This document shows positions 1 through 64,000 of a stretch of DNA of 64,000 nt, piece after piece. The translations under genes were made by a program, and so were the position numbers. Origin of the DNA: Polynucleobacter sp. AP-Ainpum-60-G11. Lineage in GTDB: Bacteria > Pseudomonadota > Gammaproteobacteria > Burkholderiales > Burkholderiaceae. The notes under the pieces were generated by a model. It saw only the letters and a list, made by a program, of their open reading frames with translations, was not told the origin of the DNA and did no database searches. Where the stretch lies: NCBI RefSeq assembly GCF_018688375.1, contig NZ_CP061318.1:1178001-1242000 (forward strand), given 5' to 3'. The first letter of the stretch is position 1, and each line of letters begins with the position of its first letter.

Positions 1-387
1 GATAAGAGCGGTACACATGCTGCAGAGTTACGCTACTGGAAAGATGCTGGCATCACTGTAGCGCCTAGCGCCTGGTACAAAGAGACCGGCTCTGGCATGG
101 GCCCTGCACTGAATACTGCATCTGCTATGAACGGCTATATTTTGGCTGACCGCGCTACCTGGCTTTCATTTAAAAACCGTGGCGACCTAACAATCTTGGT
201 TCAAGGCGATCCCAAATTATTTAACCAGTATGGCGTGATGTTGGTTAACCCGGCTAAATTCCCACATGTTAAAAAAGCGGAAGGCCAAGCATTTATCGAC
301 TGGATTACCTCTAAGAATGGTCAAGACGTGATTGCCAGCTATCAAATTGGTGGCGAGCAGCTTTTCTTCCCTAACGCTAAGAAATAA
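1..387 (+). CDS. tupA: tungstate/molybdate-type ABC substrate-binding protein (3' part only)
   Basis: The reading frame is open from base 1, so only the last 128 codons are here; signal peptide and N-terminal lobe lie left of the window. The visible start carries DKSGTH, the motif found in TupA-type periplasmic oxyanion-binding proteins, followed by the second lobe. The family captures tungstate (or molybdate) in the periplasm and delivers it to a TupBC permease. The next gene starts 5 bp after this stop and encodes a second protein with the same DKSGTH motif, so the two are tandem paralogues in one operon. TupB and TupC candidates are about 46 kb away. Tungstate specificity is inferred. Confidence 0.75.
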   Translation, partial: DKSGTHAAELRYWKDAGITVAPSAWYKETGSGMGPALNTASAMNGYILADRATWLSFKNRGDLTILVQGDPKLFNQYGVMLVNPAKFPHVKKAEGQAFIDWITSKNGQDVIASYQIGGEQLFFPNAKK

Positions 388-392
388 TTCAG

Positions 393-1268
393 ATGAAAAA
401 TCCACACCTCTTGATCAGCACACTAATCACCTCATTACTAATAGGAATTGGAATGCAAACATCGCTAGCGCAATCCAACCCCCCAAAAGTAGAGGCAACC
501 TACGGTCAAGGTAGCAAGAGCTTTAAATTGGCAACTGGTAGTCCTGGGGAGTTAGGGCTACTGCAGCAACTTGGCGAAGCTTTTGACAAGAAAGAAGGCG
601 CTCGCTTGGTGTGGATTAAAGCTGGAAGTGGTGCTTCCCTCAACCTGCTAAAAACCCAACAGGTAGACATGATCATGGTGCATGCGCCAGATGGTGTGAA
701 CAAAGCAATTGCTGAGGGATGGGCGACTGGCAGAACTCTGATTGGTTCTAATGAGTTCTATATTGTTGGACCCAAAGCAGATGCGGCAAAAATTAAATCT
801 GCTACCAGCGGTGCAGATGCTTATTCCAAGATCGCTAAGGCGCAAGCCAATTTCATCTCCAGAGGTGATAAATCCGGCACCCACCAAAAAGAGATGGATA
901 TTTGGAAGAAAGCTGGGATTACGCCTGAAGGCAATTGGTATATCGTGACAAATGACTTTATGACAGCATCACTTAAGAGAGCGAATGCAGATAAGGCTTA
1001 TTTCATGACAGATAGCAGCACCTGGGTTGCGGAGAAAAATATCGCGCCTGACTTGCAAATTTTGTATCGCGGCGACCCCTACCTAGTCAATACCTATGAT
1101 GCTTTGGTGGCCCCAGTGGGTGCGACGGAGAATCGTGACATCGCCGCCAAGTTCATTCAGTTTGTAGCATCCGATGAAGGTCAGGCGATTATTCGCAATT
1201 ATGGCAAGACGCAGTACAAAGAAGCCCTCTACAATGATGCTGTCTACGCAAAACAATACGTCCACTAG
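393..1268 (+). CDS. second TupA-like periplasmic oxyanion-binding protein
   Basis: 291 residues with a signal peptide ending near TSLAQS (about residue 27). The fold markers of TupA proteins are present: an early LATGSPGELG segment where typical TupA has a TTS-type anion-binding motif, the AGSGASLNLL helix start near residue 73, NEFYIVGP near residue 120, and RGDKSGTH near residue 160. The family binds tungstate or molybdate for an ABC importer. It follows the first binding protein by 5 bp and precedes a Mop gene by 8 bp, so one operon is likely. The altered first motif may mean a changed ligand, for example another oxyanion, or a non-transport role. Confidence 0.75.
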   Translation: MKNPHLLISTLITSLLIGIGMQTSLAQSNPPKVEATYGQGSKSFKLATGSPGELGLLQQLGEAFDKKEGARLVWIKAGSGASLNLLKTQQVDMIMVHAPDGVNKAIAEGWATGRTLIGSNEFYIVGPKADAAKIKSATSGADAYSKIAKAQANFISRGDKSGTHQKEMDIWKKAGITPEGNWYIVTNDFMTASLKRANADKAYFMTDSSTWVAEKNIAPDLQILYRGDPYLVNTYDALVAPVGATENRDIAAKFIQFVASDEGQAIIRNYGKTQYKEALYNDAVYAKQYVH

Positions 1269-1276
1269 GAGAAATC

Positions 1277-1501
1277 ATGGAACTTAAAGTCAAACTCAGC
1301 GCACGCAATACTCTCAGCGGAAAAGTAGTTGAGCTCAAGATGGGTCAAACCACTTCCCACGTTAAATTAGATATTGGTGCCGGTCACATTGTTACCGCTT
1401 CCATTACTAATGAGGCTGTAGATGAACTCAATCTCAAGGTTGGTGATCAAGCCTGGGCTGTAATTAAGGCATCTGATGTCATGATTGCTAAAGACGCTTA
1501 A
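1277..1501 (+). CDS. molybdopterin/oxyanion-binding Mop (molbindin) protein
   Basis: A 74-residue single TOBE/Mop domain: starts MELKVKLSARNTLSGKV and has VKLDIG, ITNEAVDELNLKVGD and a final VIKASDVMIA, the classic molbindin pattern. Known Mop proteins are cytoplasmic multimers that bind molybdate or tungstate and store or buffer it. A good ribosome binding site (GGAGAAATC) precedes the ATG. It closes the operon with the two binding proteins and is followed directly by a terminator, so import and intracellular storage of the same anion are co-transcribed. Which of the two metals it binds is not visible. Confidence 0.88.
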   Translation: MELKVKLSARNTLSGKVVELKMGQTTSHVKLDIGAGHIVTASITNEAVDELNLKVGDQAWAVIKASDVMIAKDA

Positions 1502-1517
1502 TCTTTAGTTGATATGC

Positions 1518-1546
1518 AAAAGGCCCGCAATGCGGGCCTTTTTTAT
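1518..1546. terminator. bidirectional rho-independent terminator
   Basis: A 10-bp perfect stem (AAGGCCCGCA pairing with TGCGGGCCTT) with a one-base centre and a run of T on the plus side and A on the minus side. It lies between the convergent Mop gene and the minus-strand secreted protein and can serve both. A near-identical stem recurs at 28069-28095. Confidence 0.9.
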
Positions 1547-1588
1547 TTACTACTACAGCACTATTCATGCTGAATTAGTTTTTAATGC

Positions 1589-2170
1589 TTATTTCTTTGG
1601 TGTTACAAATCCAATTGCCGTGTCATCAACAAACTCAACCATCACGTCGTCACCAGCTTTGAATTTCTCAAGACCTAAGACGCTTTGATCTACTTTTACT
1701 TTTTGCTTCTCGCCTGATGGCAATGTGAATGTCACAACACGAGTTTTAGCATCGATTGTGCTGATCTTGACAGTTGCATAAACAGTATCAGTAGTCTCTT
1801 CAAATGGCTTTGCAGAACCTTTGCCAGCAATCACCACTGAACGAACACCAGAAACACCTGGCTTTGCATCTTTAGGAGCTGCCACCAAACCAACGGCAAT
1901 CGCTTGAGCATGCTCAACAACAAATACATCACCCTTCTTCACTTTATCCAAATCATTTACTTGCTTGGATACATTCATTTGAGCTAGGTTACCGTTTGCA
2001 TCTCTCAATACAACGATACGTTTCTTAACATCCACTGAATCAACGGTGGCTGACAATACAACTGCTTCTGCTGCTAAAGGCAACATCTTTGCAGGAGCTT
2101 GAGCAAATGCGGAGCCTGCAACAACCAAGCCAAGTGAGGCAACTAATGTAGCTAATAAAGATTTCTTCAA
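1589..2170 (-). CDS. secreted protein with two internal repeats, unknown function
   Basis: I choose a TTG start at 2170 because AGGAG sits 5 bases upstream of it and the protein then begins directly with a signal peptide (LKKSLLATLVASLG to SAFAQA); an in-frame longer start at 2206 would put 12 residues before it. The 193-residue product has two copies of a roughly 60-residue unit, each running from a V-D-x-K-x-R-x-V strand through GDxxxVE to a final A-x-G-[LF]-V. The second copy is residues about 125-193. Probably a periplasmic beta-rich protein. I do not recognise a named family. It is monocistronic, facing the Mop gene across a terminator. Confidence 0.75.
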   Translation of the reverse strand: MKKSLLATLVASLGLVVAGSAFAQAPAKMLPLAAEAVVLSATVDSVDVKKRIVVLRDANGNLAQMNVSKQVNDLDKVKKGDVFVVEHAQAIAVGLVAAPKDAKPGVSGVRSVVIAGKGSAKPFEETTDTVYATVKISTIDAKTRVVTFTLPSGEKQKVKVDQSVLGLEKFKAGDDVMVEFVDDTAIGFVTPKK

Positions 2171-2354
2171 GATTACTCCTAGATAAGGGTTTGTGATGGG
2201 AGCCAATCCTCTGGCGCCACCGTTTCATTTTAACCATGAAGCACCCTACTTACGCGCCTTAGAACGCCTATTTAGAGCCTAAATTGCAGCAATTTGCTAC
2301 ATTGAAGCCTTGAAGCCGTATTGAGCTTCTAGGCAAATAGTAGAGAGGAAAAAC

Positions 2355-2777
2355 GTGATCTTGATTCAATCTTGGGCAGATGCCAAGCAAGCAGCCTGGC
2401 CAATCCGAAAGCGTGTCTTTATTGAAGAGCAAGGGGTTCCAGAAGAGATGGAGCTAGACGAGTTTGACTTGACCGCCCAACATGCCCTTGCCTACCTGAA
2501 CTCGCAATGCATTGGTACAGCTCGCCTAGCTAGCATGCCTGAGAATATCGGAAGAATTGGGCGCATGGCGGTACTTCCTGCGCACAGATCAGAGGGTATT
2601 GGGAGTCAATTACTCAATGCATTGATAACCAAGGGTAAAGCGCAAGGCATCACTCAGTTTGAGTTACACGCCCAACTATCCGCCATTCCGTTTTATGAGC
2701 GATTTGGTTTTATTGCCCAAGGCGATATCTACGACGAGGCAGGTATCGCGCATCGCGATATGATGCTCATTATCTAA
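2355..2777 (+). CDS. GNAT family N-acetyltransferase
   Basis: 140 residues beginning at GTG (2355), with GAGAGG upstream. Acetyl-CoA binding motif A is visible as RIGRMAVLPAHRSEGIG (residues about 67-83), followed by the C-terminal YERFGF motif near residue 114; the N-terminal FIEEQGVPEE segment resembles the ElaA/YitI-like group. The family transfers an acetyl group from acetyl-CoA to an amine of a small molecule or protein; the acceptor here is unknown. The thioesterase gene follows 16 bp later and is probably co-transcribed. Confidence 0.85.
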   Translation: MILIQSWADAKQAAWPIRKRVFIEEQGVPEEMELDEFDLTAQHALAYLNSQCIGTARLASMPENIGRIGRMAVLPAHRSEGIGSQLLNALITKGKAQGITQFELHAQLSAIPFYERFGFIAQGDIYDEAGIAHRDMMLII

Positions 2778-2793
2778 AGTTATCATCATCCAT

Positions 2794-3213
2794 ATGACTC
2801 AGTCCAATCATCCACCCTTCCTTTTTCGTGTCTGCTACTCCGATACCGATGCCGCAGGATTTGTGTATCACGCCCGCTATTTAGAGATCTTTGAGCGCAG
2901 TCGCTCAGAATGGCTTCAACAAAGAGGTTTAAGCCCAAGCAAATTGGTTAATGAATTTGGAATCGTTCTGCCCGTTCGTGAAATCACCATGAACTTTCAT
3001 AGGCCAGGACGCCTAGATGATCTGCTCAGCATTGATCAAGTCATCGAGCATCGTGGACGAACCCAAATCGCAGTAAAGCAAACAGCGAAACGAATTGTTG
3101 AGGGACTTGAACCAGAGCTGATTGCTAGCGCAGTTCTTCATATTGTCTGTGTTGACACCACCACCCTAAAACCCAAGGGCCTTCCTGATTGGCTGTTTGC
3201 AGCCGATCAATAA
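2794..3213 (+). CDS. YbgC/4HBT-type acyl-CoA thioesterase
   Basis: 139 residues with the hot-dog fold signature YSDTDAAGFVYHARYLEIFE at residues about 15-34, including the catalytic Asp and the helix start typical of 4-hydroxybenzoyl-CoA/YbgC thioesterases. The family hydrolyses acyl-CoA or acyl-ACP thioesters in the cytoplasm. The ATG lies 16 bp after the GNAT gene and 22 bp before the thiol dioxygenase, so a three-gene transcript is likely. There is no Tol-Pal cluster next to it, so a role in envelope biology as for ybgC in the tol operon is not supported here. Confidence 0.88.
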   Translation: MTQSNHPPFLFRVCYSDTDAAGFVYHARYLEIFERSRSEWLQQRGLSPSKLVNEFGIVLPVREITMNFHRPGRLDDLLSIDQVIEHRGRTQIAVKQTAKRIVEGLEPELIASAVLHIVCVDTTTLKPKGLPDWLFAADQ

Positions 3214-3235
3214 CATCATTACTAAAGAGACTTCA

Positions 3236-3814
3236 ATGCAAGAAGGTAAGTTGCTCACTTTTGTAAAAGCACTCGCAATACTCTTAGAGAGTAAGCCTAG
3301 CGAAGAGATTATTTTTTCCAAAGGGAAAGCGCTTCTGGAAAATCTGATTCGTGTTGATGACTGGCTTCCGGTGGAGTTTTGCAAGCCACACCCACAGTAC
3401 TACCAGCAATACTTGCTGTATGCAGATCCACTAGATCGATTTTCTGTCGTTAGCTTTGTCTGGGGTCCTGGCCAAAAAACACCCCTTCACAACCATACTG
3501 TGTGGGGGATGGTCGGACAATTACGCGGGCAAGAGCGTAGCGCAAACTACTACCAACAAACTGATGGCAGCTTCAAAGCGGATGAATCCTTCCTTTGTGA
3601 GCCAGGTCAAGTTGCTACCGTATCCCCCAACACACATGACATCCACGTTGTAGAGAATGCATTAAGCGACCAAACCTCTATCAGCATCCATGTATATGGC
3701 GGCAATATTGGTCGTATTCAGCGCGCGGTGTTTGATCCCATTACAGGCGCGGAAAAATTATTTATCTCGGGTTATGCCAATTTCGTAACACCAAATCTTT
3801 GGAATGCAGCCTGA
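3236..3814 (+). CDS. cysteine dioxygenase-family thiol dioxygenase
   Basis: 192 residues from ATG 3236; this start follows AAAGAG and avoids overlap with the preceding gene. The cupin iron ligands are visible as H85 and H87 (PLHNHT) and H137 (THDIH), with the S150-x-H152-x-Y154 triad of cysteine dioxygenases. Known members oxidise cysteine or 3-mercaptopropionate to the sulfinate with Fe(II) and O2. Where mammalian cysteine dioxygenase has the crosslinking Cys93, this protein has Met92, as in most bacterial members. Substrate is not certain. Confidence 0.85.
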   Translation: MQEGKLLTFVKALAILLESKPSEEIIFSKGKALLENLIRVDDWLPVEFCKPHPQYYQQYLLYADPLDRFSVVSFVWGPGQKTPLHNHTVWGMVGQLRGQERSANYYQQTDGSFKADESFLCEPGQVATVSPNTHDIHVVENALSDQTSISIHVYGGNIGRIQRAVFDPITGAEKLFISGYANFVTPNLWNAA

Positions 3815-3921
3815 TAGCTTAAAATAGCGACTCTTTCTGCAAACACTGCAAGTGTGGCAGCTCACCCCATTGACCGGGACAGTCGTTTAATTGAATACGG
3901 GTCAATATTTATTTGGCCCCT

Positions 3922-5205
3922 ATGTTATTTACAGATCTCGGTTTATCAGAATCAATTCTTCGCGCGATTAGCGAGGAAGGCTATACCAGCCCTACCCCCA
4001 TTCAAGAAAAGTCTATCCCTGCCGTATTAAAGGGCGGAGATTTGCTTGCTGCCGCTCAAACTGGCACTGGTAAAACAGCTGGCTTTACCCTGCCAATTCT
4101 TCAGCGCTTATGCAGTACTGCTAAAGCTGGTGGCAAACGTCAATTACGTGTGTTGATTTTGACCCCTACCCGCGAACTAGCCGCACAAGTTCAAGAGTCC
4201 GTTGTAACCTACGGAAAATATACGGGCCTGAAATCTACCGTGATCTTTGGTGGTGTCGGCGCGAACCCCCAAATCAAAGCTATTGCAGCAGGGCTAGATA
4301 TCTTGGTGGCAACGCCAGGTCGCTTACTCGACTTAATGTCACAGAACTGTGTTTCACTCGCCAATATTGAAATCCTCGTTCTGGACGAAGCCGATCGCAT
4401 GTTGGATATGGGTTTCTTGCGTGATATTAAAAAGATTTTGGCAGCACTGCCTAAACAACGTCAGAACCTATTATTTTCTGCAACCTTCTCCACAGAGATT
4501 AAGGCCTTAGCTGATGGCTTACTGAATTCACCAGCATTAATTGAAGTGGCGCGTAGCAATAGCACTAATGAAGCAATTGCTCAGCTCATTCATCCTGTAG
4601 ATAGAAACCAAAAGCATCCTTTGTTGGCACATTTGATTAAAAGTAATCAGTGGCAACAAGTTCTCGTCTTTACTCGTACCAAGCATGGCGCTAATAAATT
4701 AGTGACCCAGCTCGAGAAAGATGGCATCACTGCTATGGCCATTCATGGCAATAAGAGTCAAAGTGCTCGCACCAAGGCATTGGCAGACTTTAAAGATGGA
4801 AAAATCACCGTCTTAGTTGCTACGGATATTGCGGCACGCGGTATCGATATTGATCAACTCCCCCATGTGGTGAACTACGATTTACCTAACGTCTCCGAAG
4901 ACTACGTTCACCGTATCGGTAGAACCGGTAGAGCGGGCTCGAATGGCGTTGCAGTCTCCTTGGTCTGCGTTGATGAGCATCAGATGCTCAAAGATATTGA
5001 AAAACTCATTAAACAAAAGCTGCCACAAGAAGTCATTGCTGGATTTGAACCAGATCCAAATGCAGTGGCACAACCCATTCAATTGCGTAGTCAACAGCAT
5101 CAACAATCCAGAAAGCCTAGACCAGGCAATGCTGGAGGGGGCAATGGCGGAGGCAAGCCTGCAGCTAAACGTGGTAGCCCACCAAAGCGTAGTTTTAATC
5201 GATAA
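3922..5205 (+). CDS. rhlE: DEAD-box ATP-dependent RNA helicase, RhlE type
   Basis: 427 residues from ATG 3922; an in-frame TTG at 3913 is possible but adds only three residues and has no better ribosome site. Motifs in order: Q motif TPIQEKSIP, Walker [26 protein letters not shown] ([14 protein letters not shown]), SAT, then the second RecA domain with [11 protein letters not shown] and [10 protein letters not shown]. The tail is basic and Gly/Ser/Gln-rich (from about residue 390), usual for RhlE RNA binding. The family unwinds RNA in ribosome assembly and decay. It is probably transcribed alone or with selD, 44 bp downstream. Confidence 0.95.
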
Positions 5206-5249
5206 AATCCCACTAATATTGCACCAATACGATTTGATTTATTGAGTTA

Positions 5250-6317
5250 ATGAACATGAACACTGCACACCCTCAAGAGCCTCGCCTAACTTCTCTTTCA
5301 CATGGCGGTGGCTGTGGCTGCAAGATTGCCCCAGGGGTGCTTTCAGAGATTCTGAAAAGCGTTCCACAACTACCATTTCCTAAAGAGCTCTTGATCGGTA
5401 TTGAGACCTCTGATGATGCAGCTGTGTATCAAATTAATGAGTCGCAAGCAATTGTTGCTACAACCGATTTCTTTATGCCTATCGTGGATGATCCATTTGA
5501 TTTTGGCAAGATTGCTGCTACCAATGCCATTAGCGATATTTATGCGATGGGTGGCACGCCGCTATTTGCTTTGGCACTAGTAGGTATGCCAATCAAAGTG
5601 CTATCTAATGCAACTATCGCGCGGATTCTTGAAGGCGGTGCTGAAGCCTGTAGATCAGCCGGAATTCCGATTGCAGGTGGTCATACCATTGATTCAGTTG
5701 AGCCGATCTATGGCCTAGTTGCTATCGGCATTGTTGATCCGAAGCGCGTGAAGAGTAATGCTGCAGCTAAGGCAGGAGATGTTCTCATTTTAGGCAAGCC
5801 ATTAGGCGTAGGCATTTTGTCTGCTGCACTCAAAAAAGATCTATTGGACGATACTGGTTATCAAGAGATGATCGCCAATACGACGAAGTTAAATTCTGCA
5901 GGGCCAGCACTTGCTAAGTTAGACGGTGTGCATGCCTTAACCGACGTAACAGGTTTTGGTCTAGCGGGTCACACCCTAGAATTGGCGCGAGGTTCAAAAC
6001 TTACCGCACAAATTGATTGGCAAGCAGTTCCCCTGCTAACTCATGTTCAAAGCCTGGCTGATCAAGGCATCATCACCGGCGCATCAGATCGTAACTGGCA
6101 AAGTTATGGATTAGAGGTTTGCTTGCCAGAGCAATTTACTCCTGCACAACAAGCTCTTCTCACAGATCCTCAAACTAGCGGTGGCCTACTCGTATCATGC
6201 AGCGCAGATAGTGTTGACGCTGTTTTAGAAATCTTTCAGAAGCACGACTTTGCTAGCGCGCGCGTCATTGGAAAAATGGTGGACAAGCAAGAACAGCATC
6301 TAAAGGTCTTGCTTTAA
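5250..6317 (+). CDS. selD: selenide, water dikinase SelD
   Basis: 355 residues. The N-terminal glycine-rich loop HGGGCGCK carries the catalytic Cys22 and Lys25 (equivalent to Cys17/Lys20 of the E. coli enzyme); Cys, not selenocysteine, is encoded. AIRS-type ATP-binding motifs follow, including TDFFMPIVDDPFDFG near residue 72. SelD makes selenophosphate from selenide and ATP for selenocysteine synthesis or for 2-selenouridine in tRNA. No selA, selB, selC or selU is in the window. The stop codon shares the bases TTAA with the stop of the convergent dehydrogenase. Confidence 0.95.
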   Translation: MNMNTAHPQEPRLTSLSHGGGCGCKIAPGVLSEILKSVPQLPFPKELLIGIETSDDAAVYQINESQAIVATTDFFMPIVDDPFDFGKIAATNAISDIYAMGGTPLFALALVGMPIKVLSNATIARILEGGAEACRSAGIPIAGGHTIDSVEPIYGLVAIGIVDPKRVKSNAAAKAGDVLILGKPLGVGILSAALKKDLLDDTGYQEMIANTTKLNSAGPALAKLDGVHALTDVTGFGLAGHTLELARGSKLTAQIDWQAVPLLTHVQSLADQGIITGASDRNWQSYGLEVCLPEQFTPAQQALLTDPQTSGGLLVSCSADSVDAVLEIFQKHDFASARVIGKMVDKQEQHLKVLL

Positions 6318-7195
6318 TCTGCGTTTAAATTAAAGACACTCGAGAAATCGAGTTGTCCATTACCCGCTTTACTGTGAACTTCGTAAAGCTTGCGGGCTAA
6401 GTCTCCTAATGGAACACTGGCGTCTAGATCGCCTGCATTCTCGGTCGCCAGCCCCAAATCTTTCAACATCAAATCTACGCCAAAGCCTCCTGCGTAAGCT
6501 TTAGATGATGGCACATTCTCCATAACGCCGGGGCAAGGGTTGTAGAGTTCCAAGACCCAATTACGTCCCGAGCTCTTGGACATAATATCTGAGAGCACTT
6601 TGGGGTCCATGCCATTGGCTATGCCTAAACGCAATGCCTCGCTAGTCCCTAGCATCTGAATACCCAACAGCATGTTGTTGCAGACCTTAACAGTTTGGCC
6701 ACTACCATTTGCGCCCGCATGAAAGACATTCTTACCCATCTGCTCTAGCAATGGCCTTGCACGCACAACAGCAGCTGAATCGCCACCCACCATAAAGGTC
6801 AAGGTGCCCGCTTGGGCTCCTGCCGTTCCACCAGATACCGGTGCATCAATCATGGCAAAGCCCTTAGCTTTTGCTGCCGCAGCCACAACTTGAGAAACCT
6901 TCGGAGAAATCGTAGAGCAATCTATCAGCAAGGCCTTAGGGCTCGCCGTAGCAAGTAAACCAGAATCACCTAAATACAAAGCCTCCACATGGCGCGAGGC
7001 TGGGAGCATGCTGATGATGACCTCAGCATCTTTAGTAGCTTCTGATGCACTGTGCGCAGAAACGCCACCAGCAGCCTTAAAAGCATCGAGCTGAGCCTGC
7101 ACCAGATCAAAGCCGTGGACTTGATGCCCTGCCTTAATTAAATTGAGGGCCATGGGCAGTCCCATATTACCCAAACCCAAGAATGCGACTTTCAT
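6314..7195 (-). CDS. 3-hydroxyisobutyrate dehydrogenase-family oxidoreductase
   Basis: 293 residues. N-terminal Rossmann motif GLGNMGLPMA (residues 7-16), the substrate-binding DAPVSGGTAGAQAGTL signature near residue 118, and the catalytic Lys in KVCNNMLLG near residue 168. The beta-hydroxyacid dehydrogenase family oxidises 3-hydroxyisobutyrate, tartronate semialdehyde or related substrates with NAD(P). Neighbours do not include valine-catabolic genes, so the exact substrate is open. Its 3' end overlaps selD by four bases, tail to tail. Confidence 0.85.
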   Translation of the reverse strand: MKVAFLGLGNMGLPMALNLIKAGHQVHGFDLVQAQLDAFKAAGGVSAHSASEATKDAEVIISMLPASRHVEALYLGDSGLLATASPKALLIDCSTISPKVSQVVAAAAKAKGFAMIDAPVSGGTAGAQAGTLTFMVGGDSAAVVRARPLLEQMGKNVFHAGANGSGQTVKVCNNMLLGIQMLGTSEALRLGIANGMDPKVLSDIMSKSSGRNWVLELYNPCPGVMENVPSSKAYAGGFGVDLMLKDLGLATENAGDLDASVPLGDLARKLYEVHSKAGNGQLDFSSVFNLNAD

Positions 7196-7279
7196 ATATG
7201 CCCCTAATGAGATGATGCAGTTCTAAGATCTCACTATAGCTTGCTTATAAACTTGTCGAATAAATTACCGGGGAATGGC

Positions 7280-7579
7280 ATGAGCATCAAAGTGATTGGC
7301 CTGATTCAGTTAAATGACCTAGAGGCTTTTGAGGAGTATCGCTCTCAAGTGGGAGATACAGTAGCCCTGTATCGGGGAAAAATTGCATCACGTGGATCTT
7401 TTAATGCATTCCTCTGGAATGAATTACATTGTGGCTCCTTTAGCGCCTTTGTGGAGCTCGAGTTTCCTAGCCTAGCGGACTCCCAGGCTTGGGCTAGTAG
7501 CCCGGAATATCAAAATTTGCTACCCATCAGAACAAAGGCGATGAAGCTGACGCTATTTTCCATCAGCGAATCAAAATAA
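7280..7579 (+). CDS. DUF1330-like small protein
   Basis: 99 residues from ATG 7280, chosen because GGGGAA lies 5 bases before it; the in-frame start 39 bp earlier has no ribosome site. The sequence has the ferredoxin-like dimeric alpha+beta layout of DUF1330 proteins: a first strand VIGLIQLND, then FEEYRSQVGDTVALYRGKIASRG, and a Phe-Val-Glu-Leu strand followed by the SLADSQAWASSPEYQNLLPIR helix. Function unknown in the family. It is divergent from the dehydrogenase. Confidence 0.7.
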   Translation: MSIKVIGLIQLNDLEAFEEYRSQVGDTVALYRGKIASRGSFNAFLWNELHCGSFSAFVELEFPSLADSQAWASSPEYQNLLPIRTKAMKLTLFSISESK

Positions 7580-7583
7580 AGCC

Positions 7584-7612
7584 CGGCTCCTTGTGGGGGC
7601 CAGGCTGAATTC
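7584..7612. terminator. possible terminator hairpin between convergent genes
   Basis: An imperfect stem (AGCCCGGCTCC with GGGGGCCAGGCT, loop TTGTG) follows the DUF1330 gene stop. There is no clear T run, so this is a weak call. Confidence 0.35.
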
Positions 7613-7630
7613 AACTCGGAGTAAGACGAA

Positions 7631-7819
7631 TTACTTCTTAGCTTCCATCGCTTCTTTAGCGGCTGTAATTTCTTTACGACGCTCTTTACATGCCCCAGCA
7701 ATCTCTTGTAAAGCTTTGCGAGCACGCGCTGCAGATGCCTTAACGCCTTTTTCAATGAACTTTTCGTTTTCTGCTTTATATGTTTCAAAAGCAGCCAACA
7801 ATGTATCGTGTTGTGACAT
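7631..7819 (-). CDS. small helical Lys/Ala-rich protein, unknown function
   Basis: 62 residues from ATG 7819, which has AGGAGAC just upstream; an in-frame start 24 bp earlier would ignore that site. The chain is almost entirely predicted helix and highly charged, with a basic C-terminal half (KASAARARKALQEIAGACKE). This resembles histone-H1-like or nucleoid-associated small proteins common in betaproteobacteria, but no diagnostic motif is present. DNA binding is only a guess from charge. Confidence 0.65.
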   Translation of the reverse strand: MSQHDTLLAAFETYKAENEKFIEKGVKASAARARKALQEIAGACKERRKEITAAKEAMEAKK

Positions 7820-8147
7820 CTTGTCTCCTATGTTTCTAATCAAAGTATGAGTATTGAGCTCGGAATTAGTATATCCCCATAAAAACCACTGGATTTCACC
7901 GGTAATATCAGGGATAACTCTTAGATGCTATAAAACCCCCAAAATAGAAAAAATATAAAAACTAACGGAGACACACGTGAAATTCAGAAATATCCCTTGT
8001 TTTGCCGATAAAACAGGCAGTTACACCCCTTTTAACTCCAGGGCAGCACAAGTCCTGAAATAAAGCGCAGCAGTGCTGCGGCAAAGTAAATCCTGCTGAT
8101 TGAATCCAATTTCAATCGGTAAATGCAATGAATACAGAGAAAAAGAG
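7820..8147 (+). promoter_or_regulatory. leader region with leader peptide and two inverted repeats
   Basis: This 328-bp stretch between divergent genes is AT-rich on its left side (7860-7965). It contains a short ORF with a strong ribosome site (7977-8063), a 7-bp inverted repeat immediately after its stop (CGCAGCA/TGCTGCG, 8066-8080), and a second perfect 7-bp inverted repeat with a 6-base loop (GATTGAA/TTCAATC, 8098-8117). The rhodanese gene starts at 8148. The order leader peptide, hairpin, hairpin, structural gene resembles translational or transcriptional attenuation; that is inference. Confidence 0.5.
7977..8063 (+). CDS. candidate 28-residue leader peptide
   Basis: A GTG-initiated ORF with GGAG six bases upstream, an almost ideal ribosome site. 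The peptide reads VKFRNIPCFADKTGSY followed by TPFNSRAAQVLK and has one Cys at position 8. It ends two bases before an inverted repeat and 84 bp before the four-domain rhodanese gene. I do not recognise the peptide. Good spacing and the following hairpins argue that it is translated and regulatory, not chance. Confidence 0.5.
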   Translation: MKFRNIPCFADKTGSYTPFNSRAAQVLK

Positions 8148-9731
8148 ATGACTATCAAATATCAAAATTACGCTTTTGTTAGAAACAAGCTGCTTAAAAA
8201 AGAAGAAATTGCACTACTAGATGTTCGCGAAGAAGATCCCCATGCTCAAGAGCATCCTTTATTTGCAGCCAACTTCCCGCTATCCCGTATTGAGGTCGAT
8301 GCATTTAGCAAGCTGCCTAGAAAAGATGTACCCATTGTTACGCTCGATGATGGCGAAGGCGCTGCGCAGCTGGCAGCGCAAAGACTTTCTGAACTCGGTT
8401 ACTCAGAAGTATTCGTATTTGAAGGCGGAGTTCCAGCATGGAAAGCGGCTGGCGGAGAAGTCTTTAAGGATGTCAATGTTCCCAGCAAATCTTTTGGTGA
8501 ATTCGTAGAATCCAAAAGACATACGCCCTCTTTGTCTGCACAAGAAGTAAAGAAGTTAATTGATGACAAAGAAGATGTGGTGGTGGTGGATGTGCGCCGC
8601 TTTGATGAATATCAAACCATGAGCATCCCGACTGGTATCAGCGTACCAGGAGCTGAGTTGGTCTTACGCCTTCCAGAGCTCGCACCCAATCCAAAGACGA
8701 AGATCATCGTCAACTGCGCTGGAAGAACACGGAGCATCATTGGCACCCAATCTCTGATTAATGCGGGCATCCCCAACGAGGTCAAAGCTTTACGTAATGG
8801 AACAATTGGGTGGACCTTGGCCGGTCAGGAGTTAGACAAAGGGCAAAGTCGCAAATTTACAGAAGTTAGCGAAAGCACTGCAATCGAGGCTGCTCAACGC
8901 GCTCGTGATGTTGCTGATCGGGCTGGTGTGAAGCGTGTCAATCTGACTGACATTGAAAAATGGAAATCTCAATCTGAACGAACCACCTACTTCTTTGACA
9001 CCAGAACTCCTGAAGAATATGAAGCGGGTCACCTACCCGGATTCCGCTCGACGCCTGGCGGACAACTAGTACAAGAAACCGAAATGGTCGCCCCAGTTCG
9101 TGGCGCACGCATCGTGTTATCCGATCCCGGTGGCGTGAGAGCAAATATGCCAGCCTCATGGCTTGCTCAGATGGCTTGGGATGTATATGTCATTGACGAT
9201 ATCGAAGCTGCAGATCTCAGCGAGAAGGGTTCCTGGATCCCTTCCCTGCCCAGCATGCCGAGTATTCAAACGGTGGATGTCAAGACGGCTTCCTCATGGT
9301 TGCCGGGAGATGGCAGCACAATTTTCATCGATCTCAGCACACATGCAAATTACGTCAAGGGTCATATACCCGGTAGCTGGTTTGCACTACGTTCACAGTT
9401 CTCGCTTGCATTGAACAATCTGCCGCAAGCCAATCGTTATGTACTCACGAGCACAACAGGTGAACTTGCTGTATTTGCTGCACAAGAAATACAGGCGCTC
9501 ACCACTGCCGAAGTCGTTGTCTTAGTGGGTGGCAATAAGGCTTGGATTGATGCCGGTTTAGAAATTGAAAAGGGTGCTACCCATTTAGCATCACCACCAT
9601 TAGATCGCTATAAGCGCCCATACGAAGGTACTAGCGTTGATCCAGCAGCAATGCAGGCCTATCTTGATTGGGAGTTTGGCTTAGTTGAGCAACTGGGTAA
9701 AGATGGCACGCATCACTTCTGGGTACTGTGA
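8148..9731 (+). CDS. four-domain rhodanese-like protein with a single active-site Cys
   Basis: 527 residues from ATG 8148 (GAGAAAAAGAG upstream). Four rhodanese modules lie in tandem, roughly residues 10-110, 125-240, 262-365 and 375-475. Only module two has the active-site loop with Cys190 (VNCAGRTRS). The matching loops in modules one (VTLDDGEG), three (VLSDPGGV) and four (VLTSTTGE) lack Cys. Rhodaneses move sulfane sulfur via a Cys persulfide; inactive modules usually have structural or binding roles. No signal peptide, so cytoplasmic. Conserved GxxAW motifs end modules one and four. Probably part of sulfur transfer, acceptor unknown. Confidence 0.88.
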   Translation: MTIKYQNYAFVRNKLLKKEEIALLDVREEDPHAQEHPLFAANFPLSRIEVDAFSKLPRKDVPIVTLDDGEGAAQLAAQRLSELGYSEVFVFEGGVPAWKAAGGEVFKDVNVPSKSFGEFVESKRHTPSLSAQEVKKLIDDKEDVVVVDVRRFDEYQTMSIPTGISVPGAELVLRLPELAPNPKTKIIVNCAGRTRSIIGTQSLINAGIPNEVKALRNGTIGWTLAGQELDKGQSRKFTEVSESTAIEAAQRARDVADRAGVKRVNLTDIEKWKSQSERTTYFFDTRTPEEYEAGHLPGFRSTPGGQLVQETEMVAPVRGARIVLSDPGGVRANMPASWLAQMAWDVYVIDDIEAADLSEKGSWIPSLPSMPSIQTVDVKTASSWLPGDGSTIFIDLSTHANYVKGHIPGSWFALRSQFSLALNNLPQANRYVLTSTTGELAVFAAQEIQALTTAEVVVLVGGNKAWIDAGLEIEKGATHLASPPLDRYKRPYEGTSVDPAAMQAYLDWEFGLVEQLGKDGTHHFWVL

Positions 9732-9775
9732 TCCAATCTGGTGGCGCTAGTACGCGCCACCAATTTAGAATGCTT

Positions 9776-10069
9776 ATGTATAAAACAATTACTCTTTTAG
9801 CCCTATCACTCGGACTTTTGGCCTGCAGCAGGGAGACTTACACCACCTGGACATGCACCGATAGCGCTGGGGCTAAGTCAACCATGATTCTTAAAAAAGC
9901 GCAGATGCAGTTTCAGGACCGTCAATTTGATTACTGTGGCAGCCTAGGTACTTTGAGTTACTTTGATTTAAAGTGCCCCGCTCAAATACAGACATCTAGC
10001 AATGTTTTTACACCCAGCTCTGGAAAGCTGATTAGCAATACAAATGAATTTCAGTGCAATGCCCTCTAA
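9776..10069 (+). CDS. small lipoprotein, unknown function
   Basis: About 97 residues from ATG 9776 (a second ATG lies 6 bp earlier; an upstream in-frame start inside the rhodanese stop would spoil the signal peptide). The N-terminus MYKTITLLALSLGLLACS is a lipoprotein signal with lipobox LLAC. The mature part has further Cys residues at CTDS, YCGS, KCPA and QCN, which could form two disulfides. Unrecognised family. It begins about 45 bp after the rhodanese gene and overlaps the next gene by 11 bp, suggesting one transcript. Confidence 0.65.
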   Translation: MYKTITLLALSLGLLACSRETYTTWTCTDSAGAKSTMILKKAQMQFQDRQFDYCGSLGTLSYFDLKCPAQIQTSSNVFTPSSGKLISNTNEFQCNAL

Positions 10070-10295
10070 ACAGCAAAATCCTCTAAACCCAAAGAAACTC
10101 CTGCTAAGCAAATGGACGGCAGTGAAACCCAGTCATAAGCGAAAACATTTCTTAGTCAGCAAAGTCATTCTTCCTGAACTTCCGGATGCTGCGATTGAAT
10201 TCATCGAACTAGAGGCCGTCTTTGATAAGAGCACACAAGTGATTCCCTGGCGAGATCTGAAAGAAACTGATATCTGGCTTCAGGGTTGGGTATAA
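10059..10295 (+). CDS. TIGR02450-family small protein
   Basis: 78 residues from ATG 10059, overlapping the lipoprotein end; an in-frame start 15 bp earlier is possible. It matches the short tryptophan-containing TIGR02450 pattern: NPKKLLLSKWTAVKP, then KHFLVSKVI and a C-terminal WRDLKETDIWLQGW. Function is not known. A strong terminator follows directly, so it is the last gene of the rhodanese transcript. Confidence 0.75.
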   Translation: MPSKQQNPLNPKKLLLSKWTAVKPSHKRKHFLVSKVILPELPDAAIEFIELEAVFDKSTQVIPWRDLKETDIWLQGWV

Positions 10296-10298
10296 AAA

Positions 10299-10331
10299 AA
10301 AGGCCGTCTTATGTGAAGACGGCTTTTTTAC
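10299..10331. terminator. rho-independent terminator
   Basis: Perfect 8-bp stem GCCGTCTT/AAGACGGC with loop ATGTG, flanked by A-run and T-run, so it can work for both convergent transcripts. Confidence 0.9.
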
Positions 10332-10352
10332 TACAAACTACCTCAGAAATTC

Positions 10353-10877
10353 TTACTTCGTTTTCTTCTTAGTATCCGCAGAGCTTCTGAGCTCTTCAAT
10401 GTTTTTTTCAGCAGCATCTGCTACTTGATTAACAATCTTTCGGCCCTCTTTAAACATCTTCTGACCAGCGGTCGACATGTCATGAACTACTTTGGATAAC
10501 TTATCGGCATGGCCTGGGATCTTACCTTCAACATCCTCAAGCCAGTTCACCAAAGAGCTACGCACTTTTTCTAAATGTTTCTCAGTGCCATCGGCAGCAT
10601 CGTCACCAATATCCTTTAGGACGGATTTGACTTTCTTCTGATACACCGTCGCACGCTTTGCCGCCTCTTTAGTAGCTGACTCTTGCAGCTCCTTAAGCTT
10701 AGTAAGATCATTTTTGGCGGCTGACTTGGCGCTCTCCATGGCATTTTTCATGCCCCACTGAATCTCTTCAAGATGGTGTGCGCTCAGATCTTTTGCTGCA
10801 TCCAATAATTTATGGGAATACGCAAATAACTCCTTTGCCTTTTCTTGTTGCCAAGCTTGTATATCCTTCTTATCCAT
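10353..10877 (-). CDS. phasin-like helical protein
   Basis: 174 residues, almost all helix and highly charged, with Lys-rich ends. It begins MDKKDIQAWQQEKAKELFAY and has amphipathic repeats through residue 160, ending in KKKTK. AAGGGAGAAAAG gives a good ribosome site. Size, helix content and composition suit phasins that coat polyhydroxybutyrate granules, consistent with a 3-hydroxybutyrate dehydrogenase in the same window, but there is no clear phasin_2 signature. It could instead be a nucleoid or stress protein. Confidence 0.6.
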   Translation of the reverse strand: MDKKDIQAWQQEKAKELFAYSHKLLDAAKDLSAHHLEEIQWGMKNAMESAKSAAKNDLTKLKELQESATKEAAKRATVYQKKVKSVLKDIGDDAADGTEKHLEKVRSSLVNWLEDVEGKIPGHADKLSKVVHDMSTAGQKMFKEGRKIVNQVADAAEKNIEELRSSADTKKKTK

Positions 10878-10981
10878 TACTTTTCTCCCTTAGTTGAATT
10901 TGGATATTGCCTTACATTTCCACTCTATACCCAAATCAGAAACTTGCCAATTCCCTGCTGTATAGGCATTAAAATTAGGAT

Positions 10982-11371
10982 ATGAGCGAAAGAAAAAACC
11001 CTTACGAGATTATTGGCGGTGCGGCAAAGGTTGAAGAATTGGTCGACCGCTTCTACGATTTGATGGCTCTAGAGGAGCCTTTTGCTGAGTTGCGGGCCAT
11101 GCACTCCCCAGATCTATCCAACTCCAGAGATAAACTTAAGCTTTTTTTAATAGGATGGATGGGTGGTCCAGACGTTTACTCACCTAAGTATGGTCATCCC
11201 ATGCTGCGGGCTAGGCATCTACCCTTCAAGATTGGTCTAACAGAGCGCAATCAATGGCTGGCCTGTATGTATCGAGCCATGGAAGACTGCGGCATTGATG
11301 GTCAGATTGGCGCGCAGCTAGAGGAGTCTTTTTTTAATACAGCTGACTGGATGAGAAACCAGCCAAACTAA
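10982..11371 (+). CDS. group II truncated haemoglobin
   Basis: 129 residues with the TrHb2 pattern: NPYEIIGG at the start, VDRFYDLM with the distal Tyr25 (B10), GGPDVYSPKYGHPMLRARHLPF carrying the proximal His79 (F8), and a Trp at the G8 region (NQWLACM). Family members bind O2 or NO and are linked to detoxification of reactive nitrogen or oxygen species. The gene stands alone, divergent from the phasin-like gene, and converges with the flavoprotein. Confidence 0.92.
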   Translation: MSERKNPYEIIGGAAKVEELVDRFYDLMALEEPFAELRAMHSPDLSNSRDKLKLFLIGWMGGPDVYSPKYGHPMLRARHLPFKIGLTERNQWLACMYRAMEDCGIDGQIGAQLEESFFNTADWMRNQPN

Positions 11372-11395
11372 TACATTGGCCACTCTAGGGCGGCC

Positions 11396-12613
11396 CTATA
11401 TTGCCTGTGCGCAAGCAAAGCCACTGGCCCAGGCCCACTGGAAATTATGACCCCCTAGGTGCCCAGTTACATCAACGCACTCACCAATGAAATAGAGACC
11501 AGGATGGTTTCGAGACATCATTGTTTGGCCATCTAACTCTTTGGTATCTACCCCACCTAGCATCACCTCTGCTTTTTTCCAACCTAAAGTTCCAGCCGGC
11601 TTTACCGACCAATTGGTGATGAGCTCTTTGAGTGCCTGTCTATCTTTTTTGGAAACCTCAGCCCACTTTTTACCCAAGAGATTTCTTTGTTCGGCAAATG
11701 CCTTTGCTAAACGCAGTGGCATCACCGAGGCCAGAATGTTCTCGGTCAACTTAAGGCGATTGTCTTCATGATTGAATAGCTCATCACAACTGAAGCGCCC
11801 ATTGGCCTCTACTGCACCCAGCCAATCAATATGGATTGCCTCGCCTTCCACCCAGTAACTACTAGCCTGTAAGACAGCAGGGCCAGAGAGGCCTTTATGC
11901 GTTAAGAGCAGATCCTCATTAAAGCGACAGGCTCCATAGCGCATGCCTTTTGATCCTGCAGCAATACGAACCGGCAAGCTGAGACCAGACAAGGCCATCA
12001 GATGATCAAATTCCCCAGAGGTGAATGAGAGAGGCACCAAAGCGGGACGTGGATCCACCACTTTCAAACCAAACTGCTTGGCAATATCTAGGGAATAGGC
12101 TGTTGCTCCAATAGCGGGAACTGGTAAGCCACCTGTCGCCATCACTATCGACTTAGATCTCTCGGTGCCAGTACTGGTCTTTACAATCCATACACCGGCT
12201 TCCTGGGAGATTGACTCCACTATCACTGGGTGACGAATATCAACATTCCCTTTAGCGCACTCACTTAATAACATCTCAATAATCTGCTTGGCAGAATCAT
12301 CGCAAAACAATTGACCTTGATGTTTCTCGTGATAGGCAATGCGATATGACTGCACTAACTTAATGAACTCCCGAGATGGGTAGCGGGCCAACGCACTTTT
12401 TACAAAATGTGGATTTAAAGAAAGAAAATTAGCGGGGCTACTGTGTAGATTGGTGAAGTTGCAACGACCTCCACCACTAATGCGAATTTTTTCACATAAG
12501 ACGTCGGCATGATCTAGCACTAAAACTGTTTTATCTAATTGGCCAGCAACCCCAGCACAAAAGAGCCCAGCGGCGCCGCCACCGATAACGATGGCATCCC
12601 ATACTTTACTCAC
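11396..12613 (-). CDS. HI0933-type FAD/NAD(P)-binding flavoprotein
   Basis: 405 residues from a GTG start at 12613, three bases after the stop of the upstream channel gene. FAD-binding GGGAAGLFCAGVAG (residues 11-24), the family signature ISGGGRCNFTN near residue 45, MATGGLPVPAIGATAYS in the middle and a C-terminal ECVDVTGHLGGHNFQWAWAS. HI0933-family proteins (YhiN type) are widespread flavoproteins of unknown physiological reaction. Co-transcribed with the membrane channel-like gene. Confidence 0.88.
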   Translation of the reverse strand: MSKVWDAIVIGGGAAGLFCAGVAGQLDKTVLVLDHADVLCEKIRISGGGRCNFTNLHSSPANFLSLNPHFVKSALARYPSREFIKLVQSYRIAYHEKHQGQLFCDDSAKQIIEMLLSECAKGNVDIRHPVIVESISQEAGVWIVKTSTGTERSKSIVMATGGLPVPAIGATAYSLDIAKQFGLKVVDPRPALVPLSFTSGEFDHLMALSGLSLPVRIAAGSKGMRYGACRFNEDLLLTHKGLSGPAVLQASSYWVEGEAIHIDWLGAVEANGRFSCDELFNHEDNRLKLTENILASVMPLRLAKAFAEQRNLLGKKWAEVSKKDRQALKELITNWSVKPAGTLGWKKAEVMLGGVDTKELDGQTMMSRNHPGLYFIGECVDVTGHLGGHNFQWAWASGFACAQAI

Positions 12614-12616
12614 AGC

Positions 12617-13132
12617 TTACTTAAAGCGCTCAATGACTTCAGTCGGCAGCTTGAGTTTTTGCATATGCAAACGGGTATAAGCCTGCCGAAAATTTTTGGT
12701 CATGGAGATCATCACTGAAGCAGTCCAAGCAAAGGCAAACATGCCTGAGAAGGCGATGATGATTGCTAACATTTTCCAACCACTAGGCAAGAGATCATCC
12801 ATAAAACCCATGGCGGTATAGGTGCTGCCACTAAATAAAATACTCTCACCTAAATTGGGCAAGAGATTAAATGCTCTGAGCGAAATTCCCCAAAGAATAA
12901 TTTCAAAGATGTGCGTCAGAAATAAACACAGGACACTGATATAAAACACGAGAGCTACTGAAGAGTACTTATGCTCCGAAAGATATAGAAATGACTTCAC
13001 CTCATAGCGCTTAGCAATTTGGAGTAATGCAAGCCCATGTACTAGCATCACCACGAGTAGCATGGCTATCCCAAACAAATAGGCTGGTAGGTCCAGTTCG
13101 GAGGTGAGGGTTACGGTATTGGGAATAGTCAT
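12617..13132 (-). CDS. two-helix-pore ion-channel-like membrane protein with altered filter
   Basis: 171 residues with membrane segments at about 18-40, 58-80 and 118-142 and a re-entrant loop near residues 95-110. The loop reads SGSTYTAMGFMDD, where related bacterial Ion_trans_2 proteins have TYTTLGYGD. The layout otherwise matches a K+ channel pore domain. Since the GYG filter is GFM here, potassium selectivity cannot be assumed. The flavoprotein gene starts three bases after its stop. Confidence 0.7.
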   Translation of the reverse strand: MTIPNTVTLTSELDLPAYLFGIAMLLVVMLVHGLALLQIAKRYEVKSFLYLSEHKYSSVALVFYISVLCLFLTHIFEIILWGISLRAFNLLPNLGESILFSGSTYTAMGFMDDLLPSGWKMLAIIIAFSGMFAFAWTASVMISMTKNFRQAYTRLHMQKLKLPTEVIERFK

Positions 13133-13170
13133 AGTATCTGTGCGTGTATTTTACAGTTCTCTCTGGCACT

Positions 13171-14028
13171 TTAGGCCAACTGATACCAGTCGCAAATCAC
13201 CTTCCAAGCTTCTGGGGCAGTCTCAACAAAATGGATGAGATCCAGGTCGGCCTGCTCAATAACACCGTGCTCTAGCATTTGTTTGAAATTAATGACCTCT
13301 TGCCAGAATGCTTTTCCAACCAGGATGATCGGAAAGTGCTGAACCTTTTTAGTTTGCATTAAGGTGAGCACCTCAAAGAGCTCGTCAAAGGAACCAAAAC
13401 CCCCTGGGTAGGCCACAATCGCCCTCGCTCTCAACATGAAGTGCATTTTGCGAATAGCAAAGTAATGAAAACGAAAACTAAGGCCTGGCGTTAGGTAAGC
13501 GTTAGGATTTTGCTCTCGCGGCAGGCTGATATTAAAACCAATGCTCTTATCACCAGCCTCAAAAGCACCACGATTGGCAGCTTCCATTATTCCGGGTCCA
13601 CCACCAGTAGCGATATGCAACTTATTTCTATCCTCTGATTGGGTAGCGTTATAGCCAGCCACAATAGCGCCGAACTCTCTTGCTGAATCGTAGTACTTAC
13701 AGTGCAGCAATGCTCGCTTTGCTTCAGCTATGGCTTCTGGAGTTGTCGCGCTATTTTCTAGCTCTCGGGCTTTTTCACAACTCACAAAACGCGTAGAGCC
13801 AAATACCGTAATCGTGTGTTCAATGCCATGCTCATGCAATAAGATCTCGGGCTTCAATAGCTCCAACTGAAAGCGCAGGCCCAAAGTCTCGCGCCGAGCT
13901 AAAAAGGCTTGATCATCAAATGCAAATCGATAGGAATCTTCAGAATTATTTTCTTCCAACTGACTTCTCTGAAGATTCAGAAAATCAGTGATAGTTTGAG
14001 AGTTATTTACAGGGAGTCTGGGACTCAT
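13171..14028 (-). CDS. LOG-family nucleotide-binding protein (TIGR00730 type)
   Basis: 285 residues. The LOG/lysine-decarboxylase-like motif is complete: GGGPGIMEAANRGA near residue 144 and PGGFGSFDELFE near residue 210. Such proteins hydrolyse nucleoside 5'-monophosphates, releasing the base (cytokinin-activating in plants and some bacteria). An N-terminal extension of about 75 residues precedes the core, as in the longer proteobacterial group. Substrate unknown. It lies upstream of the channel/flavoprotein pair on the same strand, 38 bp apart. Confidence 0.85.
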   Translation of the reverse strand: MSPRLPVNNSQTITDFLNLQRSQLEENNSEDSYRFAFDDQAFLARRETLGLRFQLELLKPEILLHEHGIEHTITVFGSTRFVSCEKARELENSATTPEAIAEAKRALLHCKYYDSAREFGAIVAGYNATQSEDRNKLHIATGGGPGIMEAANRGAFEAGDKSIGFNISLPREQNPNAYLTPGLSFRFHYFAIRKMHFMLRARAIVAYPGGFGSFDELFEVLTLMQTKKVQHFPIILVGKAFWQEVINFKQMLEHGVIEQADLDLIHFVETAPEAWKVICDWYQLA

Positions 14029-14236
14029 CTTTGGACCTTTTTTCCAAGCTTTAAAAATGGCTTCATGTAGATTCTGGATATCATCCGCCTGACGATGAGG
14101 TCCAGAGATACACCATCAAAATTAGTATTACTACCTAGAATATTGCATTAATTTGGCTTCTAGGGCTTATTCGGATTTACCGCCAGCACTTCAAGCGTTA
14201 ATATTAGAAGATATTAACCAAACCGAAGGAAAAGCA

Positions 14237-14449
14237 ATGAGCAACCGTTCAATCATCATCATGGTACTAGTATTACTTGGTGCTACAGCCTACTTACTCA
14301 TCAAAGGCGATGGCGACATTGATATGGGTGGCGAAAAGCATGGTGCTGAGGCAGCACACATGGAAGAGGCTAAGAAGGATGCTCCGGCAGCTCCAGTTGC
14401 GCCCGCAGCCGCTCCTGCAGCAGCGCCAGCGGCCGACGCTAAGAAATAA
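14237..14449 (+). CDS. small membrane-anchored Ala/Pro-rich protein
   Basis: 70 residues from ATG 14237 (GAAGGA upstream). One N-terminal membrane helix (SIIIMVLVLLGATAYLLI) is followed by a short acidic stretch with two His, then an Ala/Pro low-complexity tail ending DAKK. Similar tails occur in several small proteins here (18589-18855, 48297-48590). Probably anchored in the inner membrane with the tail outside. No known family. Confidence 0.6.
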   Translation: MSNRSIIIMVLVLLGATAYLLIKGDGDIDMGGEKHGAEAAHMEEAKKDAPAAPVAPAAAPAAAPAADAKK

Positions 14450-14467
14450 TCTCTTCCAGAGAGAAAT

Positions 14468-14495
14468 AAGCCGCGGTTCGCCGCGGTTTTTTTGT
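14468..14495 (+). terminator. rho-independent terminator
   Basis: Perfect CCGCGG/CCGCGG stem closed by a stable TTCG tetraloop and followed by seven T. It ends the small membrane protein transcript. Confidence 0.9.
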
Positions 14496-14520
14496 AACTT
14501 TTTATTTGCGCCCTTTTTAA

Positions 14521-15258
14521 ATGAATCAAGTTAATCCAGCATTACTTAGCTCTTTTGCACCCACCGGTATCTTGCGCGTGGGCATTAATTTAGGCAACCC
14601 TCTTTTAGCTAGCGTAGATGGCGATACAGGGAATCCCAAAGGGATTACGGTCGATATAGCCAATCACATTGCCAGCAAGCTAGAGCTACCAATAGTTTTT
14701 ACTTGCTACCCAATGGCAGGAGCTACTGTTGAGGCTGTCAAATCGGGAGCGGTAGATTTGGTATTTGTGGCAATCGATCCAGTCCGTGGAGCCGATATTA
14801 GCTATACACCTGCTTACATTCAGATTGAGGGGGCTTATGTGGTGAAGGACTCTTCGCCACTGCATCAGAATGAAGATGTAGATGCGCCAGGCAATGAAAT
14901 TGTGGTTGGTAAAGGCAGTGCCTATGACCTTTATCTCACCCGTGAAATCAAACAAGCGAGCTTGCTACGCTCAGCCAACTCTCAAGCAGTAGTTGATGAC
15001 TTTATGTCCGGAGTCGGGAATGTTGCCGCCGGAGTTAAACAACAATTAGAAAGCGATGCACAACGTTATGAAGGCTTGCGCTTGCTGCCAGGTCGCTTCA
15101 TGGTGATCAATCAAGCTATTGGCATTCCTAAAGCGCGGGTGGATTTTGAAAAAACCAATGCCTACCTCAGCACTGAGATCGAAGCACTAAAGGCTTCTGG
15201 ATTTATTAGAGAGGCAATGCAACGCCACCAAGTTCAGGGTGCCAAAGTTGCTGAATAA
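14521..15258 (+). CDS. SBP_bac_3-type ligand-binding protein without signal peptide
   Basis: 245 residues with the fold of polar amino acid-binding proteins: GILRVGINLGNPLL start, GITVDIANHIASKL, then AVKSGAVDLVFVAIDPVRG and the ISYTPAYIQIEGAYVVK strand. Normally these are periplasmic receptors, but the ATG leads straight into the domain after about 15 residues with no hydrophobic leader, and only 26 bp separate it from the terminator upstream. No permease genes are nearby. Either export is lost, the start is misplaced, or it works in the cytoplasm. Confidence 0.75.
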   Translation: MNQVNPALLSSFAPTGILRVGINLGNPLLASVDGDTGNPKGITVDIANHIASKLELPIVFTCYPMAGATVEAVKSGAVDLVFVAIDPVRGADISYTPAYIQIEGAYVVKDSSPLHQNEDVDAPGNEIVVGKGSAYDLYLTREIKQASLLRSANSQAVVDDFMSGVGNVAAGVKQQLESDAQRYEGLRLLPGRFMVINQAIGIPKARVDFEKTNAYLSTEIEALKASGFIREAMQRHQVQGAKVAE

Positions 15259-15261
15259 GTC

Positions 15262-16677
15262 TTAACAAGAATAAGTATGTAGTCGCTCTGGAATGATGAC
15301 ATTCTTCCACTCAAGCTCATCCCGAATGGATTGAGCTAAAACCGCTGAAGCCTCTGGCTCACCGTGAACCACAAAAACAGATTTGGGCGCCGCTTCAAAT
15401 CCTTGCAACCAATCCAATAAGCCGGCTTGATCAGCATGGGCAGATAAGCCACCAATCGTATGAACAGATGCACGCACCGGAACCTCTTCACCGAAGAGAC
15501 GTACTTTAGCTACCCTATCCACTAAACGCCGACCCAGACTACCGTAGGCCTGAAAGCCAGTAATCACAATTGCGTTTTGTGCACGCGGCAAATTATTCTG
15601 CAAGTGATGAACAATGCGGCCTGCATCGCACATACCACTTGCAGAAATAATGATCGCCCCACCCTTAATCTTATTCAGCGCTTTAGACTCCTCTACATCC
15701 GCGATGAAGCGTAGGTCTACAGCCCCAGGATTTTTCTTAAACCACTCAAAGGTAGATTGGGACTCTATATCCAGCTGCGCAAAGAAGCGCTGAGTCAAAT
15801 GGGTAGCTGCTGTTGCCATTGGGGAATCCACCCAAATACTGAGATGAGGCAATAAATTGCGCTTGACCAAATCAATTAACAGAAACAGCATCTCTTGAGT
15901 ACGGCCTACTGCAAATGCAGGGATGACGATATTTCCATGGGCACTCAATGTGCTAGTTACTACTTCAATTAATTCAGCTTCAGTATCGGCTAAAGTTTTA
16001 TGCAGACGGTCACCATAAGTTGATTCCACCACCACAACATCTGCTTGAGGAATCCTCGCAGGATCAGGCATCAATAACTTACCCTTCATGCCAATGTCCC
16101 CAGAGAAAACACAGCGCTTTTTCTTGGCATGGTCTTCCGTGATATCAATCACAGCAATTGCAGATCCCAAGATATGGCCTGCATTCTGAAACTCGAGGTC
16201 TATACCCTTGCAAAGCTCTAGATGCTTTCCATAAGCTAGAACTTCACATTGCCCAAGAGCAAGTTCAGCCTCTTCCATAGAGTACAAGGCGACAGGTAAG
16301 TCACCGCGCCACTTACCCGCCTTTTGTCTGCGCTCTGCCCGCTCTACGTCGGAGCGCTGTAGATGAGCGCTATCTGGCAGCAAGATTTTTAGTAACTCGA
16401 ATGTGGCATCCGTGCAATAGATGGGACCAGAGAACCCTTGGGCACAGAGTCTTGGTAATAGGCCACTATGGTCAATGTGCGCATGTGTCAGCACAATGAA
16501 ATCAATTTCCTTAGGAGAAAACGGTAAAGACTCTAAGTTCTTGGTGGTGGCCTCGCGCCCACCCTGGAACATACCGAAGTCGACCATGAATCGGACCTCA
16601 CGCCCACCAACATTAGCCTGCACGGAATGTCTTGAACCCGTCACCTCACCTGCCGCACCTAGAAATTGTATTTTCAT
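15262..16677 (-). CDS. MBL-fold beta-CASP RNA-processing hydrolase
   Basis: 471 residues. Metallo-beta-lactamase motifs: LTHAHIDHSG (two-metal site) near residue 64, the second His in NAGHILGSA, Asp in FSGDIG, beta-CASP and RMMBL elements including SASGMCDAGR and the C-terminal GGLSAHADQ and VVHGE. These proteins, related to eukaryotic CPSF-73/Ysh1 and archaeal homologues, cut RNA or related phosphodiesters. It faces the ligand-binding protein with a 3-bp gap and is divergent from nnrD. Confidence 0.9.
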   Translation of the reverse strand: MKIQFLGAAGEVTGSRHSVQANVGGREVRFMVDFGMFQGGREATTKNLESLPFSPKEIDFIVLTHAHIDHSGLLPRLCAQGFSGPIYCTDATFELLKILLPDSAHLQRSDVERAERRQKAGKWRGDLPVALYSMEEAELALGQCEVLAYGKHLELCKGIDLEFQNAGHILGSAIAVIDITEDHAKKKRCVFSGDIGMKGKLLMPDPARIPQADVVVVESTYGDRLHKTLADTEAELIEVVTSTLSAHGNIVIPAFAVGRTQEMLFLLIDLVKRNLLPHLSIWVDSPMATAATHLTQRFFAQLDIESQSTFEWFKKNPGAVDLRFIADVEESKALNKIKGGAIIISASGMCDAGRIVHHLQNNLPRAQNAIVITGFQAYGSLGRRLVDRVAKVRLFGEEVPVRASVHTIGGLSAHADQAGLLDWLQGFEAAPKSVFVVHGEPEASAVLAQSIRDELEWKNVIIPERLHTYSC

Positions 16678-16739
16678 GGTTTAAGCATACTCCCGATAAA
16701 ATCCATTGTTAAGCCACTCATAAGAGCGATACTATTTAC

Positions 16740-17621
16740 ATGAATGCCCCAGCCGAACTGAAATCTCTTGAGCTCATCACTCGCCTTAAGCGAGCGCCCT
16801 CAGAGCACAAGGGTAATGCTGGCAAAGTATTGCTGATTGGTGGTGCGCCTGGCATGGCTGGTGCCTTGATGTTATCTGGCAGCGCTGCACTGCACTTGGG
16901 GGCTGGCTGGACGATCTTGGAGATGCTCGATCCAACAGCCGCTCATGCAATGCCGGAGCAAGCTGAACTCATGGTCCGCTTAGCCAGCTTTAATGCCGTA
17001 GAGCAATTACAAGCTACAGCACCGGATGTCATTGCGATTGGCCCAGGATTGGGTTTCTCAGAAATTGCACGAGATTGGCTGATGACTGTTCTACGCTACC
17101 CAACAGTACCCGTAGTAGTTGATGCTGATGCACTCAGCTTGATTGCTGATACTCCCGAGTATTTGGATCTACTCAAACAACGCAATCAAACATTCCCAGG
17201 CAAGACTGTTATTACTCCGCACCCCGGAGAAGCGGCACATCTCCTTAATACTGCAGCGGATAACATTCAAGCAAATCGCTTGAGCGCTTTATCTCAGCTC
17301 ATCGCACTTACCAACTCCATCGTGGTTCTCAAAGGTCAACATACGCTTATTGCCTCACCCGCACAATCAGCGGTGCAATGTGCACAAGGCAATCCTGGCA
17401 TGGCCGTTGGCGGAATGGGTGATGTATTAACCGGTAGTATTGCAGCCATTGCCGCCCAAGGCATACGCCACAATCTCAATCTGTGGGAGGCCAGTTGTGT
17501 TGGAGTTCAACTGCATGCGTCTGCAGCAGACAGTTTGGTAGATAAGCAGATTGGCCCAATTGGACTTACACCATCTGAGGTCATTTTGGAGATGCGGAGT
17601 CTTTTAAATAAGCTGTTATAA
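16740..17621 (+). CDS. nnrD: ADP-dependent NAD(P)H-hydrate dehydratase
   Basis: 293 residues, the C-terminal YjeF/carbohydrate-kinase-like domain alone. Key motifs: HKGNAGKVLLIGG, AIGPGLG near residue 101, VVVDADALSLI near residue 124, VITPHPGEA near residue 157, and NPGMAVGGMGDVLTG with the catalytic Asp near residue 225. The enzyme repairs hydrated NADH/NADPH. The partner epimerase domain is not fused, so it must be encoded elsewhere. Six bases separate it from the DMT transporter. Confidence 0.92.
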   Translation: MNAPAELKSLELITRLKRAPSEHKGNAGKVLLIGGAPGMAGALMLSGSAALHLGAGWTILEMLDPTAAHAMPEQAELMVRLASFNAVEQLQATAPDVIAIGPGLGFSEIARDWLMTVLRYPTVPVVVDADALSLIADTPEYLDLLKQRNQTFPGKTVITPHPGEAAHLLNTAADNIQANRLSALSQLIALTNSIVVLKGQHTLIASPAQSAVQCAQGNPGMAVGGMGDVLTGSIAAIAAQGIRHNLNLWEASCVGVQLHASAADSLVDKQIGPIGLTPSEVILEMRSLLNKLL

Positions 17622-17627
17622 AACAGC

Positions 17628-18575
17628 ATGCAATCAGCTAGCGGAATCCTTCATCATCGTCGTTATCTCTACGGCCTCTTCATGGCTGGCTTGGGCTCTG
17701 TGCTGTTTTCTGGAAAAGCCATTCTGATCAAACTGGCCTTTGGCTATGGTGCCAATGCAGAAACCTTGATTGCATTACGGATGCTAATGGCCCTCCCCCT
17801 CTTCTGGGGAATTTATTGGTGGCAAGCACGTAGACAAGTGATGAGCCCACTGTCTTGGCGAGATCAAGTGAAGATATTTGTCCTTGGCTTTATGGGTTAC
17901 TTTCTCTCTAGCTATCTCGACTTTTTAGGACTTCAATATATCTCCGTAGGTCTGGAGCGGATTGTGCTGTACCTGACTCCAACCATCGTGCTACTGATTT
18001 CTTATTTTGTATTAAATAAATCGATTAGCCGCCTGCAATGGTATGCGCTGCTGGTTGGATATCTTGGTGTCATCGTTGTGTTTATTCAAGATGCTAGCTC
18101 CACCGGTTCTCTAGCCGTGCTCGGCATGTTGCTGGTCTTTGCCAGCGCATGCTCCTATGCAATCTATATGATTGGCTCCGGAGAAATGGTCAAGCGTGTA
18201 GGCAGTGTGCGCTTAGTTGTCTATGCAAGCTCTGCGTCTGCACTGTTGAGCGTCATTCAAATTCTGATATACGATCCCACAGCAGTATTTGTGCAAGTAC
18301 AGCAGATTTATTGGTTGAGCCTGCTCAATGCCAGTCTTTGCACTGTTATTCCAATGCTCTTAATCATGATTGCAATCAATCGGATTGGCTCACCCTTAGT
18401 CGCCCAAGCCGGAATACTTGGTCCCGTCTCAACACTCTTTATGGGTTGGGTAGTACTCTCTGAAGCCATTACCTGGATTCAGATTGGCGGCATGAGCTTG
18501 GTCATGGGAGCAATGTGGCTGCTGGTGCGTAATGATGCGCCCAGCAAGCAAAGGGAATCCGACCCCCTCACTTAA
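17628..18575 (+). CDS. EamA-family (DMT) transporter
   Basis: 315 residues with ten hydrophobic segments in two EamA repeats, starting at about residues 14 and 160; a helix-4/5 glycine-rich pattern (LVGYLGVIVVF) and the second-repeat ILGPVSTLFMGWVVLSEAIT are typical. The family exports or imports small metabolites, often amino acids. It follows nnrD by six bases, so it is co-transcribed, but there is no clue to the substrate. Confidence 0.88.
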   Translation: MQSASGILHHRRYLYGLFMAGLGSVLFSGKAILIKLAFGYGANAETLIALRMLMALPLFWGIYWWQARRQVMSPLSWRDQVKIFVLGFMGYFLSSYLDFLGLQYISVGLERIVLYLTPTIVLLISYFVLNKSISRLQWYALLVGYLGVIVVFIQDASSTGSLAVLGMLLVFASACSYAIYMIGSGEMVKRVGSVRLVVYASSASALLSVIQILIYDPTAVFVQVQQIYWLSLLNASLCTVIPMLLIMIAINRIGSPLVAQAGILGPVSTLFMGWVVLSEAITWIQIGGMSLVMGAMWLLVRNDAPSKQRESDPLT

Positions 18576-18588
18576 AACTAGGGATAGA

Positions 18589-18855
18589 TTACTGAGCAGC
18601 TGCAGGCTGTTGAGCTGCTTTTGCTTTTTTCTTAGACTGTTTCTTGGCTTTTTTCTCTGCCTTTTTATCCTTCTTGGACTTCGCAGTAGTTTTCTTGGCA
18701 GCCTTATCTGCTTGGGCTGCTGGAGCCGGAGTAGAAGGCGCTGCTGCTGGAGCAGAGGCCGGAGCCGGATCGGCTGCCATTACACCCAATGGCGATAAAC
18801 CAAGAGAGGCGGAAATGAGTGTGGCCAATGTTAGTTTTGCAAAGCGGGTGTTCAT
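18589..18855 (-). CDS. secreted Lys/Ala-rich low-complexity protein
   Basis: 88 residues. Signal peptide residues 1-27 (LTLATLISASLGLSPLGVMA, cut after AMA-type site), then Ala/Pro stretches, then a strongly basic segment (KKTTAKSKKDKKAEKKAKKQ) and a Gln/Ala tail. Such histone-like basic tails occur in small exported proteins of unknown role in Burkholderiales. The opposite strand also shows open frames, which are composition artefacts. Converges with the DMT transporter. Confidence 0.65.
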   Translation of the reverse strand: MNTRFAKLTLATLISASLGLSPLGVMAADPAPASAPAAAPSTPAPAAQADKAAKKTTAKSKKDKKAEKKAKKQSKKKAKAAQQPAAAQ

Positions 18856-18936
18856 TTAAAGCTCCATTAGGTTTGTGGATAATTTGATAATACTCAATTA
18901 TTTCTAACCAATACCCCAATTAAGCAAGGCATCCGC

Positions 18937-19587
18937 ATGAACGCTTTTCCGACTGATATCTACACAGAGCCACAGGGTTACTCAATTAATACTCTAGAAA
19001 ACCTGGGACCCCTGACATGCCTTGCTGGAATCTGGGAAGGTCAACGGGGTTTGGATATCAAGCCAAAAGCGGAGGGCCCCAAAAAGCAGGTCTACACCGA
19101 ACGAATTGAGATGCAGCCCATTGACCCACAAACCAATGGGCCGCAATTGTTCTATGGTTTGCGTTATCACCTTCACATCACCAAACCAGATCAAGTTAAA
19201 ACCTATCATGACCAAGTTGGTTATTGGCTTTGGGAACCCGCTACCGGATCGATTGTCCACACCCTCACGATTCCCAGAGGGATGGTCACTATGGCGACAG
19301 GAAAGGCTTCCGCTAACGCAACTCAGTTTGAGTGCGTAGCAAAGATTGATGATCCGACTGCGGGGATTTCTTCCAGCCCTTTTTTAGACTACGCATTCAA
19401 AACTATTGAGTACCGCATCATGGTTACCATCTTGGAAGATGGCACTTGGTCTTACGAGCAAGATACGGTGATGATGATCAAGGGGCAAGATGCACCCTTT
19501 CATCATCTCGATACCAATGTGCTAACCAAGGTGGCCGAGGCTACTCCAAACCCACTGGCATTAGAGGCAATGAAAAAGCCGTCCTAA
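18937..19587 (+). CDS. nitrobindin-like haem-binding beta-barrel protein (DUF1794-like)
   Basis: 216 residues. After a short leader it shows the FABP-like barrel pattern: LGPLTCLAGIWEGQRG near residue 24, then repeated beta strands and a C-terminal APFHHLDTNVLTKV near residue 186. Nitrobindin/THAP4-type domains bind ferric haem through a C-terminal His and may act on NO or peroxynitrite. Haem binding is inferred from fold and not tested by visible ligands alone. Followed directly by a terminator overlapping the stop. Confidence 0.75.
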   Translation: MNAFPTDIYTEPQGYSINTLENLGPLTCLAGIWEGQRGLDIKPKAEGPKKQVYTERIEMQPIDPQTNGPQLFYGLRYHLHITKPDQVKTYHDQVGYWLWEPATGSIVHTLTIPRGMVTMATGKASANATQFECVAKIDDPTAGISSSPFLDYAFKTIEYRIMVTILEDGTWSYEQDTVMMIKGQDAPFHHLDTNVLTKVAEATPNPLALEAMKKPS

Positions 19588-19599
19588 GACGGCCTTTTG
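19573..19599 (+). terminator. rho-independent terminator overlapping stop codon
   Basis: GCCGTC/GACGGC stem with CTAA loop; the loop contains the stop codon of the preceding gene (TAA at 19585-19587). A-run before and TTTT after, so it may serve both convergent genes. Confidence 0.8.
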
Positions 19600-19617
19600 A
19601 CTTAAATCTTTTGCTAC

Positions 19618-20766
19618 TTATGCTGGCTGCGCTTCTGTCTCAGTAATCTTTTCTAGAGCAGTTGCAAGATGACCAACTGTACGGTCAACATGAGCCAACT
19701 TCTCCAGGCCAAATAAACCAATGCGGAAAGTACGGAAGTCAGGACGCTCGTCACATTGCAGTGGCACACCAGCAGCGGTCTGCAATCCTAGGGCAATAAA
19801 CTTCTTGCCTGACTGAATATCGGGATCCTTGGTATAGCTCACCACTACGCCAGGAGACTGAAAGCCTTTTGCTGAAACTGAGTGATAGCCATTGGATACC
19901 AACAAAGCACGAACCTTGTCACCTAACTCTTGCTGCTTTGCTTTGAGTGCAGCAAAGCCTAAGGCCTGAGTTTCTTTCATAACATTGCGCAAGATTTTGA
20001 GCGCGTCTGTTGGCATGGTGGTGTGATAAACGTGACCGCCCTTTTCGTAGGCTTCCATAATTTGCAGCCACTTCTTCAAGTCCATTGAGAAGCTGCTGCT
20101 TTGAGTAGATTCAATGCGGTCGCGTGCTCTGTCACCCATAGCAATCAAAGCGCAACAAGGCGAACTGCTCCAACCTTTTTGAGGCGCAGTAATGACTACG
20201 TCAACATTGCAGGCTTTCATATCTACCCACATCGCACCTGAAGCAATGCAATCGAGCACAAATAAACCATTAACGGAACGCACTGCTTCACCAACCGCCT
20301 TGAGATAGTCGTCCGGCAAAATAATTCCGGCAGAGGTCTCTACGTGAGGAGCAAAAACCACTGCTGGCTTCTCTTTCTTGATGAATGCCACCACTTCTTC
20401 AATAGGTGCCGGTGCAAAAACACCCTGCACTGAATCTTCTAATTGCTTACCTTTGATAACAGTAATGTTTTGAGTAATGTTGGCTAAATCAAAAATCTGA
20501 GTCCAGCGATAACTAAACCAACCGTTGCGCAAAACCAGGCACTTTTCATTATTGGCAAATTGACGAGCAACTGCCTCCATACCAAAAGTGCCGCTACCGG
20601 GAACAATGACAGCTGAGCTAGCGTTGTAAGCATCTTTGAGAACGCTAGAGATATCCACCATGACTTTTTTGAATTCTTCAGACATGTGGTTCAGCGAGCG
20701 GTCGGTGTAAACAACCGAGAACTCTAAGAGACCATCTGGATCAACGTTCGGGAGTAAGCCTGGCAT
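19618..20766 (-). CDS. class V aminotransferase (alanine/serine-glyoxylate type)
   Basis: 382 residues. PLP fold type I class V features: GSGTFGMEAVARQF near residue 56, HVETSAGI near residue 139, LDCIASG near residue 171, and the Schiff-base Lys in TAPQKGWSSSP near residue 196. Relatives transfer amino groups between alanine, serine or 2-aminoethylphosphonate-like donors and glyoxylate. No phosphonate or serine-cycle genes are adjacent, so donor and acceptor are unresolved. Monocistronic by context. Confidence 0.85.
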   Translation of the reverse strand: MPGLLPNVDPDGLLEFSVVYTDRSLNHMSEEFKKVMVDISSVLKDAYNASSAVIVPGSGTFGMEAVARQFANNEKCLVLRNGWFSYRWTQIFDLANITQNITVIKGKQLEDSVQGVFAPAPIEEVVAFIKKEKPAVVFAPHVETSAGIILPDDYLKAVGEAVRSVNGLFVLDCIASGAMWVDMKACNVDVVITAPQKGWSSSPCCALIAMGDRARDRIESTQSSSFSMDLKKWLQIMEAYEKGGHVYHTTMPTDALKILRNVMKETQALGFAALKAKQQELGDKVRALLVSNGYHSVSAKGFQSPGVVVSYTKDPDIQSGKKFIALGLQTAAGVPLQCDERPDFRTFRIGLFGLEKLAHVDRTVGHLATALEKITETEAQPA

Positions 20767-20870
20767 AGTAATTTCCTAGTAAATCGTGTGATTAGCCCTA
20801 AATGATACTGATTTAGCGCTATTTGGGTATTTAACTCCTCAAAACCAGCTTTTTGAGCAAATGAGATGGG

Positions 20871-21779
20871 TTAGCTACTTTTTTTCGCTATAGAAGATAC
20901 CAGTATTCCGATAACAATCAGGGCAAAAGCGAGGCCATGAAAAAGCTGAGGCGGATCACCCAAAATAGCCGCTGAAAGTAGCGCAGTAAATAAAGGAATG
21001 AGATTAGCAAAGAATGCCGCCACTGTTGGTCCGGCACCATTCACTCCCAGACCCCAGCAGCGATAGGCAATTAAAGAAGGTCCGATTGCTACAAAGATAA
21101 TTAATGCTCCAGTCCAGTAGTTGAGATCAATGAAGGCATGCCCTGTGGCAATCTCTGCCCCCTCGAACAACATGGTCCACATAAAACCAATCAGGACCTG
21201 AGCCATCAAAAACTCAGCCCAAGGCCATTGCCGTTCTGTGCTCTCTCCGGGGCGACTAATCATCCAACTATAAAAAGCCCACAGGATCGTAGCCAACATA
21301 ATGAACAAATCGCCCATGACCACCTCCATGCTCAATAGGCTAGTCGGCTCGCCACGCGTTAAGACTACAGTGACCCCGACCAAAGAAACCACGGCACCCA
21401 GAAGCTGTAGAAGTGTAGGTCTGACTTGATAAAAGACTGCACCAATGAAGAGCATCCAAATCGGCATGCTGGCCCCGATCAGGGTGACATTAATTGCGGT
21501 TGAGGTTTGCAAGGCAAGATAGAGCAGCACGTTATAGCTGCCAACACCCAAGAGCCCCAAGACCAAGAAACGGCCTTTGTTTTGCCATAGGGCACTACCT
21601 GGCTTGAAGATCTTCCATCCAAAAGGAAGCAAGATGAGCGCCGCCAGACCCCAACGAACTGCACTTAAGCTGATTGGTGAAATACTCCCTACCAAGACCC
21701 GACCCGCTATCGCATTACCCGCCCAAAGAACGGTGGCTAAGCTTAAATAGAAGACAGTCGATAGGGGTAGCTGGGGCAT
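20871..21779 (-). CDS. EamA-family (DMT) transporter
   Basis: 302 residues with ten membrane segments in two EamA repeats (starting near residues 8 and 150). Distinct features are WAGNAIAGRVLVGSISP at the first helix and the LIPLFTALLSAAILGDPP segment near residue 262. The family moves small metabolites across the inner membrane. It is divergent from the FMN dehydrogenase and has no other operon partner. A second, only distantly similar member sits at 17628-18575. Confidence 0.88.
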   Translation of the reverse strand: MPQLPLSTVFYLSLATVLWAGNAIAGRVLVGSISPISLSAVRWGLAALILLPFGWKIFKPGSALWQNKGRFLVLGLLGVGSYNVLLYLALQTSTAINVTLIGASMPIWMLFIGAVFYQVRPTLLQLLGAVVSLVGVTVVLTRGEPTSLLSMEVVMGDLFIMLATILWAFYSWMISRPGESTERQWPWAEFLMAQVLIGFMWTMLFEGAEIATGHAFIDLNYWTGALIIFVAIGPSLIAYRCWGLGVNGAGPTVAAFFANLIPLFTALLSAAILGDPPQLFHGLAFALIVIGILVSSIAKKSS

Positions 21780-21887
21780 TCAGGGGAATTTAGGTGAATA
21801 AGTGGATATTTTGAGCCCCAAGAAGGGCTTTGCCTACGCATTGTAGAAACAAATGCCTGGTATTGCTAAGATAGAGCTTAAATTAGC

Positions 21888-21901
21888 GTCAGACATCTGA
21901 C
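21888..21901. promoter_or_regulatory. palindrome upstream of lactate-type dehydrogenase
   Basis: Perfect 6-bp inverted repeat GTCAGA-CA-TCTGAC, 25 bases before the GTG start of the dehydrogenase. It could be an operator for a dimeric regulator. No regulator gene lies beside it, so the assignment is tentative. Confidence 0.4.
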
Positions 21902-21926
21902 ATCAGCACCATGCGAAGGGGTTTTA

Positions 21927-23072
21927 GTGGCAATCATCACCAATATTGAAGATTTACGAGTTTTGCATCAAAAGCGTACCCCCAAGATGTTCTATGACTA
22001 TGCTGACTCCGGGTCATGGACTGAATCGACTTACCGGGCCAACGAATCCGATTTTCAGAAGATCAAACTGCGTCAGCGTGTAGCGGTAGATATGACTAAC
22101 CGCACCACCAAGACCACCATGGTAGGTCAAGAGGTGGCAATGCCAGTTGCACTTGCACCGACTGGGCTCACCGGCATGCAGCACGCTGATGGTGAAATTC
22201 TGGCTGCCCGTGCTGCCGAAAAATTTGGCGTCCCATTCTGCTTATCTACCATGAGCATTTGCTCGATTGAGGATGTTGCAGAACGCACCACCAAACCGTT
22301 TTGGTTCCAGCTCTATGTCATGAAAGACCGCGGCTTTATTGAGCGACTCATTGAACGCGCCAAAGCTGCTAAGTGCTCCGCTCTAGTTCTAACTCTAGAT
22401 TTGCAGATCTTAGGACAACGTCATAAAGATTTAAAAAATGGTTTGTCTGCACCTCCAAAGCTGACGATTGCCAACATGATCAATATGATGACTAAGCCAC
22501 GCTGGTGCATGGGCATGGCGATGACTCCCCGCAGAACCTTTCGGAACATTGTTGGACATGCTACTGGTGTAGGCAATATGTCCTCCCTCTCCTCTTGGAC
22601 CGCCGAGCAGTTTGATCCAGGACTCAGCTGGGATGATGTGGAGTGGATTAAAAAACTCTGGGGCGGCAAGCTCATCATCAAAGGTATCTTGGATGAAGAA
22701 GATGCTCGCTTTGCTGCTAACTCTGGCGCAGATGCCTTGATTGTTTCCAATCATGGCGGTCGTCAATTAGATGGTGCTATCTCCAGTATCAAAGCCTTGC
22801 CTGGCATCGTCAATGCGGTTGGCAAAGATATTGAAGTTTGGATGGATGGCGGTATTCGATCTGGGCAGGATGTATTAAAGGCCTGGGCGCTTGGTGCGCG
22901 AGGCACTATGATTGGTCGCCCTTTCCTCTATGGCTTAGGTGCTATGGGTGAGGCAGGCGTTACTAAATGCCTCGAAATTATTCACAATGAATTGGACATC
23001 ACGATGGCCTTTACTGGGCACCGTGATATTCAAAACGTGAGCAAAGATATTTTGTATCCAGGGACTTTTTAA
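21927..23072 (+). CDS. lldD: FMN-dependent alpha-hydroxy-acid dehydrogenase (L-lactate dehydrogenase type)
   Basis: 381 residues from GTG 21927 (GAAGGGG upstream). The alpha-hydroxy-acid oxidase pattern is complete: FYDYADSGSWTE near residue 22, ALAPTGLTGMQH, the FMN site, and the active-site SNHGGRQLDGA with catalytic His near residue 276, then GGIRSGQDVLKA. These enzymes oxidise L-lactate, glycolate or mandelate and pass electrons to the respiratory chain. Lactate is the most common substrate, but length and motif do not exclude mandelate or glycolate. Confidence 0.85.
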   Translation: MAIITNIEDLRVLHQKRTPKMFYDYADSGSWTESTYRANESDFQKIKLRQRVAVDMTNRTTKTTMVGQEVAMPVALAPTGLTGMQHADGEILAARAAEKFGVPFCLSTMSICSIEDVAERTTKPFWFQLYVMKDRGFIERLIERAKAAKCSALVLTLDLQILGQRHKDLKNGLSAPPKLTIANMINMMTKPRWCMGMAMTPRRTFRNIVGHATGVGNMSSLSSWTAEQFDPGLSWDDVEWIKKLWGGKLIIKGILDEEDARFAANSGADALIVSNHGGRQLDGAISSIKALPGIVNAVGKDIEVWMDGGIRSGQDVLKAWALGARGTMIGRPFLYGLGAMGEAGVTKCLEIIHNELDITMAFTGHRDIQNVSKDILYPGTF

Positions 23073-23073
23073 G

Positions 23074-23871
23074 ATTCCACATTTAGTCAACTCACCCGCA
23101 TTAGTATTTGCTATTTCCACTGTCGCCCTCTCGGGCTCAGTGTGGTTTGGTAATGCCGTTCTGAGCAAGCACCGCACAAAAGATACCGAGACCTCTGCAG
23201 ATTTAGGAATTATTCAGACTGCAACACTCACCCTGCTTGGTCTGATTATTGGCTTTACCTTTTCTATGGCGATTGCGCGATACGACTTGAGGCAGACTTA
23301 TGAAGAGGCCGAGGCAAATGCCATCGGTACTGAATACCTCAGGGCCGATCTCTTGCCTAGCAAAACTGCGGAATCAATTAAGGGATTGCTAAACGAATAC
23401 TTAGATCAACGCATCTTGTTCTACTCAAAGCAAGACCAAGAGACAGCCAAGCAAATTACTCAACGCACTCTAGCTCTGGAAAATGCCATGTGGAATGAGC
23501 TACTCCCGGTTGCACGTTCACAAGCCTCCCCCACTATGGCGCTAGTCATCTCCGGCCTCAATGATGTTATTAACTCACATGGTTATACACAGGCCGCCTG
23601 GTGGAATCGCATCCCAACTGCAGCGTGGTGGCTAATGGCAGCAATTGCTGTTGGTGCCAATATATTGGTAGGATTTGGTGCAAGAAACTTTAGACGTAAT
23701 GTCGGCCTCTTCATGATCTTTCCGATAATGATTTCTGTTTCATTCTTTTTGATTGCAGACATTGATAGCCCGCGTGGTGGCGTGATTCGTATCGATCCAC
23801 GAAATTTACTTGATTTAAAACACAATATGAACTCTGTGCAAAGCCCAGCAATCTCTATAGGTGGTAAATAA
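23074..23871 (+). CDS. DUF4239-like (bestrophin-like domain) membrane protein
   Basis: The first usable standard start is GTG 23140 (243 residues). However, the frame stays open upstream to 23073 and encodes a hydrophobic run (ALVFAISTVALSGSVWFG) that completes the first helix of the family. The only start-like codon there is ATT 23074, with AGGG about ten bases upstream. I give the longer form (265 residues). Four membrane segments are visible (about 10-28, 48-66, 180-200, 208-225 in that numbering), with an ARYDLRQTYEEAEANAIGTE stretch after the second. Function unknown. It overlaps the next gene by one base. Confidence 0.7.
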   Translation: MPHLVNSPALVFAISTVALSGSVWFGNAVLSKHRTKDTETSADLGIIQTATLTLLGLIIGFTFSMAIARYDLRQTYEEAEANAIGTEYLRADLLPSKTAESIKGLLNEYLDQRILFYSKQDQETAKQITQRTLALENAMWNELLPVARSQASPTMALVISGLNDVINSHGYTQAAWWNRIPTAAWWLMAAIAVGANILVGFGARNFRRNVGLFMIFPIMISVSFFLIADIDSPRGGVIRIDPRNLLDLKHNMNSVQSPAISIGGK

Positions 23872-24062
23872 TGAAACGCGTCGTAGATGTATTTAAAGAT
23901 AGAGGTCGTGAACTGGTGTGGACGTACGTCATCCACTTAGGTAACCTTGAATTTCATCCAGCTCAAGTTGACTTTGAACAAGAGGCCCTGCGGCTTTCTC
24001 AGATTGATAAGCGCGGCGCCCTGAATGAGCTTAGCGCCAAAGCTAGACTAACAATTCGATAA
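23871..24062 (+). CDS. small protein, unknown function
   Basis: 63 residues. The ATG overlaps the upstream stop by one base (TAATG), a classic translational coupling arrangement. It begins MKRVVDVFKDRGRELVWTYV and is hydrophilic, with a DFEQEALRLSQIDKRGAL helix. No family recognised. Co-transcription with the DUF4239-like gene and the next small membrane protein is likely. Confidence 0.55.
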   Translation: MKRVVDVFKDRGRELVWTYVIHLGNLEFHPAQVDFEQEALRLSQIDKRGALNELSAKARLTIR

Positions 24063-24084
24063 CTTTTTACTTGAATTCAGACAT

Positions 24085-24261
24085 ATGAAACCCTTAAGCA
24101 AAAAAGCCAAGATGGCGGCAGGCTGGACCATCCTCATGACTGTTATCGGCACTGCCATGTTGCACCAATGGGAATTCTTTGCCATGGGTTGCGCGTCCAT
24201 TGCCATGCTGCTCGTTGCAAACCACTTTGATCTCTTAAAAGATCCTGAAGACAAAAAATAA
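24085..24261 (+). CDS. 58-residue membrane protein, unknown function
   Basis: ATG 24085 opens a 58-residue frame: MKPLSKKAKMAAGWTILMTV then two hydrophobic helices (about 11-26 and 32-50) and a charged tail DPEDKK. The frame ends exactly before a terminator hairpin and starts 22 bp after the previous gene, so it is the third gene of the transcript. The upstream ribosome site is weak (TTCAGAC). Unrecognised family. Confidence 0.55.
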   Translation: MKPLSKKAKMAAGWTILMTVIGTAMLHQWEFFAMGCASIAMLLVANHFDLLKDPEDKK

Positions 24262-24294
24262 AGGTCTCCATCTTTCGATAGAGACCCCGTTTTA
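24262..24294 (+). terminator. rho-independent terminator
   Basis: GGTCTC/GAGACC stem with an inner ATC/GAT extension (loop TTTC), followed by CCCGTTTT. It closes the three-gene group. Confidence 0.7.
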
Positions 24295-24342
24295 CTTGCC
24301 CTTCATTTATCCTTACTCAGCGCTACTGATACGACTACTCTC

Positions 24343-25425
24343 TCAGAGAGTTGGGTAGTCTGTATAGCCCACCTCAGCGCCACCATAAAAACTAGCGCGA
24401 TCATATGCATTTAAGACTGCACCTTGCTGAAAGCGCTCAGCCAAATCCGGATTAGAAATATACAAACGCCCATACGCCACTGCATCTGCTAAGCCAGCCT
24501 CTAAAACAGCCTCACCCATCGCTTGATCATATCCACCAGCGCTAATAAATTTGCCTTGATACGCAGCCCGGAAAATCTCTGAAGTAATTGGCGCCTCTGC
24601 ATTGACCTTATCGTTACCACCAGCACTAGTTGAGCGTGGCTCAATCATATGCACATAGGACAAGTGGTAGCCATTGAGTTTCTGAATTACTGCATTAAAC
24701 AAGGCAATTGGGTCGCTATCAGCCATGTCGTTAAAGCTGCCATAGGGTGACAAGCGCACACCAATACAGTCACTTGGATATATATTGGCAACAGACTCAA
24801 TCACCTCGCCTAATAAGCGCATGCGATTTTCAATAGAGCCACCATATCCATCGGCACGGTGATTGGTTTTATCTTGTAAAAACTGATCTAGTAAATAGCC
24901 ATTCGCCGAATGAATTTCCACACCATCAAAGCCTGCTGCTTTTGCATTTGCCGCAGCCAACTCAAAATCTTTTAGCAATCGTGCAATGTCTTCAGCCGTC
25001 ATTGCTTTGGGCGTCTCATAATCATGCAACTTCCAATCAGCACCATACGTTTGACCAGTAGGTGCAATCGCAGAAGGTGCCTCGGGCAAACCTTGCTCGG
25101 GATGTAATGAGGAATGAGAAATGCGACCTACATGCCATAGTTGGGCAACCATCTTGCCGCCTTTTGCATGAACAGCACTCACGATTTCTTTCCACGCAGC
25201 CGTTTGCTCAGGAGAATAAATTCCAGGAGTTGCTGGATAGCCTTTTCCAATGGGAGAAATTTGTGTTGCTTCGCTAATGATGAGTCCAGCACTCGCCCTC
25301 TGGGCATAGTATGTTTTTGCCAAAGGATTTGGCACGTCACCATCAATAGCGCGCATTCTGGTGAGTGGTGCCATCACAAGACGGTTCTTTAATTCAATAG
25401 AGCCAAGCTTGATGGGGGTAAACAT
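24343..25425 (-). CDS. old yellow enzyme-family alkene reductase
   Basis: 360 residues from ATG 25425, which has GGAAAAG just upstream; an in-frame ATG 18 bp earlier is also possible. FMN-barrel pattern of the NemA/OYE group: FTPIKLGSIELKNRLVMAPLTR at the start (OYE signature), QLWHVGRISH near residue 98, DGVEIHSANGYLLDQFLQ with substrate His/Asn near residue 178, and ISAGGYD plus YGRLYISNPDLAERF at the end. OYEs reduce activated alkenes, nitrate esters and nitroaromatics with NADPH. Downstream of, but convergent with nothing, it shares strand with oxyR, 96 bp away. Confidence 0.9.
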   Translation of the reverse strand: MFTPIKLGSIELKNRLVMAPLTRMRAIDGDVPNPLAKTYYAQRASAGLIISEATQISPIGKGYPATPGIYSPEQTAAWKEIVSAVHAKGGKMVAQLWHVGRISHSSLHPEQGLPEAPSAIAPTGQTYGADWKLHDYETPKAMTAEDIARLLKDFELAAANAKAAGFDGVEIHSANGYLLDQFLQDKTNHRADGYGGSIENRMRLLGEVIESVANIYPSDCIGVRLSPYGSFNDMADSDPIALFNAVIQKLNGYHLSYVHMIEPRSTSAGGNDKVNAEAPITSEIFRAAYQGKFISAGGYDQAMGEAVLEAGLADAVAYGRLYISNPDLAERFQQGAVLNAYDRASFYGGAEVGYTDYPTL

Positions 25426-25521
25426 GATTTCTTTTCCGGACATGAACTACTTTCTTTGGTATTGGATACGTCAATTGAAGATGAACTTTAGCAGGGATAG
25501 CAGAGTCCTGCAGATGCCACA

Positions 25522-26469
25522 CTAGGCTCCCGGCAAACTCTTGCGAGCGCCGCGACTCGTTCTTGGACTAGATTTAAATCTCAACTCAATGCTTTCAGCT
25601 AGCGCCTGGAATTCCTCAAGATGTGCAGTGGAAGCCCTGGCGACAAGCGCAATCACTCTATTGGGAGTGGGCGGCGCTAATGGTCGAGCAAGCAATGTCG
25701 TTCCATTTAAAAGACCCCCTTTTATCGCCATCTCAGGAAGCAGCGCAATACCCATGCCGGATTCCACCATTTGCAATAGCGTGAGCAAGCTAGTTGCCTC
25801 CATACCGTCAACATTGCGAATATCAGAACGCTTGCAAGCCTGCATGGTGTGGTCTCGAAGGCAGTGCCCCTCTTCAAGTAATAGCAGTCTCTCCGCCATT
25901 TTGGTAGGTAGATGAATTTCCTTGCCTTTTAGTGCAGGATCATTCGCACCAGCAACTAGCCAAAACTCATCAATAAAGAGTTCCTTGACCAATAGACCGC
26001 TTGTGTCATAAGGCAATGCTATCAAAGCAAAATCAAGTTGATGGTCCGCTAAACGTGCCAATAGGTTTGCAGTTAAGTCCTCACGCAAAGCAATTTTGAG
26101 ATCAGGGTAATGCACCCGAATATCCGGCAATACGTTTGGCAATAAGAATGGCGCAATTGTTGGAATCACGCCCAGTCGGACTGTCCCCGCCATTGATTGG
26201 CCAGATGCGCTCGCATACTCCACTAAATCTTGAGAGGAGGCCAAGATGATTTTTGCTCGCTCCAAAATTTCCAGACCAATCGGAGTGATGGCGACATTTT
26301 GTCTATCACGCTCTACCAGGCGAACACCCAAGACATCCTCCAGCTCTTTCAAGCCTGCACTAAGAGTGGATTGACCTACAAAGCAGACTTCAGCGGCCCT
26401 AGTGAAATTCAGCTCTTGAGCAACAGCCGCAAAATAACGAAGCTGACGCAATGAAGGTAGAGCAGCCAT
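25522..26469 (-). CDS. oxyR: LysR-family peroxide sensor OxyR
   Basis: 315 residues. N-terminal winged helix-turn-helix (LRQLRYFAAVAQELNFTRAA, then STLSAGLKELEDVLG). In the effector domain, GHCLRDHTMQAC places Cys203 and Cys212 with exactly the spacing of Cys199/Cys208 in E. coli OxyR, the pair that forms the peroxide-sensing disulfide. So peroxide sensing is strongly supported. It is divergent from the rubredoxin operon, whose genes are plausible targets. The C-terminal tail SRGARKSLPGA is longer and basic. Confidence 0.93.
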   Translation of the reverse strand: MAALPSLRQLRYFAAVAQELNFTRAAEVCFVGQSTLSAGLKELEDVLGVRLVERDRQNVAITPIGLEILERAKIILASSQDLVEYASASGQSMAGTVRLGVIPTIAPFLLPNVLPDIRVHYPDLKIALREDLTANLLARLADHQLDFALIALPYDTSGLLVKELFIDEFWLVAGANDPALKGKEIHLPTKMAERLLLLEEGHCLRDHTMQACKRSDIRNVDGMEATSLLTLLQMVESGMGIALLPEMAIKGGLLNGTTLLARPLAPPTPNRVIALVARASTAHLEEFQALAESIELRFKSSPRTSRGARKSLPGA

Positions 26470-26630
26470 AATTTGGAGATGTCCCTATAATCAATTTATT
26501 AGATAAATAATATCATTCCTATCCACCATATAAATCACTATTTAGCCACTCATTGCAAAACATTCGGCTCTCAGCTATTAACTGCATTTGAATTTAAACT
26601 GCTCATAATCTTTCTCAGCAAGGAACCCAG
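26470..26630. promoter_or_regulatory. divergent promoter region oxyR / rubredoxin
   Basis: 161 bp, AT-rich. It contains a GATA-AATAA-TATC dyad (26502-26514) and further ATAG/CTAT-like quartets, the elements from which OxyR sites are built, but no clean four-quartet site. CATAAT at 26604-26609, 22 bases before the rubredoxin start, is a good -10 without a matching -35, as expected for an activated promoter. Confidence 0.4.
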
Positions 26631-26798
26631 ATGAAAACTTGGCAATGTATTGTGTGTGGATTTAACTATGACGAAGCAAAAGGTTTGCCAGAGGAAGGTA
26701 TTCCGCCTGGCACTGCTTGGGCAGATATTCCTGATGATTGGGAATGCCCGGACTGTGGCGTCGCAAAGTCCGATTTTGAAATGGTGCAAGTTTCTTAA
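26631..26798 (+). CDS. rubredoxin
   Basis: 55 residues from ATG 26631 with AAGGAA upstream. Both iron knuckles are present: CIVCG (Cys6, Cys9) and CPDCG (Cys39, Cys42), with the aromatic core [10 protein letters not shown] and WADIPDDW. Rubredoxin is a one-electron carrier with a single Fe(Cys)4 site. A rubredoxin reductase gene follows 48 bp later, so the pair passes electrons from NAD(P)H, perhaps to an oxygenase or to peroxide/oxygen-reducing enzymes. Confidence 0.95.
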
Positions 26799-26846
26799 TT
26801 TAAATAAAACGCTATTCAATTAACTGCAGTATTAGGGAGTCCAGCC

Positions 26847-28016
26847 TTGGATCATCAAAAAGATTTATCTCAATCCGGCATTGTCATTATTGGTAGTGGT
26901 TTAGCCGGCTTTACAGTCATTCGCGAACTACGCAAACTGGACAAGACTGCGCCGATCACGCTAGTGACTCGCGAACCAGGCTACTTTTACTCAAAACCAA
27001 TGCTCTCTACTGCGCTAGCTAGCAACAAGTCTGCGGAGCAATTGGTTTCTACCGATGCTACAGGTATGGCTACTCAGCTAGAGGTGACGATTTTGGGAGA
27101 AGCCGACGTATCAGCTATTGATACCGCCTCTCAGACCATTGAGACCTCTAAAGGAAAAATCTCCTATGGCAAGCTAGTGCTTGGCTTGGGCGCAGATCAA
27201 ATCCGCTTACCGCTACAGGGTAATGCTGCCAAGGAAGTAATCACCGTAAATGACCTTGAGGAGTATGCCAAATTTCGTAAAGCGATTGAAGGCAAGAAAC
27301 GCGTTGCCATACTAGGGGCCGGTCTGATTGGTTGTGAGTTTGCAAACGACTTGGTATTGGGATCTTACGAGGTAGACGTGATTGATTTGGCTCCACAAGC
27401 TTTAGGCCGCTTACTTCCTAATGAAGCAGCGCAAGCACTACAAGCCAAGTTAAGTGAAGCTGGTGTTCGCTGGCACTTTGGCACTACAGTGCAATCGATT
27501 GATCGCAATGGTGATTGCCTCACAATTACGCTCGCCAATGGTTCAACTATTACTAGCGATGTATTTCTATCGGCAGTAGGACTCAAACCTCGCATTGATT
27601 TAGCTCACGCCGCCGGTATTGCAACGGGCAATGGAATTACGGTTAACCGCCAGCTGGCGACTAGCGCTAAAAATGTTTTTGCTATCGGTGACTGCGCTGA
27701 AGTGGAGGGTCTAGTACTGCCGTACGTTATGCCAATCATGCAAGCGGCACGCGCTTTAGCACCAAACCTACTTGGACAAGAAGCCACCCTCACCTATCCT
27801 GCAATGCCGGTGATGGTCAAGACCCCCGCACTACCGACCATTGTTTCACCACCAGCCAAAGATGCAGTTGGCACTTGGAAAATTCTCCCCGTCGAAGGTG
27901 GGCTTGAGGCCCGCTTTGAATCTGGTGATGGTCAGTTGCTTGGCTTTGCTTTGCTAGGAACGGCAACAGCACAACGTGGCGCCCTCACAAAAGAGCTGCC
28001 GCCAATACTGCAATAG
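26847..28016 (+). CDS. rubredoxin-NAD(+) reductase (FAD)
   Basis: 389 residues from a TTG start at 26847; AGGGAG lies 7 bases upstream and no ATG fits the frame start. FAD motif IVIIGSGLAGFTVIRELRK (residues 12-30), NAD motif VAILGAGLIGCEFA near residue 152, and NVFAIGDCAEV near residue 275. The enzyme transfers electrons from NADH to rubredoxin, encoded immediately upstream. A terminator follows 52 bp after the stop. Confidence 0.92.
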   Translation: MDHQKDLSQSGIVIIGSGLAGFTVIRELRKLDKTAPITLVTREPGYFYSKPMLSTALASNKSAEQLVSTDATGMATQLEVTILGEADVSAIDTASQTIETSKGKISYGKLVLGLGADQIRLPLQGNAAKEVITVNDLEEYAKFRKAIEGKKRVAILGAGLIGCEFANDLVLGSYEVDVIDLAPQALGRLLPNEAAQALQAKLSEAGVRWHFGTTVQSIDRNGDCLTITLANGSTITSDVFLSAVGLKPRIDLAHAAGIATGNGITVNRQLATSAKNVFAIGDCAEVEGLVLPYVMPIMQAARALAPNLLGQEATLTYPAMPVMVKTPALPTIVSPPAKDAVGTWKILPVEGGLEARFESGDGQLLGFALLGTATAQRGALTKELPPILQ

Positions 28017-28066
28017 GAGAGACTCTAGGTAGGCCACCCCAATGATCTAGGGGATTTTTGGAATAA

Positions 28067-28096
28067 GAAAAGGCCCGCATCTGCGGGCCTTTTTCA
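28067..28096 (+). terminator. rho-independent terminator
   Basis: AGGCCCGCA/TGCGGGCCT stem with a two-base centre, A-run before and TTTTT after. Almost the same stem as at 1520-1540. It can serve both convergent genes. Confidence 0.9.
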
Positions 28097-28114
28097 TGAT
28101 CTACTGCGGTCTGT

Positions 28115-28708
28115 TTATGAAACGATTACAAACCAGGTTGTGTTGTGTGACTGAGCAACCATCAAAAATAACATTGGTACAGAAAGCATAGTGTTAAAGC
28201 GTGAGGTCAACATTGCAATGCGTGCAGACTTTGCTTTTACATCTGGCTCAACTGCAACGATACCTAAGGCACGTTTCTGGTTTGGCCAAATAATGAACCA
28301 AACGTTGAAAGCCATTACCAAAGCAATCCACATACCTAAACCGATCGCACGGAACGGAGCTTGTAAAGTAAATGCTTGATGAGCGTAACCATTCAATACG
28401 GCCAAGATTAAGCCACTTACAACGGTAAATAAGGCTGCCCAACGGAACCAAAATAATGCTGTCGGAGCAATCACTTTTCCAATCGCAGGTTTTTGCTCAT
28501 CTGGAATTTTTGGCATGGAAGGAATCTGCACAAAATTGAAGTACCAAAGCAAACCAATCCACATCACACCAACCATCACGTGAATCCAGCGGAATAAAAA
28601 TGGCAATTCAATTGAGCTGAGGTTTGCACCTAAAGCCAAAACAATTAAAACGAGAAGCACAAAGCCAGCTAAAACTGTGCGTCCCAATGAGGTCAAAATG
28701 GATGACAT
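28115..28708 (-). CDS. PuuD-like multi-helix membrane protein
   Basis: 197 residues, five or more hydrophobic helices with conserved aromatic and His positions: FRWIHVMVGVMWIGLLWYFNF near residue 39 and FWFRWAALFTVVSG near residue 85, plus MWIALVMAFNVWFIIWPNQKR near residue 126. This matches the membrane domain of urate hydroxylase PuuD-type proteins but without the C-terminal cytochrome c domain. A urate role is not supported by neighbours; a membrane haem protein is plausible. Confidence 0.7.
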   Translation of the reverse strand: MSSILTSLGRTVLAGFVLLVLIVLALGANLSSIELPFLFRWIHVMVGVMWIGLLWYFNFVQIPSMPKIPDEQKPAIGKVIAPTALFWFRWAALFTVVSGLILAVLNGYAHQAFTLQAPFRAIGLGMWIALVMAFNVWFIIWPNQKRALGIVAVEPDVKAKSARIAMLTSRFNTMLSVPMLFLMVAQSHNTTWFVIVS

Positions 28709-28789
28709 AAAGGTATCTCCTATGTATAAGAATTCGGTGTAACTATAAACGATTATGGTGTTTTTGTTTGAAGCTCCAATATGACTGTT

Positions 28790-29566
28790 TTACTGGGCTG
28801 TCCAGCCGCCATCCATATTCCAGGCCACTCCGCGTACTTCAGAGGCGTCAGGACCACAGAGGAACACAGCTAGTGCCGCCAATTGCTCTGGAGCCACAAA
28901 TTCGCCTGAAGGCTGCTTCTCAGAAACCAGCGCTTTCTTGGCCTCCTCATTAGAAATCCCATCCCGCTCTGCGCGCGCATCTACCTGCTTTTGAACTAGA
29001 GGCGTCAAGACCCATCCAGGGCAAATTGCGTTACAAGTAATTCCGGTTTTTGCGTTCTCTAGTGCGGTCACCTTGGTTAAACCAACGATGCCATGCTTAG
29101 CTGCTACGTAGGCAGATTTTTGAATGGAGCCAACCAAGCCATGTACAGAGGCGATATTAATAATGCGACCCCAATTACGCTTTTTCATTCCTGGCAGAGC
29201 ATGGTGAGAGGTATAAAAAGCTGAACTTAAGTTAATCGCAATGATGGACTCCCATTTGTCTGCTGGAAAGTCTTCAACATTAGCGGTGTACTGAATGCCT
29301 GCATTGTTCACCAAGATATCAAGTGATCCAAAACGTTTCTCAGTTTGAGCAATGAGATCTTCAATCTCGGCAGGCTTACTCATATCGGCACCGTGATAGT
29401 CGACTTCAACACCACAAGCTTTGATGGCAGCAATAGCAGCATCTTTCTCACCAAAGCCATTCACCATAATGTTGACGCCTTGTTTCGCCAATCCAATAGC
29501 CATTGCTAAACCAATGCCACTGGTTGAGCCGGTGACGAGAGCTGTTTTACCTTTTAAATGAGACAT
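28790..29566 (-). CDS. bdhA: 3-hydroxybutyrate dehydrogenase (SDR)
   Basis: 258 residues. SDR motifs: TGSTSGIG (residues 12-19), NNAG near residue 88, catalytic Ser in ASVHG and YVAAK near residue 154. The pattern HGLVGSIQKSAYVAAKHG and the C-terminal QPSGEFVAPEQLAALAVFL are typical of D-3-hydroxybutyrate dehydrogenase, which converts D-3-hydroxybutyrate to acetoacetate with NAD+. The phasin-like gene at 10353 hints at polyhydroxybutyrate use. It lies 127 bp downstream of the molybdenum hydroxylase operon on the same strand. Confidence 0.88.
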   Translation of the reverse strand: MSHLKGKTALVTGSTSGIGLAMAIGLAKQGVNIMVNGFGEKDAAIAAIKACGVEVDYHGADMSKPAEIEDLIAQTEKRFGSLDILVNNAGIQYTANVEDFPADKWESIIAINLSSAFYTSHHALPGMKKRNWGRIINIASVHGLVGSIQKSAYVAAKHGIVGLTKVTALENAKTGITCNAICPGWVLTPLVQKQVDARAERDGISNEEAKKALVSEKQPSGEFVAPEQLAALAVFLCGPDASEVRGVAWNMDGGWTAQ

Positions 29567-29592
29567 GTTCTTTTCGCTATATCAAGTTAATC

Positions 29593-29615
29593 ATCAACCC
29601 CCAGTGGGGATTGAT
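29593..29615. repeat. hairpin between hydroxylase operon and bdhA
   Basis: ATCAACCCCC-AGT-GGGGATTGAT, a long inverted repeat with one bulged A. No T-run, so not a canonical terminator; may separate or modulate the two transcripts. Confidence 0.4.
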
Positions 29616-29693
29616 GTATGGTCAAAACTCGATGTTACAGGATGCGATACGCCCTTCGATACGGGGAATGCACTAATGAAGGCGAACTCTTCT

Positions 29694-32090
29694 TTACACC
29701 TTGCCAAGGGCCTTCAGAATCTTTTCACAGGTAATTGGCTGATCAAATACAGCGACATTAAAGGGCGCCAAAGCATCATTGATGGCATTCTGGACCGCTC
29801 CAGGAGCCCCAGCAGTACCAGCCTCACCAGCCCCTTTTGCCCCTAACTTGGATGACTGGGTTGGTGTCTCCACGTGAGCCACTTCAATATCAGGCATTTC
29901 ATTTGCCATCGGCACCAAATAGTCCGCCATACTTCCATTGCGTAACAAACCGCTATCGTCATAGAGGCACTCTTCGAAAAGCACGCCTCCGATACCTTGA
30001 ACGATTGCTCCACGTACCTGCTCATCAACCAACATCGGATTTAATACGCGACCGCAATCTTCAACTGCCCAATGCTTTAGCAGCTTCACAAATCCAGTAT
30101 CAGGATCAACCTCAACGTAAGACGCCTGAACACCATTGGTAAAGATGAATGGATATTCTTTCTGGGTGTAATGACGTGTAACCATTAAGTCAGCAGAGAA
30201 ACCCACCGGCAAGGTATCAGTACGGAAATAGCCAATCCGTCCGATCTCGCTAAACGGCAACAATTGCTCTCCACTAGACTTATCCAATACATGGCCGCGA
30301 CGAACTGATAGCTCCTCAGGAGATCTATTCAAAATAGCGCCAGCTAGCTTCAGGATATTTTCTTGAAGCGCCTGGCAAGCGAGCAATACAGCCTCACCAC
30401 CAACTCCAGCACCGCGAGAAGCCCAGGTGCCACCACCGTATGGAGTGACATCGGTATCGCCAGTAATGATGCGGACGTCTTTAATTGAGAGTCCCACGGC
30501 ATCGGCAGCAATTTGCGCATAGATGCCTTCGGTACCCTGACCCTGCTCACCAACGCCGATCAAAATGGAAACCACTCCACTAGGATCTAAACGAGCGGAA
30601 GCCCCATCCTGAGAGGCAATGCGAGCACCACCCACGCCATAGAAGGCCGGACTTGGATTGGTTAACTCAATTAATGTAGCAAAGCCTATGCCGCGATAGA
30701 TGCCTTTTTTGCGCAACTCAGCCTGCTCCTGACGCAATGCAGAATAGTCCATCATCTTTTCAATCGTGCGCAAACATTGCTCGTGGGATAGGACCTCTAA
30801 CTTGATTCCAGAAATTCCAGAGCATGGATATGCGTCATCAGGAATTACATTGCGCTTACGAAACTCCAAGGGATCCATCTTTAACTTTTGCGCCGCCAAA
30901 TCTACCAAGCCCTCAGTTACAGCGCAAGCAATTGGATGCCCCACTCCGCGGTATTGACATGTAGGCGTTTTATTCTGAAACACCACATTCAGCTTAGCTC
31001 TGTAATTTTGATGCTTATAGGGCCCGCCAACTAAGTTGACAACTTGATTGCCCTCAATCGCACTCGTTCTGGGGAACATAGAATATGGACCAATAGCAGT
31101 GAGATCGTCGATCTCAAACGCCAAAATATCACCCTCTTTATTTGCCGCAATGCGTCCTTTAATTCGATGCTCACGTGCGTGAATATCACTTGTAAATGAT
31201 TCGAGGCGATCAGCTACAAATTTGACCGGGCGCTCCAACATCATCGCCAAGCCTACCGTTGCAAAGTCATCAGGATACGCGTGCACTTTAATGCCGAAGG
31301 ACCCTCCCACGTCTTTACAAATAACATGGACATCAGACTCAGACAAGCCAAACTGACGGCAATATAAATCCTGCATCATATGTGGTGCTTGCTGCGAGTG
31401 ATACACCGTCAAACGACGATCACCAGGGTTGTAGTCAGCAATTTGACAGCGAGGCTCTAAGGTCACACCAGTATGACGACCAAACCCAAAGGTAGCTTCT
31501 GCAACGACATCTGCCGTTGCAAACACCTCGTCAACCTGACCAACATCCAAGCTACGCGTAAAACACAGGTTGTCACCTAATTCAGGATGAATGACTGGCG
31601 TCTGGGGATCCAATGCGGTTTCCATAGAAACTACTGCGGGTAACTCTTCCCATTCCACATCAACTAATTGCAATGCGTCTTCTGCCTGTGCACGCGTCTC
31701 AGCAACAACGGCAACTACAGGCTCACCCTGCCAGCAAGCCCTATCAATTGCCAAAGCATATTGAGGGGCAGACTTCATGCCAGCGAGATGACCCAAGGTG
31801 GCAACCCATGGCTTGCAAAGCTCCGCCATCTTGACGCCGTCCACTATTGCTAGAACACCCGGCATTTTGCTTGCCTGTTCTGTATGAATTTTTCCAATTT
31901 TCATATGCGCTACTGGCGAACGCCAATAGACCACATGTCCCATTCTGGGTAATTGAATATCATCCACATAAGTACCCTGACCCTCGATGAGTCGACGCGC
32001 CTTATGTCTAGGTTCGCTATTACCAATGTAGCGTTGATCATTGGTAACTGGATCAAGCACTAATCCTTTGAGATCTGCTGGCTTATTCAT
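29694..32090 (-). CDS. molybdenum hydroxylase large subunit (CoxL/XdhA type, non-CO)
   Basis: 798 residues of the xanthine oxidase/CO dehydrogenase large-subunit family. Near the N-terminus is the GKARRLIEGQGTYVDD type lead-in; moco contacts include GGSFGIK near residue 272, GQGTEGIYAQIAAD near residue 525 and GAKGAGEAGTAGAPGAVQNA near residue 753 with the catalytic Glu. The active-site loop reads CQYRGVG where true CO dehydrogenase has AYxCSFR, so it does not oxidise CO; it hydroxylates an organic (often N-heteroaromatic) substrate. Last gene of the G-M-S-L operon. Confidence 0.9.
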   Translation of the reverse strand: MNKPADLKGLVLDPVTNDQRYIGNSEPRHKARRLIEGQGTYVDDIQLPRMGHVVYWRSPVAHMKIGKIHTEQASKMPGVLAIVDGVKMAELCKPWVATLGHLAGMKSAPQYALAIDRACWQGEPVVAVVAETRAQAEDALQLVDVEWEELPAVVSMETALDPQTPVIHPELGDNLCFTRSLDVGQVDEVFATADVVAEATFGFGRHTGVTLEPRCQIADYNPGDRRLTVYHSQQAPHMMQDLYCRQFGLSESDVHVICKDVGGSFGIKVHAYPDDFATVGLAMMLERPVKFVADRLESFTSDIHAREHRIKGRIAANKEGDILAFEIDDLTAIGPYSMFPRTSAIEGNQVVNLVGGPYKHQNYRAKLNVVFQNKTPTCQYRGVGHPIACAVTEGLVDLAAQKLKMDPLEFRKRNVIPDDAYPCSGISGIKLEVLSHEQCLRTIEKMMDYSALRQEQAELRKKGIYRGIGFATLIELTNPSPAFYGVGGARIASQDGASARLDPSGVVSILIGVGEQGQGTEGIYAQIAADAVGLSIKDVRIITGDTDVTPYGGGTWASRGAGVGGEAVLLACQALQENILKLAGAILNRSPEELSVRRGHVLDKSSGEQLLPFSEIGRIGYFRTDTLPVGFSADLMVTRHYTQKEYPFIFTNGVQASYVEVDPDTGFVKLLKHWAVEDCGRVLNPMLVDEQVRGAIVQGIGGVLFEECLYDDSGLLRNGSMADYLVPMANEMPDIEVAHVETPTQSSKLGAKGAGEAGTAGAPGAVQNAINDALAPFNVAVFDQPITCEKILKALGKV

Positions 32091-32108
32091 AATGTTTTCC
32101 CAGTCTTC

Positions 32109-32618
32109 TTAAGCGAGGGCAACAACAGGTTTAATTTTTTCACCTTTGGCACGAGCTTCAAGCACGGCCATGATGGCATCTACTATGGAGTGGTAGCCAG
32201 TGCAACGGCAGTAATTGCCAGAGATCCATTCACGCACTTCTTCGCGCGTGGCTTTTGGTTGCTTTTCAACCAACTCTGCAGCTGCAAGCAGCATGCCTGA
32301 GGAGCAAAATCCACATTGCATTGCGTTATGACGCATAAAAGCTTCTTGAAGATCTGCCAATGCACCACTTTTAGTCAAGCCCTCAATCGTTTCCACTACA
32401 CAGCCATCAGCTTGAACAGCCAGATATAAGCAGCCACGAATGATTTGACCATCCACCTTAACAGTGCAGGCACCACAAGCACCCTGCTCACACCCGAGGT
32501 GAGGCCCCTTTAAATGCAAATCTTCACGCAGAAAATCTACCAAATGGCGGCGCGGCTCAATTTCAGCATTGACTACCGAACCATTGACGGTCATCGTAAT
32601 TTTTTTCTTTAAGCTCAT
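32109..32618 (-). CDS. molybdenum hydroxylase small subunit, two [2Fe-2S] (CoxS type)
   Basis: 169 residues. Plant-type ferredoxin cluster Cys in CEQGACGACTV near residue 44 and the later C-x22 position, then the alpha-helical domain with MQCGFCSSGM near residue 98 and CRCTGYHSI near residue 136. It passes electrons from moco to the FAD subunit. Spaced 18 bp before the large subunit and 43 bp after the FAD subunit. Confidence 0.93.
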   Translation of the reverse strand: MSLKKKITMTVNGSVVNAEIEPRRHLVDFLREDLHLKGPHLGCEQGACGACTVKVDGQIIRGCLYLAVQADGCVVETIEGLTKSGALADLQEAFMRHNAMQCGFCSSGMLLAAAELVEKQPKATREEVREWISGNYCRCTGYHSIVDAIMAVLEARAKGEKIKPVVALA

Positions 32619-32661
32619 CTCAATCTCCGAACTCGATTTATCTTGTATTAATTTTTATTAA

Positions 32662-33516
32662 TTAAGCAATCAAATGCTTTAAGCCACGCTCTAACAAAAC
32701 ACCAATCAAATGCCGCTTTGTTTCTGCACTATTGGTGATATCTGCAATTGCATCAATTTCTGCTCTTGCAGCAGCAACTGCACTAGCAATCAGATCTTCA
32801 TTCAGAGGCTTACCATCAATTAATGCTTGAGCCCTAGTTGCCATAACGGGTGTTGCACCAACTGAAAAGAAAGTGAAAGTGCAATCGCTCAGAACATTAC
32901 CGACTTTATTGGCAACCAAGGCAAGTCCTGCAACCGCATAGTCCCCATGGCGACGAGCCAGCTCATGAAAATAAAAAACTTGATTGCTGCTTGCCACTGG
33001 AAATTCAGTTGCCACTAGAATTTCATCAGGCTCTAAGGAGGTGGTGTACAGATCAATAAAAAAGTCTTGAGCCGAAATACGACGTTCGCCAGCAGGGCCT
33101 GCAATCAACATCGTTGCATTGAGCGCCAAACTACAGGCGGGCCATTCAGCTGCAGGATCTCCGTAAGCCAGGGATCCGCCCCAAGTCCCTAAGTTACGGA
33201 TCGCTCTGTGCGCAATGTGCGGTACGGCAGCCTTGAGGAGCGGAGCATGTTGTGCAATTAACTTCGAATCCTCAATCTCAGTATGGGTGACTAAAGCGCC
33301 AATGCGCAATTGCTCACCGATTACAGAAATTCCCTTGAGTTCATCTAGATGGGTAATGTCAATCAGAACACTGGGCTCAGAAAGACGCAGGTTGAGCGTA
33401 GCCAAAAGCGTCTGGCCACCGGCAATCAAACGGGCATCTTCACCCGCCTCAGCCAGTAAAGCTAAGGCTTCGCTCAGGGCCTTTGGTTTTGCATAATCAA
33501 ATGCGGCTGATTTCAT
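32662..33516 (-). CDS. molybdenum hydroxylase FAD subunit (CoxM type)
   Basis: 284 residues. The FAD-binding loop AGGQTLLATLNLRL near residue 31 and the second flavin motif NLGTWGGSLAYGDPAAEWP near residue 109 are both present, with CO-dehydrogenase FAD C-terminal domain after residue 175. GGAGGAG precedes the ATG. It accepts electrons from the small subunit and passes them to a quinone or other acceptor. The third member of the minus-strand operon. Confidence 0.92.
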   Translation of the reverse strand: MKSAAFDYAKPKALSEALALLAEAGEDARLIAGGQTLLATLNLRLSEPSVLIDITHLDELKGISVIGEQLRIGALVTHTEIEDSKLIAQHAPLLKAAVPHIAHRAIRNLGTWGGSLAYGDPAAEWPACSLALNATMLIAGPAGERRISAQDFFIDLYTTSLEPDEILVATEFPVASSNQVFYFHELARRHGDYAVAGLALVANKVGNVLSDCTFTFFSVGATPVMATRAQALIDGKPLNEDLIASAVAAARAEIDAIADITNSAETKRHLIGVLLERGLKHLIA

Positions 33517-33556
33517 TACGTCTCCTCCACTACTTTTATATTTATATCGCCAAGCT

Positions 33557-34033
33557 TTATTCAGCCTGTGCGTCCGACTCTAGAGGCAGCACTTCGCCAC
33601 CCAATTCTTTTGCAAAGCGCTGAAAAAAATCGTCCGCAATCTTTTTGGCTGAAGCACTAATAAGGCGCCCGCCAATTTGTCCCAGCTTGCCTCCAATAGA
33701 GGCCTCCGTTGTGTAGGAGATTAAGGTGCCACCATCAACGAGCTTTAATTCCACCCGTGAGCGCCCTTTTGCAAATCCTGCGGCACCACCAGACCCCTCA
33801 AATGCCATTGAACAGGATTGATCAGGAATAACGTCACTCAATAAGAGCTTCCCAGCAAATCTGGCTCTTACAGGCCCAATCTTGAACATCACCTTCGCAT
33901 GGATCTCTTCAGGGGAAATGCGGCTAATCTCTTCACAACCAGGAATCGACTTGGCGAGAACATCGATATCGTTCAACCCTTTCCATACATCAGGGATTGG
34001 AGCCGCAATGAGTTGCTCGCCGTTTAATTCCAT
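33557..34033 (-). CDS. CoxG-like SRPBCC protein
   Basis: 158 residues. Starts MELNGEQLIAAPIPDVWKGL, then PGCEEIS, the GKLLLSDV strand and SYTTEASIGGKLGQIG of the CoxG family. CoxG proteins of molybdenum-hydroxylase loci help membrane attachment or delivery of the enzyme; a related role is inferred. AAGGAG precedes the ATG. First gene of the operon, divergent from the TetR gene across 111 bp. Confidence 0.88.
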   Translation of the reverse strand: MELNGEQLIAAPIPDVWKGLNDIDVLAKSIPGCEEISRISPEEIHAKVMFKIGPVRARFAGKLLLSDVIPDQSCSMAFEGSGGAAGFAKGRSRVELKLVDGGTLISYTTEASIGGKLGQIGGRLISASAKKIADDFFQRFAKELGGEVLPLESDAQAE

Positions 34034-34144
34034 TACTTCTCCTTGGGGTTTGTACGAATAGAGTCTTATCTACCAATTGTTCAACAATGTACCATTATTT
34101 AACTTTTGGTCAATAAGGCCAAATTCGGATAAACCCTGACAACA
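34034..34144. promoter_or_regulatory. divergent control region coxG / tetR
   Basis: Contains a perfect palindrome ATTGTT-C-AACAAT (34076-34088) and a looser TTGG...CCAA repeat near 34105-34122. A TetR-type repressor encoded beside it would be expected to bind a site like the first, which would control both transcripts at once. Binding is inference. Confidence 0.5.
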
Positions 34145-34849
34145 ATGAGTTTGGATCGAGATCGCAGCACCAGCAACAGTGACGCTACTGAAGTAGCTGC
34201 AACTGGTGCGCCTACTCGTCGCAGAATGAGTACGGCAGATCGTAAGCGCCAGATACTCGATCGTGCAATTCAGTACTTTGCGAAGCATGGGATTGATGGG
34301 CAACTCAGGAACCTCACAAAAGGTCTGGGCGTTACCCATACTCTGCTTTACCACTACTTCCCCACTAAGGACGCTTTAATCAAAGCCGTCTATGAAGATG
34401 TCTTTGAGTCCCGCTGGAAGTCTGAATGGGAGCAACTTTTAGACGATAAGACTCTTTCACCAGAAGAAAAATTCAACGCCTTTTATATCGACTACTCCAA
34501 TACTGTACTCACCTATGATTTCGTGCGCATCCTTATATTCTCAGGCTTGAGTGACCACTCCATCAGCGACAGATTCTTTGAACTATTGCGTGACCGCCTC
34601 CTGCCTCGACTCATACGAGAAACCCGCAAACACTGTGGTCGCACCAACCGCGGGAAGCCTTCGCAGCGGGAGTTGGAGTTTTTAATGGGCCTGCATGGTG
34701 GCATCTTTTATATCGGGATGCGTCGCTGGATTTATGGCCAAGCAATCTACGACTCCGGAAACCCCAATACAGAGCAAGAAATCATTCAAGATCGAATTAG
34801 CTCTTACCTCAACTCAGCAAAAACTTTATTTTCTACTGGTAAAAAATAA
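34145..34849 (+). CDS. TetR-family transcriptional regulator
   Basis: 234 residues. The helix-turn-helix region is RKRQILDRAIQYFAKHGIDG, then LTKGLGVTHTLLYHYFPTKDALIKAVYEDVF, a standard TetR N-terminus after a 28-residue leader. The ligand domain is unremarkable. It starts a transcript that continues one base later into the VOC gene and then the FAD hydroxylase, and is divergent from the molybdenum hydroxylase operon. Likely local repressor with the pathway substrate as inducer; inference. Confidence 0.88.
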   Translation: MSLDRDRSTSNSDATEVAATGAPTRRRMSTADRKRQILDRAIQYFAKHGIDGQLRNLTKGLGVTHTLLYHYFPTKDALIKAVYEDVFESRWKSEWEQLLDDKTLSPEEKFNAFYIDYSNTVLTYDFVRILIFSGLSDHSISDRFFELLRDRLLPRLIRETRKHCGRTNRGKPSQRELEFLMGLHGGIFYIGMRRWIYGQAIYDSGNPNTEQEIIQDRISSYLNSAKTLFSTGKK

Positions 34850-34850
34850 T

Positions 34851-35309
34851 ATGACGAACCTCAGCCTGAATCATTTCTCAATCCGCAGCCTCGAGATTGA
34901 AAAGACCACGCAGTTTTACAGTGAAGTACTTGGCTTGACCGTGGGGCCACGCCCAGAGTTTCCATTTCCAGGAGTCTGGCTTTACAACGGGGATGAAAAT
35001 GATTGGGCCAATGCAGTATTGCACCTCATTGCGATTGATAAGAATGATCCCAATGGCTTAAAACAATACCTCGGGGAGCGCGACCCTAGTTCACTCTTTG
35101 GTTCTGGGGCGGTCGATCACATTGCCTTCTTTGCCAAAGGCTTGGAAGCAAAGCTTATACAGCTTGAAAAGTTAGGCGTTCCTTGCAGACAGCGGACAGT
35201 GCCCGTATTGCAGTTACACCAAATCTTCTTAGATGACCCTAATGGGATCGTGATTGAATTGAATTACCCTGCTGCAGAAAAAGTAGCATTGGATGCCAAG
35301 ACCGTATAA
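34851..35309 (+). CDS. VOC/glyoxalase-family protein
   Basis: 152 residues from ATG 34851, one base after the tetR stop; longer in-frame starts lie inside tetR and are unlikely. VOC metal ligands are visible: His8 (LNHFSIRS), His in LHLIAI, and Glu in VIELN near residue 140, plus DHIAFF. The fold supports glyoxalases, extradiol dioxygenases and isomerases. In this context a ring-cleavage or isomerase step on the hydroxylated ring is plausible, but not shown. Confidence 0.82.
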   Translation: MTNLSLNHFSIRSLEIEKTTQFYSEVLGLTVGPRPEFPFPGVWLYNGDENDWANAVLHLIAIDKNDPNGLKQYLGERDPSSLFGSGAVDHIAFFAKGLEAKLIQLEKLGVPCRQRTVPVLQLHQIFLDDPNGIVIELNYPAAEKVALDAKTV

Positions 35310-35314
35310 GTCAA

Positions 35315-36553
35315 ATGGCAAAAATTCTAGTCATCGGTGGATCTCTTGGAGGCTTATTTGCAGCCAATATATTGCTGCGCCAGGGTCACGATGTCACGCT
35401 ACTAGAAAAAGCGGTTGGCTCTCTTGATGGCAGAGGCGCCGGCATTGTGACACACGATGCACTCGCAGATGCTTTGCGTGAATCGGGTATTGCTATTGAT
35501 GACGGCCTGGGAGTTGCTGTATCGAAGCGCGTTACCTTGGGCGCAGATGGGGAAAGCTTGGGTGAAATGCCACTCCCTCAAATTCTGACTTCATGGAGTC
35601 GCCTGTATCACCTACTGAAGGAAAATTTTCCAAGTGAGCGCTACTTACAAGGTAAGAATGTAAAAAAAGTTACTCAGGATTCCAGCGCTGTACAGGTGCT
35701 TTGCGAGGATGGTAGCGCTTATGAGGCAGAGCTATTAATTGCATCAGATGGCATACGCTCCGCGGTCAGATCTCAAGTAGCGCCAGAGATTCAGCCTGAA
35801 TATGCTGGCTATATTGCGTGGCGCGGTGTTTGCGATGAAAGCCATCTCTCGAATTACACGCTTGAAACACTCTTTAATTACTTTGGATTCTGCCTGCCCA
35901 ATGGCGAGCAAATGCTGGGCTACCCAGTCGCAGGATCTGGTAATGACACTAGACCAGGTAAGCGACGCTATAACTTTGTATGGTATCGACCCGCCTCGGA
36001 AGACAATGAGCTCGTCAAACTCTTAACGGATGCAGATGGCCACCACTACCCAACAGGTATCCCACCACTAAAAGTATCTTGGAGGCATATTGCTGAGATG
36101 CGAACGATTGCTCGCGAGATTTTGGCACCTCAATATGCAGAAATTTTGGAAAAAACTGCTTCACCATTTTTGCAGGCAATTTACGATGTTCGCTCTGAGC
36201 AAATTGTCTTTGGAAGAATTGCCTTAATGGGTGATGCAGCCTTCGTTGGCCGCCCCCATGTCGGCATGGGCGTTACCAAGGCGGGTGATGAAGCTATGGT
36301 GATTGCACGGCACATTGCACAACTGGGGGCAACTCCAGCTGCACTTCAAGCCTACAGTAAAGAACGATTGCAGCTTGGGCAACAAGTAGTTGCCAGGGCT
36401 CAGTACCTTGGGCGTTACATGCAGGCACAGGGGAGCAAGGGTACCCGAGATAGCAGTAGCCTAAGAAGAAATGCAGATACGGTAATGGCAGAAACTGCTA
36501 TCGATATCAGCGTGTTACTTGCAGAAGGAAAAGCGGTTCCAGAGTCGTATTAA
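35315..36553 (+). CDS. FAD-dependent aromatic hydroxylase, 2,6-dihydroxypyridine-monooxygenase-like
   Basis: 412 residues. PHBH-fold flavin monooxygenase: dinucleotide motif VIGGSLGGLFAANILLRQG (residues 5-23), DG motif LLIASDGIRSAV near residue 147, and GD motif RIALMGDAAFVGRPHVGMG near residue 303. The GGSLGGL variant and the long His/Gly second motif are those of the 2,6-dihydroxypyridine 3-hydroxylase group. The usual reaction is NADH-dependent ring hydroxylation. Downstream of TetR and VOC, 5 bp after the VOC stop, so one operon. Confidence 0.8.
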   Translation: MAKILVIGGSLGGLFAANILLRQGHDVTLLEKAVGSLDGRGAGIVTHDALADALRESGIAIDDGLGVAVSKRVTLGADGESLGEMPLPQILTSWSRLYHLLKENFPSERYLQGKNVKKVTQDSSAVQVLCEDGSAYEAELLIASDGIRSAVRSQVAPEIQPEYAGYIAWRGVCDESHLSNYTLETLFNYFGFCLPNGEQMLGYPVAGSGNDTRPGKRRYNFVWYRPASEDNELVKLLTDADGHHYPTGIPPLKVSWRHIAEMRTIAREILAPQYAEILEKTASPFLQAIYDVRSEQIVFGRIALMGDAAFVGRPHVGMGVTKAGDEAMVIARHIAQLGATPAALQAYSKERLQLGQQVVARAQYLGRYMQAQGSKGTRDSSSLRRNADTVMAETAIDISVLLAEGKAVPESY

Positions 36554-36601
36554 TCATCAGATGTAGATTTAAGCTTTACTAGAAACATTCAGTTAAGATT
36601 T

Positions 36602-36658
36602 ATGAAACAAAAAGTATTCTTATTCACAAACTGTTTTAAATGGAGGAGACAACCATGA
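36602..36658 (+). CDS. 18-residue upstream ORF coupled to binding-protein gene
   Basis: A short frame MKQKVFLFTNCFKWRRQP whose first five codons repeat the first five codons of the following gene exactly (15-bp direct repeat at 36602-36616 and 36655-36669). Its stop TGA overlaps the downstream ATG as ATGA. No good ribosome site is visible before it. Either a coupled leader or a relic of a small duplication. Confidence 0.35.
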   Translation: MKQKVFLFTNCFKWRRQP

Positions 36659-37890
36659 AACAAAAAGTAACGAATCAAACCAGAAGAAAAATGTTGATCG
36701 GCGGAGCTGCGGCAGCAAGCACCCCGCTTTGGATGAATATGGCAAATGCCCAATCGGACACCATTAAGATTGGCTTCCCTACACCGCTAACGGGCCCCTT
36801 CTCTGCCGAAGCACAGGATCAAGTTAAAGCAGCTGAATTAGCCATCAAAGAATTCAATGATGCAGGCGGCTTTAATGGACGCAAAGCTGAACTCTTAGTT
36901 CGTGATGACAAGCTGAATCCAGGTGAAGCTGCAACACGTACTCTGGAGTTAATTGAAAAAGATAAGGTGAACTTTGTTGTGGGTTCACTGTCAGCCGCAA
37001 CTCAGCTCTCCATTAATGCTGTTTGTAAAGAGCGCAAGGTACTCTTCAATTCCATCAGCCAGTCTGATGCGATTAACGAGGCGAAAGATTGGAGCGTATA
37101 TACATTCCATGAAGCGTTGAACCCAACCATGACAGCTGGTGCAGTAGCCCGGTACTCTATTCCCCGTTTTGGTAAGAAGATCGTATTCTTGACGGCTGAC
37201 TATGCTTATGGCCACGAGATGGTTCGCGCTTTTGAGCGTGCCGGCAAGGAGATGGGCGCCACTACTTTGGCAGATATTCGCCATCCATTAGGCGCATCCG
37301 ATTACTCTGCATTCTTGCCACGCATCAAGGCATTAAATCCAGATATTTTGGTGCTCTGTAACTTTGGTCGTGACCTTGTGAACGCAGCTAAGCAATGCAC
37401 AGACTTTGGCTTGAAGTCCAGCATGAAAATTGTTACCCCTGTTCTGCTCTATACAGCACGCTTGGCTGGTGGCCCAGAAGCGTTCGAGGGAATTATCGGC
37501 GGCACTTCGTATTATTGGGGTCTCGAGGATCGCATCCCAACAGCCAAAACATTTAATGATGCATTCCGCAAAATGTATAACGGCTCAGTACCTTCCGACT
37601 ACGGTGCACTAGGTTACGCTGGAGTAAAAACTGTTCTTGCCGCGGTCAAGGTTGCTAAATCTACCGACACAATGAAAGTGGTCAATGCTCTAGAGAATCT
37701 CAAGTACGACTTTTACAAAGGTCCTGAGTACTATCGCAAGTGTGACCATCAGGCTGTTCAAACGGTCATCATCGTTGAGTCCAAATCAAAGAATATGAAA
37801 GATAAGTATGACGTCTTCAATATTCTGACAATCGAACCAACAACCGAGAAGAATATGCGTAGTTGCGCGGAGCTAGGCCACAAGGCTTAA
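36655..37890 (+). CDS. branched-chain amino acid-type ABC substrate-binding protein (Tat exported)
   Basis: 411 residues from ATG 36655, directly after the ribosome site GGAGGAGACAACC. The leader QTRRKMLIGGAAAAS is a twin-arginine-style signal, cut near NAQS. The mature Periplas_BP_6 domain starts DTIKIGFPTPLTGPFSAE. This Liv-family receptor delivers its ligand to the permeases LivHM that follow. Context with aromatic catabolism suggests an aromatic or aromatic-acid ligand rather than leucine; that is inference. Confidence 0.88.
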   Translation: MKQKVTNQTRRKMLIGGAAAASTPLWMNMANAQSDTIKIGFPTPLTGPFSAEAQDQVKAAELAIKEFNDAGGFNGRKAELLVRDDKLNPGEAATRTLELIEKDKVNFVVGSLSAATQLSINAVCKERKVLFNSISQSDAINEAKDWSVYTFHEALNPTMTAGAVARYSIPRFGKKIVFLTADYAYGHEMVRAFERAGKEMGATTLADIRHPLGASDYSAFLPRIKALNPDILVLCNFGRDLVNAAKQCTDFGLKSSMKIVTPVLLYTARLAGGPEAFEGIIGGTSYYWGLEDRIPTAKTFNDAFRKMYNGSVPSDYGALGYAGVKTVLAAVKVAKSTDTMKVVNALENLKYDFYKGPEYYRKCDHQAVQTVIIVESKSKNMKDKYDVFNILTIEPTTEKNMRSCAELGHKA

Positions 37891-37901
37891 ATCTGAAATT
37901 T

Positions 37902-37927
37902 CAGGACAGATCAACTGATTTGTCCTG
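37902..37927 (+). terminator. hairpin in receptor-permease spacer
   Basis: Perfect 7-bp stem CAGGACA/TGTCCTG with a 12-base loop, just after the receptor stop. It lies before the stronger hairpin at 37932-37960 and has no T-run of its own. Confidence 0.5.
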
Positions 37928-37931
37928 GACC

Positions 37932-37966
37932 CTCCCCCGATGCCTTTGGCTGAAGGGGAGTTTTTC
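37932..37966 (+). terminator. attenuating terminator between receptor and permease genes
   Basis: CTCCCC/GGGGAG stem followed by TTTTT. Such partial terminators let the receptor be made in excess over the permease in Liv-type operons. Confidence 0.7.
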
Positions 37967-37977
37967 TGAGTACATAT

Positions 37978-38862
37978 ATGACCGGCCTTACATTTGAACT
38001 TCTCTGCATGCAGTTACTGACAGGTATTGCCCTGGGCAGTATCTATGCACTTCTAGCATTGGGCTTATGCCTTATTTTTGGCATGCTGAATGTTGTCAAT
38101 TTTGCCCATGGCGCCTTCTTCATGGTTGGTGCATTTATGGGCGTCTATTTCTTAGGTGTAACAGGTAACTTTTGGTTTAGCTTAATTCTTACGCCAATTG
38201 CCACTGGAGTACTTGGATTACTGACTGAGCGATTCTTGGTGAGACCACTCTACGGACGTGGCATTGACTATCCGCTACTTCTGACTTTTGGTTTGTCTTA
38301 TGTGTTGATAGAAGCAATGCGCGTCACCTTTGGTATCGAGGGCCTGCCTTCTGTTACCCCCGATGGACTTAAAGGCACTCTAGACGTTGGTATTGGCTTC
38401 TTTCCTAAGTACCGCCTCTTTCTTATCGCTGCTACAGCCCTCATTATTTTCGCAGTTTGGTTTTTTATTCAAAAGACGCGCTATGGTCTGATTATTAAAG
38501 CTGGTGCTGCTGACCAAGAGATTGTCAAAGTACTTGGGGTGGATATCGCCAAGGTATGGTTGATGGTGTTCGGACTAGGTTGCGCGATCGCTGGCCTCTC
38601 CGGAATATTGGCCTCACCAACCCGCTCCGTAAACCCAGAAATGGGCATTCCAATCTTGGCAGAATCATTTGTTGTCACAGTAGTTGGAGGCATGGGTTCA
38701 CCAGTAGGTGCTGTTGTTGCCGGCTTGTTAGTTGGCGTGGTTTACAGCATGACTTCGCTGTTTTTCCCCGACCTCTCTGAACTGTCTATTTTTATTTTGA
38801 TGGCGGTAGTGCTCTTAATACGACCACAAGGCTTATTTGGTAAAGCGGGGGCAATGGGCTAA
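37978..38862 (+). CDS. livH: branched-chain amino acid-type ABC permease LivH-like
   Basis: 294 residues, eight or so membrane helices, starting LCMQLLTGIALGSIYALLALGL. The EAA-like cytoplasmic loop (GAADQEIVKVLGVDIAKVW) near residue 175 and the FVVTVVGGMGSPVGAVVAGLLVG segment near residue 228 are typical. It forms the channel with LivM, and is followed by it after 14 bp. Confidence 0.92.
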   Translation: MTGLTFELLCMQLLTGIALGSIYALLALGLCLIFGMLNVVNFAHGAFFMVGAFMGVYFLGVTGNFWFSLILTPIATGVLGLLTERFLVRPLYGRGIDYPLLLTFGLSYVLIEAMRVTFGIEGLPSVTPDGLKGTLDVGIGFFPKYRLFLIAATALIIFAVWFFIQKTRYGLIIKAGAADQEIVKVLGVDIAKVWLMVFGLGCAIAGLSGILASPTRSVNPEMGIPILAESFVVTVVGGMGSPVGAVVAGLLVGVVYSMTSLFFPDLSELSIFILMAVVLLIRPQGLFGKAGAMG

Positions 38863-38876
38863 TCCCCGAACTATTT

Positions 38877-39836
38877 ATGAAATCATTTTTCCAACTCATT
38901 GCACGTCATCGCGTGCTAGCAAGCAGTCTCTTATTGATGATTTTTCCCTTCATCATGCCGTACGAAGCACTTGCTATCAACATTTTGATCTTTGGCTTAT
39001 TCGCCATGGGATTTAATCTCTTGTTTGGCTATATGGGCTTACTGTCCTTTGGTCATGCGGCCTTTCTTGGAATTGGTAGCTATCTCACTGGTATCAGCAT
39101 CGTTCACTACACCTTGCCCTGGGGCACTGCAATTCTGGTGGGCGTTATTGGTGCCGCTATCGGCGGACTGATTATGGGTTTTCTGGCAATCCGCACCAGG
39201 GGCATCTACTTCTCCATGGTTACGCTCGCATTAGGTCAAATCGTGTTCTATTGTTTTTACAAGGCTGAAAGCTTAACTGGTGGCGAAAATGGCCTAAGGG
39301 GAGTGCGTGTTGACTCCTTCAATATTTTGGGTATGCCAGTTGACTTTCTCAACCCGCTTGTGAAGTACTACATCATTCTCTTTTTTGTAGTCATCGCTAT
39401 CTGGCTCATCTCTCGAATCCTGAGCTCACCTCTTGGTGCAGTCATGGAAGCGATTCGTGAGAACGAGAAGCGTGCAGCTGCCTGCGGATTTGATGTAGCC
39501 CGCACAAAACTGTTGGTATTTGTACTTTCTGCTGCAATCTGCGGCCTAGCAGGTTCATTGCGCGCTCTGCATCTCTCGATTGTTCCAATAGATTCACTCC
39601 ACTATCTTCAGTCTGGACAGGCAGTCATGATGAGTATCTTGGGCGGTATGGGCACCTTCTTTGGACCATTTGTTGGCGCTGCTGTCATGCTCTATCTAGA
39701 GGATGTAGTGACTACCTTCACCAAGCATTGGATGGCAGTCATCGGCCTGATCTTTATGTTCTTTGTTCTGTTCTTCCCTAAGGGAATCTGGGGAACCATC
39801 TTGAGCAAGCTAAACCTCAATCAGGATTTGAAATAA
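38877..39836 (+). CDS. livM: branched-chain amino acid-type ABC permease LivM-like
   Basis: 319 residues with multiple membrane segments, MGFNLLFGYMGLLSFGHAAFLGIGSYLTG near residue 42, a cytoplasmic loop ENEKRAAACGFDVARTK near residue 198, and a terminal ILGGMGTFFGPFVGAA near residue 255. Second permease of the importer. Its stop TAA overlaps the ATG of livG by one base (TAATG). Confidence 0.92.
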   Translation: MKSFFQLIARHRVLASSLLLMIFPFIMPYEALAINILIFGLFAMGFNLLFGYMGLLSFGHAAFLGIGSYLTGISIVHYTLPWGTAILVGVIGAAIGGLIMGFLAIRTRGIYFSMVTLALGQIVFYCFYKAESLTGGENGLRGVRVDSFNILGMPVDFLNPLVKYYIILFFVVIAIWLISRILSSPLGAVMEAIRENEKRAAACGFDVARTKLLVFVLSAAICGLAGSLRALHLSIVPIDSLHYLQSGQAVMMSILGGMGTFFGPFVGAAVMLYLEDVVTTFTKHWMAVIGLIFMFFVLFFPKGIWGTILSKLNLNQDLK

Positions 39837-40591
39837 TGAGTAGCTCAAACCAAACCCCTATTCTTGAGGCTCGCAATGTCAGTAAGAGCTTTGGGAAATT
39901 TAAGGCCCTGCAAGATGTTTCCACTACATTTATGCCAGGCTCCCTCACCGCAATCATTGGCCCCAATGGTGCTGGAAAGAGTACATTCTTTAATGTCCTC
40001 AGCGGCGCCTTTCCCCCTTCTAGCGGTCAGATCCTATTTAACGGCAAAGATATTACCGGTATGCAGCAATACGAATTTGCACGCATCGGCATCTCTAAGA
40101 GTTTTCAAATTACCAATGTATTTAAACAGTTAACCGTTCACGAAAATGTACGGGTTGCTGCGCAAATGGAAACTGCGCGCTATAACTTTTTACGTAATGC
40201 ACAAAGTTACCCAGGGCCAATAGAGCTTGCAGATCAACTCTTGCGCCGTGTCAATTTAGAACACCTCAGGAATAAAAAAACAGGTGACCTGGCTCACGGT
40301 CAACAGCGTGCTTTAGAAATTGCGATGGCCCTTGCTTGCAACCCAAGCCTTCTACTACTTGATGAACCAACTGCCGGCATGTCTCCTGAAGAAACCCTCG
40401 TCATGATGGATCTCATTCGTACACTTGCAAATGAGAGAACGGTTATTTTGGTTGAGCACAAGATGAAACTCATCATGGGTTTATGCAAGCGCATCATCGT
40501 TCTTCATCACGGTGAGTTTTTAGCTGAAGGCACTCCTGAAGAAATTCAAAATAATGCAGAGGTACGACGTGTGTACCTAGGCCAAGGTTAA
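39836..40591 (+). CDS. livG: branched-chain amino acid-type ABC ATPase LivG-like
   Basis: 251 residues. Walker A GPNGAGKST near residue 42, Q-loop region GISKSFQ, an LivG-type linker where the signature reads LAHGQQRALEIAMAL near residue 152, Walker B LLLLDEPTAGMSPEE, and the H-loop ILVEHKM. Energises the importer with LivF, whose gene starts 13 bp later. Confidence 0.93.
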   Translation: MSSSNQTPILEARNVSKSFGKFKALQDVSTTFMPGSLTAIIGPNGAGKSTFFNVLSGAFPPSSGQILFNGKDITGMQQYEFARIGISKSFQITNVFKQLTVHENVRVAAQMETARYNFLRNAQSYPGPIELADQLLRRVNLEHLRNKKTGDLAHGQQRALEIAMALACNPSLLLLDEPTAGMSPEETLVMMDLIRTLANERTVILVEHKMKLIMGLCKRIIVLHHGEFLAEGTPEEIQNNAEVRRVYLGQG

Positions 40592-40604
40592 CGAAGGTTT
40601 ATAT

Positions 40605-41309
40605 ATGTTGCGCATTGAAAATTTAAATGCTTGGTATGACCGAAGCCATGTTCTGCAAGGCGTCTCTTTAGAGGTAAATAAGGGTGAAATTGTTACCTTA
40701 ATGGGTCGTAACGGGGCTGGAAAGACAACTACCCTTCGCTCATTAATGGGGCTACTCTCAAAAAGAGAAGGTAAAGCCTTCATTGATGGCACCTCTTTTT
40801 TAGAGCTTGCAGCCCATGAGCGCTATCACCTGGGTCTAGCATATGTCCCGGAAGATCGACGCATTGTTCCAGGACTTACTGTTAAAGAAAATTTGGAGTT
40901 GGGCCTGATTGCGCAAAAAAGCCGTGGTGACCTGAGTGCCATGGTTGATGAAATCGCTGAAACCTTTCCTCGCCTAAAGGAGAGATTGCAACAAGATGGA
41001 ACCTCCATGTCGGGTGGCGAGCAGCAGATGCTAGCAATTGCGCGCGCCATGATTGCTAAGCCCAAAGTGATCCTCTTGGATGAGCCATCAGAAGGCATCA
41101 TGCCGGTATTAGTTGAGGAAATGTTTGAACTCTTTGCCAAACTTAAGCAGCAGGGCTTAACAATTCTTTTGGTTGAACAAAATGTTCAGCAAGCGCTCAA
41201 GATTTCAGACAGAGCCTACATTCTTGATCAAGGAGAAATTGTTTTCCATGATACAGCCCAGAATCTGTTGAACAATGATGAGATTCAACAAAAGTACTGC
41301 GCTGTTTAA
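40605..41309 (+). CDS. livF: branched-chain amino acid-type ABC ATPase LivF-like
   Basis: 234 residues. Walker A GRNGAGKTT near residue 36, AYVPEDRRIVPGLTVKENL Q-loop segment, signature MSGGEQQMLAIARAM near residue 130, Walker B ILLDEPSEGIMP, H-loop LVEQNVQ. The SEGIMP after Walker B is LivF-typical. Last gene of the importer; converges with the DedA-like gene. Confidence 0.93.
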   Translation: MLRIENLNAWYDRSHVLQGVSLEVNKGEIVTLMGRNGAGKTTTLRSLMGLLSKREGKAFIDGTSFLELAAHERYHLGLAYVPEDRRIVPGLTVKENLELGLIAQKSRGDLSAMVDEIAETFPRLKERLQQDGTSMSGGEQQMLAIARAMIAKPKVILLDEPSEGIMPVLVEEMFELFAKLKQQGLTILLVEQNVQQALKISDRAYILDQGEIVFHDTAQNLLNNDEIQQKYCAV

Positions 41310-41325
41310 TCCTTTTTACGACTAC

Positions 41326-41829
41326 TTAAATGATGTGAAGCCAATGGCCTATCTGGTGCCACACGCTTGTAGGCACTAAGGTTAGTAACCAGGTCATAGT
41401 GAGATAACGTAATAGCTTGCCAATACACATATAGATCAAGCAAGGCGCCCAAGGCAGCCTAAGCCACCCAGCAGCCAAGCACAGAGGATCACCAAAACCA
41501 GGAAGCCAAGACAAAAGAAGCATCTTAGGCCCCCGCTCCTCCAACCAACGCTGCATTCTGCCGCTAGAGGGACCTTTTAATGACTCAAAGCTGTTACGAC
41601 TGAGTACACCAAGCCACCAGTCCAGCATACCCCCTAAGGTATTGCCAATGGTGGCAACAATGATGGCAATCCAATATAAATGGGGGTTGACTGAAACATA
41701 GCCAAATAGGATGGGCTCCGAACCTACAGGCAGTAAAGTTGCTGACACAAAAGCACTAATGAATACCGCTGGTAAACCAACCGATGGCATACCAAAGAAG
41801 TCGAAGAACTGGACCAGCATTTGCTCCAT
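41326..41829 (-). CDS. YqaA/VTT-type membrane protein (DedA-related)
   Basis: 167 residues, four membrane segments with the SNARE-associated/VTT motif SWLPGFGDPLCLAAGWLRLPW near residue 110 and GKLLRYLTMTWLL near the end. The N-terminus AVFISAFVSATLLPVGSEP is the usual YqaA pattern. Members are small membrane proteins involved in lipid or envelope homeostasis, function not settled. Confidence 0.82.
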   Translation of the reverse strand: MEQMLVQFFDFFGMPSVGLPAVFISAFVSATLLPVGSEPILFGYVSVNPHLYWIAIIVATIGNTLGGMLDWWLGVLSRNSFESLKGPSSGRMQRWLEERGPKMLLLSWLPGFGDPLCLAAGWLRLPWAPCLIYMCIGKLLRYLTMTWLLTLVPTSVWHQIGHWLHII

Positions 41830-42016
41830 TAATTAAGGGATCTCGAAAGGTTGGTAAGCAAAGACTTGGTCATCCCCCAAGTATGCCCCAAGCGCTTTCA
41901 AGAACGATAATCAGGAGGCTTGGTGACGCTATTTATGAGTCGCCCGCAATTCTGAATTCTTGCTTAAACTGTGGGTATTAGCCCATTCATTAACCACCAT
42001 TTTTATAGATATCCAC

Positions 42017-43186
42017 ATGAATCACCCGATCCCCAAGCCAGACCAATACCAAGACATGCGCGAGGCCTTACGTGACCTCTGCGGTAGTTTTGACTCCGCC
42101 TATTGGCAAAAAGTGGATCATGAACGAGCATACCCAGAGGCCTTTGTAGATGCGATGGCACAAGCTGGCTGGTTAGCAGCCCTGATACCAGAAGAATATG
42201 GTGGCTCTGGCTTAGGTCTTGCTGAAGCCTCCGTCATCATGGAAGAAATTAATTTCTCTGGCGGTAATGCAGGCTCTTGTCACGGTCAGATGTACAACAT
42301 GGGTACCTTGCTTCGCCACGGCTCGGATATCCAGAAGAAACTCTACTTACCCAAGATCGCTACTGGAGAATTACGCCTCCAAAGCATGGCAGTTACCGAA
42401 CCCACGACCGGTACCGACACCACTAAGCTCAAAACCACTGCTGTCAAAAAAGGTGACAAGTATGTGGTGAACGGTCAAAAGGTTTGGATCTCCCGTATCC
42501 AGCATTCTGATTTGATGATTTTGCTAGCACGCACCACCCCACTCGCTGAGGTAAAGAAAAAATCAGAGGGCATGTCAATCTTTATCGTCAATCTCAAGGA
42601 TGCGATTGGCAAAGGCATGGAGATTCAACCCATTGCCAATATGGTGAACCACGAAACTAATGAAGTCTTCTTTGATAACTTAGAAATTCCTGCTGAGAAT
42701 TTAATCGGGGAAGAAGGTCAAGGCTTTAAATACATCTTGGATGGACTTAATGCAGAGCGTGTTCTGATTGCCGCTGAGTGTATTGGAGATGCTTATTGGT
42801 TTGTAGATAAGGCTCGTCGCTACGCAAATGAACGCGTGGTATTTGATCGACCCATTGGCAAGAACCAAGGCATTCAATTTCCAATTGCAGATTCGTATAT
42901 TGAAACTGAAGCAGCCAATCTGATGCGCTTTAAGGCTTGCGAGCTATTTGATGCCAAGCAAGCTTGTGGCGCTGAATCCAATATGGCCAAGTACTTAGCT
43001 GCCAAAGCCTCGTGGGAAGCTGCAAACGTGTGCCTGCAAACCCATGGCGGCTTTGGTTTTGCTAATGAATATGATGTTGAACGCAAGTTCCGAGAAACCC
43101 GTCTCTACCAAGTGGCTCCAATCTCCACCAACTTAATCTACTCTTATGTAGCCGAGCATATTCTAGGGCTTCCGCGTTCTTTCTAA
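42017..43186 (+). CDS. acyl-CoA dehydrogenase family protein
   Basis: 389 residues from ATG 42017; an in-frame start 57 bp upstream is unlikely. FAD and substrate motifs: MAVTEPTTGTDTT near residue 120, KVWISRIQHSDLMI near residue 155, and helical C-domain with ERVLIAAECIGDAYWFVDKA near residue 245 and QTHGGFGFANEYDVERKFRE near residue 345. In the usual catalytic position (xYEGT) the sequence is YQVAPIST, so the base may be the Glu in ERVLIAAEC, as in isovaleryl-CoA type enzymes. Forms a catabolic pair with the CoA-transferase 40 bp downstream. Confidence 0.9.
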   Translation: MNHPIPKPDQYQDMREALRDLCGSFDSAYWQKVDHERAYPEAFVDAMAQAGWLAALIPEEYGGSGLGLAEASVIMEEINFSGGNAGSCHGQMYNMGTLLRHGSDIQKKLYLPKIATGELRLQSMAVTEPTTGTDTTKLKTTAVKKGDKYVVNGQKVWISRIQHSDLMILLARTTPLAEVKKKSEGMSIFIVNLKDAIGKGMEIQPIANMVNHETNEVFFDNLEIPAENLIGEEGQGFKYILDGLNAERVLIAAECIGDAYWFVDKARRYANERVVFDRPIGKNQGIQFPIADSYIETEAANLMRFKACELFDAKQACGAESNMAKYLAAKASWEAANVCLQTHGGFGFANEYDVERKFRETRLYQVAPISTNLIYSYVAEHILGLPRSF

Positions 43187-43226
43187 TGAGATCTTTTGAT
43201 TAATACAGTTTTGGATATGTAATTAC

Positions 43227-44411
43227 ATGAGTATTCGGCCTCTAGATGGCATTACCGTAGTTTCTTTAGAACACGCTATTGCAGCCCCATTTTGTACACG
43301 CCAATTGGCAGATTTGGGTGCACGTGTAATCAAGGTAGAAAGGCCTGGTGCTGGAGACTTCGCCCGCGCCTATGATGAGCGCGTCAATGGGATGTCCTCT
43401 CACTTCACTTGGGTCAATCGCTCCAAAGAAAGTTTGACCTTAGATCTCAAACAAGCTTCAGCATTAGCAGCCCTCAAGGCACTCCTCAAAACAGCGGATG
43501 TATTAGTGCAGAACTTAGCGCCCGGTGCAGCTGCGCGTATGGGACTGACTGCAGAGCTCTTGCAAAAAGATAATCCAGGTTTGATTTTGTGCGACATCTC
43601 AGGCTATGGAAATAATGGTCCTTATCGAGATAAGAAAGCTTACGATCTCCTAATTCAAAGTGAGGCTGGATTTTTATCAGTGACTGGCACTCCAGAAACA
43701 CCCAGTAAGGCTGGCAACTCGATTGCCGATATTGCTGCAGGCATGTACGCCTATACCAACGTATTGGCTGCGCTACTGCAAAGAGGTAAGACTGGAAAAG
43801 GGTCCACTATCGATGTCTCAATGCTGGAGTCTTTAGGCGAATGGATGAGCTACCCGCTTTACTACGCGTATGAAGGTGCTACACCACCCCCTCGCAATGG
43901 TGCATCCCATGCCACAATTTATCCCTATGGTCCCTTTAAAGCTGGCGACGGTGGTACTGTAATGCTGGGTCTACAAAACGACCGTGAGTGGGTTTTATTC
44001 TGCGAAGTAGTGCTCGAGAATCAAGCTCTAGCCAAAGATGAGCGCTTTGATAAAAACTTTAAACGCAATGAAAAGCGCGATGAACTGCTCTCGATCATTG
44101 ATGCCTGCTTTAGTCAGCTGACTACTGAACAGGTGATTGCAAAGCTAGATAAGGCCCAAATTGCAAATGCTCGCCTCAACGATATGCTGGGCTTATGGAA
44201 TCACGAACAACTTAAAGCTCGAGATCGTTGGGTACAAGTTGGTTCGCCTGTAGGCTCCATTCCAGCCATGCTACCTCCTGGCACCAATGACAGCTACGAC
44301 TACCGCATGGATGAAATCCCATCGGTAGGTCAACACACCAATGCAATCTTAGGTGAACTTGGTATTGCCGCGAGCGAGATTGAGGCTATGCGAGCGCAAG
44401 GAGCAATTTAA
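43227..44411 (+). CDS. class III (CaiB/BaiF) CoA-transferase
   Basis: 394 residues. N-terminal DGITVVSLEHAIAAPFCTRQLADLGARVIKVER is the family start; the catalytic Asp is in KAYDLLIQSEAGFL near residue 142. Family III enzymes exchange CoA between acids, for example in carnitine, succinyl or oxalate metabolism. The pair with the acyl-CoA dehydrogenase suggests activation then oxidation of an organic acid. Its stop TAA shares TTAA with the stop of the cardiolipin synthase gene. Confidence 0.9.
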   Translation: MSIRPLDGITVVSLEHAIAAPFCTRQLADLGARVIKVERPGAGDFARAYDERVNGMSSHFTWVNRSKESLTLDLKQASALAALKALLKTADVLVQNLAPGAAARMGLTAELLQKDNPGLILCDISGYGNNGPYRDKKAYDLLIQSEAGFLSVTGTPETPSKAGNSIADIAAGMYAYTNVLAALLQRGKTGKGSTIDVSMLESLGEWMSYPLYYAYEGATPPPRNGASHATIYPYGPFKAGDGGTVMLGLQNDREWVLFCEVVLENQALAKDERFDKNFKRNEKRDELLSIIDACFSQLTTEQVIAKLDKAQIANARLNDMLGLWNHEQLKARDRWVQVGSPVGSIPAMLPPGTNDSYDYRMDEIPSVGQHTNAILGELGIAASEIEAMRAQGAI

Positions 44412-45883
44412 AGCAAGGGTGAGGCTAAGTGCGCAGCGTTCTCTAGCAAGACGCGCCACCGTGGTCGCTTAGCCCAGCTTACTGGATTCACCATATCTGA
44501 TTGAGCCAAGTAGGAGTCAATCAAAGTTTCGAGTTTGGCGCAAAACTCATCGTTATATACGATTAAGCTAATTTCAAAATTAAGACGCAAGCTGCGTTGA
44601 TCGAAATTGACTGAACCAAAGATCGCTACACGCTTATCTATTAATAAGCTCTTCGTATGCAATAGGCCGCCATGAAATTCAGCGATATTGACACCAGCAC
44701 TCATGAGATCAGCATAAAAGCTGCGGCTACTCCAAGCGACCAATGTGGAATCATTTAATTTAGGAACAATGAGGGTTACATTAACGCCCCGACCTGCAGC
44801 TGCCATCAAGGCCTGAATCAAACCATCGTCTGGGCCAAAGTATGGCGTCGTAATAGTGAGCTCCTCACGCGCATCCATGATGGCTGAGAGTAGAACCTGA
44901 TACAAGATATCGTCGCGATAGACAGGGCCGGATGAAAACTCTTGAGCCAATACCTTGCCTTCCAATTGACTAGAGGCCGGCATAACTTCGGTGAAGTGTG
45001 TAATTTTAGGGTTATCTACACTCCAGTCAAATGAGAATGTCAGCTCAAACTGCGATGCAACTGGGCCTTCAATTCTGACCATGGCATCCACCCACTCACC
45101 TACGCCCGAGTCCTGCTTGAAAGTGCGCGGATCCACCATATTCATACTGCCAGTCCACACGATGGTGTTATCAATCACGAATATCTTACGATGCAGTCTT
45201 AAGTCGGCACGCCGAAATTGAAAGCGGCCAACCTGAATTGGCAAAGCTTCTGTGACCTCGATACCAGATTTTCTGAAGCGACTTGGCCAGGTAGATTTAA
45301 ACCAGTCTTTACTACCCAAGGAGTCCAATAACACCTTGCAAGCAACACCGCGTTGAGCAGCAGCAATTAAGGCTTCGCCAACCCGATCCGCGTCTCCACC
45401 TAAAGCCCATATATAGAACTCTAAATGCAGTGTTTTCTTTGCTTGATTAATCTCATCAATGAAATACTGCAAGATCTTCAGGGAGCTGGTGAATAATTCA
45501 ATCTGATTACCTGCGATTACCGGCGAGCCATTCATTGACTCGGCTAAGAGACTTAAGGCTCTGCCTTCAGTTGGGAGTAATTGCCTATCAGCCTGATAGC
45601 GCTTGCGCATAGTCTCAGTAATGGCAGCGTACTCTTTGTCCATACGAATAATTTTCCGAGTGAGCTTGCGACCAACAGGGCGCTCACCAATCAAAATATA
45701 TAAACTAATTCCAATCAATGGAAAGAGAATCACAATCAAAAACCAGGCAAGCACAACGCCTACTGGTCTTCTGACGGAGATCAATCTAAATCCGAATAGG
45801 ATCACAATAATGGCATGTGCTATCGGAACCCAAATGAAGGAGAAGCCAAAAATAGACCCCAGTAGATAATTTAATACGCTCAT
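44408..45883 (-). CDS. cls: cardiolipin synthase (phospholipase D family)
   Basis: 491 residues from ATG 45883 (GGAAATC upstream; a longer in-frame start lies in the EEP gene). Two N-terminal membrane helices, then two HKD motifs: HRKIFVIDNTIVWTGSMN near residue 224 and HTKSLLIDKRVAIFGSVN near residue 403. The enzyme condenses two phosphatidylglycerol molecules to cardiolipin. The ATG overlaps the upstream gene's stop as ATGA (45880-45883), so it is translated after it. Confidence 0.93.
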   Translation of the reverse strand: MSVLNYLLGSIFGFSFIWVPIAHAIIVILFGFRLISVRRPVGVVLAWFLIVILFPLIGISLYILIGERPVGRKLTRKIIRMDKEYAAITETMRKRYQADRQLLPTEGRALSLLAESMNGSPVIAGNQIELFTSSLKILQYFIDEINQAKKTLHLEFYIWALGGDADRVGEALIAAAQRGVACKVLLDSLGSKDWFKSTWPSRFRKSGIEVTEALPIQVGRFQFRRADLRLHRKIFVIDNTIVWTGSMNMVDPRTFKQDSGVGEWVDAMVRIEGPVASQFELTFSFDWSVDNPKITHFTEVMPASSQLEGKVLAQEFSSGPVYRDDILYQVLLSAIMDAREELTITTPYFGPDDGLIQALMAAAGRGVNVTLIVPKLNDSTLVAWSSRSFYADLMSAGVNIAEFHGGLLHTKSLLIDKRVAIFGSVNFDQRSLRLNFEISLIVYNDEFCAKLETLIDSYLAQSDMVNPVSWAKRPRWRVLLENAAHLASPLL

Positions 45884-46632
45884 ATGATTTCCAGTTCTGC
45901 TGCAATACCTAAGTGATCTGATAATTTCAGCCATTCATGCAACACTTCTGCAGAATGGATTTTTAAACCCCGCACATAAATTCGATCCATCGCAAGCATT
46001 GGCTTCACACTGGGGAAGGTTTTTGCGGGGGCGCCAGTAAGTGCTTCAAAGACTTCACTAAAACCAGCCGCTCGCATCGGGGCGCTCACGCGATTCCGCC
46101 AATCATTAAAGTCCCCAGCCACAATTGTTGGGCCACCATTCGCCAGTGAATCAATGTAGCGAATGATCTCATCTAATTGACGCTCACGCCCTCTTTCAAA
46201 TAGAGCGAGATGCACGCAAAAACAATGGATCGGCGTTGGCACACCCTCTAATTGAGTAATGCTGTGAAGTAAGCCGCGCCTTTCAAATCGATAAGCAGAG
46301 ATATCGTAGTTCTCGCCCTTATGCAAAGGTCTTTTAGAAAGGATCGCATTGCCATGATGCCCATCGGGATACTCGACGTTTTTACCGTAATGCCAATCAT
46401 GCCAAAAGTCTTCCGAAAAAAAATGAGTTAACTCCGTCAATGGCCACTGACCAAATCGTCGAATGCGGCCGCGATGCTCCTGTTGAAGTTCCTGCAGAAA
46501 AAGTAAATCTGGATGGTGGCTACGCATTTTTTGACGAAGCTCGTAAATAGTAGATTTTCTATGTAAGGGAGAAAGACCCTTATGCACATTGATTGTCATG
46601 ACACTAAATCGACCTAACTGCACTTGCGTCAT
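45880..46632 (-). CDS. endonuclease/exonuclease/phosphatase-family protein
   Basis: 250 residues with EEP motifs: VMTINVHKG near residue 11, LLFLQELQQ near residue 40, GDFNDWRNRV near residue 164, and the terminal SDHLGI near residue 240. Related to E. coli YbhP, whose gene also lies next to a cardiolipin-synthase-type gene, so the pairing is conserved in concept. Probably a phosphodiesterase acting on lipid or nucleic acid. Its start ATG overlaps the stop of the BFD-like gene by one base. Confidence 0.85.
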   Translation of the reverse strand: MTQVQLGRFSVMTINVHKGLSPLHRKSTIYELRQKMRSHHPDLLFLQELQQEHRGRIRRFGQWPLTELTHFFSEDFWHDWHYGKNVEYPDGHHGNAILSKRPLHKGENYDISAYRFERRGLLHSITQLEGVPTPIHCFCVHLALFERGRERQLDEIIRYIDSLANGGPTIVAGDFNDWRNRVSAPMRAAGFSEVFEALTGAPAKTFPSVKPMLAMDRIYVRGLKIHSAEVLHEWLKLSDHLGIAAELEII

Positions 46633-46832
46633 TAAAACTGCCCCGCAGCGCGTTGTCGCCTTACACGCGCCAAATAAATTTCACCTTCAACTAAATCCTG
46701 GCATTGCATGCACTTATTGCAAATCGAGGCCTGCTCACGCAACTCATCAATGGAGTCGATCGGATGCTCGTCGAGATATTCACGAAGATCGACATCGAGG
46801 ACCTCATTACAGAGGCAAATGACTTCAGCCAT
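46632..46832 (-). CDS. BFD-like [2Fe-2S] small protein
   Basis: 66 residues. Cys6 and Cys8 (VICLCNEV) and Cys38, Cys41, Cys44 (ASICNKCMQC) give the C-x-C ... C-x2-C spacing of bacterioferritin-associated ferredoxins, with an extra Cys. The family donates electrons to release iron from bacterioferritin; here no bacterioferritin gene is adjacent. First gene of the BFD/EEP/cls transcript, divergent from tupB. Confidence 0.8.
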   Translation of the reverse strand: MAEVICLCNEVLDVDLREYLDEHPIDSIDELREQASICNKCMQCQDLVEGEIYLARVRRQRAAGQF

Positions 46833-46897
46833 GAGTTAAAAAAGGGAAATTGTTTGCATTTATGCCATTTTGCCATTGCCTTGCTAGAATCAAGCCC
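46833..46897 (+). promoter_or_regulatory. tupB upstream region
   Basis: Holds an extended -10 element (TGCTAGAAT, core at 46885-46890) and a direct repeat TGCCATT-T-TGCCATT (46863-46877) ending eight bases before it, in a position to act as an operator. No good -35 exists. The regulator is not identifiable here. Confidence 0.4.
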
Positions 46898-47593
46898 ATG
46901 TTTACGACCTTTCAGGACGCCCTCACACTTCTCACGCACTTAGATGCCGGGGTAATTGGGATCGTTTTAGTCTCCCTTCAGGTTAGCTTGTCGGCACTCC
47001 TGCTCGGCACCCTCATTGGTCTGCCCTTGGGAGCGGTTTTAGCAACCGAAGAATTCATTGGCAAAAAGACGATCACAGTTACCTTAAATACCCTTATGGG
47101 CGTTCCGACAGTCATCGTAGGCGTTGTGGTTTACCTCTTACTCTCCCGAACAGGGCCTTTAGGTGTCTGGGGATGGCTTTTTACGCCCAAAGGCATGATC
47201 CTCGCCCAAACACTACTCACAACCCCCTTAATAGCCGCCCTAAGCCGCCAAATTCTGGAAGATTCCTGGAGAATTCATAGAGACTCATTTATGGCTCTTC
47301 GCTTGCCCAGACTTTCTTCACTGAAATGGCTGATCTGGGACTGCCGTTTTTCCCTGACAATTGCCGTGCTGGCTGGACTGGCTAGAGCAATATCCGAGGT
47401 CGGAGCGGTCATGATTGTCGGTGGCAATATTGACCATTACACGCGCACCATGACCACAGCAATTGCGCTTGAAACTAGTAAGGGCGACCTCCCCCTAGCA
47501 CTTGCCCTGGGCATTGTTTTGCTTGGCATAGTGCTGTTAGCAAATCTCTTCACATTTGCAGTCCGTCAAGTTGCGGAGCGTCGCTATGGTTAA
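46898..47593 (+). CDS. tupB: tungstate ABC transporter permease TupB
   Basis: 231 residues from ATG 46898 (a longer frame begins 48 bp earlier without a ribosome site). Six membrane segments and the binding-protein-dependent transport loop GLARAISEVGAVMIVGGNID near residue 163. The protein shape and the GGNIDHYTRTMTTAIALETSKGD tail after the loop are TupB-like. It forms the channel for tungstate. The ATPase start overlaps its stop by 8 bases. Confidence 0.9.
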   Translation: MFTTFQDALTLLTHLDAGVIGIVLVSLQVSLSALLLGTLIGLPLGAVLATEEFIGKKTITVTLNTLMGVPTVIVGVVVYLLLSRTGPLGVWGWLFTPKGMILAQTLLTTPLIAALSRQILEDSWRIHRDSFMALRLPRLSSLKWLIWDCRFSLTIAVLAGLARAISEVGAVMIVGGNIDHYTRTMTTAIALETSKGDLPLALALGIVLLGIVLLANLFTFAVRQVAERRYG

Positions 47594-48296
47594 TGCCAAC
47601 GAACAATTTGCACAATTCATTGAATTAAAAGACATCATCGTCAAAAGTAATGGGCGAGTCATCTTGGATATTCCCCATGCCTTAATCCCTGCTGATCGCA
47701 TTTGCGCCTGCATTGGGCCCAACGGCGCTGGAAAGACGACCTTATTAAAACTGTTGGATGGCTTGATTAAGCCCGATTCAGGCACGGTGGATTATTCATG
47801 TGGGAATAACCGCTCATCTTTGGTGCTGCACCACACACCCATGATTAAAGCCTCAGCAAGAACCAATCTTGCTATGGTGAGGGACTCAGATTCTTCTATT
47901 GGTTCAATCCAAATTGATGAAGTCATTGAGCAGATTGGCTTAGGTCATCTTGCCAACAGTCCTGCCCACAAACTATCAGCAGGTGAAAGACAAAAGCTTT
48001 GTCTTGGGAGAGCCATTTTGCAAAAACCCAATTTAGTTTTACTCGATGAGCCTACAGCCAATCTTGATCCAAACACCACTGAGCAAGTTGAAGAAATCAT
48101 TCGTCATTTTCAGAGCAATGGCACGAATGTGATTTTTACTTCACATCAGCTTGCGCAAGTACAAAGGTTGGCTGAATACATCGTCTTCATCGATCAGGGT
48201 CAGATAAAAGAAAAAGGACCCGTAGGTCCTTTCTTTGCTGATCCTCAGACTCAAGCAGCTAAGCGCTACTTACATCAAGAGTTACTTTCAGACTAA
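47586..48296 (+). CDS. tupC: tungstate ABC transporter ATPase TupC
   Basis: 236 residues from ATG 47586, overlapping tupB by 8 bp. Walker A GPNGAGKTT near residue 42, signature LSAGERQKL near residue 130, Walker B LVLLDEPTANLDP, H-loop TSHQLAQVQ. No C-terminal TOBE domain; the free-standing Mop gene at 1277 could compensate. The frame ends at 48296 adjacent to the stop of the convergent gene. A strong hairpin sits inside its 3' coding part. Confidence 0.9.
   Translation: MVNANEQFAQFIELKDIIVKSNGRVILDIPHALIPADRICACIGPNGAGKTTLLKLLDGLIKPDSGTVDYSCGNNRSSLVLHHTPMIKASARTNLAMVRDSDSSIGSIQIDEVIEQIGLGHLANSPAHKLSAGERQKLCLGRAILQKPNLVLLDEPTANLDPNTTEQVEEIIRHFQSNGTNVIFTSHQLAQVQRLAEYIVFIDQGQIKEKGPVGPFFADPQTQAAKRYLHQELLSD
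48213..48236 (+). terminator. intrinsic terminator inside the tupC coding region
   Basis: AAAGGACC-CGTA-GGTCCTTT followed by TTCTTT, an 8-bp perfect stem about 60 bases before the tupC stop. With no spacer before the convergent gene, the transcription end may have moved into the coding region. It would truncate transcripts before the stop unless termination is slow, so the effect needs testing. Confidence 0.5.
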
Positions 48297-48590
48297 TTAC
48301 TTTGCTGCTGGTGCTGGCGCAGGAGCTGCAGCTGCAGCTGCTGCCACTGGTGCCACGAATGGTGGCGGAGCTACACAAGCTGCTGGAGCTGGAGTGCCAG
48401 GTACTCTAAATTGGTCGGCCACTCGATTTTGCGCCTGGCATAACTTGAATGCACCAACCTTATCTCCATATGCAGTCTTAGCTTTTGCCAAGGTTGCAGC
48501 CTCTTGAGCTTCAGGCGTTAAAGGTGGCAAGGCGGCAAATGCAGCCGCGGTTGCAAATGAACAGAGTGTGAAAGCGATGATTTTTTTCAT
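48297..48590 (-). CDS. small secreted Ala/Pro-rich protein in the formate dehydrogenase operon
   Basis: 97 residues from ATG 48590 (AAGGAC upstream). Signal peptide MKKIIAFTLCSFATAAAFA, then a region with a Cys (FKLCQAQNR) and AACVAPPP, ending in an Ala/Pro tail. Small Cys-containing exported protein, no family recognised. It starts 10 bp after the cytochrome subunit stop, so it is the distal gene of the formate dehydrogenase transcript. Confidence 0.65.
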   Translation of the reverse strand: MKKIIAFTLCSFATAAAFAALPPLTPEAQEAATLAKAKTAYGDKVGAFKLCQAQNRVADQFRVPGTPAPAACVAPPPFVAPVAAAAAAAPAPAPAAK

Positions 48591-48600
48591 GGCTTTGTCC

Positions 48601-49656
48601 TTATTTATTAATCTTGTTGTACCAAATTTCATGGTGTTCTTTAGCCCAAGTTGCATCAACGTAGCCAGTCTTCATACCATCGATTGAACCCTGCATACCA
48701 ACTGTACCGATGTAGATATGACCCATCGCCATTGCTGTCATCAAGATAGCAGCAGAGCTATGAATGATGTTAGCCAACTGCATAGTGCCGCGCAAGTATT
48801 GGATATCCATGAATGGAACGATCATGTCGAGCACAAATCCTGAGGCAGAAATAATCAAGCCTAGGAATACCATGCCAAACCAGAACCAGAACTTCTCACC
48901 AAAGTTAAAGAAACCAGCTGGCACATGCTTACCAGAGAAGATTCCACCGAATGACATCAACCAAGCCATATCGCCTTCTCCAAAAATGTTCTTACGAACA
49001 AAGAGGAAGAAGAAAATGACAATGCTTAATGTGAACAATGGACCAGTGAAATTATGGATGTTTTTGCAAAGCATCAAGAATGCGCCGTAAGCCGCACCAC
49101 CCATCAATGGCATTGCAAAGAACTTGCCGTACAAAATCAAAAGGCCAGTAAATGCAAGAGCAATAAAGCTAAATGCCATAGTCCAGTGAGTGAGACGATC
49201 AAAGCCATTAAAACGCTTAATCTTTGTACCAGATAAAGGCTCATGCAACTTGATTGGGCCTTTAACCATATACATTGCAATCACACCGAAGAATGCAAGT
49301 GCAAGCAACCAGCCGCCATACACAGTAATCACACCATTACGAATCAAGCGCCATTGCTGACCAGAGCGCTGAATCAATACACTTGCCTCTTTATCAGGAA
49401 TGCTGACGTAGTTGTAAGGATCGCTGTTAGCTGTATCCCAGATAGCACCCTCTTTTGGAGCTGTATTTGCTGGCTGTGATTGAGCTTGAGTTCCATTAGG
49501 AATCGCATTGAGATTTTTTGGAATATCAATTCCACTTGGTGATGGCAATGGTTGCATTGGCGCGCGATCGGCCAAGCTCACACCACTCAATAAGCTAAGT
49601 GATACACCCAGGGCCAGCAACCATGAGCGACTAACACTTGAAAATGATCGATTCAT
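48601..49656 (-). CDS. fdhC: formate dehydrogenase cytochrome b (gamma) subunit
   Basis: 351 residues. N-terminal signal-like helix, a proline- and Gln-rich stretch of about 75 residues, then membrane domain with RFNGFDRLTHWTMAFSFIALAFTGLL near residue 145 (haem His), MLCKNIHNFTGPLFTLS and later HSSAAILMTAMAMGHIYIG near residue 300. It anchors the enzyme and passes electrons from the Fe-S subunit to quinone. Longer N-terminus than in FdnI, as in Burkholderiales forms. Confidence 0.92.
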   Translation of the reverse strand: MNRSFSSVSRSWLLALGVSLSLLSGVSLADRAPMQPLPSPSGIDIPKNLNAIPNGTQAQSQPANTAPKEGAIWDTANSDPYNYVSIPDKEASVLIQRSGQQWRLIRNGVITVYGGWLLALAFFGVIAMYMVKGPIKLHEPLSGTKIKRFNGFDRLTHWTMAFSFIALAFTGLLILYGKFFAMPLMGGAAYGAFLMLCKNIHNFTGPLFTLSIVIFFFLFVRKNIFGEGDMAWLMSFGGIFSGKHVPAGFFNFGEKFWFWFGMVFLGLIISASGFVLDMIVPFMDIQYLRGTMQLANIIHSSAAILMTAMAMGHIYIGTVGMQGSIDGMKTGYVDATWAKEHHEIWYNKINK

Positions 49657-49703
49657 ACAAATATCCTTAAACGTTTTCGTTTTATTTATTGTTGTTTAAC
49701 TGA

Positions 49704-49940
49704 TCACTTAGCGCGTGAATACTCAGATTGTTTCTGATTGCGCTTGTTAATCGCCTCCGTCCAACTAGCTTGATCACCCGGAGTCCAGCCCTTTGTCATA
49801 AATCCATTGTCAGCACCCATGTAAGGGGCTACGTCAGGACGCTTTGCAGCTTTCGCTGCAATTTCAGGAGGCTCTGAGCAGGCAACCAAGAAAGCACCAG
49901 CCGCTAAACATAAACCGAGAGTTTTGAAATTCAATTTCAT
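49704..49940 (-). CDS. small lipoprotein in the formate dehydrogenase operon
   Basis: 78 residues with a lipoprotein signal (LGLCLAAGAFLVAC, lipobox LVAC) and a short mature part (PDVAPYMGADNGFMTKGWTPGD). Its ATG overlaps the beta-subunit stop by 4 bases, so translation is coupled. It sits between beta and cytochrome genes, suggesting an accessory subunit or assembly role. Family function is not known to me. Confidence 0.7.
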   Translation of the reverse strand: MKLNFKTLGLCLAAGAFLVACSEPPEIAAKAAKRPDVAPYMGADNGFMTKGWTPGDQASWTEAINKRNQKQSEYSRAK

Positions 49941-50596
49941 GACTTTGCTCCTGGAATTTTGTCAGCAGGTGTTGGTTTAGGTGCAGGTGATCCTGAAGGA
50001 CCATAAGCTGTTGACCAACCAAAGATGTCGTTACTTGGGTATCTGCCATTCGCTTCACGAACTGATACTCGTTTAGCGTAAATTGAAGAAATCACTTCGT
50101 CATCGCCACCAATCAATGCCTTGGTTGAACACATCTCGGCACATAAAGGCAACTTACCTTCAGCCAAGCGGTTACGGCCATACTTCTCAAACTCAGCAAC
50201 GCTACCGTTTGCTTCTGGACCACCACTACAGAATGTGCACTTGTCCATCTTGCTGCGGGAACCAAAGGCACCCTTGCTCAGGAACTGAGGAGCACCAAAT
50301 GGGCAGGCAAAAGAGCAGTAACCACAACCGATACAGATGTCTTTGTCATGCAATACGACACCTTCATCGGTACGGTAGAAGCAATCCACTGGACAGACAG
50401 CCATACAAGGCGCATCTGAGCAGTGCATACAAGCAACTGATACAGATTTCTCTTGGCCAATTACGCCGTCATTCACCGTTACAACGCGGCGACGAGTAAT
50501 ACCCCAAGGTACTTCGTTATCGTTTTTACAAGCTGTGACACAGCCGTTGCACTCAATGCATCGTTCTGTATCGCAAATAAATTTCATTCTTGCCAT
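49937..50596 (-). CDS. fdhB: formate dehydrogenase Fe-S (beta) subunit
   Basis: 219 residues. Four [4Fe-4S] motifs: CIECNGCVTAC near residue 14, CMHCSDAPCMAVCP near residue 56, CIGCGYCSFACP near residue 92, and CTFCSGG with CAEMCS near residue 124-160. It wires the catalytic subunit to the membrane cytochrome. Starts 28 bp after the alpha gene and overlaps the lipoprotein gene by 4 bases. Confidence 0.95.
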   Translation of the reverse strand: MARMKFICDTERCIECNGCVTACKNDNEVPWGITRRRVVTVNDGVIGQEKSVSVACMHCSDAPCMAVCPVDCFYRTDEGVVLHDKDICIGCGYCSFACPFGAPQFLSKGAFGSRSKMDKCTFCSGGPEANGSVAEFEKYGRNRLAEGKLPLCAEMCSTKALIGGDDEVISSIYAKRVSVREANGRYPSNDIFGWSTAYGPSGSPAPKPTPADKIPGAKS

Positions 50597-50623
50597 GATG
50601 TTCTCCTGACTTTATTTTTTAAC

Positions 50624-53608
50624 TTAGGCAAATTTTTCGATTTGGCACATGGTGGTTTTAGTTTCTTGCATCATCGTTACCTGGTCGTAGCCGTAGGTAG
50701 TTGCAGTATTCACCGCTTCACCTTGAACTACTGGGGCAGCGCCCTCTGGGTAATATTTGCGCAAGTCATTACCTTGCCACCAACCGGCAAAGTGGAATGG
50801 TACGAATGCAGTACCTTGATCAACACGTGGGGTTACCAATGCACGCACTTTGATCTTGGCACCCGTTGGTGACTTAACCCATACGTAATCCCAATTCTTA
50901 ATGCCACGATCTTCTGCGGCTTTAGGATTGATCTCCACAAAGTTTTCTTGTTGCAACTCAGCCAACCATGGGTTGGAACGAGTTTCGTCTCCTCCACCCT
51001 CGTACTCAACTAAACGACCGGAGGTCAGAATGATTGGGAACTTCTCGTAGAGCTTCTCATTCAAGTTCTTATCCTGAACTGTTTTGTAGAGAGTCGGCAA
51101 GCGCCAGAAATTCTTCTTGTCCGCAGATGTTGGGTACTTACGCATCATCGGCTCATTGGTACTGTAGAGCGCTTCGCGGTGAGTTGGAATTGCATCTGGG
51201 AAGTTCCATACAACTGCACGCGCTTTTGCGTTACCAAATGGATGGCAACCGTTTTTCATTACTACGCGTTGGATACCGCCAGATAAGTCAGTCTTCCAGT
51301 TTTTACCTTCGGCAAGCTTTTGCTCTTCCTCAGTCAACTGATTCCACCAACCGAGTTTTTTCACGAGCACGTGATCAAATTCTGGATAGCCAGTGGTGAT
51401 TGCTGAACCTTTGGAATAAGAACCATCTTCTGCCAATAAATTCTTACCATCTTTTTCAACACCAAAGTTGGCACGGAAATTACCGCCACCTTCCATAACG
51501 CTCTTGCTAGTGTCGTAGAGGTTTGGTGAGCCTGGATGCTTAATGGCAGCAGTGCCGTAGCAAGGCCAAGGCAAGCCGTAGTAATCACCCGTTGTGTCGT
51601 AACCAGTTACCGGGTCAACGCCACCGCGTGACTTCAATGTCTTCGGATCAAATACTCCCGCCATTCTCATGTGAGCCTTTAAGCGCTCAGGAGTTTGACC
51701 GGTGTAACCAATTGTCCATACTGAACGATTAATTTCGCGCAAGATGGATTCAATTTCAGGCTCTTTCCACTGCTTACCAGCAAATTTGGAATTGAGCATC
51801 TTGTAGTTCTTTGAAAGCTCTTCACCGAAACCAAGGCGATCAGCAAATGCTTGCATGATGACGTGGTCAGGAACAGACTCAAACAATGGATCAATCACTT
51901 TCTCACGCCACTGCAATGAGCGGTTTGAAGCAGTAGCTGAACCGGTTGTTTCAAACTGAGTTGTAGCTGGCAATAAGTAAACATTGCGATTTTTGTTTAC
52001 TGTCTGACCTTCTGCAGGTGGCATTGCTGCCATTGCGGCTGTAGCACTTGGATAAGGATCAACAACAACCAATAAATCTAACTTATCCATCGCGCGCTTC
52101 ATATCTAAGCCGCGAGTTTGTGAGTTTGGTGCATGACCCCAGAAGAACAAACCTTTTACGTTGGTTTGCTGATCAATCATGTCATTCTTTTCAAGCACCG
52201 CATCAACCCAACGAGAAACCGTAGTACCGGACTTCTCCATCATGTCTGGTGCATAGCGACCTTTGATCCACTCATAGTCAACACCCCACACTGTTGCAAA
52301 GTGCTTCCATGAACCTGCTGCAAGGCCATAGTAGCCAGGCAATGAGTCTGGGTTTGGACCTACGTCAGTTGCACCTTGAACGTTATCGTGACCGCGGAAA
52401 ATGTTTGCGCCACCACCGGACTTGCCGATGTTGCCTAAAGCCAATTGCAGGATGCAAGACGCACGAACCATGGCATTACCAATGGTGTGCTGTGTTTGAC
52501 CCATACACCAGACCAAAGTGCTTGGACGATTCTTCGCCATTGTTTCAGCAACTTTGTAAACCTGAGCCTCTGGAACACCGCAAGCTTCTTCAACATTCTT
52601 TGGAGTCCACTTCTCCATCACTTCTTTGCGGATCTCATCCATGCCGTAAACACGGTCATTGATGTACTTCTTATCTTCCCAGCCATTGTTAAAGATGTGA
52701 TACAGAACACCAAACAAGAATGGAATATCAGAACCAGAACGAATACGAACATACTGATCAGACTTAGCTGCAGTACGGGTATAGCGTGGGTCAACTACGA
52801 TGACTTTGCAACCGTTTTCTTTTGCATGCAACAAGCTGAGCATAGACACTGGGTGCGCTTCTGCAGCGTTAGAGCCAATGTACAAAGCTGCCTTGGCATT
52901 CATCATGTCGTTATAGCTATTAGTCATCGCACCATAGCCCCAGGTGTTTGCAACACCGGCAACTGTAGTGGAGTGACAGATACGCGCTTGATGGTCTGTG
53001 TTGTTAGTTCCGAAGAAAGAAACCCACTTACGCATTAAGTAAGCTTGCTCGTTGTTATGCTTTGAAGAGCCAATAAAGAACAATGAGTCTGGGCTGTACT
53101 TGCTACGCAAATCTTTCATCTGCGCAGTAATTTCAGTCAAAGCCTGGTCCCAAGAAATTCTTTGATACTTCCCATCAACCAACTTCATTGGATAACGAAG
53201 ACGGAAATCTCCATGTCCGTGCTCACGCAAAGATGCGCCCTTAGCGCAATAAGCACCCAAGTTAATCGGGGAATCAAATGCGGAGTCTTGACGAACCCAA
53301 ACACCGTTCTCAACAGTCGCGTCAGTAGCGCAACCTACGGAGCAGTGGGTACAAATCGTTCTCTTCACCTCAATCTTGCCCTTGCCGTCCAGCATCGCTT
53401 TGCTTGGCTCAGCAACCGCTTTTTGCACCAAGCTCAACTGGCTTGCCGCGATACCAGCACCAACGCCAACTCCTGAGCGCTTGAGGAAGGTGCGACGATC
53501 CATCGTTGGCACAGCGGATTGAAGTCCACGTGACAAGCTACCGATGAGGCGGGATGCAGGTGTAGAGCGACCGCTCTGTGGGGTATTGGATTTACGAGTC
53601 AGACTCAT
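50624..53608 (-). CDS. fdhA: formate dehydrogenase catalytic (alpha) subunit, Cys type
   Basis: 994 residues. Tat signal DRRTFLKRSGVGVG at residues 37-50, [4Fe-4S] Cys86, 89, 93 and 121, then the metal site ARICHSTTVAG with Cys211 where FdnG/FdhF have selenocysteine. Later moco-binding segments such as GSNAAEAHP near residue 245 and GHAPNSQTRG near residue 490. The enzyme oxidises formate to CO2 at a Mo- or W-bis(guanine dinucleotide) cofactor on the periplasmic side. Neighbouring tungstate transport genes suggest possible W use; the metal is not shown by sequence. Confidence 0.95.
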   Translation of the reverse strand: MSLTRKSNTPQSGRSTPASRLIGSLSRGLQSAVPTMDRRTFLKRSGVGVGAGIAASQLSLVQKAVAEPSKAMLDGKGKIEVKRTICTHCSVGCATDATVENGVWVRQDSAFDSPINLGAYCAKGASLREHGHGDFRLRYPMKLVDGKYQRISWDQALTEITAQMKDLRSKYSPDSLFFIGSSKHNNEQAYLMRKWVSFFGTNNTDHQARICHSTTVAGVANTWGYGAMTNSYNDMMNAKAALYIGSNAAEAHPVSMLSLLHAKENGCKVIVVDPRYTRTAAKSDQYVRIRSGSDIPFLFGVLYHIFNNGWEDKKYINDRVYGMDEIRKEVMEKWTPKNVEEACGVPEAQVYKVAETMAKNRPSTLVWCMGQTQHTIGNAMVRASCILQLALGNIGKSGGGANIFRGHDNVQGATDVGPNPDSLPGYYGLAAGSWKHFATVWGVDYEWIKGRYAPDMMEKSGTTVSRWVDAVLEKNDMIDQQTNVKGLFFWGHAPNSQTRGLDMKRAMDKLDLLVVVDPYPSATAAMAAMPPAEGQTVNKNRNVYLLPATTQFETTGSATASNRSLQWREKVIDPLFESVPDHVIMQAFADRLGFGEELSKNYKMLNSKFAGKQWKEPEIESILREINRSVWTIGYTGQTPERLKAHMRMAGVFDPKTLKSRGGVDPVTGYDTTGDYYGLPWPCYGTAAIKHPGSPNLYDTSKSVMEGGGNFRANFGVEKDGKNLLAEDGSYSKGSAITTGYPEFDHVLVKKLGWWNQLTEEEQKLAEGKNWKTDLSGGIQRVVMKNGCHPFGNAKARAVVWNFPDAIPTHREALYSTNEPMMRKYPTSADKKNFWRLPTLYKTVQDKNLNEKLYEKFPIILTSGRLVEYEGGGDETRSNPWLAELQQENFVEINPKAAEDRGIKNWDYVWVKSPTGAKIKVRALVTPRVDQGTAFVPFHFAGWWQGNDLRKYYPEGAAPVVQGEAVNTATTYGYDQVTMMQETKTTMCQIEKFA

Positions 53609-53670
53609 ATGTTGTCCCTGAAAAATATTTTTATTTAATTATTTGGAAACGACTTCATTCACAACTGGGT

Positions 53671-53892
53671 TTAAAGCATGGTGGTTTCGTAATACTTACG
53701 AATGTGCGCAGACAATTGATAACCATCGTCTTTGCCCTGAACAGTACTGCCAATTTCTTGAACAACTGCTTTACCGATTGAAGTTTGCGAAGCAACAGCA
53801 ACAGCACCAACTGTGGCACCCGCTCCGATAAAAAACTTTCTGCGCGAAGGCTTGTTGTCTTCGTTTACTGCAGTTGCGGATTTTGTAGTCAT
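53671..53892 (-). CDS. formate dehydrogenase-region Tat-signal small protein (TIGR02811-like)
   Basis: 73 residues with AGGAG upstream. A twin-arginine signal SRRKFFIGAGATVGAVAVAS is followed by only about 35 residues. This small protein regularly precedes formate dehydrogenase alpha genes and may assist Tat-dependent export of the complex; exact role unknown. It is 62 bp before the alpha gene and follows the FNR-type box. Confidence 0.85.
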   Translation of the reverse strand: MTTKSATAVNEDNKPSRRKFFIGAGATVGAVAVASQTSIGKAVVQEIGSTVQGKDDGYQLSAHIRKYYETTML

Positions 53893-53916
53893 CGCATGCT
53901 CCTAATTAGTGCAAAT

Positions 53917-53930
53917 TTGATATGAATCAA
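53917..53930 (-). promoter_or_regulatory. FNR-type binding site upstream of formate dehydrogenase genes
   Basis: Perfect TTGAT-N4-ATCAA match to the FNR/Anr consensus, centre about 31.5 bases before the ATG of the small Tat protein. A TACAAT -10-like box lies just upstream on the same strand at 53944-53949. The box is too close to the ATG for usual activation at -41.5, so repression or an alternative start is possible. Confidence 0.65.
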
Positions 53931-54008
53931 AGTGTAATTGGTAATTGTATTTTTTGCATATTTGGAATTATTTTTCTTCTAGGGGTTTTCCTCTTGTGCA
54001 ACGCAACA

Positions 54009-54653
54009 TTAAATCATGTCGAAACTCTGCCCTTCAATCGCGAGAAATTCTCTAGTTAAAGCGGCGACTGGGTGATACAGATGCATGTCTTGAATATTTT
54101 CTATTGCATCGCACAATTCGTCATACCAAGGACGAATGTGGTCATTGAAAAAGACCCTTTGATTTGTGAGGTTTGAAATTTCTACATCATCCCCCGCGAT
54201 GAGGTATCGCATGACCTCACATAAAGCGGATAGGTGATCCTCAGTCTCAGTAACCTCTTCAGCAGATTCAAGGCCAAAAGTATCTAAAGCCCGGCGGATG
54301 TCTACTAAAGGCTTCTCGTTTAAATGGCCCGCCATATAAAAAGAGCCGTTCAGAATCACATTGGGACGACCTACGCTAATGAAGTTGCGATCAAATTCTT
54401 CATGCCAAGCCTTGGCAGGATTATTTTTGGCAACCTCTACTACGCTATTCCACACTTTGGCCAGAGGCGCATCATCGGCCTGACTTTCTTGACCATCCGG
54501 AATGGAGGCGGCAATTTGATCCAATAACTCTTGATCGGGTGGTTGATGAAAGAGTCTTGCAATTAAGCCGTATAAATCTGCCCTGGCCAAATCCTCAGGC
54601 AAACCCACATCGCCCACCTCAGTAGAGGCAGCCTCTTTTATCTGTTCACTCAT
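54009..54653 (-). CDS. TorD/DmsD-family chaperone for molybdoenzyme maturation
   Basis: 214 residues from ATG 54653, which overlaps the ferredoxin stop as ATGA; a longer in-frame start lies inside that gene. Helical chaperone with RADLYGLIARLFHQPPDQELLDQI near residue 20, WHEEFDRNFISVGRPNVILNGSFYMAGHLNEKPL in the middle, TEDHLSALCEVMRYLIAGDD and FFNDHIRPWYDELCDAI. These bind Tat signals and cofactor-free molybdoenzymes; the target is presumably FdhA. Confidence 0.85.
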   Translation of the reverse strand: MSEQIKEAASTEVGDVGLPEDLARADLYGLIARLFHQPPDQELLDQIAASIPDGQESQADDAPLAKVWNSVVEVAKNNPAKAWHEEFDRNFISVGRPNVILNGSFYMAGHLNEKPLVDIRRALDTFGLESAEEVTETEDHLSALCEVMRYLIAGDDVEISNLTNQRVFFNDHIRPWYDELCDAIENIQDMHLYHPVAALTREFLAIEGQSFDMI

Positions 54654-56740
54654 AGCTCTTTCTTCACCATATCGACAACGCGACAATCCCCACACATCTT
54701 GAGTCTATCCAACCCTGCTCCAGCAAAGGCACCATGCGCACCCAACTTAACTAGCATCAGATCTACCATCTTCGCCGTTCCAAAGACCTTGCCACAACTA
54801 ATGCAATGAAAAGGTTTGGTCTCATTGAGCTCTACCCTTTGCTTGCGCTCCTCTACAGTTTGCAAGCGAGGCGCTAAGGACAAGGCTTTTTCTGGGCAAG
54901 TTTGAACGCAGATACCGCATTGGACACACTTCTTCTCAATAAAGGAAAGTTTGGGTTCATCCAGGTTATCCAACAAAGCACCTTCAGGACAACTTCCCAC
55001 ACAAGACATGCAAAGCGTGCAGGCATCCTTATTGATATTCAGGCCACCCAAGAAGGATGATTTTGGCAAAGCAGCGCCACCTGCTGGAAGCGGTGCTTTA
55101 GCTTGCTTTTGTAAGTGCTCTAAAACCATTTCAACTGTTTCACGCTTCTGATTACCTAGACCAAAACTGGCAGGCGAACAAATGGCTGGCAGAGCGCCAC
55201 GCTGACGCAGCTTACCCATTGCTGCTGATATGGGCTGCAGATCATCAGCGGAAGTAAGTTGAATTAGTGAAAGTCTGGCATCAAATCCATACGCCACCAA
55301 AATTGCATTACCCAAATCAACTTGTGTTTCAAGTGCTGCGCGATAGGCTGGGTCTTCATCGCCAGTCAGCAGAAGAATCACCTCACCAAAACCATAGCTC
55401 AGTGCACCAAGCCACAAGTCCAAACCAGTGGATGCAATGTGCTCGATTCCATAAGGTAGTACGAAAGATGGCAATCCCTCAAACTGCTTTGGTCTTAAAT
55501 GGGCCAAGCGCCCAAGAGAATCTACAGCTTGAGTTCCAGTCTTAAGTGTATGCAAGAGCAACGCAGGTGCTTGCGCCTGTTTGATCTTGGCGCTCTCGGC
55601 AGTAAATACATTCGCGAGAGTTTTAATCTCTTTACCCTGATGACTGACGCTTGGATAGTTGTAGCGCATCGCACCTGATGGGCAAACTGTTGAGCAAGCT
55701 CCACAGCCCATACATAAATTAGGATTAACTTCTACGGTGCCCAGTCCATTCTTAAACAATGAGGAGATGGCGCCTGTAGAACAGACATCAATACAAGCAC
55801 TGCATCCTACTTTGCCATTGCGGCCATGCGCGCAAATCTTTTCGGTATAAGAAAAGTATTTAGGCTTTTCAAATTCACCAACTAAACCCAACAATTGATT
55901 TGCTACCAAAGCTTGCTCAAGAGGATCTTTTCCGGGAGCAAAGTAGCCTTGAGGAGTTTGGCTCATACGCATCTTCGGATCAGCACGCAGATCCATAATC
56001 AAATCAAACTCAGCATTACGCTGACGTTCTACTCGATCAAAATTAATCGCACCAATACCAGCGCAGGCAGTGACACAAGCGCGGTGGGATTTACATTTAT
56101 CTAAGTCAATCTGAAATGAATCATCAATTGCACCTTCTGGGCAAACCTCAACACAGGCACCACAGCGAGTACACATTTCTGGATCGATCGGGTTTTGCAA
56201 ATTCCAATCGACAGAAAATTTACCCAGATAACCATCTAACTTAACGACTTCGCCTGTATAGATCGGGAAGTTTCTTGCAATCGGCAACGCGCCCGGTTCT
56301 GTACATAAAACAGATACGTCGAGAGAGTCGCTGAGCTTTTCAGCCCAAGGCAAAGCTTGGTCTCCAGGGCCAACAATTAGTAAGCGACCTTGGCTTTCAT
56401 AATTTACGACCGGTACAGGCTCTGCCTCCGGCATATCGGCCAAGGCAAGCAATGCAGCGATCTTCGGTGTGGAGGTTTTAGCCTCTTGAGTCCAACCAGC
56501 TACTTCACGAATATTGACGAAACGTAATGGTGCTACCAAAGGCTTTTCTGATTGCTCAGCCAACTCACCAAATAAAGCACGTTCTTGAGTACAGGCAATC
56601 ACGATAGAGTCGCTGCCATCAAATGCCTTAATGACTGAGCCAATTTCCTGCCTACATAAGGAGGTGTGCATGGTGACGCCAAGGACCTTTGAATCCAAAG
56701 GCATGGTTCCATTGCAATTACAGACTAATTTTTGACTCAT
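54650..56740 (-). CDS. multi-cluster 4Fe-4S ferredoxin, formate dehydrogenase-associated
   Basis: 696 residues with many Cys motifs: LVCNCNG at the start, CTRCGACVEVCPEGAI near residue 187, a CKSHRACVTAC cluster, KVGCSACIDVC near residue 313, CMGCGACSTVCPSGAM near residue 343, CTLCMSCVGSCPEGAL near residue 578, CVQCGICVQTCPEKAL near residue 608, plus two CxxC pairs (FHCISCGK and MCGDCR) near the end, as in a zinc-ribbon. Likely electron carrier or Fe-S supplier for FdhA maturation. Starts 11 bp after DUF3306. Confidence 0.85.
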   Translation of the reverse strand: MSQKLVCNCNGTMPLDSKVLGVTMHTSLCRQEIGSVIKAFDGSDSIVIACTQERALFGELAEQSEKPLVAPLRFVNIREVAGWTQEAKTSTPKIAALLALADMPEAEPVPVVNYESQGRLLIVGPGDQALPWAEKLSDSLDVSVLCTEPGALPIARNFPIYTGEVVKLDGYLGKFSVDWNLQNPIDPEMCTRCGACVEVCPEGAIDDSFQIDLDKCKSHRACVTACAGIGAINFDRVERQRNAEFDLIMDLRADPKMRMSQTPQGYFAPGKDPLEQALVANQLLGLVGEFEKPKYFSYTEKICAHGRNGKVGCSACIDVCSTGAISSLFKNGLGTVEVNPNLCMGCGACSTVCPSGAMRYNYPSVSHQGKEIKTLANVFTAESAKIKQAQAPALLLHTLKTGTQAVDSLGRLAHLRPKQFEGLPSFVLPYGIEHIASTGLDLWLGALSYGFGEVILLLTGDEDPAYRAALETQVDLGNAILVAYGFDARLSLIQLTSADDLQPISAAMGKLRQRGALPAICSPASFGLGNQKRETVEMVLEHLQKQAKAPLPAGGAALPKSSFLGGLNINKDACTLCMSCVGSCPEGALLDNLDEPKLSFIEKKCVQCGICVQTCPEKALSLAPRLQTVEERKQRVELNETKPFHCISCGKVFGTAKMVDLMLVKLGAHGAFAGAGLDRLKMCGDCRVVDMVKKEL

Positions 56741-56750
56741 TGATTTCTTC

Positions 56751-57311
56751 TTAACTGGTTTTCTTATCCACGGGCACGGGGTCTTTATCTCCCGATTCCT
56801 GAATGGCTGCTGGTGTGGATGTTAAATCAGTCTGTGGACTTAGGGGTAAAGCCTGTTCTTCCGGCTCAGATTCTTTATTCGCAACAGTTTGGGTGCCCGG
56901 GGTCTCATCGTCACTATCCTTGCGGAAAATGTTGAGCATGTCCGATTGCACCATGCGCTTGAGCATTTCCAGTGGAATGGGATCTGGCTTAGAGTAATCA
57001 TCAATATAAATATCCAGACCATCCATCACATTGAAGTGCGGATCAGAGAACATCTTTTTCATGGCGGCCTGCTGAACTGCAGGATCTACATCTGGCTTCA
57101 TAAAAGCCGAGAAGTCAGGCGCAAATCGATCAATCTTTTCTACATCCTCTAATGTTGCCGAGGGCGTAAGTTCTTTAGTGTCAGCAGACTCCTGCTTTAA
57201 TTCAGGAGAGCTTGTTAACTCAGGCTTGGTTTGATCGACTACTTTTTTCTCAGGCTCTAGGTTCTCCCCAGACTTCAGACGCGACCAACGATTAAGAAAT
57301 CCACCAGCCAT
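56751..57311 (-). CDS. DUF3306-family protein
   Basis: 186 residues. Begins MAGGFLNRWSRLKSGE, the family signature start, followed by acidic disordered parts and PDFSAFMKPDVDPAVQQAAMKKMFSDPHFNVMDGLDIYIDDYSKPDP near residues 70-115. These proteins occur next to formate dehydrogenase loci; role unknown. Overlaps DUF3305 by 1 base. Confidence 0.85.
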   Translation of the reverse strand: MAGGFLNRWSRLKSGENLEPEKKVVDQTKPELTSSPELKQESADTKELTPSATLEDVEKIDRFAPDFSAFMKPDVDPAVQQAAMKKMFSDPHFNVMDGLDIYIDDYSKPDPIPLEMLKRMVQSDMLNIFRKDSDDETPGTQTVANKESEPEEQALPLSPQTDLTSTPAAIQESGDKDPVPVDKKTS

Positions 57312-57850
57312 TAATCCTCCGTCCCGCGATTAGCACCCTTGAATGATTCGGGGCGATGACGCTTCTTAGGTTCAGGTCGGTAATTGTCATTTACAAACTC
57401 TTGCAGCCAAGAAGCATGTTCTGCAGACAAGGGAACGCTATCAACTGATTCGCCACCATCCAACAAGCGCGCTGCTTCGTTATAGCTTACGCAAATGCGA
57501 TGTGGAACTGCAATTGTTGCTTCAGATTTAGCCAACTCAATAGATTGAGTATCCACGTAGCGCTCAACATCCTCTTCCAGGCGCCACATCACAAACCAAC
57601 AAGGCTGAACAGCAGAGAGGTTAAGGTAGTAGCCCTCAGCCTCATCCGGGAAAAGATTGAGCTCATAGCCAGTAAATAACCAAGACTCACCTTGATCATC
57701 GCGCCCTAAAAACTGCCCAACAATTTTGTTCTCTGCGCTAACTGCGTTGGTAAATTGCCCGAAGTCTGGCATTACCTCTTGAGGTGCCCAACGAAAGGAA
57801 ACCCAGGGGTTATCAACAGACTGCTTACGCATGAGCACTGCAAAACGCAT
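57311..57850 (-). CDS. DUF3305-family protein
   Basis: 179 residues. N-terminal VLMRKQSVDNPWVSFRWAPQEVMPDF is the family signature; the middle shows LNLSAVQPCWFVMWRLEEDV. Basic C-terminus (EPKKRHRPES). Function unknown, co-occurs with DUF3306 and formate dehydrogenases. The DUF3306 ATG overlaps its stop by 1 base. Confidence 0.85.
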   Translation of the reverse strand: MRFAVLMRKQSVDNPWVSFRWAPQEVMPDFGQFTNAVSAENKIVGQFLGRDDQGESWLFTGYELNLFPDEAEGYYLNLSAVQPCWFVMWRLEEDVERYVDTQSIELAKSEATIAVPHRICVSYNEAARLLDGGESVDSVPLSAEHASWLQEFVNDNYRPEPKKRHRPESFKGANRGTED

Positions 57851-57856
57851 AAGACC

Positions 57857-58951
57857 TCAGGTGTTTTGAACCACGATGTTAGGAAATTTACTGCTCATGT
57901 CTTTTGAAAGCGCCGCCACCTTAATGGCCACTCGTCTTGCAATCGTCTTATAAATCGCACTGATCGCGCCATCAGGATCCGCTACCACTGTTGGACGACC
58001 TGCATCCGCTTGCTCACGAATCGATAAATTCAGGGGTAAGTCACCCAAGAAATCAACGCCATATTCTTTGCACATCTTTTGGCCGCCGCCAGTACCGAAA
58101 ACATGCTCTTCATGACCGCAACTTGGGCAGACATAGGTGCTCATATTTTCGATGATGCCCACGATCGGAACACCAACCTTCTCAAACATCTTTAAGCCCT
58201 TACGCGCATCCAGCAAAGCAATATCTTGCGGGGTAGTCACAATGACTGCGCCAGTAACGGGTACCTTTTGAGCCAGCGTTAACTGAATATCACCCGTACC
58301 AGGAGGCATATCCACAATCAGGTAATCGAGATCGCGCCAACGGGTTTGACGCAGTAATTGCTCTAAAGCAGACGTCACCATCGGGCCACGCCACACCATT
58401 GGCGCATCGTCATCGATTAAGAAACCAATTGAACTTGCTTGAAGGCCGTGACCTTCCATTGGTTCCATTGTGTTTTCTTCAATGGATTCTGGTCTGCCGG
58501 TGATACCCAACATCATTGGCTGACTCGGACCGTAGATATCTGCGTCCAACATACCTACTTGAGCACCTTCAGCTGCTAAAGCTAAAGCCAGGTTAACCGC
58601 AGTAGTAGACTTTCCGACCCCGCCCTTACCACTGGCAACAGCAATAATATTTTTTACATTCGGCAATAACTTGACGCCGCGCTGCACAGCATGTGCAACG
58701 ATTTGACTGCTCACATTAACACTCACATTTTTAACTTCAGGCAATTCACGAAGTACCGCAATGACGGATTTACGAATAGCATCAAACTGACTTTTCGCTG
58801 GATAACCCAAAACGATATCTAGGCTAATATCGCCGCCATCGACTTTCAGATTTTTGACGCTCTTTGCCGACACAAAATCGATTTGTGTGTTTGGGTCAAT
58901 TAAACCCTTTAATGCTGCTTGCACAGCCTCTACAGTAAGCGCCACCGACAT
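57857..58951 (-). CDS. apbC: iron-sulfur cluster carrier ApbC/Mrp
   Basis: 364 residues. N-terminal DUF59-like domain to about residue 95, then P-loop ATPase: ASGKGGVGKSTTAVNLA near residue 106, ADIYGPSQP near residue 138, MPPGTGDIQL near residue 215, and the cluster-binding CPSCG near residue 273. It loads Fe-S clusters onto client proteins, plausibly the many clusters encoded just downstream. DUF3305 starts 7 bp after its stop, so it may begin the transcript. Confidence 0.93.
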   Translation of the reverse strand: MSVALTVEAVQAALKGLIDPNTQIDFVSAKSVKNLKVDGGDISLDIVLGYPAKSQFDAIRKSVIAVLRELPEVKNVSVNVSSQIVAHAVQRGVKLLPNVKNIIAVASGKGGVGKSTTAVNLALALAAEGAQVGMLDADIYGPSQPMMLGITGRPESIEENTMEPMEGHGLQASSIGFLIDDDAPMVWRGPMVTSALEQLLRQTRWRDLDYLIVDMPPGTGDIQLTLAQKVPVTGAVIVTTPQDIALLDARKGLKMFEKVGVPIVGIIENMSTYVCPSCGHEEHVFGTGGGQKMCKEYGVDFLGDLPLNLSIREQADAGRPTVVADPDGAISAIYKTIARRVAIKVAALSKDMSSKFPNIVVQNT

Positions 58952-58980
58952 CTCCTAAGAAGAACAATCCCACAAGGGGA

Positions 58981-59001
58981 TCCCAATAAAGTCTATTGGG
59001 A
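58981..59001. repeat. hairpin upstream of apbC
   Basis: TCCCAATA-AAGTC-TATTGGGA, an 8-bp perfect stem with a 5-base loop, 30 bp upstream of the apbC start. Possible RNA structure in the apbC leader or an operator. Confidence 0.4.
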
Positions 59002-59053
59002 GGTATTACAAATAATGGAATAGTGGGTAGATTAACCGCACATGCAAAAAATT

Positions 59054-59081
59054 GCTTAAAACGAGATTGGGAAATCCCGTT
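59054..59081 (-). terminator. terminator after the phosphate transporter gene
   Basis: CGAGATT-GGGA-AATCCCG (one mismatch) on the plus strand; read on the minus strand it is followed by TTTT, as expected for the pit transcript. Confidence 0.5.
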
Positions 59082-59089
59082 GAACCGAC

Positions 59090-60100
59090 TTAAAAAATGA
59101 GGAGGCTAAGGTAGTAAACCGCCATAGACATCAAGGCAGTAGCAGGAATAGTAAAGATCCAGGCCCAAACGATATTGCCAGCAACCCCCCAACGAACTGC
59201 GCTAGCGCGTTGAGTTGAGCCAACACCGACAATAGCCCCAGTGATTGTGTGGGTAGTAGATACTGGAACCCCAAGAGCCGTTGCCATGAATAAGGTGATT
59301 GCCCCGCCTGTCTCCGCACAGAAACCACCGACAGGTTTGAGCTTAGTTAGCTTCTGACCCATCGTCTTAACAATTCTCCAGCCACCAAACATCGTGCCCA
59401 TCGCAATAGCGATGTAACAAGAAATAATCGTCCAAGTAGGCGGCATACTCGCGCCCGCTTCAGCGTAACCAGTAATGATCAGCAAGAGCCAGATAATGCC
59501 GATGGTCTTCTGGGCATCGTTACCACCATGCCCCAAGCTATATGCGCTTGCGGAAACTAGCTGTAAGCGTCTAAACCAACGATCTGTTTTTGAAAGGTTG
59601 GCGTTGCGACAAACCCAAGCCACCAACAACATCATTAAGGAGCCGAGTAAGAATCCCACCATTGGTGAAATAAAGATAAACGACACGGTCTTGATAATTC
59701 CTGACCACACCAAACCATCAACGCCAGCCTTAGGCAAGGCAGCCCCGACGAGGCCACCAATCAGCGCATGGGAAGAGCTTGAAGGAATGCCGTAATACCA
59801 AGTAATCACATTCCAGATGATGGCTCCCACCAAGGCCCCAAAGATCACATGCAAATCTACTGCAGCAGGATGAACAATCCCTTTACCTACCGTAGCGGCA
59901 ACGCTGAGATGGAAAATGAAGATTGCTAGGAAGTTAAAGAATGCAGCGAATACAACTGCCTGCTGAGGCTTGAGCACCCCAGTAGATACAACGGTAGCAA
60001 TCGAGTTGGCAGCATCATGAAATCCATTCATGAAATCGAATGCCAACGCTAGCGCTACTAAAAGCGCTACCACCCAAAATGCGACTTCTATTGAGGCCAA
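59090..60100 (-). CDS. pit: low-affinity inorganic phosphate transporter PiT
   Basis: 336 residues, about ten membrane helices. The two PiT signature repeats are seen: FDFMNGFHDAANSIATVVSTGVL near residue 22 and later VSTTHTITGAIVGVGSTQR near residue 281, with GHGGNDAQKTIG near residue 195. It imports phosphate (often metal-phosphate) with protons. A DUF47 gene lies 11 bp upstream, a standard pairing. Confidence 0.93.
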   Translation of the reverse strand: MASIEVAFWVVALLVALALAFDFMNGFHDAANSIATVVSTGVLKPQQAVVFAAFFNFLAIFIFHLSVAATVGKGIVHPAAVDLHVIFGALVGAIIWNVITWYYGIPSSSSHALIGGLVGAALPKAGVDGLVWSGIIKTVSFIFISPMVGFLLGSLMMLLVAWVCRNANLSKTDRWFRRLQLVSASAYSLGHGGNDAQKTIGIIWLLLIITGYAEAGASMPPTWTIISCYIAIAMGTMFGGWRIVKTMGQKLTKLKPVGGFCAETGGAITLFMATALGVPVSTTHTITGAIVGVGSTQRASAVRWGVAGNIVWAWIFTIPATALMSMAVYYLSLLIF

Positions 60101-60111
60101 CTTATTTAACC

Positions 60112-60759
60112 TTAAGAATTTTCAAGAACGATGCCTTCAACCAAATTGGCAACGTCTTCACATTTATCGGTAACCTCTTCGAGCAACTCATAAATACGCT
60201 GCAGCTTAATCAGTTCGCGCACTTCGATATCTTCGCGGAATAATTTAGTAATCGCAGTTGAGAGCAAGCGGTCTGCGCCAGACTCCAAGTGATCAATCTC
60301 ATCACAGGTCTTTAAAGCTGCTTTAGCAACTTCTGGATCAGAGATGTCTTTAAGCATACCAACAGCGTTTTTCATACCAATACAGCATTGGTTACAGAGC
60401 TCAGCCATATGGAGCATCTCATCGGTCATCTGCTTAACGTTATAGAGATGCATTGCTTCGGTGCCGTTCTGAATCAAATCAGCAACGTCATCCATGGTGT
60501 TGATTAGGTCAAAAATCTGATCGCGATCAATCGGAGTAATGAAAGTTTTGTGGAGGCGACGGTGCACTTCTTTCACCACATCATCGCAAGCATGTTCTGC
60601 GCTATCCACTTCTTGCGTATATTTCGCACGCAATGCTTCATCGTTGTAATGCTCGATGAATTTGAGGAAAGATTCAGATGCTGAGACGATATGCACAGCA
60701 TGTTCGTTGAACAATTCAAAGAAATTGCCATCGTGAGGCATTAACTTACTGAAGAACAT
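60112..60759 (-). CDS. DUF47-family (PhoU-like) regulator of phosphate transport
   Basis: 215 residues, helical, with the PhoU-like metal-binding pattern: YTQEVDSAEHACDDVVKEVHRRLHKTFITPIDRDQIFDL near residue 40-85 and EIDHLESGADRLLSTAI near residue 150. Family proteins control PiT activity. Directly upstream of pit, likely one operon. Confidence 0.9.
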   Translation of the reverse strand: MFFSKLMPHDGNFFELFNEHAVHIVSASESFLKFIEHYNDEALRAKYTQEVDSAEHACDDVVKEVHRRLHKTFITPIDRDQIFDLINTMDDVADLIQNGTEAMHLYNVKQMTDEMLHMAELCNQCCIGMKNAVGMLKDISDPEVAKAALKTCDEIDHLESGADRLLSTAITKLFREDIEVRELIKLQRIYELLEEVTDKCEDVANLVEGIVLENS

Positions 60760-60825
60760 AATTCACGATCCTTTAGAAACGAAAGCTGCGAGATTTAATA
60801 AGCTAAGCACATTCTAAACAATGCC

Positions 60826-61020
60826 TTAATTCGATACGGGAAATCCAGCTTCTGTTATAAGCCCGGCGGCTAATTCAGGGGAAAGAGTTGTTTCAAGCGT
60901 CACCAACTGGGTCGCCAAGTCCGCCTGTACCTGAGCCTGGGGGTCTTGGGCTTGTACCGCTCGGGTCACGGCATTAATACAGCCACCACAAGTCATTCCT
61001 GATACCTTTAGCGTAAACAT
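60826..61020 (-). CDS. copZ: CopZ-like heavy-metal-associated chaperone
   Basis: 64 residues from ATG 61020, with AAGGGG five bases upstream. The HMA motif GMTCGGCINAV gives Cys pair near residues 11 and 14. It carries Cu(I) to the P-type ATPase encoded divergently. Ends VSN with no known regulatory domain. Confidence 0.85.
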   Translation of the reverse strand: MFTLKVSGMTCGGCINAVTRAVQAQDPQAQVQADLATQLVTLETTLSPELAAGLITEAGFPVSN

Positions 61021-61093
61021 AGTCACCCCTTAAAAACTGTCAAAATACTGTTGTTGATGGCCTTTTTTCACCTTACGGTAGATTATCTTCTAC

Positions 61094-63382
61094 ATGATCC
61101 CCACAGAATCCAGCAATTCAGAGTTTTTTAGCCTTGATATCGGCGGAATGACCTGCGCCTCATGCGTCAGTCGGGTTGAAAAAGCTTTAGATAAGATTCC
61201 GGGGGTTGAGGCAGCCACCGTCAATTTGGCTACAGAACAGGCGAGAGTTCGGGTGAAACGTGGTTCTTCTAGCCTAGCTGAGATCATCGCGCTGGTTAAA
61301 AAGACGGGCTACGAAGCCAGAGAAAGTTCAGCTCGCGGTAATTTGTATCAGAAAAACGCCAAGTCATTTTGGGCCGCTGACGGCTTGGGTCGCGTCATCC
61401 TCAGCTTCTTGCTTTCCGCCCCCCTCTTCTTACCGATGTTCTTAATGCCTTTTGGCATTCATTGGTCTTTATCGGGCTGGTGGCAGCTGGCTTTGGCTAC
61501 TCCAGTGCAATTTATCTTGGGATGGCGCTTTTATAGGGCGGGCTTCAAATCCTTGATGGCTGGTGCCGGCAATATGGATCTGCTGGTGGCAATCGGCACT
61601 AGCGCTGCCTACGGACTCAGTCTATATATATTGCTCACTTCGAGTCATGCGCATGAACTCTATTTTGAGGGATCAGCCGTCATTATTTGCATGGTCTTAT
61701 TGGGCAAATGGCTGGAGGCACGCGCCAAGCAACAAACCAGTGAAGCTATTCGTGCCCTACAAAAGCTCTGGCCAGAACATGCAAAAGTTTTAAGTGCCGA
61801 TGTTGATCCTCAAATGAATACAGGCATCGACACAGATCAATACCGTGACTTACCTTTGGATCAAGTGCTTCCAGGCGATCGGGTTTTGGTACTCCCCGGT
61901 GAACGCATTCCGGTTGATGGTGTCATTCTGCTTGGCGCTAGCCATGTAGATGAATCTCTTCTTACTGGCGAGAGTGAGCCCGTTAAGAAAGCATTGGACT
62001 CAAAAGTGATTGGAGGCGCCTTAAATGGTGAAGGCGTTCTGGTGATATTGGCTCAGGCTGTTGGTGTTGAAAGCGTACTGTCACAAATCATTAACTTAGT
62101 AGAGGAAGCGCAAATCCAAAAGGCACCAATTCAAAAGTTGGTTGATCAGGTGAGCGCAATTTTTGTCCCCGCCGTAATTGTTCTTGCGCTCATCACTGGC
62201 ATCGGCAACTGGCTTTACTTAGACTCCATCTCTATCGCCATCTTACGTGCCGTATCAGTCCTAGTCATTGCTTGTCCTTGCGCACTTGGTTTAGCTACAC
62301 CAGCGGCAATCATGGCCGGCACTGGCATCGCCGCCCGCTTTGGCATTCTGATCAAAGACCCCCAAGTATTAGAGCTTGCTCATAAACTCAATATCGTTGC
62401 CTTTGATAAGACCGGCACATTAACCATTGGTAAGCCACGCATGCTTGCCCTTATTCCATTTGATAATTCACCTGCTGACACTAATCAAATCCTCGCTACC
62501 GCTGCGGGCTTGCAATTGGGAAGCGAGCATCCTTTAGCTAAAGCGCTTTTGGGTGCATCTAAGGATGAAGGGATCCCACCAATTACTACCTCATCGAGCA
62601 AAGGCTTGCCTGGTATTGGAATTGAGGGTGTACCCAGTGCAGGTCCTTTTATGGGTCAAACACTTCGCCTGCAAAGCGTAGCTTCTCTCGAGGGAAGCTC
62701 TCAGCGCGATATTGTTTTGCAAAAAGCACAGGCTTGTTTTGAGCATGGTCAAACTGTTTCCGTTTTAATGAATGTAAGTGGTGAAGGTAGCGAAGTGTCA
62801 TCACCAATTGCTGTGATTGCCTTTGGGGATGAGCTGAAGCCAAATGCTCAATCAGCAGTCGATGCACTTCATGCATTACATATTCGGACAGTCATGCTGT
62901 CTGGTGATAATTTGGCTGCGGCTACCCGCGTTGGAAAAACTATCGGCATTGATAAAGTCTTTGCGCAAATCATGCCGAGCAATAAAGCAGAAATCATCCA
63001 TAGCTTACAGATTGGCCCTGAAGGTCAGAAACAATTTGTGGCAATGGTTGGCGATGGTATTAACGATGCACCAGCGCTTGCGATGGCGGATGTTGGCATG
63101 GCGATGTCCACTGGGACTGATGTCGCAATGCAAGCCGCTGGCATCACCTTAATGCGAGGTGATCCTGCTTTGGTGGCAGATGCAATTGACATCTCCAAAA
63201 AGACTTGGAATAAGATTCGTCAAAATTTATTTTGGGCATTTGCATTTAATACGATTGGTATACCGCTGGCAGCCTTGGGTTACCTATCCCCGATGCTTGC
63301 CGGAAGTGCCATGGCTCTCTCTAGCTTCTGCGTCTTGAGTAACGCCCTACTTCTCAAGCGCTGGCATCCTCAGCGTTCTTAA
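61094..63382 (+). CDS. copA: Cu(I)-type heavy-metal P1B-ATPase
   Basis: 762 residues. One N-terminal HMA domain (GGMTCASC, Cys21 and Cys24), the CPC membrane motif VIACPCALGLATPAA near residue 393, the phosphorylation loop FDKTGTL near residue 437, SEHPLA (Cu ATPase type) near residue 477, and GDGINDAPALAMADVG near residue 654. It exports Cu(I) from the cytoplasm. The CopZ gene is divergent, 73 bp away, consistent with shared copper-responsive control; no clear CueR box seen. Confidence 0.93.
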   Translation: MIPTESSNSEFFSLDIGGMTCASCVSRVEKALDKIPGVEAATVNLATEQARVRVKRGSSSLAEIIALVKKTGYEARESSARGNLYQKNAKSFWAADGLGRVILSFLLSAPLFLPMFLMPFGIHWSLSGWWQLALATPVQFILGWRFYRAGFKSLMAGAGNMDLLVAIGTSAAYGLSLYILLTSSHAHELYFEGSAVIICMVLLGKWLEARAKQQTSEAIRALQKLWPEHAKVLSADVDPQMNTGIDTDQYRDLPLDQVLPGDRVLVLPGERIPVDGVILLGASHVDESLLTGESEPVKKALDSKVIGGALNGEGVLVILAQAVGVESVLSQIINLVEEAQIQKAPIQKLVDQVSAIFVPAVIVLALITGIGNWLYLDSISIAILRAVSVLVIACPCALGLATPAAIMAGTGIAARFGILIKDPQVLELAHKLNIVAFDKTGTLTIGKPRMLALIPFDNSPADTNQILATAAGLQLGSEHPLAKALLGASKDEGIPPITTSSSKGLPGIGIEGVPSAGPFMGQTLRLQSVASLEGSSQRDIVLQKAQACFEHGQTVSVLMNVSGEGSEVSSPIAVIAFGDELKPNAQSAVDALHALHIRTVMLSGDNLAAATRVGKTIGIDKVFAQIMPSNKAEIIHSLQIGPEGQKQFVAMVGDGINDAPALAMADVGMAMSTGTDVAMQAAGITLMRGDPALVADAIDISKKTWNKIRQNLFWAFAFNTIGIPLAALGYLSPMLAGSAMALSSFCVLSNALLLKRWHPQRS

Positions 63383-63383
63383 A

Positions 63384-64000
63384 CTATTTAGAATTCTTGC
63401 GAACTAGCTCAATATCGCCGTAGAGAGCACGTGTCTCTGATTTAGTGTTATCTGTATCGGTGAGAAGTGCAATGCCAATAATATTGCCTGGCGCCTCTCC
63501 ATAGGCTAGCTTGTAGTCTGCAGCGAGATCTCGCTCATGCTTTTTCCACTCACCCAAACCATCCCAACCAGAGTCAACCACAATCATCTTCACGCGAGAC
63601 GTATGTGCGTTGTTTAAAACCGTATTCACGGGATTTTTGCCTGACCAGATATACATCACGGTGGCATAAGGCATCTCTTGGCCGCTAATTAAACTAGCCA
63701 TCTCAAAGGTGAGCTTTTCTTTTAAAGGAAGCTTTGATTTATTGCCGTCAAACGCCACCAAAATACGGAGTGGTGCATCGTCATTCTGACTCTCCGCATT
63801 GTCTGCCTGAGGAATGGCACCTACCGCCTTCCACTCCCACTGAAGCATCAAGTTTTGTGCTGAGCGGGGGCGAAGTTTGACTGCAAGACCGGAAGCTGAT
63901 GTTTTGGAATTGGCCGCCAGGACTGTGCGACCCTGATACTTCTCCAGTCGGTAAATCGTATTCTTCTTATAAGGCGCTATTCGATAGAAATGCCAACCAT
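63384..64000 (-). CDS. DUF3047-family protein (5' end beyond window)
   Basis: The frame stays open from the stop at 63384 to the right edge, so the N-terminus is missing; 205 codons are visible. The last part shows the family pattern: LVAFDGNKS, PYATVMYIWSGKNPVNTVLNNAHTSRVKMIVV, KKHERDLAADYKLAYGEAPGNIIGIALLTDTDNT and YGDIELVRK. DUF3047 proteins are beta-sandwich, often exported, function unknown. It faces copA with a one-base gap. Confidence 0.85.
   Translation of the reverse strand, partial: GWHFYRIAPYKKNTIYRLEKYQGRTVLAANSKTSASGLAVKLRPRSAQNLMLQWEWKAVGAIPQADNAESQNDDAPLRILVAFDGNKSKLPLKEKLTFEMASLISGQEMPYATVMYIWSGKNPVNTVLNNAHTSRVKMIVVDSGWDGLGEWKKHERDLAADYKLAYGEAPGNIIGIALLTDTDNTKSETRALYGDIELVRKNSK

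Follow-up and report, generated by a model that had tools for sequence, protein, structure and literature searches.

A candidate Polynucleobacter gene cassette for the catabolism of a small aromatic ring compound, probably an N-heteroaromatic

The 64,000-nucleotide stretch of Polynucleobacter sp. AP-Ainpum-60-G11 DNA analysed here (the window) carries an 11.8 kb cassette (29567-41325) that related Polynucleobacter strains either carry or lack as a whole and that sets CoxG-M-S-L opposite TetR-VOC-FMO-LivKHMGF (Table 1). Its genes apparently form one co-regulated module made of a molybdenum (Mo) hydroxylase, an FAD monooxygenase (FMO) resembling 2,6-dihydroxypyridine hydroxylase (DHPH), a VOC protein, and an importer. 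With moderate confidence, we propose that this module probably breaks down a small aromatic ring compound, with an N-heteroaromatic as the likeliest substrate, through Mo hydroxylation, flavin hydroxylation, and then VOC-dependent ring processing. The combination was unfamiliar to the initial annotation, and we found no description of it in the open-licence PMC literature, judged from titles and abstract openings.

Table 1. Features of the cassette and its flank, in window positions; gene calls from the ORF list and Pfam/NCBIfam profiles.
Feature	Position	Strand	Basis or place
CoxL-type molybdenum-binding large subunit (Qor-like), 798 aa	29694..32090	-	PF20256, PF02738, PF01315
CoxS-type [2Fe-2S] small subunit	32109..32618	-	PF01799, PF00111
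CoxM-type FAD medium subunit	32662..33516	-	PF00941, PF03450
CoxG protein	33557..34033	-	PF06240, 92.2 bits
Candidate TetR operator, TCAACAATG-n3-CATTATTTA	34081..34101		Divergent promoter; consensus scan
TetR-family regulator	34145..34849	+	PF00440
VOC-fold protein, 152 aa	34851..35309 (start as read here)	+	PF00903
FAD-dependent class A monooxygenase (FMO), DHPH-like, 412 aa	35315..36553	+	PRK07236, 2vou match
LivK-type periplasmic substrate-binding protein	36640..37890	+	PF13458, 278.6 bits
LivH-type permease	37978..38862	+	PF02653, 131.3 bits
LivM-type permease	38877..39836	+	PF02653, 131.7 bits
LivG-type ATPase	39836..40591	+	PF00005, PF12399
LivF-type ATPase	40605..41309	+	PF00005
Acyl-CoA dehydrogenase	41960-43186		Flank
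CoA-transferase	43227-44411		Flank

The borders of the unit are set by an empty site between an SDR gene and a VTT/DedA-like gene, found in all six of the syntenic strains that were picked for absence of the FMO. GC content gives no sign of an island at the cassette. The initial annotation had proposed a single system reaching into an acyl-CoA dehydrogenase and a CoA-transferase; the Mo hydroxylase, TetR, VOC, FMO, and importer stand as a module, but the right-hand border and the two CoA genes had to be given up. Both genes lie outside the empty-site border, separated from the importer by the VTT/DedA-like gene on the opposite strand. Of 37 genus genomes, 19 carry the FMO and 18 do not; orthologs of the dehydrogenase (at least 80% identity) are present in 16 of the former and 11 of the latter, two of these 11 copies being broken or in pieces. 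In the non-Polynucleobacter-like group, none of the 26 loci with room has the dehydrogenase near the FMO. Empty sites, ortholog spread, and locus counts together lead us to reject the pair as pathway members.

The FMO is found in about half of the Polynucleobacter genomes examined (31/61), CoxL is also present in 30 of these 31, and the presence or absence of the two is concordant in 60 of 61 genomes. In 79 of 80 loci the VOC gene immediately precedes the FMO and is read in the same direction; in the sole exception the FMO lies 81 bases from a contig end. Where loci have room, CoxL is near the FMO in 57 of 64, LivF is conserved in 57 of 62, and the TetR gene is present in 63 of 73. Together with the empty sites, the concordance of FMO and CoxL, the VOC-FMO adjacency, and the nearness of CoxL lead us to read these genes as one cassette. 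Polynucleobacter is common in freshwater and has small genomes, and because the FMO is so frequent in the genus, nearly always with the Mo enzyme, the turnover of dissolved organic matter would include the cassette substrate as an unrecognised component.

The divergence of the Cox operon from TetR-VOC-FMO, described in the initial annotation, is borne out, and the promoter between them holds a candidate operator that differs at two positions from the palindrome TCAACnATG..CATnGTTGA; it was missed by the first palindrome search of the promoter and recovered by the consensus scan. The palindrome occurs in 53 of 63 divergent promoters and was not found in the other 10, a count that is not independent evidence because the consensus was drawn from the sequences counted and many of the regions are close relatives; mononucleotide shuffles give an expectation of 0.04 per 20 kb. 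Its recurrence suggests one TetR switch for both divergent transcripts, presumably acting by binding at this conserved site.

All four genes of the CoxG-M-S-L operon are confirmed on the minus strand. CoxG is the sole PF06240 match in the genome, and we take it to be a probable accessory factor. The best solved match of CoxL is quinoline 2-oxidoreductase (Qor) 1t3q at 460 bits, with a CO dehydrogenase nearly equal at 449 bits, and its best curated model is glyceraldehyde dehydrogenase, under the cut-off, so that model and solved match belong to different substrate classes. CoxL carries the motif GAKGAGE. In the large-subunit tree it sits in a 27-row clade with support 100/100, and QorL falls in an unresolved fork beside it. 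The clustering with purine xanthine dehydrogenases against which the initial annotation had warned was not found: CoxL scores 237.1 bits on the xanthine dehydrogenase model TIGR02965 (cut-off 849.5), whereas L175-L177, which lie near HIU-hydrolase genes, exceed that cut-off with 1217-1297 bits and make up a clade of their own (100/100), with L178 placed weakly elsewhere. Score and tree exclude CoxL as a purine xanthine dehydrogenase.

The earlier assignment of the FMO as DHPH-like holds up well. It scores 461.9 bits on the PRK07236 subfamily model (cut-off 333), and its best solved match is DHPH 2vou, at 177 bits against 61.5 for the next, over residues 3-374 and hence near full-length. DHPH itself groups with L162 and the second FMO of L170, outside the 28-row clade of the window FMO, on a long branch whose place is unsure. 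The N-heteroaromatic reading draws on these closest solved kin, DHPH for the FMO and quinoline 2-oxidoreductase for CoxL, and on the nicotine pathway, which, as outlined in PMC6122326, likewise runs Mo hydroxylases and then DHPH.

The VOC protein scores over the PF00903 cut-off and has no match in the PDB sequence search, both searches having used the translation from 34845 (residue numbers count from 34851). Its structure model (pLDDT 86.4) yields 307 Foldseek matches at E <=0.001, and the best 50 of the 307 are mostly glyoxalases and Fos proteins; the fold matches are generic, with glyoxalases, Fos proteins, and dioxygenases mixed. H8, H58, H90, and E136 are invariant across 42 VOC sequences and occupy what we take to be metal-ligand-type places. 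The protein may be a ring-processing metalloenzyme that could help to open the ring.

The plus-strand genes end in a full Liv-type (HAAT) importer, as first proposed, with the binding protein, two permeases, and two ATPases in order. The closest solved protein to LivK is 3i09, and its nearest solved kin bear generic names that give no pointer to a substrate. From the parts, we infer the following sequence of events:

(i) The Liv importer would take up the ring compound.

(ii) CoxLMS, with CoxG, would hydroxylate the ring carbon adjoining the nitrogen, using water.

(iii) Using NADH and O2, the DHPH-like flavoprotein would introduce another hydroxyl group to yield a hydroquinone like 2,3,6-trihydroxypyridine.

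(iv) The VOC protein would open, isomerise, or otherwise process this unstable hydroquinone, after which general enzymes would finish the breakdown.

(v) TetR would switch both transcripts through the single palindromic operator.

Related loci bear on this reading. In four Limnohabitans-group loci and on three Burkholderia and Paraburkholderia plasmids, VOC-FMO adjoins a differently built Mo enzyme of a two-subunit type with rearranged domains (on the plasmids, Mo-subunit kinship was tested for two and VOC kinship for three), and both Mo enzyme types occur together in four loci. We count this second partner in favour of a path from Mo to flavin to VOC chemistry. A bolder proposal, which we hold to be doubtful, is that the VOC protein supplies the missing ring-opening step for 2,3,6-trihydroxypyridine-type hydroquinones and that FMO-VOC is a portable core for different Mo hydroxylases. 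A small cupin-like protein takes the place of VOC beside the FMO on one plasmid each from Rhizobium, Bosea, and Methylobacterium. Among candidate partners, an ACMSD-like amidohydrolase (a neighbour in L157, on several plasmids, and near other loci) was rejected, having no match in the window's genome; a 3-hydroxyisobutyrate-dehydrogenase-like protein was rejected as unlinked because its best match there reaches just 27%; and the isochorismatase family, sought as a possible maleamate amidase, gave one uninformative match in the genome.

A nitrogen-free ring is the first rival, and we consider it unlikely. Here the Mo enzyme would turn an aromatic aldehyde into the acid, the FMO would hydroxylate it in a salicylate-type reaction, and the VOC protein would cleave the resulting diol. 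The glyceraldehyde dehydrogenase model of CoxL, though under its cut-off, points this way, as do the alternative Mo subunit, whose nearest solved protein is an aldehyde dehydrogenase, and the VOC fold list, where 9u42, whose title is homogentisate 1,2-dioxygenase, ranks 30th and an L-DOPA dioxygenase 36th; the FMO, however, is far nearer to DHPH than to salicylate hydroxylase (58.9 bits).

We give a similarly low probability to purine or methylxanthine C-8 oxidation, in which CoxLMS would act like caffeine or xanthine dehydrogenase, and the FMO would then hydroxylate C-5 of the resulting urate, yielding an unstable product that decays spontaneously or through VOC. This chemistry is retained because of Methylobacterium plasmids (three examined, of four listed with both CoxL and FMO relatives) that carry CoxMSL, Liv, CoxG, and an FMO relative next to two uraH genes, uraD, and an NCS1 nucleobase symporter; on L102 the FMO starts 93 bases after uraD, and one of the strains is a coffee root isolate. 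Caffeine dehydrogenase, as outlined in PMC10380055, is likewise a heterotrimer, of 90/32/20 kDa. The window's genome, however, has no match to the HIU-hydrolase (PF00576) or OHCU-decarboxylase (PF09349) families, and PF00576 is missing from 27 of 31 FMO-positive genus genomes. The FMO reaches 98.6 bits on the FAD urate hydroxylase HpxO model NF033623, against a cut-off of 500, and uraH and uraD had no match in the stretches examined around the FMOs of Rhizobium and Bosea, both placed among the rows nearest to the Methylobacterium FMO in the tree.

It is quite improbable that FMO-VOC works independently in detoxification or processing and is merely co-located with a Mo hydroxylase. Two Polynucleobacter-like loci (L010 and L034) do have the pair with no CoxL, TetR, or cassette-type Liv importer nearby, but the common divergent promoter with one candidate operator, the joint presence or absence with CoxL, and the association with two Mo-enzyme types speak for a functional tie. 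The locus could also be read as an operon for aerobic CO dehydrogenase among unrelated genes, given the gene set CoxG-M-S-L and a table in PMC5018217 in which two of four Polynucleobacter strains are listed with CO dehydrogenase (possibly at another locus). This reading is made very improbable by the loop of CoxL (QYRGVGHP where CODH 1n5w has AYRCSFR, in agreement with the non-CO loop noted earlier), by its scores on both CODH models (452.9 against a cut-off of 991.15 and 472.3 against 950 bits), and by the tree, in which CO dehydrogenases fall outside its clade. Genes of this type risk being misread as CO dehydrogenase.

Against the N-heteroaromatic reading we count the glyceraldehyde dehydrogenase model, the CODH score near that of Qor, and the aldehyde-dehydrogenase-like alternative Mo enzyme, together with L010, L034, and L081 (in which the VOC-FMO pair has no recognised Mo subunit nearby), the divergent regions in which the operator was not found, the position of DHPH outside the FMO clade, and the generic VOC fold matches.

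The cassette can be set beside four known systems. Qor shares the YRGVG loop with CoxL, which continues as YRGVGHP in CoxL and as YRGVGFT in Qor. The caffeine C-8 oxidation cluster of Pseudomonas sp. CBB1 (cdhABC, tmuM, tmuH, tmuD), as outlined in PMC4408171, likewise pairs a heterotrimeric Mo enzyme with an FAD monooxygenase, but TmuM is by description HpxO-like, whereas the cassette FMO falls far under the HpxO cut-off and its genome lacks the two family matches named above. The nicotinate (hxn) pathway of Aspergillus nidulans, in the outline of PMC9304392, combines a Mo hydroxylase and flavin hydroxylases with a proposed 2,3,6-trihydroxypyridine intermediate and an alkene reductase, and alkene reductases are annotated in all three Burkholderia/Paraburkholderia clusters as well; the pathway differs in that HxnV has a phenol 2-monooxygenase domain and that a VOC gene is not among the genes named there. 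Lastly, the nicotine pyridine pathway of plasmid pAO1, as described in PMC6122326, runs from Kdh through a hydrolase to DHPH and shares with the cassette a Mo hydroxylase of three subunits that acts before a flavin hydroxylase of the DHPH type, whereas the core of the cassette includes VOC, the Liv importer, CoxG, and TetR, and KdhL and DHPH lie outside the cassette clades on long branches. The later fate of 2,3,6-trihydroxypyridine is called unclear in that outline, and the FMO-VOC pair is a candidate for this step following flavin hydroxylation of dihydroxypyridines.

The initial annotation described a CoxG-M-S-L operon divergent from TetR, a VOC-fold protein (VOC) and a FAD monooxygenase (FMO), with a full Liv importer downstream, and gene coordinates and Pfam domains bear this layout out, with 111 bases between the CoxG and TetR starts. 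The genome is a single contig of 1.91 Mb, and the nearest named relatives of the locus (best 80 of 249 loci) are Polynucleobacter strains.

Genes of the cassette and the basis of their assignment
Feature	Position	Strand	Basis
CoxG, CoxM, CoxS, CoxL, in that order	34033 down to 29694	-	Pfam domains
TetR	34145-34849	+	Pfam domains
VOC	34851-35309	+	Pfam domains
FMO	35315-36553	+	Pfam domains
LivK, H, M, G, F	36640-41309	+	Pfam domains

Together these genes make up a conserved cassette with sharp borders and a single candidate operator. In eleven FMO-negative genus genomes the neighbouring acyl-CoA dehydrogenase has an ortholog, and in all six fetched from these eleven an SDR gene, which scores over the 3-hydroxybutyrate dehydrogenase subfamily cut-off, adjoins a VTT/DedA-like gene (PF09335) at a spacing of 53-257 bases; in the window 11,759 bases separate the two, so that the unit is 29567-41325. 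The CoA-transferase, a PLD-domain gene and an OYE are likewise in place in 6/6. The acyl-CoA dehydrogenase and CoA-transferase, initially counted as members, must therefore be dropped: both lie outside the unit and are kept in cassette-free strains, and the dehydrogenase is near the FMO in 26/29 Polynucleobacter-like loci (L002-L044 plus L080) vs 0/26 others, counting loci with room. Across 37 genus genomes its ortholog (at least 80%) occurs in 16/19 FMO-positive vs 11/18 FMO-negative ones, two of the latter broken or fragmented. Its listed TTG start (41960-43186) is probably wrong and the ATG at 42017 a better fit, because alignment with relatives begins only near residues 4-20 and several of them have stops before that.

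At 24343-26469, an OYE-type reductase stands next to a LysR-like gene; cassette-free strains have the OYE in 6/6 and the LysR gene in 5/6, and two FMO-VOC plasmid clusters encode alkene reductases 39-40% identical to it. A possible oxyanion importer, an ABC permease with an ATPase (46850-48296), is encoded on the stretch from the cassette to a formate dehydrogenase-like alpha subunit (50624-53608) that stays below the Fdh-alpha cut-off; the permease passes a general permease subfamily cut-off and reaches 165.6 of the 320 bits required by the model for the tungstate permease TupB.

The FMO ortholog is found in 31/61 genus genomes and that of CoxL (at least 76%) in 30/61, all 30 FMO-positive; the exception, FMO without CoxL, is a 78% complete genome (G052). 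Among the best 80 of 249 loci, VOC lies immediately 5' of FMO, on the same strand and within 300 bases, in 79, the sole exception (L060) having its FMO start 81 bases from a contig end. Where these loci have room, CoxL is present in 57/64, LivK in 64/71 and TetR in 63/73; CoxL is missing near FMO in L010, L034, L066, L070, L071, L079 and L081, and TetR also in L037, L045 and L047. Two Polynucleobacter-like loci (L010:9485-11236, L034:9522-11242) retain VOC-FMO, with CoxL, TetR and this importer absent nearby.

The divergent region contains, at 34081-34101, TCAACAATG-n3-CATTATTTA, a candidate site for TetR binding. The palindrome TCAACnATG-n(3-6)-CATnGTTGA, allowing at most 3 mismatches, occurs in 53/63 divergent regions (0 mismatches in 6, 1 in 9, 2 in 36, 3 in 2; none found in 10), many of them close kin and some the source of the consensus; in mononucleotide-shuffled versions of five loci, matches came to 0.04 per 20 kb.

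The FMO scores over the PRK07236 subfamily cut-off, and its residues 3-374 align with 2,6-dihydroxypyridine hydroxylase (DHPH; 2vou). In a 50-row tree, VOC-linked FMOs of the type seen in the 80 loci form a 28-row clade (100/100), with DHPH outside on a long branch of unsure placement. R40, H47 and R72 are among residues invariant in the 28 rows yet different in DHPH, which suggests a different substrate.

CoxL, as initially noted, has a non-CO active-site loop: QYRGVGHP, the counterpart being AYRCSFR in CO dehydrogenase (1n5w) and AYRGVGFT in quinoline oxidoreductase. The catalytic glutamate lies in its GAKGAGE motif. XdhC-type and nucleotidyltransferase genes are usually needed for maturation of such Mo enzymes; the genome has one XdhC-domain gene, with a nucleotidyltransferase gene about 600 bases away. 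In a 45-row tree, CoxL falls within a 27-row clade (100/100) that also holds proteins from Methylobacterium, Loktanella and Dinoroseobacter; outside fall the CO dehydrogenases, KdhL of the nicotine pathway, QorL and three xanthine dehydrogenases (over the TIGR02965 cut-off, genes near HIU-hydrolase genes), so CoxL does not group with these xanthine dehydrogenases. The tree sets none of Qor, KdhL and the CO dehydrogenases apart as the closest to CoxL.

That the cassette is a purine-oxidation route is improbable. Three Methylobacterium plasmids (of four such records listed) do carry CoxMSL-Liv-CoxG and FMO, preceded by genes for an NCS1 symporter and a racemase-family protein, then two uraH and a uraD, and one of these plasmids also has an annotated puuE; however, the window's genome has no PF00576 or PF09349 match, and 27/31 FMO-positive genus genomes lack PF00576, which occurs in 4/61, all four FMO-positive.

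The FMO-VOC core occurs with two Mo-enzyme types. In four loci of the Limnohabitans group (L066, L070, L071 and L079), VOC-FMO lies beside a different Mo hydroxylase, whose Mo domains are the same but arranged in another order; in L053, L059, L065 and L072 this enzyme adjoins the CoxL module, and none of the genes near the pair in L081 was recognised as a Mo subunit. On plasmids of Burkholderia pyrrocinia and two Paraburkholderia, FMO adjoins a VOC 48-51% identical to the window's, in clusters that include DUF485 and acetate-symporter-like genes together with amidohydrolase, alkene reductase, cytochrome c, 2Fe-2S and Mo genes. For two of these plasmids (L170, L173), the Mo subunit is 36-40% identical to that of the Limnohabitans group but, over 284-428 residues, only 21-23% to CoxL; the two types are thus distant, differently built relatives. 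The closest solved protein to the B. pyrrocinia Mo subunit is aldehyde dehydrogenase 8gy3, which weakens the case for N-heterocycle hydroxylation there.

No window-type VOC turned up in the stretches fetched from Rhizobium, Bosea, Agrobacterium and Pantoea or in three from Methylobacterium. On three stretches without it (L102, L106, L107), a cupin-like gene (by match to 9u8n) lies 3' of FMO, a position held in L163, L164 and L166 by an unnamed gene. A luciferase-like monooxygenase (L143:6503-7600) is another flavin partner of the CoxL lineage: it adjoins a CoxL relative (63%), and a dehydrogenase and genes of a Liv-type importer are also present. An ACMSD-like amidohydrolase (L157:12520-13725) is found repeatedly close to FMO or Mo genes across several lineages; the window's genome gave no match.

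As for chemistry and substrate, which we infer, the cassette would work like the Mo hydroxylase and DHPH part of nicotine breakdown, a likeness of working that need not mean membership of that pathway.
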